Of a stretch of DNA of 29,885 nt, positions 1 through 29,885 are shown in pieces. Below the pieces are notes generated by a model. That model made no database searches and was not told where the DNA came from. It was given only the letters and a program-made list of their open reading frames with translations. Source of the stretch: a virus. Both the position numbers and the translations under genes were made by a program. The stretch is taken from IMG/VR virus record IMGVR_UViG_3300030110_003674, positions 1 to 29,885 of that record. One strand, given 5' to 3'. How positions within the stretch are numbered: the first letter of the stretch is position 1; every line of letters begins with the position of its first letter.

Positions 1-2
1 AA

Positions 3-476
3 AGTGGTGAGCATGTAAAGTATGTCCAACCCCGTGCATATATCCGTTCCGAATACGGTGCCCCGTTGGGTGAGGGTGTGGATTCATTCCGTGACCTTGA
101 GACTTTGGTTGACTATGCAAAGAAACTTTCACAGCATGTAAAATTTGTTGATGAGCGAACTGCAAAGAAAATCAAACTCAACATTAATGCTCTTATCCGT
201 GAGGGTAAAGAGATCGACAGTGAAGCATTTGCATGGGCGGGTTTATGTGATGCGTCTTTGATTGAATTCTGGCATACAGTAAATGAGATTAAATTGCAAG
301 CGTTGCAGAGTTGCAAAGACGAATCAGATTTCCAGACATGCGTGATGGGTGACCCCGAACCGATTCAGGGTGAGGGATATGTCATGGTCAGTCGCTTTGG
401 ATATTTCAAACTTGTAAACAGACGGGCATTTGCTTATGCTAATTTTAACAATGGGGCATTTGCAGTCGCACGTTAA
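3..476 (+). CDS. Unrecognised phage protein, C-terminal part (5' truncated by window edge)
   Basis: The reading frame is open from the first bases (frame starting at base 3) to TAA at 474-476, giving 157 residues. The TTG at base 66 is an internal codon, because sensible protein (HVKYVQPRAYIRSEYGAPLG) continues upstream of it. The visible part is charged and mostly helical, with KFVDERTAKKIKLN, a WAGLCDASLIEFWHTVNEIK helix, and a C-terminal beta-rich stretch GEGYVMVSRFGYFKLVNRRA. That stretch loosely resembles the strand motif that carries a catalytic Lys in nucleic-acid ligases and nucleotidyltransferases (E-G-x-V then K), but I cannot assign it on so little. No signal peptide or membrane segment is visible. 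Base composition is clearly richer in GC than the structural genes downstream. It probably belongs to a conserved marine T4-like phage family of unknown function. Confidence 0.8.
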   Translation, partial: SGEHVKYVQPRAYIRSEYGAPLGEGVDSFRDLETLVDYAKKLSQHVKFVDERTAKKIKLNINALIREGKEIDSEAFAWAGLCDASLIEFWHTVNEIKLQALQSCKDESDFQTCVMGDPEPIQGEGYVMVSRFGYFKLVNRRAFAYANFNNGAFAVAR

Positions 477-502
477 GGTCATTCGTTCGTGAATCAGACA
501 GT

Positions 503-523
503 GGGGGGCGTTGATGCCCCCCC
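503..523 (+). terminator. GC-rich hairpin after the first gene, possible terminator
   Basis: GGGGGGC (503-509) pairs with GCCCCCC (516-522) around the 6-nt loop GTTGAT, giving a perfect 7-bp stem 26 nt after the stop codon. There is no proper T-run afterwards (the following bases are CGTTATATAAAA). It could therefore be a weak terminator or a processing/stability hairpin. GC-rich hairpins of this kind are common after genes in AT-rich marine phages. Confidence 0.5.
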
Positions 524-639
524 GTTATATAAAACCGATGACTCCCCTAACCTACAAAGTGTTACGAAAGGCAGCTATAAGTATCTCTTATTATAAAAAT
601 TTTTTTCCCTATATAAAATCGACAGTGGAATTTAAAAAA

Positions 640-813
640 ATGCAAAAAAATTCTGGTGAAATTTTTACGTCCATAGAAGTCGATACAGTAACTGGGCAGT
701 ATTATACAGTAATTCCAGAAGCAGTCGTAAATGAAATGGGATGGTTCGAAGACACTTCTTTAATGTGGACAATGGACGGCAAGGAAGTAATCATAACCGA
801 ACAGGATAATTAA
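640..813 (+). CDS. Small AbrB/SpoVT-like protein (57 aa)
   Basis: I chose the ATG at 640 (MQKNSGEIFTSIEVDTVTGQ). The same frame is open back to TTG 511 and ATG 538, but that extension begins in or near the GC hairpin, is low complexity and shows no domain. The 57-residue product has the pattern of one swapped-hairpin AbrB/MazE/SpoVT half: strand SIEVD, then YYTVIPEAVVNEMGW, then a closing strand EVIITEQ. Such domains dimerise and often bind DNA as regulators or antitoxins. Here it stands alone, with no toxin gene next to it. Similar orphan proteins occur in marine T4-like phages. The function is inferred from pattern only. The upstream sequence has only a weak ribosome-binding match (AGTGGA). 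Confidence 0.6.
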   Translation: MQKNSGEIFTSIEVDTVTGQYYTVIPEAVVNEMGWFEDTSLMWTMDGKEVIITEQDN

Positions 814-814
814 C

Positions 815-833
815 TTGACAAATACTATATAAT
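815..833 (+). promoter_or_regulatory. Possible sigma-70-like -10 element upstream of the glycosyltransferase
   Basis: The 52-nt gap between the small AbrB-like gene and the glycosyltransferase contains TTGACA (815-820) and TATAAT (828-833). Both hexamers match the consensus, but only 7 bp separate them instead of about 17, so they cannot form one standard promoter. TATAAT on its own could act as a -10 box about 32 nt before the start codon. Confidence 0.3.
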
Positions 834-865
834 GGAGTATGATTCGAATGTAACTTATTATTCTT

Positions 866-1624
866 ATGGCTAAAGGATTTACAGTAAAGGCAAAATCGCC
901 TGTAACGAAAAAGAAAGACCAAGAATGGGATTATGATAAGGCAAAAGAAATGGTGAAAGGAAAGGCCATTGTATTTTGCCTACCAGGTAGAGGAGTATCA
1001 TATTCATATTTAAAAAACTTCGTACAACTCTGCTTTGACTTGGTACAATCTGGTGCGAGCATCCAAATTTCGCAGGATTATTCTTCCATGGTAAACTTTG
1101 CAAGATGCAAGTGCCTTGGAGCCAATGTACTGCGAGGACCAGATCAGAAACCATGGGACGGCAAATTAAAATACGATTATCAATTATGGATTGATAGTGA
1201 TATTGTTTTTAATTCAGAGAAGTTCTGGCAGTTAGTATTAATGGATCAAGACATTGCTGGTGGTTGGTATGCTACAGAAGATGGCAGAACAACATCAGTA
1301 GCACACTGGTTAGATGAGGAAGACTTCAGAAGTAATGGTGGAGTGATGAATCATGAAACAGTAGAGAGTATCTCAAAGCGTCGCAAACCATTCACTGTAG
1401 ATTATACAGGATTTGGATGGTTACTTATTAAGAATGGTGTATTCGAACATGAAAAGATGAAGTATCCATGGTTTGCTCCACAGATGCAAGTATTCGAATC
1501 TGGCGAAGTGCAGGACATGTGTGGCGAAGATGTTTCATTCTGTCTTGATGCAAAAGAAGCAGATTTCGAGATCTGGTGTGATCCAAGAATTCGAGTCGGA
1601 CACGAAAAAACAAGAGTTATTTAA
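866..1624 (+). CDS. GT-A-fold glycosyltransferase-like protein (252 aa)
   Basis: The product is probably a soluble nucleotide-sugar-dependent glycosyltransferase. A basic N-terminus (residues 1-18) precedes a Rossmann-like strand AIVFCLPGRG (34-43). A DxD motif lies in LWIDSDIVF (Asp110 and Asp112), the usual site for metal and nucleotide sugar. Further on are the acidic GED (220-222), in the usual position of the catalytic xED motif, and a late His246 (RVGHEK) that could complete metal binding. The length suits a single GT-A domain. No membrane segment is seen. It overlaps the next small gene by one base, so the two are probably co-translated. The start at 866 has no Shine-Dalgarno match. 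Cyanomyoviruses often carry such genes near structural genes. A role in decorating a virion protein or modifying a host glycan is plausible but not shown. Confidence 0.75.
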   Translation: MAKGFTVKAKSPVTKKKDQEWDYDKAKEMVKGKAIVFCLPGRGVSYSYLKNFVQLCFDLVQSGASIQISQDYSSMVNFARCKCLGANVLRGPDQKPWDGKLKYDYQLWIDSDIVFNSEKFWQLVLMDQDIAGGWYATEDGRTTSVAHWLDEEDFRSNGGVMNHETVESISKRRKPFTVDYTGFGWLLIKNGVFEHEKMKYPWFAPQMQVFESGEVQDMCGEDVSFCLDAKEADFEIWCDPRIRVGHEKTRVI

Positions 1625-1788
1625 TGAAGAATGAAAAGTATTCGATATATTGTGAAGGGAAGTTAATGTTCTCAGATTTAACAGAGATGGAATACTTTGA
1701 TAGGATGGAAGACTTGTCTATTCAATATTATCAGACAGGTTTTCCAGATCCTCAAGATTTAAAGACTGAAATTCACCGAGAAAACTAA
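1624..1788 (+). CDS. Small conserved cyanophage-type protein (54 aa)
   Basis: An ATG overlapping the last base of the glycosyltransferase stop (TAATG) opens a 54-residue frame ending at TAA 1786-1788. The protein starts MKNEKYSIYCEGKLMFSDL and continues TEMEYFDRMEDLSIQYYQTG, then PDPQDLKTEI. From memory this is a familiar small acidic protein in T4-like cyanophages, where the EYFDRMEDL core and the DLKTEI end are well kept. Its function is unknown. The one-base overlap suggests coupled translation with the glycosyltransferase. Confidence 0.75.
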   Translation: MKNEKYSIYCEGKLMFSDLTEMEYFDRMEDLSIQYYQTGFPDPQDLKTEIHREN

Positions 1789-1824
1789 ATGGTAACAAAA
1801 TCAACTAAAAAAGAGGCAAACTAG
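1789..1824 (+). other. 11-codon minicistron (possible leader peptide)
   Basis: ATG directly after the preceding stop opens MVTKSTKKEAN and ends in TAG. It is in the same frame as the next gene, and its TAG lies inside the AGGA that serves as that gene's ribosome-binding site. It may keep ribosomes moving into the 49-aa gene, or it may be chance. Confidence 0.25.
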
Positions 1825-1830
1825 GAAAAA

Positions 1831-1980
1831 ATGGCAGTCAAATCAAAAACAGGTTCATGGGGTTCTGAGATTATTCTTGCTTCTCCTAAAAAATCTCGTC
1901 AAGGGAATGGAAAACATACCAAATATGGGGCAACTTCTCGTAACTCGGCTCGTAAAAGGTACCGAGGACAAGGAAAATAA
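1831..1980 (+). CDS. Small basic cyanophage-type protein (49 aa)
   Basis: The frame begins MAVKSKTGSWGSEIILASPK and ends KRYRGQGK, with many Lys and Arg (about 12 of 49) and a conserved-looking middle RQGNGKHTKYGATSRN. I recognise this as a widespread small protein of T4-like cyanophages with no assigned function. The strong positive charge would suit binding to nucleic acid or to an acidic virion surface. An AGGA at 1823-1826 sits 4 nt before the ATG and supports the start. It is the last gene before the terminator at 1987-2010. Confidence 0.75.
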   Translation: MAVKSKTGSWGSEIILASPKKSRQGNGKHTKYGATSRNSARKRYRGQGK

Positions 1981-1986
1981 CCAAGG

Positions 1987-2010
1987 TGTCTCGAAAGAGG
2001 CATTTTTTTT
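1987..2010 (+). terminator. Rho-independent terminator
   Basis: TGTCTC (1987-1992) pairs with GAGGCA (1997-2002), one pair being G-U, around a stable GAAA tetraloop. Eight T follow at once (2003-2010). It starts 6 nt after the 49-aa gene and ends 13 nt before a late promoter box, so it separates two transcription units. Confidence 0.85.
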
Positions 2011-2023
2011 ATGTAAAATCACG

Positions 2024-2031
2024 TATAAATA
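2024..2031 (+). promoter_or_regulatory. T4-type late promoter for the gp25-gp6 operon
   Basis: The sequence is an exact TATAAATA, the -10 box of T4 late promoters, which is read by the phage sigma factor gp55. It lies between an intrinsic terminator and the gp25 ATG at 2050, with 18 nt from the end of the box to the ATG. Transcripts would start about 6 nt after the box and have a very short leader. Confidence 0.75.
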
Positions 2032-2049
2032 AAGAAAAACTCTTTGTTT

Positions 2050-2451
2050 ATGGCGATTCAAAGAATATCACGGGCATTTAAAGACATCTCATTGTCTTTT
2101 GAACCCCATCCAATTACAAAAGATCTACCTATATTAAAAAATGAGAATGCGATACGTAGATCTGTCAGAAATATAGTCGAAACTATACCAACTGAAAGAT
2201 TTTTTAACTCATTACTAGGTTCTGAGGTTAGAGGTAGTCTGTTTGGGTTTGTAGATGTGGGTACTGCTTCAGTTATTGAGAGCCAAATTGAAATTGCCAT
2301 AGATAATTTCGAACCAAGAGTAAATAATGTGCAAGTTCAAGTAGATCCTACACCAGATCAAAATGCATTTGATGTTACTGTTCTATTTGATATCATCGGA
2401 CAAGAGTTTCCAACTCAAGAATATTCATTCCTCTTAGAGGCAACAAGATAA
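2050..2451 (+). CDS. 25: Baseplate wedge protein gp25
   Basis: At 133 residues it is close to T4 gp25 (132). It carries the family EPR motif (FEPRV, Glu88-Arg90), which holds the gp25-gp6-gp7 core together in the T4 baseplate, followed by an alternating strand VNNVQVQVD. The N-terminal part is basic and includes DLPILKNENAIRRSVRNI, typical of the GPW/gp25 family. I chose the ATG at 2050 over the TTG at 2044 because the family begins close to this Met and the ATG lies 18 nt from the late promoter. There is no clear Shine-Dalgarno sequence. The stop is one base before the gp6 ATG, so the two are probably coupled. The protein would sit inside the wedge, near the tail tube and sheath start. Confidence 0.93.
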   Translation: MAIQRISRAFKDISLSFEPHPITKDLPILKNENAIRRSVRNIVETIPTERFFNSLLGSEVRGSLFGFVDVGTASVIESQIEIAIDNFEPRVNNVQVQVDPTPDQNAFDVTVLFDIIGQEFPTQEYSFLLEATR

Positions 2452-2452
2452 T

Positions 2453-4378
2453 ATGCCTTTTACTAAATACGCAAACTTAGATTTTGACCAAATAAAGACT
2501 TCCATTAAGGATTATCTTCGTGCAAACTCAGATTTCACAGATTTTGACTTTGATGGGTCTAATTTTTCGGTATTAATTGACACTTTAGCATACAATACAT
2601 ATATTACTGCATTTAACTCAAATATGATTGTTAATGAGTCCTTTTTAGACTCAGCAACACTTCGTGAAAATGTAGTTTCATTGGCAAGAAACATTGGTTA
2701 TGTACCACGCTCTAGAACGGCAGCAAAGGCACAAGTATCTTTTGATATCATAAGACCTGTAGGTAATTCTTCAGTCTCTGTAACCCTTCAAAGAGGTCTT
2801 GTATGCACTGGAAATGTTAATAATACTGGATATATCTTTTCAATTCCTGAAAATATAACAAAAACTTTTATAGAAGCATCAAATGGTAATTTTGTAGCAT
2901 CATTTAATTCAATAGAAATATATGAAGGAACTTTTTTAACAAATACATTTAATTATGATGGTTCTTTAGATCAAAAATTTATTCTTAAAAATGCATTTAT
3001 TGATACCTCTACAATTAATGTGTATATTAAAAAAGAAGATGAAGATGGATTAGGTATAGAATATTCTGTTGCAGATAATATTGTTAATGTAGGATCTACT
3101 TCTAGGATTTATCTTCTTCAAGAAGTGCAAGATGAACAATATCAACTATTATTTGGTGATGGATTAATCGGTAAAAAGTTAGGAACTGGAACAAATGATG
3201 ATGGAAATTTAATTACTGCGAATTATATTGTAACTGCTGGTAAAGAAGGTAATGGAGTAAGAAACTTTGCTTTCTCTGGTAGATTAGAATCATCTGATGG
3301 AAGTATTCTTAATGTTGGAAATGTTGATATAACTACAGTTCAGGAGTCTCAGAATGGCAGTGAGATAGAGTCAATTGACTCTATTAAGTATTTTGCACCT
3401 AAGATCTATTCTGCACAGAGTAGAGCAGTTACAGCCCGTGATTATGAGGCAATTATCAAGAATATTTACCCAGATACAGACACGGTATCAGTTGTTGGTG
3501 GGGAAGAATTAGATCCACCAGAATATGGAACTGTTTCTATAAGTATTAAACCTAAAAATGGAACTTTTGTTTCTGATTTTAATAAATCTAGAATTTTATC
3601 ACAATTGAAACAATATTCTATATCTGGTATAAATCAAAAAATAGTAGATCTTAAAATACTATATGTAGAAATGGATTCTTCTGTTTATTATGATTCTGCA
3701 AAAATATCTACTTCAGAATCATTAAAAACACGTGTTATTGATTCGTTAACAACTTATTCTAATTCTATAGATCTGAATGCTTTTGGTGGTAGATTTAAAT
3801 ATAGTAAAGTTCAACAAGTAATTGATAATACTGATAGTGCTATAACTTCTAATATTAGTAGAATAAGAATTAGAAGAGATTTGAGAGCATTAATAAATCA
3901 ATTTGGACAATATGAACTTTGTTTTGGTAATAAGTTCTATGTTAAAAGTGATGGATATAATATTAAATCAACAGGATTTAATATATCCACTGAAAGTGAT
4001 ACTGTATATCTAACAGATACTCCAAATGAAAATAAAAAAACTGGAGTGATATCAATAGTTAAACCAATTAGTAATGAATCTGTAAGAGTTGTAGTTAAGT
4101 CTGCAGGGACAATAGATTATATTAAAGGTGAGATTTTATTGAATACTGTAAACATCACATCTACTGATAAACCTAATAATATCATAGAAATACAGGCATT
4201 CCCAGATTCTAATGATATTATTGGATTAAAAGATTTATATTTGAATTTTAGCATTTCAAAAAGTTCAATAAATATGGTTAAGGATGTAATTGCTTCTGGT
4301 GATGAAATATCTGGAGTAGTATTCTCTAGAGATTATTATACATCAAGTTATCTAAATGGGAATTTAATAAGACAGTAA
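2453..4378 (+). CDS. 6: Baseplate wedge protein gp6
   Basis: At 641 residues the protein is near T4 gp6 (660), which forms the ring linking neighbouring wedges. The N-terminal region has the well-kept segments LIDTLAYNTYITAFNSNMIV (41-60) and SLARNIGYVPRS (76-87). In the middle, SRAVTARDYEAIIKNIYPD (starting near residue 323) followed by GTVSISIKPKNG is the Baseplate_J-like strand-helix pattern shared with P2/Mu gpJ-type proteins. The C-terminal third is beta-rich and variable. It sits between gp25 and the giant protein with 1-nt gaps on both sides, consistent with one operon and fixed stoichiometry in the wedge. No frameshift or missing segment is apparent. Confidence 0.92.
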   Translation: MPFTKYANLDFDQIKTSIKDYLRANSDFTDFDFDGSNFSVLIDTLAYNTYITAFNSNMIVNESFLDSATLRENVVSLARNIGYVPRSRTAAKAQVSFDIIRPVGNSSVSVTLQRGLVCTGNVNNTGYIFSIPENITKTFIEASNGNFVASFNSIEIYEGTFLTNTFNYDGSLDQKFILKNAFIDTSTINVYIKKEDEDGLGIEYSVADNIVNVGSTSRIYLLQEVQDEQYQLLFGDGLIGKKLGTGTNDDGNLITANYIVTAGKEGNGVRNFAFSGRLESSDGSILNVGNVDITTVQESQNGSEIESIDSIKYFAPKIYSAQSRAVTARDYEAIIKNIYPDTDTVSVVGGEELDPPEYGTVSISIKPKNGTFVSDFNKSRILSQLKQYSISGINQKIVDLKILYVEMDSSVYYDSAKISTSESLKTRVIDSLTTYSNSIDLNAFGGRFKYSKVQQVIDNTDSAITSNISRIRIRRDLRALINQFGQYELCFGNKFYVKSDGYNIKSTGFNISTESDTVYLTDTPNENKKTGVISIVKPISNESVRVVVKSAGTIDYIKGEILLNTVNITSTDKPNNIIEIQAFPDSNDIIGLKDLYLNFSISKSSINMVKDVIASGDEISGVVFSRDYYTSSYLNGNLIRQ

Positions 4379-4379
4379 T

Positions 4380-7300
4380 ATGATACAAACTGGATTTGAA
4401 TCTAGAATAAAGATTCAACAGATAATTAATAACCAATTACCTGAATTTATTTTGGATGAAAGTCCAAAATCTATAGATTTTTTAAAGCAGTATTATACTT
4501 CTCAAGAATATCAAGGTGGTCCTGTTGACATTGCAGAAAATTTAGATCAATATTTAAAGGTTGATAATTTAATACCTGAAGTTATTGTAGATAATACTAC
4601 TCTTGAATCTGATATTAATTCTACAGATACTACTATTACTGTTAATAGTACAAAAGGTTTTCCATCAGAATATGGATTATTAAAGATTGATAATGAGATA
4701 ATTACATACACTGGAATAACCTCTACCACATTTACTGGTTGTAAACGTGGATTTAGTGGTATAACCTCATATCATAGTGATTTAAATCAAGAAGAGCTTA
4801 TATTTTCAGATTCATCAAAAGAATCACATATTGCAAATAAAGATATTAAGAACTTAAGTTCTTTATTTCTCAGAGAATTTTATAAAAAATTAAGATATAC
4901 ATTCACTCCTGGATTGGAAAATGTTGATTTTGACAAATCATTGAATGCAGGAAATTTTATAAAGGAAGCACAATCCTTTTATCAATCTAAAGGTACAAAT
5001 GAATCTATTAGAATTCTTTTTAATGTTCTCTATGGAGTAACACCAAGTATAGTAAATTTAGAAGATTTTTTAATAAAACCTTCATCATCTAAATTTATTA
5101 GAAGAGAAATTGCAATTGCTGAGATAATTTCTGGAGATCCTGTTAAATTAATAGGACAAACTATTACAAAATCAACTGATAGTGCTACATCTGCATCAAT
5201 ATCGGAAGTAGAACCATTTACTAGACAAAATAAGCAATATTTTAAACTTTCACTTTTTATTGGATATGATGATAATAATTATGTTGAAGGTAATTTTCAA
5301 ATAACTCCAAATACAAAAAGTTTTGAAAAAGTTTCAGTTGGTTCTTCTATAATTTCTGTTGATTCTACAATTGGATTTGCACAAACTGGAATGGTTATAT
5401 CTGGTATCAACAGTATTACCTATTCTGATAAAAGTATTAACCAGTTTATAAATTGTTCTTGGACTACATCTTCTGGTGCTGGTGAAAATATAAATGCTAC
5501 TGATAATATTAGATCCGATGAAACTTATTTTGGATTTGAAGATGGTGATTCTTCTAAACGTGTAGAACTAAGATTAACGGGTGTATTATCTGATTTTGAA
5601 CAAATATCTGAAAATTTACAAGTATCTGAAGATGATATAATTTCAGTAAAAAATCTTGGTGATTTAATTGAGAATCCATCAAGTGATAAAACTTATAAAG
5701 AAATTTTTGCTAATTCTTGGATTTATAATACTAGTTCTTCATATGAAATTTTAAACTTTGGACAAACGTTATCATTAACTCTTAAGAGTGATATTGATAG
5801 GTCTAGTTTAAAATTAGGTGATCAAGTAGAAATAGTACAACAAGATGGTCTTGGAGGTTCTGGTGTAATTGTATATCCAACCGAATCTTCATTGGCAAGT
5901 TCTGCAGCTGCAGGTGTAATCGGATATCCATACGTTAAAACTATAAATGGTAATAGTATTGAATTAGAGAATTTTAATTTTACACCAGGAACAAATACAT
6001 CATATGCTCTTCGAAGAAAAATTAATAAAGCAACTAGTGTAAATGTTCCTATTCAATATGGTAATGGTAATATTATTAGTGACATACAAAATTTATATGT
6101 TGATAAAAAAAATGAATATGCTTATGTTGCATCTAATTCATTACCTTCAGGAGTAAGTGGATATGATGTATCTGATGGATTTGAATATACTTATGAAATA
6201 ACAAAAAAAATTAATTCATCTTCAATAGATTCTGTTAGCAATTTAACAAATATATTATCTAATGGAGAATATAGTAGTATAAAATTTGATAATAAAGCAC
6301 CTTTTATTACTGGTGATAGGATTCAATATGAACCAAGTTCAGTTCCAATTAGTGGATTAATTACAGGATCATATTATGTTGAGGTTTTACCAGATGGACA
6401 ATCTATTAGATTATACAATTCTCCATCATTTATTGAGTCTGAAGGTTATTTAAATCTTTCTCCATCTGCTGGTGTATTTGGAACTCATACATTTACATTA
6501 TATTCTCAAAGATCATCTAATATTGGATCCCAGAAATTACTTAAAAAGTTTACATTACCAGTAAATACAAAGAATGGAAATAATGAATTAACTACTCCAG
6601 GAAATATTGGAATGTTAATTAATGGTGTAGAGATTAAAAATTATAAATCTCATGATAAAGTTTATTATGGAGGAATAGAATCTATAGATGTATTAAATGG
6701 TGGTAGTGAATATGATGTTATTAATCTTCCCACATTAACAGTTTCTGCTGGTATTGCATCAACTGCTTTTAGTCAACTTGTAGTTAGTGGAAGTGTTAAA
6801 AAAGTTTATGTGGATCAACTAGATTTTGATATTTCAGAAGTAAATTCCGTTACAGTAAGTGGTGGTAATGGTAGTGGAGCAGTTATTAAACCAATACTTA
6901 ATATTAGATCTAGAGAAGTTTCATTTGATGGAAGACCAACTACAAATTCTGGTGGAATAACAACAGGAGGATATCAATTAATCTTCTCAGAAAATCATTA
7001 TTTTACAAATGGGCAAGAAGTTATATATGATTCTAATAATAATGATCCTATAGGTGTTGGTATTGGAACATCAACATTATCTAATGGTGGACATTATTTC
7101 ACATCAATTGATAACAATTTAACAGTTAAATTATATGAATCATTTAATTCATATTCTAGTGGAATTAATACTGTAGGATTTACTACTTTCAATACTTCAG
7201 GTATTCATAAATTTAAGACTCTTAATAATAAAAAGACAATATCTAGAGTTGATGTGATTGATGGTGGTGATGGATATACTAATAGAAAACTAATAGTAAA

Positions 7301-10300
7301 ACCTATAGGAATTAATACAGTTAATAATACAATTAATTTTAAAAATCATGGATTAAATGATGGAGATAATGTATTATATTCAAATGATCCTATTAGTGGA
7401 TCTAATAAAGATATTACAGGTTTAACTACATCTACTGGTATAACAACTACATCAATTCACTATAAAGTATTAAAAATAGATGATAATTCCTTTAGTTTAT
7501 CAAATAGTGGTGTTGGTGGAACAATAACTTCATTCTATGAAAGAAGAAAACCCATAGAGATTACATCCATAGGAGCAGGAAGTAGTTATCATAATTTCTA
7601 TTATCCTCCTATTGAAGTTTCTATAGATTATACTTCTGCTGGAATTGGTAGTACATCCTTTTCTGTCACATTAACACCATTAGTAAGAGGTAGTATTATT
7701 GATTCATATGTTTATGAATCTGGTGCTGGTTATGGATCTACTACATTAAATTTCCAGAAAAAACCTTCAGTAACTGTAAATAATGGTAAAAATGCAGCAA
7801 TGGTTCCTGTTGTTGTAGGAGGGGAAGTTAAATCTGTAAATATTCAATTTGGTGGACAACAATACACATCAATTCCAGATTTAATAGTTAGTGATATTAG
7901 TGGAAGAGATGTATTGGGTTCTGGTGCTGAATTAAGACCTGTTATTAGTAATGGAAAGATAACTGATGTTAAAATAATTAATACAGGTATTGGATATTCT
8001 GATACAACTATACATACATCAATTTTAGTTAAATCTGCAGGATCTGATGCATCCTTTGACCCAATAATTAGGTCATTAGATGTCAATAATGTTGAAAATA
8101 GACGTGATAGTTCATCACCAATTAGTGAAATTTTTGAAGAATCTTCAAATAATTTAGAATATTCAGTTTCTGGTTATTTTGAAAAGTTAAGAGACTCATT
8201 TAAGGATAATGTAAATTCACCTTCAGGTATAATTGGATGGGCTTATGATGGAAATCCAATATATGGTTCATATGGATATGATGATCCTTCAATTGCTAAT
8301 AATTCACGAAGATTACTTACTGGTTATGTAAAAGACATCACTAATATTTCTGATAGACCATTGGGATTTGATGCTGGATTCTTTGTTGAAGATTATAAAT
8401 TTCTTGATAATGGTGATCTTGATAAGTATAATGGTAGATATGCCAAAACATTAGAATTTCCTAATGGTGTTTATGCTTATTATGCTGCAATTGATTTGGA
8501 TGGAAATCCTGAATTTCCATATTTTATAGGTGAATGTTATAGGTCTAATACTTTAGAAGAAAATAAAACTCTTGATCAAACATTTGATTTTAATAATTCA
8601 GACTTACTTAGAAACACTTTTCCACATAAAATATCTGATGAATTTGCTAATAATGATTTTATTGTTGAAACAAATGAAATTACAAGACAAAAAACAGTTA
8701 TTGAGTCTGTAACTGATGGATTTGTTAATAATTTTGAAATTATTAGTAATGGTAGTAATTATAAAGTAAATGATAATGTATCATTTGATAATACAGGTAC
8801 AAGTGGTAGTGGATTAATTGCAAAAGTATCTTCAATAGAAGGAAAAGATATTACAACAATAGAAACTAGTGTAGAGAATTTCCCAACAGCAACATTTACA
8901 TATGTTAATGATGAGAATATAAAAGTTACTATTCTTCCACAACATTCTTTAAGGAATAATGATGATATTATAATTTCTGGACTTAGTACTTATCTAACTG
9001 AGTTAAATGGATTTCACAAAATAGGAATTACTTCATATTACTCAAATTTAATTTCTCCACTTGGAGCAGGAGCTGCTACAACAGAGGTATATGTAAATCA
9101 TATTCCAAATGACGTTTCTATTGGGTCTAGTATTGGAATTGGACCAGAAACTGCAAAATTATTAGATATTTACAGAAATCTTAATATACTTAGGATTGAA
9201 AGAGGATTACCTGGTACTTCTCACAGCATATCTACAAAATTAGAATTTAAACCAGATTCATTTACAATTCCTAAAAAAGTAGATTATTTTGAGTCTTCTA
9301 TTAATAAATTAGCATATTTTAATGCTAGAGAGTCTGTAGGGGTTGGTAGTACAGCTGGTGTAGTTGGATATACAACAACGTTTGATTTTGGAGATTCTCA
9401 GGTTACAAGAAATATTCAAACTAGATCAATTTATATTGAAAATCACCCATTCGAAACTAATGAAGCAGTTACTTTAACTGTACCTACTGGTGGTGCTCTT
9501 GCAATTTCAACAATTGGTATTGATGCTATTGGTGTAATAGCACCATTTAATTTACCAGCATCTGGACTTACTACTAATGTGTATGTTGTTAATAAGTCAG
9601 TAAACACTATTGGAATAAAGACTGGTATTGGTACTGATCATAATGGTAATGAATATGAAGAAGTTTATTTCCGTAATACTCCAGGTCAATTAGTTGATAA
9701 TGATAAGTATCTATTAGAAACACAATTTATTCAAAAACAAGGGGTAATTGATAGGGTTAATACTGTCGTTTCTGTTTCAACTTCTCATGAATTGGTAGTA
9801 GGGGATAAAGTAAATTTAAATGTTATACCAAAACTTTCTGTTGGTATTGGTACAACATCTACATCTGTTGCTGTTAAATGGGATGACAATATTAATCATA
9901 TTACTATCAATCCACGTATTATAGATGCTTCTAAGATTAATACAACATCTAATCAATTAGAAATACTTAGACATAACTTAAATACGGGAGATAGAGTTAG
10001 TTATTCATCAACATTACCTATTTCTGGTTTATCTACAAATACTTATTACACATTTAAAGTTGATGATAATAATATTAAACTTTGTGATACTCTTATAGAT
10101 TCTAATGCAAATCCACCTACTGTAGTAAGTTTTGCAAGTACAGGTGGTCAGAGTCATACAATAACTCCAATTAATCCAAGAATTACAGTAACTCAAGGTA
10201 CTAATTTAGTATTTGATTTATCAGATTCTTCATTAAGTGGCCATTATTTAAAAATCTATCATGATAATAAATTTAATAATGAGTTTGTTTCTACAGGAAC

Positions 10301-13300
10301 AACTGAAGGGTTTACTATAACTGGTATTGATACTACTGGTGGAGTAGTAGGTGCTGCATTAACAATTAATTATAATACTGAAACAACAAATATATTACCT
10401 AAAAAATTATATTATACTTTAGAAAAATCTGGATATTTAAGTACTGCAGATACTTTAGTAAATAATCATTCTGAAATATTATTCATTGATAGTACATATA
10501 CTAAAGAGCATGTAATTTCTGGGGTTGGTAATACTACATTTAATATTGCTTTAAGTAAAATTCCAGAAAGATTATCTTATGCTTCTTCTGAGTGTTCTAC
10601 AATAAAATATAATACAAATTCTACAAGTGCACAAGGATCTATATCAGATATTCGTATTATTTCTGGTGGAACTGGATACAAAAAATTACCAGATTTCTCC
10701 ATGGTAACTTCTACTAATGGAGTAAATGCTTTAATAGTTGCAAAATCAAATACTATAGGAGATGTAAAAAAAGCAAGAATTATTAATGAGGGATTTGAAT
10801 ATTCATCAGATAAAACTTTACAACCAAATGCTGATATATCTCCATTAATTACTATTAGAGATTCAAATACTATAGGAATTGTTACAGTTGTTAATGGTGG
10901 AAAAGATTATACCACCCCTCCTAATATTGTGATTGTTAATGATGATAGTGGTAAAATAATTGATAGTGGAATTTTAGAAGCAAATATAGTAGGTAATTCT
11001 ATTGATAGTGTTAATATACTACAATCCCCCAAAGGACTGTCGGAAAAAACATCAAAATTATATGCTACTAATAATACTAATGGAATTAGTATTGTTGAGG
11101 TATCATCTCCTTCTGCAGGTATTGGAACCACATTTACATGCACCATAACAACTCCAGTACTTGGTTTCCCAACACCACCATTTAAAATTGGAGATAAAGT
11201 ATTCATAGAAGGAATACAAAAAGTTGGTGCTGCAGGATCTGGATTTAATTCTGAAGATTATGGATTTAAATTCCTTGAAGTTGGTCTTTATGATACAAGT
11301 GGAACCAAAGATGTTGTAACAATTAATGTAGTTGGATTAACAACCACTGTTGGTGTTGCTAAAACAGTTCAAGATTCATTTGGAACTATAATACATGAAG
11401 ATGATTATCCATCATTCACTATCACACAAAAACAATCTGTTTTCTTAATTGGTGAAAAAATTATTAGTGATGGTATAGAAAGAAACTTATTTATTGCTAA
11501 TATCGATGTAAAAGGATATATTAAAGTAAATGGTAGTTATAATTTATCTCTAAATGAAGTTATTACTGGTAAAGAATCTGGATCTATAGCAACAATAGAC
11601 AGGATTATCGATAATTTTGGAAGATTTAAAGTTAATTACGCAAATAAAAAAGATATTGGTTGGGAAGATAATATTGGAAAATTGAATGAAGATTTTCAAG
11701 TAATTCCAGATAATGATTATTATCAAAATCTTTCATATACAATTAAGAGTCCAATTACATGGGAAGAATTTAGCAGTCCTGTTAATAATTTAGTTCATAC
11801 TAGTGGAACAAAGAATTTTTCAGATACTGGAATATCTTCAACTGCAACTGTTGGTATTGGTAGTTCAAGTGCTTCAACTATAATAAAAGATCTATTTGAT
11901 GAACGTAGAGTAGATACAGTTTATGAATATGATTTGGTTAAAGATATTGATTTAGTTGGTGGGTCTTCTAAATTCTTAAGTTTTAAAACTAAAAAATTAA
12001 CAGATTATACTCTTGCTAAAACTAATGCAGTTTTAAAAATAGATGATATAGATGATTTATTTTCCAATTTATCTAATGATCCTAAAAGTTATCTAGATCT
12101 TTTTAAATTACCTTCAACAATTACATATGATAATATTTTAATAAGAGTTAATGAATCTTTTGATAATACCAATCTTCAATTAACAGATTTAGTTATTCTT
12201 AACAATGGAACTAATAGTTTCTTATTAGAAAAAGGAAGTATTAATAATGTTGGAACAGCAATTACTCATGCGGTAAATGAATCATATGGAACATTTTCAA
12301 TATATGTTGATGATTATGATGATAGTTATTTAAGATTTACACCTCGTGATCCTATTAATATTGATTATGATTTAAAATATATTAGATCTACTTTTAGTTC
12401 TGCCTCTAGTGGAATAGGAACTACGTCAATTGGATTTGTTGATTTGACTGCAGCTGCCATAGGAGTTGCTTCAACTACATCAGCATCTGGAATAACTAGT
12501 TCTATTATAGGTGTTGGTACTCATAAATTTAATTCATTATATGTTAATACTCAAGTTATTGACAATGAAACTAATGATATGAATTTTGTTGATATATATT
12601 TGACTCATGACGGAACTAATACATATCTTTCTGAATATTATTTTGATTCAGAATCACAAAATTATTCTGGATCTCTCATAGGTTCATTTAATGCTGATAT
12701 TACTTCGGGACTATTATCATTAAAATATACAAATGATACTGTAAATGGAGTTACTCTTAAATCTAAAATTGTTGGATTTGGAACAACATCTGTTGGTGTT
12801 GGTACCTATAGATATAAGTTAGATGAACAGGATGATGGTCAAGAAAGAACAGCAATATATCAATCACATTATGAAACTACCACTGGTGCTGCTGCAACAA
12901 CTGTATTTACTGTAGATAAGAATTTATTCAATACAGTTAAATCATCAGTTGAAGTTGGTATGGGAGCATCTAAATCTCTACATAAACTTTTAACTATTAA
13001 TGATATTCAACAATCTAATGTGTATGTGCAACAAGGACCTTTCCTTTCTGTAAAGGGTAATGGTATTGGAGCAACTGATTCTCAAAGTGGAATGGGAACA
13101 TTTGGTGGTTATTATTCTGGTGATAATTTTATCTTAAAATTCTTCCCAGATGCATCAATGACATCTGAACTTAAAGTTTCCTCATTTAATGAATGTTTCT
13201 ATACTACTGTTGATACCGTTAATATTCCACCAGATCATACTTATGGAAATATTACAGAATCTTTGAATGTTGATCAATATAATGGACTTGAAGGAAAAAG

Positions 13301-16300
13301 AGTTGAAAGAACGGAATTTCCTCTAAGTTTTAATAATGATTTTATTTTTGCTAAAGTATTTAATCCTAAAAATGCTACACAATTGAATTTAAGCACAGGA
13401 TTATTTACTTTAAAAAATCATTTCTTTAGCACAGGTGAATCATTAAAATATACTCCTAAGTCTACATTTGTTGGACTTGGATCAACTGCAATGACTGATA
13501 ATAGTGGTACAGTTATACCATCTACTGTTTTTGCAATTAAAGTTGATGATGATAGTTTTAAAATTGCTACATCAAGAAGTAATGCAGATTCTGGAACAAA
13601 TGTTTCTTTTGGATCTTCTGGTGAAGGAAATGCACATGAACTTTCAATGGTCAAATCCAATGAAAAGTCTGTTATAACAATTGATGGTATACCTCAATCT
13701 CCATTAATTTTCACTAAAGTTGCACATACTTTATCTGGAAATAGTGGTGGTCAAATTAGTGCATCATCTACAATATTCTCTTTAAGTGGAATAGGAACAA
13801 TAAATCCATCAGACATTTTAAGAATTGATGATGAATATATTAAAGTTGTAAATGTTGGACTTGGAACAACTGCAGTTGGACCAATAACTGGTGCAGGATC
13901 ATCTACAATAGTTGAGGTTACAAGACAAATTTTTGGATCAACAGCAGCAGTTCATACTGATACAACAACTGCTAGACTTTATAAAGGATCTTATAATATT
14001 GTTGGTAAGAATATTCATTTCATTGAACCACCTAAAGGAAATCCATCAATTGTTAAAGATGAAAGTAATTTAGATCCTCCAAAATCTGATTTTACTGGAA
14101 GGGTATTTTTAAGAAGTAATTATGATACAAACCAAATATACGATGATATTTCTGATGAATTTACTGGTATTGGTAGAACATTCACTTTAACCGTAGGTGG
14201 AGCAAATACTGCTGGAATTGGAAGTACTGGTGGTAATGGTATTTTGTTTATTAATAGTGTATTTCAAACTCCTACTACTATTAACAACCCACTCAATAAT
14301 TATAGTTTGGATGATGGAGATCAAATTGCAGGAATAACAACTGTTACATTTACTGGCATAGCAACAAATGATGGATCTTCTGGAGGTGGAGAAGTTTTCA
14401 CTTCTATAAGTGATGTGAATGTAAATCAATTACCAAGAGGAGGTGTTGTTGTTTCCTTAGGTGCTTCTGGTGGATTAGGATATGCACCTCTTGTTGGATC
14501 TAAGGTAAGACCTACATCTGATACAACTAGGTCTATTACAAGCGTTGTTGGATTTGCTACAACTGGTTCAGCACTTTCAATTAGCACTGCTTCATATGAT
14601 AATACAACTGGATTAATGACAGTTACCACTTTAAAGGAACATGGATTTGTTCTTGGTGAAACAAATGAAGTTACTATGGTTGGACTTCATTTTGCATGTG
14701 CTGCTGCCCATTCTGGTGTAACTACCACTATATTCCCAGATGTTATTAATGACAGACCATTTTCTATTACAGGAATTTCTTCTATTAATACATTTACTGC
14801 AGATGTTGGTATATGTACTATTCCACATAATTATGTTGGTCAAGGAACTGTATTTTCTTGGTATGGTGATTTAACATATGGTCAGGGATATAATAATATT
14901 ATTTCTATTGGAGTAGCAGTAACAGATAAAGGATATGATCATAAATTTGTGAGTGCTGATAATAATTCAATTCTTGTTGCTGGAGTGGGTGCTTTAACAC
15001 CTACAGATGCATTCTATGAATCTCATTCGGGTAGATTGATATTAACTATCAATAACCATGATCTTACTACTAGTAATGTAATAGGAATTGGTACTCGTTC
15101 ATTATTATTCACATGTTCTAGAGATAATCATTCAACTTCTCACACATATCCAAGAGCTGGGGCAACTCCAAGTTCTTCTATCGGAGATCCAATACACAAT
15201 AATATGGCAATACCGATTGTAGCAACTACAACAAACACTATAGAGGTTAATGTTGGTGCTGCATCAAGTGGTAGTGGTGCTATTATAACAGCACATCCAG
15301 TTGGAGTTAATACACACATATTTGTAAGTGGAACAACTGGTGGTATTAGAAGACTTAGTGGAACACCAGGAAACCTTACAGCACTAAATGGAACTTTATA
15401 TGAACCCACTACAGGTGTATTAACTATTAAAAGTGGATCTCACAGTCTTAGTGCAGCAACAACTAAAAATATAACTGGTGCTCTTTATACAGCCACAACA
15501 GGTATAATGACCATCACTTCATCATCTCATGGATTTGATAATGGTGATTATGTTAAGATTGTAAATAATTCAATAATATTTACATGCGATAAAGATGGTG
15601 GAGTTAGTAATCATTCATACCCAAGAATAACTGATCCAATTTATAATAAGTGGATAGCAATTGCAAACAAAACCACTAATACATTTGAATTACAAGTTGG
15701 TATTAGTACCGCAGGAAATTATACACATACTTATGTTGGTGGAACTGCTGTAAATGCTATTAAAAAAGCAAATAGTTTTATTGGAATTTCTACAGGATCT
15801 ATAATATTTACATGTGCTCAAGATAGTCATAAGACTATTCATCCATACCCCAGATCAACTGATCCATTTAATTGGAGTGATGGAAAAGTATTAGGAGTTG
15901 AAACTGTTGCGTCTGCAACTTTATTCACGGTAAATGTTGGTAAATCTGCAAATGGAAGTGGTGGTGCATTGACATATAATATTGGTGCTGCTGGAACAAA
16001 TTATACCAATCCTAGAATATTTGTTTCTGATCCAAGTTATTCTGATCTTTCTGTTAGGGGAATATCACGTTTAACAGGTGGAGATGATGTTGGGTCAGGT
16101 CTTCTTGTTGATATTAGTGTTTCTGGTGCTTCAACTGTTGGAGTAGCTTCTGATACGTTTGAAGTTAGTAAATATGATATTTCTAGAAATGGTTATGGAT
16201 TTAGACGTGGAGATATAATTGAACCTATTGGATTAGTTACTGCCAGAACATTACAATCTCCAATATCAAAATTACAATTAAATATTGATGATATTTATTC

Positions 16301-17795
16301 TGATACATTTGCTGCATGGCAGTTTGGTGAATTTGATTTTATTGATCCTATTCAAAAATTCCAAGATGGTTCAAGAACAAGATTCCCATTATTTTATAAT
16401 AATCAATTATTGAGTTTTGAAGCAGAAGTAGATTCTTATATTGATCTTCAAAACTTATTGTTTATCACTATAAATGGTATAATTCAAGATCCAGGAGTTG
16501 CTTATGAGTTTGATGGTGGAACATCATTTGTCTTTACAACAGCACCAAAAGAGGAAGATAAAGTTGCAATATTCTTCTATAGAGGGACAAGAAATGTTGA
16601 TGATACTTTAGTTACTGGTATATCCAAATCTTTAGAAAAAGGTGATACTGTAAAGGTTATTAGTAATAATTCTATTCGTGGAACAAAAACACAAGATAAT
16701 AGATTTATATTTGACTTATCAAGTACAGATAAAATTGAATCTAATGTTTATTCTGGAATAGGAATAGATGATCAAAATTATAAACCACTTAGTTGGAGTA
16801 AGAAAAAGAGAGATAGAATGATCAATGGTGAATTGGCATCTAAATCAAGAGATTCTATAGAATCACTCATATTCCCAACAGCAAAAATAATTGGTAATAT
16901 TGATACATCACAAACTTCAATATTTGTTGATAGCACAGAATTATTTGATTATGATTCTGCTAATGATTTCTCAGGATTAATAGTTTCTGAGGATTCATAT
17001 CCAGTTTCTGCTGCTATAACAGCTACGGTATCTGCTGCAGGAACTATTTCTGGATTGCATATTACTGATGGTGGAAGTAATTATATTACAGCACCTAATA
17101 TTTTAATCACAGCACCTGCTTCTCAAATTGGAGTCGGTATTGGTACAACAGCAACAGCAACATTGAGTATATCTGGAGTTGGAACTGTAAATGGATTTGC
17201 AATTACTAATTCTGGGTTAGGATATACAGTTGCACCAGATATTTTAGTTTCTCCACCAAATCCAACTATTGAAAATATTAGTAGTATTGATGTTATCCAA
17301 GGATTCTCTGGAATTGTAACTGGTGTTAGTGCAACAACTGTTGGTGTTTCTACTTTAGGATTTACTTTCAATTTGAGTAAATCTAATTCAACATGGACTG
17401 GAATGGATGTAGGAAATCCAATTTATATTTTTGAAACTAATGTGGGACATGGTGGAACATCAATTGATAATACAGGAAGTGATTCTGCTGTGGTTGGTGT
17501 TGGAACTACATTCTTAGATAATATATACATCATTCAGCATGTAGAGACATCTGGCACTACAGGTATTATTACCTGTCTTATGGCAAGTAATCCAGTTGGA
17601 ATTGCCACTACAACAGGCACACAGACCCTTGGTAAGTTCTCTTGGGGTAAATTAGGTGGAATCAGTAGATCTTCTTCTCCAGTGTCTATAGAAGTAACTG
17701 GTAACACCATAGATGTTGGAATAACAACGTTCCCAACTATACAAAGAAGAGGCACTGGATTGAGAAGTACTGGTGCCCTTCCAAAACTATTATAA
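4380..17795 (+). CDS. Giant modular baseplate/virion structural protein (4471 aa) at the gp7 position
   Basis: A single uninterrupted frame of 13.4 kb lies between gp6 and gp8, where T4 has gene 7 (about 1030 aa). The N-terminus (1-260) looks like a wedge-binding domain: PKSIDFLKQYYTSQEYQGG and later EAQSFYQSKGTNESIRILFN, a pattern seen at the start of many marine phage baseplate proteins. After that it is a mosaic of beta-rich modules: GG-x-GY repeats (near 764, 953, 1105-1210, 1442, 2086-2189, 4260-4330), NG/TGD-type modules (634, 863, 980, 1858, 3000), a YHYH-like domain (1264-1386), FTC...YPR modules (3577-3825), and a conserved C-terminal part with INGIIQDPG and FYRGTRN (3971-4195). Many GIGTT/GVGTT turns act as linkers. 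No catalytic domain, signal peptide or membrane segment is seen. Its role is inferred as wedge component plus outer baseplate or adhesin layer; orthology to gp7 rests on position. Confidence 0.85.
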   Translation: MIQTGFESRIKIQQIINNQLPEFILDESPKSIDFLKQYYTSQEYQGGPVDIAENLDQYLKVDNLIPEVIVDNTTLESDINSTDTTITVNSTKGFPSEYGLLKIDNEIITYTGITSTTFTGCKRGFSGITSYHSDLNQEELIFSDSSKESHIANKDIKNLSSLFLREFYKKLRYTFTPGLENVDFDKSLNAGNFIKEAQSFYQSKGTNESIRILFNVLYGVTPSIVNLEDFLIKPSSSKFIRREIAIAEIISGDPVKLIGQTITKSTDSATSASISEVEPFTRQNKQYFKLSLFIGYDDNNYVEGNFQITPNTKSFEKVSVGSSIISVDSTIGFAQTGMVISGINSITYSDKSINQFINCSWTTSSGAGENINATDNIRSDETYFGFEDGDSSKRVELRLTGVLSDFEQISENLQVSEDDIISVKNLGDLIENPSSDKTYKEIFANSWIYNTSSSYEILNFGQTLSLTLKSDIDRSSLKLGDQVEIVQQDGLGGSGVIVYPTESSLASSAAAGVIGYPYVKTINGNSIELENFNFTPGTNTSYALRRKINKATSVNVPIQYGNGNIISDIQNLYVDKKNEYAYVASNSLPSGVSGYDVSDGFEYTYEITKKINSSSIDSVSNLTNILSNGEYSSIKFDNKAPFITGDRIQYEPSSVPISGLITGSYYVEVLPDGQSIRLYNSPSFIESEGYLNLSPSAGVFGTHTFTLYSQRSSNIGSQKLLKKFTLPVNTKNGNNELTTPGNIGMLINGVEIKNYKSHDKVYYGGIESIDVLNGGSEYDVINLPTLTVSAGIASTAFSQLVVSGSVKKVYVDQLDFDISEVNSVTVSGGNGSGAVIKPILNIRSREVSFDGRPTTNSGGITTGGYQLIFSENHYFTNGQEVIYDSNNNDPIGVGIGTSTLSNGGHYFTSIDNNLTVKLYESFNSYSSGINTVGFTTFNTSGIHKFKTLNNKKTISRVDVIDGGDGYTNRKLIVKPIGINTVNNTINFKNHGLNDGDNVLYSNDPISGSNKDITGLTTSTGITTTSIHYKVLKIDDNSFSLSNSGVGGTITSFYERRKPIEITSIGAGSSYHNFYYPPIEVSIDYTSAGIGSTSFSVTLTPLVRGSIIDSYVYESGAGYGSTTLNFQKKPSVTVNNGKNAAMVPVVVGGEVKSVNIQFGGQQYTSIPDLIVSDISGRDVLGSGAELRPVISNGKITDVKIINTGIGYSDTTIHTSILVKSAGSDASFDPIIRSLDVNNVENRRDSSSPISEIFEESSNNLEYSVSGYFEKLRDSFKDNVNSPSGIIGWAYDGNPIYGSYGYDDPSIANNSRRLLTGYVKDITNISDRPLGFDAGFFVEDYKFLDNGDLDKYNGRYAKTLEFPNGVYAYYAAIDLDGNPEFPYFIGECYRSNTLEENKTLDQTFDFNNSDLLRNTFPHKISDEFANNDFIVETNEITRQKTVIESVTDGFVNNFEIISNGSNYKVNDNVSFDNTGTSGSGLIAKVSSIEGKDITTIETSVENFPTATFTYVNDENIKVTILPQHSLRNNDDIIISGLSTYLTELNGFHKIGITSYYSNLISPLGAGAATTEVYVNHIPNDVSIGSSIGIGPETAKLLDIYRNLNILRIERGLPGTSHSISTKLEFKPDSFTIPKKVDYFESSINKLAYFNARESVGVGSTAGVVGYTTTFDFGDSQVTRNIQTRSIYIENHPFETNEAVTLTVPTGGALAISTIGIDAIGVIAPFNLPASGLTTNVYVVNKSVNTIGIKTGIGTDHNGNEYEEVYFRNTPGQLVDNDKYLLETQFIQKQGVIDRVNTVVSVSTSHELVVGDKVNLNVIPKLSVGIGTTSTSVAVKWDDNINHITINPRIIDASKINTTSNQLEILRHNLNTGDRVSYSSTLPISGLSTNTYYTFKVDDNNIKLCDTLIDSNANPPTVVSFASTGGQSHTITPINPRITVTQGTNLVFDLSDSSLSGHYLKIYHDNKFNNEFVSTGTTEGFTITGIDTTGGVVGAALTINYNTETTNILPKKLYYTLEKSGYLSTADTLVNNHSEILFIDSTYTKEHVISGVGNTTFNIALSKIPERLSYASSECSTIKYNTNSTSAQGSISDIRIISGGTGYKKLPDFSMVTSTNGVNALIVAKSNTIGDVKKARIINEGFEYSSDKTLQPNADISPLITIRDSNTIGIVTVVNGGKDYTTPPNIVIVNDDSGKIIDSGILEANIVGNSIDSVNILQSPKGLSEKTSKLYATNNTNGISIVEVSSPSAGIGTTFTCTITTPVLGFPTPPFKIGDKVFIEGIQKVGAAGSGFNSEDYGFKFLEVGLYDTSGTKDVVTINVVGLTTTVGVAKTVQDSFGTIIHEDDYPSFTITQKQSVFLIGEKIISDGIERNLFIANIDVKGYIKVNGSYNLSLNEVITGKESGSIATIDRIIDNFGRFKVNYANKKDIGWEDNIGKLNEDFQVIPDNDYYQNLSYTIKSPITWEEFSSPVNNLVHTSGTKNFSDTGISSTATVGIGSSSASTIIKDLFDERRVDTVYEYDLVKDIDLVGGSSKFLSFKTKKLTDYTLAKTNAVLKIDDIDDLFSNLSNDPKSYLDLFKLPSTITYDNILIRVNESFDNTNLQLTDLVILNNGTNSFLLEKGSINNVGTAITHAVNESYGTFSIYVDDYDDSYLRFTPRDPINIDYDLKYIRSTFSSASSGIGTTSIGFVDLTAAAIGVASTTSASGITSSIIGVGTHKFNSLYVNTQVIDNETNDMNFVDIYLTHDGTNTYLSEYYFDSESQNYSGSLIGSFNADITSGLLSLKYTNDTVNGVTLKSKIVGFGTTSVGVGTYRYKLDEQDDGQERTAIYQSHYETTTGAAATTVFTVDKNLFNTVKSSVEVGMGASKSLHKLLTINDIQQSNVYVQQGPFLSVKGNGIGATDSQSGMGTFGGYYSGDNFILKFFPDASMTSELKVSSFNECFYTTVDTVNIPPDHTYGNITESLNVDQYNGLEGKRVERTEFPLSFNNDFIFAKVFNPKNATQLNLSTGLFTLKNHFFSTGESLKYTPKSTFVGLGSTAMTDNSGTVIPSTVFAIKVDDDSFKIATSRSNADSGTNVSFGSSGEGNAHELSMVKSNEKSVITIDGIPQSPLIFTKVAHTLSGNSGGQISASSTIFSLSGIGTINPSDILRIDDEYIKVVNVGLGTTAVGPITGAGSSTIVEVTRQIFGSTAAVHTDTTTARLYKGSYNIVGKNIHFIEPPKGNPSIVKDESNLDPPKSDFTGRVFLRSNYDTNQIYDDISDEFTGIGRTFTLTVGGANTAGIGSTGGNGILFINSVFQTPTTINNPLNNYSLDDGDQIAGITTVTFTGIATNDGSSGGGEVFTSISDVNVNQLPRGGVVVSLGASGGLGYAPLVGSKVRPTSDTTRSITSVVGFATTGSALSISTASYDNTTGLMTVTTLKEHGFVLGETNEVTMVGLHFACAAAHSGVTTTIFPDVINDRPFSITGISSINTFTADVGICTIPHNYVGQGTVFSWYGDLTYGQGYNNIISIGVAVTDKGYDHKFVSADNNSILVAGVGALTPTDAFYESHSGRLILTINNHDLTTSNVIGIGTRSLLFTCSRDNHSTSHTYPRAGATPSSSIGDPIHNNMAIPIVATTTNTIEVNVGAASSGSGAIITAHPVGVNTHIFVSGTTGGIRRLSGTPGNLTALNGTLYEPTTGVLTIKSGSHSLSAATTKNITGALYTATTGIMTITSSSHGFDNGDYVKIVNNSIIFTCDKDGGVSNHSYPRITDPIYNKWIAIANKTTNTFELQVGISTAGNYTHTYVGGTAVNAIKKANSFIGISTGSIIFTCAQDSHKTIHPYPRSTDPFNWSDGKVLGVETVASATLFTVNVGKSANGSGGALTYNIGAAGTNYTNPRIFVSDPSYSDLSVRGISRLTGGDDVGSGLLVDISVSGASTVGVASDTFEVSKYDISRNGYGFRRGDIIEPIGLVTARTLQSPISKLQLNIDDIYSDTFAAWQFGEFDFIDPIQKFQDGSRTRFPLFYNNQLLSFEAEVDSYIDLQNLLFITINGIIQDPGVAYEFDGGTSFVFTTAPKEEDKVAIFFYRGTRNVDDTLVTGISKSLEKGDTVKVISNNSIRGTKTQDNRFIFDLSSTDKIESNVYSGIGIDDQNYKPLSWSKKKRDRMINGELASKSRDSIESLIFPTAKIIGNIDTSQTSIFVDSTELFDYDSANDFSGLIVSEDSYPVSAAITATVSAAGTISGLHITDGGSNYITAPNILITAPASQIGVGIGTTATATLSISGVGTVNGFAITNSGLGYTVAPDILVSPPNPTIENISSIDVIQGFSGIVTGVSATTVGVSTLGFTFNLSKSNSTWTGMDVGNPIYIFETNVGHGGTSIDNTGSDSAVVGVGTTFLDNIYIIQHVETSGTTGIITCLMASNPVGIATTTGTQTLGKFSWGKLGGISRSSSPVSIEVTGNTIDVGITTFPTIQRRGTGLRSTGALPKLL
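6668..8010 (+). repeat. GG-x-GY protein repeats in the giant gene (first cluster)
   Basis: A degenerate unit of the form hydrophobic strand - (D/N)GG-x-(G/E)Y - x - P - hydrophobic strand occurs several times: IDVLNGGSEYDVINLPTLTV (near 764), VDVIDGGDGYT (near 955), ESGAGYGSTTL (near 1112), VNIQFGGQQYTSIPDLIV (near 1153) and VKIINTGIGYSDTT (near 1199). Units 3 to 5 are in tight succession. The pattern suggests short beta-hairpins stacking as a solenoid or small beta-sandwiches. Confidence 0.6.
8166..8541 (+). other. YHYH-like domain inside the giant protein
   Basis: Residues about 1264-1386 contain SPSGIIGWAYDGNPIYGSYG and then NGRYAKTLEFPNGVYAYYAA, followed by FPYFIG. This is the layout of the YHYH domain (DG-x-PIYG-x-YGY, then G-R, FPNG-Y-AY, FPY-x-G), an extracellular-type domain also found in cyanophage structural proteins. 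The histidines that give the family its name are replaced here (AYY in place of YHY), so any metal- or ligand-binding role may be lost. It probably serves as a surface decoration or receptor-contact module. Confidence 0.65.
10637..10947 (+). repeat. GG-x-GY protein repeats in the giant gene (second cluster)
   Basis: There are three consecutive units: IRIISGGTGYKKLPDFSMV, ARIINEGFEYSSDK and VTVVNGGKDYTTPPNIVIV (residues about 2089-2189). They have the same strand - GG-x-Y - P - strand layout as the first cluster but weak sequence identity, so they are old copies. Confidence 0.6.
14590..15905 (+). repeat. FTC-D-H-YPR modules in the giant gene
   Basis: Three modules contain a 16-residue core F-T-C-x2-D-x6-H-x-Y-P-R: FTCSRDNHSTSHTYPR (15108-15155), FTCDKDGGVSNHSYPR (15579-15626) and FTCAQDSHKTIHPYPR (15807-15854), each soon followed by DP. 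Each core follows an upstream half of the type TG-x-(L/M)-x-I-T...H-x-(F/L), for example TGIMTITSSSHGFDNGDYV. A fourth, degenerate copy (HFACAAAHS) lies near 14685. Cys and His are otherwise rare in this protein. Confidence 0.75.
16290..17795 (+). other. Conserved C-terminal region of the giant protein
   Basis: Residues about 3971-4471 hold DPIQKFQDGSRTRFPLFYNN, INGIIQDPG, a GGTSFVF segment, IFFYRGTRN, and then KSRDSIESLIFPTAKII. Two GG-x-Y/SG-x-GY units (DGGSNYITAPNILI and NSGLGYTVAPDILV) follow, and the end is IQRRGTGLRSTGALPKLL. From memory these blocks recur at the end of very large cyanophage structural proteins, unlike the variable middle. This suggests a conserved assembly contact at the C-terminus. 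Confidence 0.55.
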
Positions 17796-17798
17796 ATA
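17791..17798 (+). promoter_or_regulatory. T4-type late promoter for gp8
   Basis: An exact TATAAATA overlaps the TAA stop (17793-17795) of the giant gene and ends 18 nt before the gp8 ATG at 17817, the same distance as at gp25. The following bases (TCTAAA) match those after the third late box at 27004. Confidence 0.7.
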
Positions 17799-17816
17799 TC
17801 TAAAAAACTATTTAAG

Positions 17817-19364
17817 ATGCCAGCCGTCGTAACAGATCAATTTAGAATATTAAATGCAGGTAATTTTGTAGATTCTGTACTGGATACTAATAATTCGTAT
17901 TATGTATTTTTAGGACTTCCGAATCCAGCAAATCCTGCATCTGGTTTTGGTAGAACCACTTCAGATAATGAATGGAATACTAATACCCCAAATCCAACTG
18001 ATAATTTGCAGTATAATCATCATTATAGAGATACTGCTTTATTTGGTAAAAAAGTTACTAGCAGTAATGTTAGAAGATTGATAAGAAAGGTTAATTGGAG
18101 TAGTAATACACGTTATGACATGTATCGTCATGACTATAGTATTTCAAATCCTACACCAAATTCCAATACAAGTAGATTATATGATTCTAATTATTATGTA
18201 ATTAATAGTGATTTTAGAGTTTATGTTTGTATAGAAAATGGTTCTTCAGGATCTAATTTGAAAGGTAATGTATCTAAAGACGAACCAACTTTTACTGATT
18301 TAGAACCTACAGCAGCTGGAACAAGTGGTGATGGATATATTTGGAAATACTTATTTTCAGTTTCTCCAAGTGATATTATAAAATTTGATTCTACAGAGTA
18401 TGTTGTAGTTCCTAATGATTGGAGTACTTCAATAGATAGTCAAATTCAAAATGTTAGAGAAGCAGGTGATTCTGATATTAATCAAAATCAAATTAAAGCA
18501 ATATACATTGCAGATGGTGGTGCAAACTATTCTGCAGGAATTGTTGATATATTAGGTGATGGAAGTGGAGGAAAAGTATCAATTACTGTCAATTCTGCAG
18601 GAACAATAACTAAAGCATTGGTAGTTACGGGTGGAAGTGGATATACTTTCGGTGTAGTTGATTTAGGAACTCTACAACCTTCTGGATCTATTCCAGATCC
18701 TGCTAAATTAATACCAATTATTCCACCTTCAAAAGGTCATGGATATAATATCTATACTGAATTAGGCACAGATAAAGTATTGGTATATGCTAGATTTGAT
18801 GATTCAACTAGAGATTTTCCAGTTGATACTAAATTCTCTCAAGTTGGTATTATAAAAAATCCAACTGAATTTACTTCTTCATCTATTTTTAGTGGAAGTG
18901 ATTATTCATCTTTATATTCTATAAAACTTACTTCAACTGGTTCAACACCTACTGTTGGAGTTAAAATGGAACAAACAGTAACTGGAGGAACTGCTAAAGG
19001 TTATATTGCGTCATATGATTCTGAAACTCAAGTTATAAAATACTTCCAAGATAGATCTTTATATTTTGGAAATGAGAAAGATCAAACTGATGTTAATACT
19101 GTCAGTAGCACTTCTAAAATATTATCTTTTGAATCTTCAGGAAATAGTATTTCTCCATTTACTGGATCTGTAGATACTGGATTCAGTGGTATTAAAACTA
19201 CCATAAATTCAAAAGACGTAAATTTGGGAGTTGTTTTTACAGATGGACTTGCTAATCCAGAGATAAATAAAAAGACAGGTGATATAATTTATATGAATAA
19301 TAGACCTCTGGTACAAAGAGATTCTAGACAAAAAGAAGACATCAAAATTATTTTGGAATTTTAA
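17817..19364 (+). CDS. 8: Baseplate wedge protein gp8 with an inserted repeat region
   Basis: The N-terminal 200 residues follow T4 gp8: VTDQFRILNAGNFVDSV at the start, WSSNTRYDMYRHDYS (near 94-108), a YYVINSDFRVYVCIENG strand pair, and the signature GDGYIWKYLFSVSP (near 171) ending in TEYVVVPNDW. T4 gp8 has 334 residues; this one has 515. Part of the excess lies in residues 226-284, where two GG-x-Y units occur (YIADGGANYSAG and VVTGGSGYTFG) that match repeats of the giant protein. gp8 dimers bind the wedge outside gp7 and gp10 in T4. A late promoter lies just upstream. The start codon lacks a good Shine-Dalgarno match. The next gene follows after 6 nt. Confidence 0.88.
   Translation: MPAVVTDQFRILNAGNFVDSVLDTNNSYYVFLGLPNPANPASGFGRTTSDNEWNTNTPNPTDNLQYNHHYRDTALFGKKVTSSNVRRLIRKVNWSSNTRYDMYRHDYSISNPTPNSNTSRLYDSNYYVINSDFRVYVCIENGSSGSNLKGNVSKDEPTFTDLEPTAAGTSGDGYIWKYLFSVSPSDIIKFDSTEYVVVPNDWSTSIDSQIQNVREAGDSDINQNQIKAIYIADGGANYSAGIVDILGDGSGGKVSITVNSAGTITKALVVTGGSGYTFGVVDLGTLQPSGSIPDPAKLIPIIPPSKGHGYNIYTELGTDKVLVYARFDDSTRDFPVDTKFSQVGIIKNPTEFTSSSIFSGSDYSSLYSIKLTSTGSTPTVGVKMEQTVTGGTAKGYIASYDSETQVIKYFQDRSLYFGNEKDQTDVNTVSSTSKILSFESSGNSISPFTGSVDTGFSGIKTTINSKDVNLGVVFTDGLANPEINKKTGDIIYMNNRPLVQRDSRQKEDIKIILEF
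18494..18668 (+). repeat. GG-x-GY repeat pair within gp8
   Basis: Residues about 226-284 contain IYIADGGANYSAGIVDI and LVVTGGSGYTFGVVDL, separated by GDGSGGKVSITVNSAGTI. The layout is the same as the units in the giant protein and is not part of T4 gp8 as I know it. Confidence 0.65.
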
Positions 19365-19370
19365 AGAAAA

Positions 19371-22300
19371 ATGACACAAAAAACCAATTTAAATATTAGT
19401 CCATATTATGATGATTTTGATTCTGAAAAGAACTTTTATAAAGTTTTATTTAAACCAGGATATCCAGTACAAGCAAGAGAATTAACTTCTTTACAATCAA
19501 TCCTTCAAGGACAAGTAGAGTCCTTCGGGGGTCATATGTTCAAGGAAGGATCTGTAATTATTCCAGGTAATCTCACATATGATGGGCAATTTTATGCTGT
19601 AAAATTAAATTCTTCTAATTTAGGGGTTGATATATCTTTATACATTAATAATTTTATAGGAAAAAAAATAACAGGACAAGTATCTGGAACTACAGCAAAA
19701 ATTCAACATGTAGAAATTTCTGGTGCTAATGTAGATGATATAACAATATATGTAAAATATATAGATTCTGATGATAATTTTGTATTTACTCAATTTCAAG
19801 ATGGTGAATCTTTAAGTGCTACTGAAAATGTAGAATATGGAAATACCACAATTGTTGCAGGAACACCTTTTGCATCTTTAATATCATCAAATGCAACTTC
19901 TATAGGATCAGCAGCGTCTATTCAAGATGGAGTATTTTTTGTTAGAGGATATTTTGTAAATATTGCACAAGAAACTATAATTCTAGATTATTATACTAAT
20001 ACTCCATCTTATAGAGTTGGATTAAAGGTTGATGAAGTTATTGTTAATGCTAAAGAAGATGATTCATTATTTGATAATGCTAAGGGATTTACTAATTATG
20101 CTGCTCCAGGTGCAGATAGATTTAAAATAAGTTTATCACTTACCAAAAAACTATTAACTGATACTAATGATACTGATTTTATTGAAATTTTAAGAGTTAA
20201 AAATGGTAGAATACAGAAATTTAATTCAAAAACCCAATATAATATAATTCGTGATTATTTGGCAGAAAGAACTTATGATGAATCTGGTGATTATACAATA
20301 GATCAATTTAATCCATCAATACATAATTCTTTGAATGATAGGTTAGGTAATAATGGTGTATATTTCAATAATGAAAAAACAGAAGATGGCAATACACCTT
20401 CTGATGATTTAATGTGTCTTAAAGTATCTCCAGGAAAGGCATATGTAAGAGGATATGATGTTGAAAAAATAGGAACAACTATTATAGATGCAGATAAACC
20501 AAGAGATACTGAAATAATATCTAATTCAAGTATCCCATTTAATATGGGAAATTTATTGAAAGTTAATAATGTAACAGGAACGCCAAAACAAAGAGCAACT
20601 ATAGATTTATATAATAGATTAGTAGGTGATAGTGGTGCAAAAATAGGAGATGCAAGAGTATATACAATCAATCTTACTTCTTCTGAATATTCAAATGGTT
20701 CTACAGAATATGACTTAAGATTATATGATATTCAAACATATACCAAATTAACCTTAAATCAAAGTGTTGATGCTGATGATATTCCCACTACTGCTTTTGT
20801 AAAAGGTAAGAATAGTGGTGCTAGTGGTTATGCTGTTTATGCTGGTGGTAATAGTGAATATATTTACTTAAGACAAACTTCTGGTAATTTTGTTAAAGGT
20901 GAAGGACTAATTGTTAATGGAATAGAAATTTCAAGAATCATTAAAGAGTTTGTTGTATATGGAACTCAAAATATAAAATCAGTAAAACAAACTGGAGCTT
21001 CTGGTTATCCCGATTTCACTGCTGATTCTGTGCTTGAAAGATTCAGAATGCCTGGTAGTATTAATCAGATAACAATTCCAGGAGTAATTAGTGGAGTAGC
21101 AACAGTAGCGGCTGGAGGACTTCCATTTGCTGGTATAGGAACAGATACTATTATTTCATATCAAAGATCTGGATTTTCGACAGAAACTTATAATAGAGTA
21201 ACTTCTGTTTCTTCTAATAAATTAACAATAGGAATAAGTTCGATAGCAAATAGTGCCATTAATGGAGGAATTGGTGCTGGTGTTACTGGAGTTTTTGATG
21301 GTCAAATATTAACTGGAACAAATGATTCATTAGTTACTCCATATGCTATGGGACCTATTATATCAAATGAAGGTGGGTTGTATGTAGAATTGCCAGATTA
21401 TAATGTTTCTACAGTAGATCTTACTGGATCAACATTAACTATTTCTGAGCAAATAACTGGAGAGGCAACTGATGGTAGTGGTGAACTTACTTTCGATCTT
21501 TCATCTGTAGGAATTACTAGTGCTGCTTATGAAGCATTTGACGAAGAAAGATATTCTGTAACTTATTCAACTGGTATACAAGCACCCATTGCAAGAGATC
21601 AATTTGAACTTTCCAATAATATTATAACTATTAGAGGTTTAAGAGATAGTCAAAGTAATGTTGTAGTAGATACAACACTTAGTAAGTTTGGAATTCAAAG
21701 TAAAGTAAAACAATATAATAGGAGTGCTTCTCTTGTAGTATCTAGATCAAAATATAAGCAATCTGGAGTTGGTGTTAATACTTCAAATTCTGATGGATTA
21801 ACTTATAATAAGTATTATGGTGTAAGAGTACAAGATGAGGAAATTTCTTTAAATTATCCTGATGTAGCAAAGGTAGTATCTGTTTACGAATCATTAGATA
21901 GTTCAGATCCAACATTAGATGAAGTTCAATTTACTTCAACTGCTAGTGTTCATACTAATGCCATAGTTGGAGAACATATAGTAGGTAATACAAGTAAAGC
22001 AATTGCAAGAGTTGTTTCATCACCATCAGCAAATACGTTAAAAATTGTTTATTTGACAGGTGATAAATTATCAACTGGAGAAACTGTAGTATTTGACGAG
22101 TCTAAATTAACCACTGAAATTGAAATAATTACTTCGGGTAGTTATAAAATTATTACAGATTCTTTTTCTTTAGATAAGGGGCAAAAAGATCAATATTATG
22201 ATTATTCTAGACTTGTTAGAAATAATGGAGTTTCAGAACCTGCTAAAAGATTATTAATTGTTTTTGATTATTACTCAGTACCATCTACAGATGATGGTGA

Positions 22301-25300
22301 TGTATTCACTGTCTTAAGTTATGACAAAGAAAGATTTACTGAAGATATACCAAATATTGGACCATCTAATATAAGAGCGTCAGACACTTTAGATTTTAGA
22401 CCAAGAGTAGCAGTATTTGATCCATCAGCTACTACTGGATCACCATTTGATTTTAGTTCTAGAAATTTTGATAGTGTTCCTAAGTATCTTTTAAAATCAG
22501 ATGAATCATCAATATTAGGTTATGAATATTATTTACCTAGAATTGATAAATTATATTTGGATAAATTTGGTAAGTTTGTTGTTGAAAAAGGAATATCTGA
22601 AAAAACCCCTAAAGCACCTGAAAAGAATGATGAGTTGATGCAAGTAGCAACTATTAATCTTCCACCATATCTTTACAATCCACAAGATGCATCTTTAACT
22701 TTAATTGATAATAGAAGATTTACAATGAGGGATATTGGTTTTATTGAAGATAGAGTAAAGAATTTAGAACAAGTTACAACACTTTCTTTACTTGAGATTG
22801 ATACTCAAACTCTCCAAATTCAAGATGCTGATGGAAGAAATAGATTTAAGAGTGGATTTTTCGTTGATCCATTTAATAATTATTCATTAATGAATACAAA
22901 GTTATCTTCAATTCAAATAAATCCAGTAACAAATGAATTAATTCCTATTGTTAGTAGAAATTCTATAGCATCACAACTTGCAACTTTAGAAGTATCTATT
23001 CCTGAAAATGAAGATTTTGGTGAAAATTATCCAACTATAGATCCAAATATACAAAAAACTGGAAATGCAGTAACCTTAAAATATGAAGAAATTGATTGGT
23101 TAGAACAAACAATGGCAACAAAATCTGTCAATGTTAATCCATTCAACGTTGTTGTTTATAATGGAACTGTTGAACTTAGTCCAAGAAACGATACTTGGGT
23201 TAGGACAATTCAGTTAGAAGATAATAATATTCGTATTACTAGAAGTGATATATTTACACAAAATATTGATATTCAAGGTAGAGATGTATTACGAACAAAT
23301 CGTAGACAAGAAGGAGATAGTGGAAGAGTAACAAGTAGTAATGTTACTACAGAAGTAAGTACTAGACAAACTATTACTGAAAATGCATTTAGTGTAGATG
23401 ATGTTAATACTAGAAATCAATTAGTATCAACTGGTTCTGAATCTTTTATGAGATCTAGAAATACTGAATTTGTAGTATCAAATCTCAAACCATCCACACG
23501 TTATTATCAATTCCTTGATGGAAATAGTGGTGTTAATTTTATACCAAAATTGATTGAAATAGCAACAGATTCATCTTTAAACACCTATGGTGCTTCTGAT
23601 GCATTTTCTGTGGGAGAAACTGTTATTGGAACAGTTGATGGTGTACAATTAATCAATTTTAGAGTTTCTAGTCCTAGACATAAATTTGGACAATATAATA
23701 ATTCATCATCAATATATAATATCAACCCATATAATAAATCAGAAACTATATCTGAATCTTATAGTTCATCATCAAATATTCTTAATGTTGATACAAAATC
23801 ATTATCAAATGAAGCACAAGGTTTGTATTCTGGATATTTAACTCAAGGAATGAGATTAGTTGGGCAAGAAAGTGGTGCAGTAGCTTATGTTAAAGACTTA
23901 AGATTAATTTCAGATAATTATGGAGATATTATCGGAACATTCTTCTTAAAAGATCCAAATGCAAGTCCTGTTCCAGCAGTGAGAATAGAAACTGGAACAA
24001 AAACATTTAAATTAACTTCAAGTTCTACAAATGAACGTGGGGTTCCTGGAAGTAATGTAATTTCTTTTGCAGAATCTAGATATACTTCTCAAGGAAATGT
24101 AAATAGATGGCAGAATGAAGTAACAACAACTACAACCAATTTTGATGCTTTAACAAATGTAAATACATTCACTAATGTAACTACAGAAAATGTAGAGTAT
24201 AGTGATCCTCTAGCACAATCATTTATAGTTGGTGGAAATGTTCAAGCACCTTCAGATATTGATTTAAGTGATGATGTTAATGGTGTATTTTTAACATCGA
24301 TTGATTTATATTTTAACACAATAGATAGTGGAAATGCTCCAGTCAAGATTCAAGTAAGAACTGTTGAATTGGGATTACCGACTTTAAATACTATAGGAAA
24401 AACTGTTACTGTAAGACCTACAACAACAGATGCTAATGGAAATCTTATACCCAATATACAAACATCTACAGATGGAAGTGTTGCAACTAATGTAAAATTC
24501 CCAGAACCAATTTATTTGGCACCAGGTAGAGAATATGCAATTGTAGTTATTTCTGAAAATAGTGATGAATATAGATTATTTGCTGCTGAAATGGGTGAAA
24601 AATCTCTAGCAGATATTGATTCTAATATTCCTCCTGATGAGAATGCATTATCTGCTGTATATTCACGACAGTTTGCACTTGGAAGTTTATTCAAATCACA
24701 GAATGGTTCTATATGGTCTCCTAATCAAAGAGAAGATCTTAAATTTAAACTTTATAAAGCAAACTTTACTTCAGATACTGGAACAGCATTCTTCTATAAT
24801 CCAGATTTAAATGAAAGTAATGATTATATATTGAAATTAAATAATGATCCAATAAGAACTTTAACAAAAACTGCTACTATTGGTATTACTACTGTTCCTG
24901 GTAGTGATTCTTCATTAGTTGGAATATTAACAGTAGGACAAAAAATTGCTGGTGTTAGTGATAAAGGTGGTTCTGCTATTATTGTTGGTAGGGGAAGTTC
25001 TGTTAGTAACTTAGGAATTAAGACTACCGAAACAGGAGTTAATTATACTACCGATTCTTCTGTAGATACCTTTAATTTTGTTGGTAGTGGTTCTGGTCTA
25101 AAATTAAATATAACTAACGTAGATTCCACAACAGGAGCTATTGAAAAGGTAGCATTTACGAATGTTAAAGGTGAACGTGGAACGGGATATCAAATTGGTG
25201 ATGTTATTGGTATTGTAACTTCTACTGCTGGAAATCAAGGTTCTGGTGCTCAAATTACTATTGCAGGAATATCAACTGATATAGATACCCTATTTGTTGA

Positions 25301-26810
25301 AAATATAGAAGGTGAAACTGGTTCTGTTGGATCTGGTAAGGAATTTGCAAAACAAAGTGCATCTGCTGGATTTGGATTAAGTTACTATAGTGATGCAACT
25401 GGTGGTATAGTTGGATTAACTACTTACAAGATAAGAGAATCTACTTCAACTGGTGGCATACGTTCTGGAAATTATTTTAAAGTATCACATTTCGATCATG
25501 GAATGTATTCTAATACTAATAAAGTAACATTGAATGATATTGAATCGAGTGTAGCACCAACTACATTAAGTTCCGCATTAAGTAATATTGAAACAACTTT
25601 AGTAAGTGTTGCAAATACTTCGAATTTATCAACATTTGAAGGTCAAAATGTATCTGCTACTAATCCTGGATATATTAAAATAGGTAATGAAATTGTTAAA
25701 TATAATGCTGTAGGTTCAGGAACCCTTACCATTGATACTGATGGTAGAGGAACAGATTCTACTATTGTATCTTCACATGATAATAAGTCTTTAGTTTATA
25801 AGTATGAACTTAATGGTGTTTCTTTAAGAAGAATAAATAAAACTCATACTGTTGCTGAACCTATCACTATAGATGATTATCATATAGCAGTTGATATGTC
25901 GGCAAATGGTGTAAATAGAAGTGTTGATGGAACTCCTGCAGGATTCCCCAGACTTCAATTCTCAAATGAATCATCTGTTGGTGGTGAGAATGTTAGAGCA
26001 ACAGAAAATATTTCCTATACTGCTTTAGTTCCTTCATATGACGTTATTACACCAGGATCATTAACTTCTATTAGTGGTCAAATTAGAACTGTTACAGGCA
26101 CTAGTGCTGGCGGTTCAGAGGGTTCATTTAATGATAGTGGATTTGAACCCGTCGGTATTAATGTATTAAATTCGTTAACTTCACCCAGACTTGTATGTTC
26201 TAAAATAAATGAATCTACGTATTTAAGTGGTTTACCTAGAAGTAAATCATTTACCACTGGAATAAACTTTACATCGTCAGATAGTAATTTATCTCCAATA
26301 TTATACTTAGATACTGCATTTACAGAATTCAGAAATAGTCGTTTAGATAAACCAATAGTAGATTATCCTATTGATGGAAGAGTTAATTCAATTTTAGATG
26401 ATCCACATGCTGCAATATACGTATCTAATACTGTAAATTTAAATAATCCAGCAACATCTATTAAAGTTATTTTATCTGCTTATAGACATTCTTCTGCAGA
26501 TTTTAGAGTGCTTTATAGTTTGATAAAAGCAGATTCTAGTGAAGTTGAACAATCATTCCAATTATTCCCAGGATATGATAATTTATCATTTAATAATGAA
26601 GATGGATTTACAATAGTAGATGAATCTAAGAATAGTGGTTTACCAGATACTTTCGTACCTGCTAGTTTATCCAATCAATTCTTAGAATATCAATTCACTG
26701 CAAATAATCTTGAGTTATTTACTGGATATACAATTAAAATTGTAATGTCTGGAACTAATCAAGCATATCCACCAAGGTTAAAAGAATTAAGGACAATAGC
26801 AATAAGATGA
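19371..26810 (+). CDS. DUF4815-containing virion structural protein (2479 aa)
   Basis: The N-terminus is a clear DUF4815 start: FKPGYPVQARELTSLQSILQ (27-46) and GGHMFKEGSVIIPG (51-64). The usual later block (YYDYSRLV near 940 and LDFRPRVAVF near 1007) is displaced by a long insertion. Further conserved blocks are FTMRDIGFIEDRVKNLEQVT with GRNRFKSGFFVDPF (1117-1170), RSRNTEFVVSNLKPSTRYY (1362-1380), a beta-sandwich region beginning DPLAQSFIVGG (1612) and ending near YRLFAAEMGE (1745), a module with IKIGNEIVKY and GRGTDS (2098-2142), and an end domain finishing LKELRTIAIR. It lies where T4 has genes 9-12, so it may be a large baseplate-rim or fibre-network protein. No enzyme motif was seen. Its stop overlaps the next ATG (ATGA). 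Confidence 0.85.
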   Translation: MTQKTNLNISPYYDDFDSEKNFYKVLFKPGYPVQARELTSLQSILQGQVESFGGHMFKEGSVIIPGNLTYDGQFYAVKLNSSNLGVDISLYINNFIGKKITGQVSGTTAKIQHVEISGANVDDITIYVKYIDSDDNFVFTQFQDGESLSATENVEYGNTTIVAGTPFASLISSNATSIGSAASIQDGVFFVRGYFVNIAQETIILDYYTNTPSYRVGLKVDEVIVNAKEDDSLFDNAKGFTNYAAPGADRFKISLSLTKKLLTDTNDTDFIEILRVKNGRIQKFNSKTQYNIIRDYLAERTYDESGDYTIDQFNPSIHNSLNDRLGNNGVYFNNEKTEDGNTPSDDLMCLKVSPGKAYVRGYDVEKIGTTIIDADKPRDTEIISNSSIPFNMGNLLKVNNVTGTPKQRATIDLYNRLVGDSGAKIGDARVYTINLTSSEYSNGSTEYDLRLYDIQTYTKLTLNQSVDADDIPTTAFVKGKNSGASGYAVYAGGNSEYIYLRQTSGNFVKGEGLIVNGIEISRIIKEFVVYGTQNIKSVKQTGASGYPDFTADSVLERFRMPGSINQITIPGVISGVATVAAGGLPFAGIGTDTIISYQRSGFSTETYNRVTSVSSNKLTIGISSIANSAINGGIGAGVTGVFDGQILTGTNDSLVTPYAMGPIISNEGGLYVELPDYNVSTVDLTGSTLTISEQITGEATDGSGELTFDLSSVGITSAAYEAFDEERYSVTYSTGIQAPIARDQFELSNNIITIRGLRDSQSNVVVDTTLSKFGIQSKVKQYNRSASLVVSRSKYKQSGVGVNTSNSDGLTYNKYYGVRVQDEEISLNYPDVAKVVSVYESLDSSDPTLDEVQFTSTASVHTNAIVGEHIVGNTSKAIARVVSSPSANTLKIVYLTGDKLSTGETVVFDESKLTTEIEIITSGSYKIITDSFSLDKGQKDQYYDYSRLVRNNGVSEPAKRLLIVFDYYSVPSTDDGDVFTVLSYDKERFTEDIPNIGPSNIRASDTLDFRPRVAVFDPSATTGSPFDFSSRNFDSVPKYLLKSDESSILGYEYYLPRIDKLYLDKFGKFVVEKGISEKTPKAPEKNDELMQVATINLPPYLYNPQDASLTLIDNRRFTMRDIGFIEDRVKNLEQVTTLSLLEIDTQTLQIQDADGRNRFKSGFFVDPFNNYSLMNTKLSSIQINPVTNELIPIVSRNSIASQLATLEVSIPENEDFGENYPTIDPNIQKTGNAVTLKYEEIDWLEQTMATKSVNVNPFNVVVYNGTVELSPRNDTWVRTIQLEDNNIRITRSDIFTQNIDIQGRDVLRTNRRQEGDSGRVTSSNVTTEVSTRQTITENAFSVDDVNTRNQLVSTGSESFMRSRNTEFVVSNLKPSTRYYQFLDGNSGVNFIPKLIEIATDSSLNTYGASDAFSVGETVIGTVDGVQLINFRVSSPRHKFGQYNNSSSIYNINPYNKSETISESYSSSSNILNVDTKSLSNEAQGLYSGYLTQGMRLVGQESGAVAYVKDLRLISDNYGDIIGTFFLKDPNASPVPAVRIETGTKTFKLTSSSTNERGVPGSNVISFAESRYTSQGNVNRWQNEVTTTTTNFDALTNVNTFTNVTTENVEYSDPLAQSFIVGGNVQAPSDIDLSDDVNGVFLTSIDLYFNTIDSGNAPVKIQVRTVELGLPTLNTIGKTVTVRPTTTDANGNLIPNIQTSTDGSVATNVKFPEPIYLAPGREYAIVVISENSDEYRLFAAEMGEKSLADIDSNIPPDENALSAVYSRQFALGSLFKSQNGSIWSPNQREDLKFKLYKANFTSDTGTAFFYNPDLNESNDYILKLNNDPIRTLTKTATIGITTVPGSDSSLVGILTVGQKIAGVSDKGGSAIIVGRGSSVSNLGIKTTETGVNYTTDSSVDTFNFVGSGSGLKLNITNVDSTTGAIEKVAFTNVKGERGTGYQIGDVIGIVTSTAGNQGSGAQITIAGISTDIDTLFVENIEGETGSVGSGKEFAKQSASAGFGLSYYSDATGGIVGLTTYKIRESTSTGGIRSGNYFKVSHFDHGMYSNTNKVTLNDIESSVAPTTLSSALSNIETTLVSVANTSNLSTFEGQNVSATNPGYIKIGNEIVKYNAVGSGTLTIDTDGRGTDSTIVSSHDNKSLVYKYELNGVSLRRINKTHTVAEPITIDDYHIAVDMSANGVNRSVDGTPAGFPRLQFSNESSVGGENVRATENISYTALVPSYDVITPGSLTSISGQIRTVTGTSAGGSEGSFNDSGFEPVGINVLNSLTSPRLVCSKINESTYLSGLPRSKSFTTGINFTSSDSNLSPILYLDTAFTEFRNSRLDKPIVDYPIDGRVNSILDDPHAAIYVSNTVNLNNPATSIKVILSAYRHSSADFRVLYSLIKADSSEVEQSFQLFPGYDNLSFNNEDGFTIVDESKNSGLPDTFVPASLSNQFLEYQFTANNLELFTGYTIKIVMSGTNQAYPPRLKELRTIAIR
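25000..25275 (+). repeat. GG/GxGY-type repeats within the DUF4815 gene
   Basis: LGIKTTETGVNYTTDSSVDT and VAFTNVKGERGTGYQIGDVI (residues about 1882-1950) repeat the strand - G-x-(G/N)Y - strand layout, each followed by a GSGSGL/GSGAQI segment. The same kind of unit occurs in gp8 and the giant protein. Confidence 0.55.
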
Positions 26811-27016
26811 TAAAAGTTGAAGGTTATCCTAACCTATATCGTGATGAAAAAAGTGGTGCTATAGTTAATTGTGATTCTATGACTTATAAGGAATATGTCA
26901 ATTCTTTACAACAGAAAGATTTGCAAAAAAATGAATTAGATAAAATGAAACAAGATATTGATGAAATTAAATCACTTCTTAAATTATTGACAATGGATAA
27001 GAATATAAATATCTAA
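26807..27016 (+). CDS. Small coiled-coil virion-cluster protein (69 aa)
   Basis: The ATG overlaps the stop of the DUF4815 gene (ATGA), implying coupled translation. The first half (MIKVEGYPNLYRDEKSGAIV) is a short strand-rich motif common in T4-like marine phages. The second half is a charged helix (residues about 34-61, with KNELDKMKQDIDEIKSLLKL) that shows a heptad pattern and could form a coiled coil. No function is established. By position it may be an assembly factor or minor structural partner of the large protein upstream. The last codons overlap a late promoter box (27004-27011). Confidence 0.75.
   Translation: MIKVEGYPNLYRDEKSGAIVNCDSMTYKEYVNSLQQKDLQKNELDKMKQDIDEIKSLLKLLTMDKNINI
27004..27011 (+). 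promoter_or_regulatory. T4-type late promoter for the 111-aa/fibre/gp13 unit
   Basis: An exact TATAAATA lies in the end of the 69-aa gene and 30 nt before the ATG at 27042. Together with its flank (TCTAAA) it matches the gp8 promoter over 14 bases. Confidence 0.68.
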
Positions 27017-27041
27017 AGATAATATAATATTTGGTTGAATA

Positions 27042-27377
27042 ATGGCAGTATACGTATCTAACATCACAATTGAACAGGGTTATGATTTTGATACCTCTTT
27101 TCAATTAGAGGATACCAGAACTAATGCTCCCCTCTATTTGGTTGGAGCTGCTTCAACAGCTTCTTTGAGAAAAAGTTATTCTAGTAATACTTCTGTTTCT
27201 TTTGGGACAACTATAGCCCAACCAGAAAATGGAATTATTTCTATATCAATGGCAGCATCTAAAACGTTGCTATTAAAACCAGGTAGATATGTTTATGATG
27301 TAAAAATAACAACTAGTGGAAAAGATTATAAAGCTGTTGAAGGATCAGCATTAGTACGAGCCGGAGTAACTAGGTAA
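27042..27377 (+). CDS. Small beta-rich structural protein (111 aa)
   Basis: The protein starts MAVYVSNITIEQGYDFDTSF and ends ALVRAGVTR. It alternates polar and hydrophobic residues throughout, with LYLVGAASTASLRKSY and LLLKPGRYVYDVKITTSGKD. The plan (I-x-x-G-x-x-F, a central substituent loop, G-x-Y-x-YDV, then VTR) resembles small phage baseplate or fibre-attachment beta-sandwich domains. I cannot assign a family firmly. Its stop overlaps the fibre gene ATG by one base (TAATG), so it is probably translated with the fibre protein and may act as its adaptor on the baseplate. Confidence 0.75.
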   Translation: MAVYVSNITIEQGYDFDTSFQLEDTRTNAPLYLVGAASTASLRKSYSSNTSVSFGTTIAQPENGIISISMAASKTLLLKPGRYVYDVKITTSGKDYKAVEGSALVRAGVTR

Positions 27378-29578
27378 TGCCAACGATAAACGATAGAATT
27401 GGATCTCAAAATGTAATTCGTGTATTATCCAATGCATCTGCACCACCAACAAGAATAACCAATCTAACTGACGTTGATTCCACAAGGAAAGATGAAGATG
27501 GAATGCTTTTGGTTTGGAATCTTTCTGACGAAAAGTTTTATATGTCAGATACACTGGATGCTCCAGGGTATCTATTTTCTAGTGCTACTGGAATAACAAC
27601 ATTTTTAGGATCAACAGATTCTTCATCAACAACTAGTGGTGCAATAATTGTTACTGGTGGTGTAGGAGTAGGAAAGAATTTAAATGTAGGTAATGATTTT
27701 ACAGTTGCTGGAATTGCAACTTTCTCAAATGAACTTGATATTAATGCTGCTGTAGATATTTTAAGAGGATTAAATGTTGCTGGAATTACAAGTGCATTAT
27801 CACTCAGTATAGGTTCTACACAAGTAATTAGTAGTGCAAGAGAACTTCAAAATATTACATCACTTGATGCAACAACTACAGCAACAATTGAAGCTGCTAT
27901 TGAGGTTGCACCAAATAGATTTACAGATTTAAAAATCACTGGTGTTTCTACCTTTATTGGTATTGCTACATTTGGTGGTGGAATTGCTGTTCAGGCAGGA
28001 GTGTCTACTTTTGATGCTGCTGTTGATATTAATGCTGGTTTAGATGTAGATGGTCAAACTGACTTAGATGAATTAGTTGTTGCTGGAGTTGCTACATTTA
28101 GTAATACAGTTGATATTAATTCTGGTTTAGATATAGATGGTCAACTAGATGTAGATGAACTTGTAGTAGCTGGAGTATCAACATTCTCTGCTCTTGTAGA
28201 TGCCAATGCTCGTCTTGATGTAGTAGGTGGTGCTAATATAGATCAAGTAAATGTTACTGGTGTTTCTACATTTGCTTCTGCTGTAGATATTAATGCTGGT
28301 TTAGATGTTGATGGTCAAGCAGACTTAGATGAAGTTGTCGTTGCTGGTGTTGCTACATTCTCTGCTCTTATAGATGCCAATGCTCGTCTTGATGTAGTAG
28401 GTGGTGCTAATATAGACCAGTTAAATGTAAGTGGTGTTTCTACCTTTAATAATGATGTGCAATTTAAAGGTGCAGCTTATAATGCATTATGGGATCAGGC
28501 TACTAGTAAACTAAAATTCTATGATTTAGCACAAGCAACATTTGGTGATGGAAATGATTTGCAAATCTATTCGGATGGAACATATGGAATTATCAAAGGA
28601 AATGATAAAACAAAGATTACAGGAATTACTGAACTAAATGTTACTGGTGTTTCTACATTCTCTTCTGCTGTTGATATTAATGCTGGATTAGATGTTGATG
28701 GACAGACTGATTTAGATGAAGTCGTTGTTGCTGGAGTTGCTACATTTAGTAATACAGTTGATATTAATTCTGGTTTAGATATAGATGGCCAATTAGATGT
28801 AGATGAACTTGTAGTTGCTGGTGTTTCTACATTCTCTTCTCTCGTTGATGTTAATAATCGTATTGATGTAGTAGGTGGTATAAATGGTGATCAATTATAC
28901 GTTGCAATAGCAACGGTTACTAATACTGCTACTTTTCAAAGTGGTATAGTTGCAGAATCCAGTTTAAATGTTGATGGACAGACTGATTTAGATGTTCTCA
29001 ATGTTGCCGAAACTGCTACGTTCTCTGCTCTTGTAGATGCCAATGCTCGTCTTGATGTTGCAGGTGGTGCTAATATAGATCAGTTAAATGTAGCAGGTAT
29101 CGCTACATTTGGTGCCGTTGATATTAATGGTGTTTTAGATATAGATGGTCAACTAGATGTAGATGAACTTGTAGTTGGTGCAGCAGCAACATTTAGTTCT
29201 GCCGTTGATATTAATAGCACTCTAGATGTTGATGGTGATACTCAAGTAGATGATCTTAACGTTGCTGGTGTTGCTACATTCTCTTCTCTTCTTGATGCTA
29301 ATAATCGTATTGATGTAGTTGGTGGAATTAATGTAGACCAGTTAAATGTTACTGGTGTTTCTACATTCGGTGATGATGTAACCATAACTGCTGGTGGTTT
29401 AAATGTTATATCAGGAATTGTAACTGCTACTGAACTAGATATAGGCACTGGTGGTATTGATGTTGATGGACAGACTGATTTGGATGAATTGGTCGTTGCT
29501 GGAATAGCAACATTCTCAACGAATGTAAATATTACTGGACTGCTTACCGCAGGTGCAATTGATGGAGGATCGTTCTGA
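27377..29578 (+). CDS. Repeat-rich tail fibre-like protein (733 aa)
   Basis: The N-terminal 85 residues (MPTINDRIGSQNVIRVLSNA, then LLVWNLSDEKFYMSDTLD) look like an attachment domain. A linker with TSGAIIVTGGVGVGKNLNVG follows, typical of cyanophage fibre-like proteins. Residues 208-733 are built mainly of a 29-residue repeat with the pattern GV(S/A)TF-x3-VD-x-N-x-x-LDV-x-G-x-x-x-(L/I/V)D-x-(L/V)-x-V. A different segment with LWDQATSKLKFYD and DLQIYSDGTYGI interrupts it (residues about 353-423). The regular glycine and aspartate positions suggest a long trimeric beta-fibre. No endosialidase-type chaperone domain is present at the end (AGAIDGGSF), so folding would need another factor or no cleavage. 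It overlaps gp13 by one base. It is probably a host-contact fibre or whisker. Confidence 0.82.
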   Translation: MPTINDRIGSQNVIRVLSNASAPPTRITNLTDVDSTRKDEDGMLLVWNLSDEKFYMSDTLDAPGYLFSSATGITTFLGSTDSSSTTSGAIIVTGGVGVGKNLNVGNDFTVAGIATFSNELDINAAVDILRGLNVAGITSALSLSIGSTQVISSARELQNITSLDATTTATIEAAIEVAPNRFTDLKITGVSTFIGIATFGGGIAVQAGVSTFDAAVDINAGLDVDGQTDLDELVVAGVATFSNTVDINSGLDIDGQLDVDELVVAGVSTFSALVDANARLDVVGGANIDQVNVTGVSTFASAVDINAGLDVDGQADLDEVVVAGVATFSALIDANARLDVVGGANIDQLNVSGVSTFNNDVQFKGAAYNALWDQATSKLKFYDLAQATFGDGNDLQIYSDGTYGIIKGNDKTKITGITELNVTGVSTFSSAVDINAGLDVDGQTDLDEVVVAGVATFSNTVDINSGLDIDGQLDVDELVVAGVSTFSSLVDVNNRIDVVGGINGDQLYVAIATVTNTATFQSGIVAESSLNVDGQTDLDVLNVAETATFSALVDANARLDVAGGANIDQLNVAGIATFGAVDINGVLDIDGQLDVDELVVGAAATFSSAVDINSTLDVDGDTQVDDLNVAGVATFSSLLDANNRIDVVGGINVDQLNVTGVSTFGDDVTITAGGLNVISGIVTATELDIGTGGIDVDGQTDLDELVVAGIATFSTNVNITGLLTAGAIDGGSF
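27998..29440 (+). repeat. 87-bp tandem repeat array in the fibre gene
   Basis: Units begin at 27998, 28085, 28172, 28259 and 28346 (exact 87-bp steps), again at 28646, 28733 and 28820, and at 29009, 29096 (84 bp), 29180 and 29267, giving twelve units. Two classes alternate in part: an INAGLDVDGQTDLDE type and an ANARLDVVGGANIDQ type. Some copies two units apart are nearly identical in DNA (for example 28188 on against 28361 on), while others have drifted at third positions. Confidence 0.9.
29564..29568 (+). promoter_or_regulatory. Strong ribosome-binding site for gp13
   Basis: GGAGG lies 9 nt before the gp13 ATG at 29578, inside the end of the fibre gene. Most other genes here start without any such match, so gp13 may be translated well independently of the fibre gene. 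Confidence 0.6.
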
Positions 29579-29885
29579 TGGCAAAACCAGCAAGTAGAGA
29601 AGAATTAACTAATTATTGTTTACGACAATTAGGAGAACCTGTAGTAGAAGTGAATGTTGCTGATGAGCAAATAGAAGATTTAATTGATGATGGTATTCAA
29701 TATTTCCAAGAACGTCATTTTGATGGTGTGGAAAGAATGTATTTGAAATATAAACTTACTGAAGATGATGTTAACAGAGGACAAGCAACAAATCAAACAG
29801 GGAGTTCTAATACCTTAGGAATTACAACAACATCAGGTATTTCAACTACTGTTACTGGTATGTCTGATATGACTAATAGTTTTTA
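29578..29885 (+). CDS. 13: Neck protein gp13, N-terminal part (3' truncated by window edge)
   Basis: The frame opens with ATG overlapping the fibre stop by one base (TGATG) and runs 102 codons to the window end. The start MAKPASREELTNYCLRQLGE, followed by PVVEVNVADEQIEDLIDDGI and QYFQERHFDGVERMYLKYKL, matches what I know of T4-like phage neck protein gp13: a helical N-terminus followed by an acidic helix and the HFDG segment. T4 gp13 has 309 residues, so about one third is visible. In T4 it joins gp14 to close the filled head and receive the tail. A Ser/Thr-rich stretch (from about residue 77) may be a lineage-specific insertion. gp14 would be expected just outside the window. Confidence 0.8.
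   Translation, partial: MAKPASREELTNYCLRQLGEPVVEVNVADEQIEDLIDDGIQYFQERHFDGVERMYLKYKLTEDDVNRGQATNQTGSSNTLGITTTSGISTTVTGMSDMTNSF

Follow-up and report, generated by a model that had tools for sequence, protein, structure and literature searches.

The 515-residue protein encoded at positions 17817..19364 of the window (the whole 29,885-nucleotide stretch of DNA analysed here) is the gp8 baseplate wedge protein of a Kyanoviridae-type T4-like phage, and it keeps the fold of T4 gp8. Inserted into this fold is a glycine-rich module (residues 224-286, 18486..18674; all features of the window given here lie on the plus strand), which is predicted to form a small six-stranded β-barrel, its GDGxG turn flanked by two GG-x-GY units. 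Homology of the module with domain I of gp18, the tail sheath protein of T4, is probable; our results support it without proving it. The same barrel is a recurrent module of tail proteins: relatives also carry it in the protein at the gp7 position, in VrlC, gp14 and the hub lysozyme and, in the case of Stenotrophomonas phage Ps15, in the tail sheath.

The protein was matched by the Pfam family PF09215 (Phage-Gp8) with an E-value of 1.1e-12 and 48.1 bits, against a curated cut-off of 25, and over its full length by the phrog_438 profile (residues 1-515 on positions 1-478 of 478, E = 6.8e-154). Proteins of the T4 gp8 family are characterized further by a dimeric state, two copies being present in each wedge. 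A phmmer comparison with T4 gp8 (1n7z; whole-sequence E = 8.2e-6) aligned residues 3-202 with T4 residues 10-212, bearing out the original prediction that about the first 200 residues follow T4 gp8, and residues 482-515 with T4 residues 301-334, the latter pairing being weak by sequence alone (6.1 bits). An AlphaFold2 model of the whole protein had a mean pLDDT of 81, with all ten-residue blocks across 221-280 above 90. When superposed on 1n7z by VIA, this model gave a Z-score of 16.8 for 260 aligned residues at 3.4 Å and 20% identity, over a range extending from residue 12 to residue 515.

The excess over T4 gp8 amounts to 181 residues (515 vs 334), close to the figure of 180 given originally. 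When 15 diverse relatives were aligned by hhalign with six T4-type gp8 sequences (probability 99.7, residues 3-354 covered), the module fell opposite a gap. This gap, taken together with the superposition of the whole model, a check that had been proposed at the outset, indicates that the module is indeed an insertion relative to T4. It follows the N-terminal core (residues 1-202, 17817..18422), which ends in VVVPNDW, and precedes a middle core block (residues 319-349, 18771..18863), which ends in IIKNP and could be aligned by hhalign with T4 up to NPLEAK. Counted as residues 316-349, this block measures 33-39 residues in 15/15 diverse members. From VPNDW to the next core block there are 113 residues in the present protein and 98-183 in all 15 members, as opposed to about 29 in T4.

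The module accounts for the extra length only in part: its insert is only about half of it, contributing some 84 of the 181 residues, whereas some 110 come from a second extra stretch (residues 350-481, 18864..19259). Here, KNP and EINKKTG are 132 residues apart, compared with about 22 in T4 (both T4 inter-anchor lengths, about 29 and about 22, were read by eye from the phmmer and hhalign alignments). Beyond this stretch lies the C-terminal core (residues 482-515, 19260..19361), recognized through the weak phmmer pairing mentioned above and through the superposition, which reaches residue 515.

The two extra stretches vary independently, Ps15 having 178 residues in the first and 33 in the second; across the 15 members the second ranges from 33 to 163 residues. 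It also changes faster than the rest of gp8, with a mean identity of 47% in the close-relative alignment. It is not a GG-x-GY module: we considered that it might be a further module copy, and rejected this when a profile made from it matched gp8 proteins only among the open reading frames of 14 loci. The same profile found no match in gp14, so that a sharing of the stretch with gp14 was discarded as well. Its model showed a weak structural match to β-barrels of the EF-Tu/eIF2-gamma type (VIA Z about 5, 65 aligned residues, 2.5 Å), too weak to put a name to it.

Two GG-x-GY units do occur after the VVVPNDW block (residues 196-202), as predicted: GGANY at residues 234-238 (18516..18530) and GGSGY at residues 272-276 (18630..18644), with a GDGSGG turn at residues 247-252 (18555..18572). 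The span reported originally, 18494-18668, corresponds to about residues 226-284. Among 20,000 shuffled versions of gp8, 22 had at least two matches to GG-x-[GN]-[YF]; when the second unit was shuffled 20,000 times, the score of one unit against the other (24 residues each) was reached 14 times. On these figures, a chance origin of the motif was rejected.

The conservation of the units was assessed at two depths. Searches of IMG/VR returned at least 599 candidates, from which 80 loci were kept; 53 of these entered the close-relative alignment (the other 27 were partial or very similar) and 49 of the 53 entered a gp8-module profile. A wider set of 15 members, chosen for spread rather than at random, comprised the gp8 studied here, 10 phage records and four loci. 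Among the close relatives, G235, Y238, G247, G249, G272, G273 and Y276 were kept in 54/54 aligned sequences. In the wider set, G235, G247, G249, G251, G273 and Y276 were present in 15/15 members and Y238 in 11/15. The gp8 of S-PM2, which belongs to neither set, lacks the motif in its first unit, and the module profile still matches it. Mean pairwise identity of the module was 59%, vs 67% for the N-terminal core, among close relatives, and 36% vs 34% in the wide set. In the gp8 of DLP6 (L088:2776-4503), we observed an apparent extra GGSGY unit at the putative N-terminus besides the central module.

The insertion is ordinary for its group, and the protein itself is a typical representative of an established gp8 family. 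In a tblastn search of 50,697 phage records, relatives of gp8 occurred in 547, and in 479 of these the match spanned 80% or more of the query; the module alone was found in 451 records at E-values up to 1, and it was present in all 15 of the diverse members aligned. The gp8-module profile matched gp8 in all ten phage records tried, namely P-SSM7, Ps15, S-SRM01, S-PM2, S-PM2d, Melnitz, phiM19, S-B68, S-CREM2 and ACG-2014f. The module is thus not special to this phage.

Nor does it go with giant neighbouring genes. Ps15 and OLIVR5 both have the module, and the gene intervening between gp6 and gp8 encodes only 503 and 496 residues, respectively (OLIVR5 has further small genes between gp6 and gp8). 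The suggested comparison of gp8 lengths with neighbour size, the neighbour being chosen by gene order, revealed no correlation, either for gp8 length (Spearman 0.24, P = 0.44, n = 12 phages) or for insert length (Spearman -0.12, P = 0.72, n = 11 phages). In P-SSM7, a protein of 1375 residues lies beside gp8 and a structural protein of 7124 residues two genes further up; in S-PM2, a frame of 3048 residues does not directly adjoin gp8. The outcome was unchanged when other P-SSM7 neighbours were used or when P-SSM7 and S-PM2 were left out.

The idea that the gp8 insert belongs to the same repeat family as the modules of the giant neighbour, by contrast, was supported: the gp8-module profile matched the giant protein at the gp7 position (open reading frame 4380-17795) at 7824..8030 with E = 7.7e-5. 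A second sibling module, at 8724..8864, overlaps a match to Pfam Gp18_dom_I (PF22639; 8730-8831, E = 0.0012) that scores 13.8 bits against a cut-off of 27. We also built a pooled profile from 16 module copies (hub lysozyme, gp7-position protein, gp8, VrlC, gp14 and one sheath), which were picked from earlier matches. The region 8715-8867 of the giant is a row of this profile, as is 7824-8030, so that the pooled-profile matches there arise by construction. A module toward the end of this protein (17046..17240), which is not a profile row, was matched with E = 3.8e-10, and another in the VrlC-like protein (open reading frame 19371-26810) at 25026..25262 with E = 4.3e-4 and 0.061. In all, six or seven places of the 4471-residue giant match the pooled profile (6666-6725, 7707-7844, 7824-8027, 8724-8864, 10620-10691, 10878-11024 and 17046-17240).

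Outside the window, the Ps15 tail sheath (L108:4197-6170) carries a GG-x-GY module at about residues 241-320, a site unlike that of T4 domain I; it likewise has two units (GGQNY and KGSGY) with a GDGTGA stretch. The S-SRM01 hub lysozyme (L109:1185-1343) and the gp14 neck protein (L092:29700-29885) contain module-like sequences, with E = 0.0105 and 0.0118 for the gp8-module profile, and by eye about four units could be counted in S-SRM01 gp14 beyond the T4-like core. A gene of S-SRM01 annotated as a putative tail fiber was also matched by the module profile (37318-37425, E = 0.004).

The likeness to gp18 domain I emerged from predicted structures as well as from profiles. In the model of whole gp8, residues 227-307 (18495-18737) superposed on residues 99-188 of T4 gp18 with a VIA Z-score of 6.5, over 73 aligned residues at 2.8 Å. 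The module was also modelled alone, from 50 sequences, giving six strands and a pLDDT of 87. In a Foldseek search with this model, three T4 gp18 chains took ranks 1-3 among 350,542 PDB chains, at E-values of 1.2-2.1 that are not significant alone. VIA gave a Z-score of 6.0 for the module alone against gp18, with 81-82 residues aligned in a loose superposition (5.5 Å), and 4.2 against the KP1 sheath (76 aligned, 5.2 Å); the best non-sheath row scored 2.3. A VIA Z-score below 8 may mean a common arrangement, and we gave no weight as evidence to the families missing from the VIA rows. Three PDB sequence matches of the module alone, to IgG-degrading proteases, all had E-values above 1 and were taken as chance.

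At the sequence level, the gp8-module profile fell on residues 101-147 of gp18, the same stretch that the structural match selects, and its score was reached in 1 of 300 column shuffles for domain I and 2 of 300 for whole gp18; column shuffles break local order and are a mild control. The same profile found no match in the T4 genome as a whole. The wider module family provided stronger evidence: when the complete T4 genome was searched with the pooled profile, the only match was to gp18 residues 102-154, with E = 5.8e-5; aligned directly with domain I by hhalign, it yielded P = 1.3e-5, and none of 300 shuffles reached the score. Of five other T4-type records, three had a sheath match to this profile close to residue 100 (E = 3.6e-4, 0.007 and 0.047). 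In the Vibrio sheath the match lay at residues 166-196 rather than near 100 (E = 0.017), and in the phiAS5 sheath none was found. A non-sheath frame of myPSH1140 scored above the sheath of that phage (E = 0.0016), and 31.2 had a second weak place (E = 0.17).

Because the pooled profile includes rows from Ps15, one of them a sheath, we also used a profile of 14 copies from which these were left out. Its match in T4 was still to gp18 domain I only (E = 0.03), and in hhalign none of 200 shuffles reached the score. Matches were obtained in four of ten T4-type records. Those of T4, Aragogtheria and 31.2 lay at domain I of the sheath, that of myPSH1140 in the non-sheath frame only; the other six records were without a match. 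The frame in question, of 520 residues in Enterobacter phage myPSH1140 (MG999954.1, 8034-8285, minus strand), beats the sheath of its own phage in the module match, with E = 0.0016 and 0.0014. The five gp8 rows alone performed weakly, their score being reached by 7 of 200 and 15 of 200 shuffles, and they fell on domain I in another register.

In searches in the reverse direction, PF22639 matched the gp7-position protein of Ps15 at 43550-43696 with E = 2.7e-6 and 24.7 bits, below its cut-off of 27, in a stretch that the gp8-module profile also matches (43541-43768, E = 7.6e-6). In ten records and 14 control genomes, Gp18_dom_I gave matches at E-values up to 10 in six and two, respectively, and scored above the cut-off in T4 only. 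For the gp8 module of the window, no Pfam family appeared at E-values up to 10; the Gp18_dom_I cut-off was not reached, and the module is not filed as a member. The other module members gave scattered weak Pfam matches, and Gp18_dom_I was absent from the best 25 of 27 families. In the alignments, G235, the glycine kept in 54/54 and 15/15 sequences, is paired with the glycine of PGSNY in T4 gp18. This glycine is residue 107 of the T4 record when the initial methionine is counted; we take it to be G106 of gp18, since two of the three published positions agree with the record only when that methionine is left out of the count.

Published work on T4 gives these likenesses a possible meaning. Domain I of gp18 is described as a six-stranded barrel with a helix, inserted in domain II; it protrudes outward, takes no part in inter-subunit contacts, makes contact with the baseplate when the sheath is extended and binds the retracted long tail fibers, and the substitutions G106S, S175F and A178V inhibit fiber retraction (PMC3004832). 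The same source describes T4 gp8 as touching gp6, gp7 and gp10 and as serving also as a chaperone for gp6, and T4 gp8 and A511 gp105 are reported to have a common fold and to link receptor-binding proteins to the baseplate (PMC10811340). In light of these two functions, gp6 chaperone and connector of receptor-binding proteins, the original description of the wedge protein as having only structural contacts was too strong. Combining the protrusion and fiber binding of domain I with the connector role of gp8, we propose that, on a gp8 that keeps the T4 fold and would join receptor-binding proteins to the baseplate, the barrel inserted after VVVPNDW would be exposed at the surface, as suggested by its likeness to domain I, where it may dock other baseplate arms or folded fibers. 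We hold this account as a whole, the probable homology to gp18 domain I included, to be somewhat on the probable side. No baseplate structure from this phage group was found.

The likeness to domain I could instead be due to convergence, any small glycine-rich barrel of two hairpins being apt to look similar. The Foldseek E-values above 1, the module-alone VIA Z-score of about 6 at an rmsd of 5.5 and the weakness of the gp8 rows alone are all compatible with convergence. However, gp18 ranks first among 350,542 chains, with a VIA score of 6.0 where no non-sheath row exceeds 2.3, profile and structure land on the same stretch of gp18, and the pooled profile has a single match in the whole T4 genome, with 0 of 300 shuffles reaching its score against domain I. 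We regard convergence as fairly improbable, even if the differing register in the Vibrio sheath and the loose module-alone superposition led us to put less weight on the docking barrel and more on this alternative. That the two units might simply be native T4 gp8 strands, with no insertion at all, is scarcely credible: we found no point in its favor, the hhalign alignment of the wide family with six T4-type gp8 sequences sets the module opposite a gap, and the inter-anchor length is 98-183 residues in 15/15 members vs about 29 in T4.

Two further readings concern what the module does. As an internal brace, it would fill the space separating gp8 from the gp7-position or VrlC protein and stabilize the wedge, with no exposed docking. 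Its conservation in the wide family, about equal to that of the core (36% vs 34%), is what a buried contact would be expected to show; T4 gp8 does contact gp6, gp7 and gp10 (PMC3004832), and the likely partners bear the same module. Yet the length of the insert and that of the gp7-position protein are not correlated (Spearman -0.12, P = 0.72, n = 11), and gp18 domain I, which has the most similar fold, is described as protruding and making no sheath-sheath contact (PMC3004832), so that a brace appears unlikely, if worth keeping in mind. A receptor- or sugar-binding domain for host recognition seems to us quite improbable. It would fit with the report that S-PM2d gp8 is among the structural genes with early non-synonymous changes during coexistence with Synechococcus (PMC9910659), and with the profile match in the putative tail fiber gene of S-SRM01 (37318-37425, E = 0.004). 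On the other hand, the motif glycines and tyrosines are unchanged in 54/54 relatives, and the identity of the module is not far under that of the core among close relatives (59% vs 67%), unlike that of a fast-changing binder; moreover, the two deposited S-PM2 gp8 sequences are identical, and the site of the S-PM2d change was not found.

The preferred reading, an exposed docking barrel on gp8, is open to testing by way of one invariant glycine, the T4 counterpart of which is reported to matter in fiber retraction. It can be extended to the idea that the GG-x-GY module is a mobile docking domain of the tail surface, of which T4 sheath domain I would be a far-diverged copy; through its copies in the hub lysozyme, gp7-position protein, gp8, VrlC, gp14 and sheath, it might provide a common knob on the tail exterior for fibers or arms. 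We advance this wider idea tentatively, as plausible but somewhat short of likely. More broadly, a solved T4 domain suggests both a possible fold and a possible function for a glycine-rich repeat that recurs across large uncharacterized structural proteins of marine phages and, if this is right, many unnamed stretches of cyanophage baseplates would become annotatable. In the open-access literature, covered mostly at the level of abstracts, we found no paper naming the module in gp8 or tying it to gp18 domain I. In PMC7029224, gp8 and VrlC are given as common to pelagimyophages and cyanomyophages, and T4 gp7 is noted as absent.

Among the closest known systems is phrog_438, the gp8 of Kyanoviridae and relatives (S-SRM01, P-SSM2 and P-SSM7), which is matched over its full length, has the same module and shows no essential difference; S-SRM01 gp8 is 61.8% identical to the present protein by tblastn, and no domain is named in the phrog_438 records that were examined. 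T4 gp8 (1n7z, PF09215) shares the whole fold, with the N-terminal 200 residues, the middle block and the C-terminal 34 residues, and its gene occupies the same place, after the gp6 and gp7-position genes; however, T4 gp8 and the five other T4-type gp8 proteins (about 322-334 residues) have neither the module nor the second extra stretch. The gp105 protein of Listeria phage A511 and the arm protein of phage phi812 (6hhk, 9euj, 9fko and 9euf) have the gp8-type core in common, aligning with our model over 161-163 residues with VIA Z-scores of 10.0 to 11.2 at 3.0 to 3.3 Å, but comprise 172-176 residues in the structures, in which the module would not fit. Since the A511 and phi812 core proteins and the T4-type gp8 proteins are all without the module, a gain in the Kyanoviridae-type lineage is a simpler reading than a loss in T4-type phages. 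T4 gp18 domain I (3fo8 and 3foa; PF22639) resembles the module in the six-stranded barrel predicted for the latter, in being an inserted domain, and in a G-x-N/G-Y unit with the same glycine. It differs in that it sits in another protein, its sequence is too distant for a Pfam call, the second unit lacks the tyrosine in five of the six T4-type sheaths aligned, and the insertion sites differ among gp8, the Ps15 sheath and T4 gp18.
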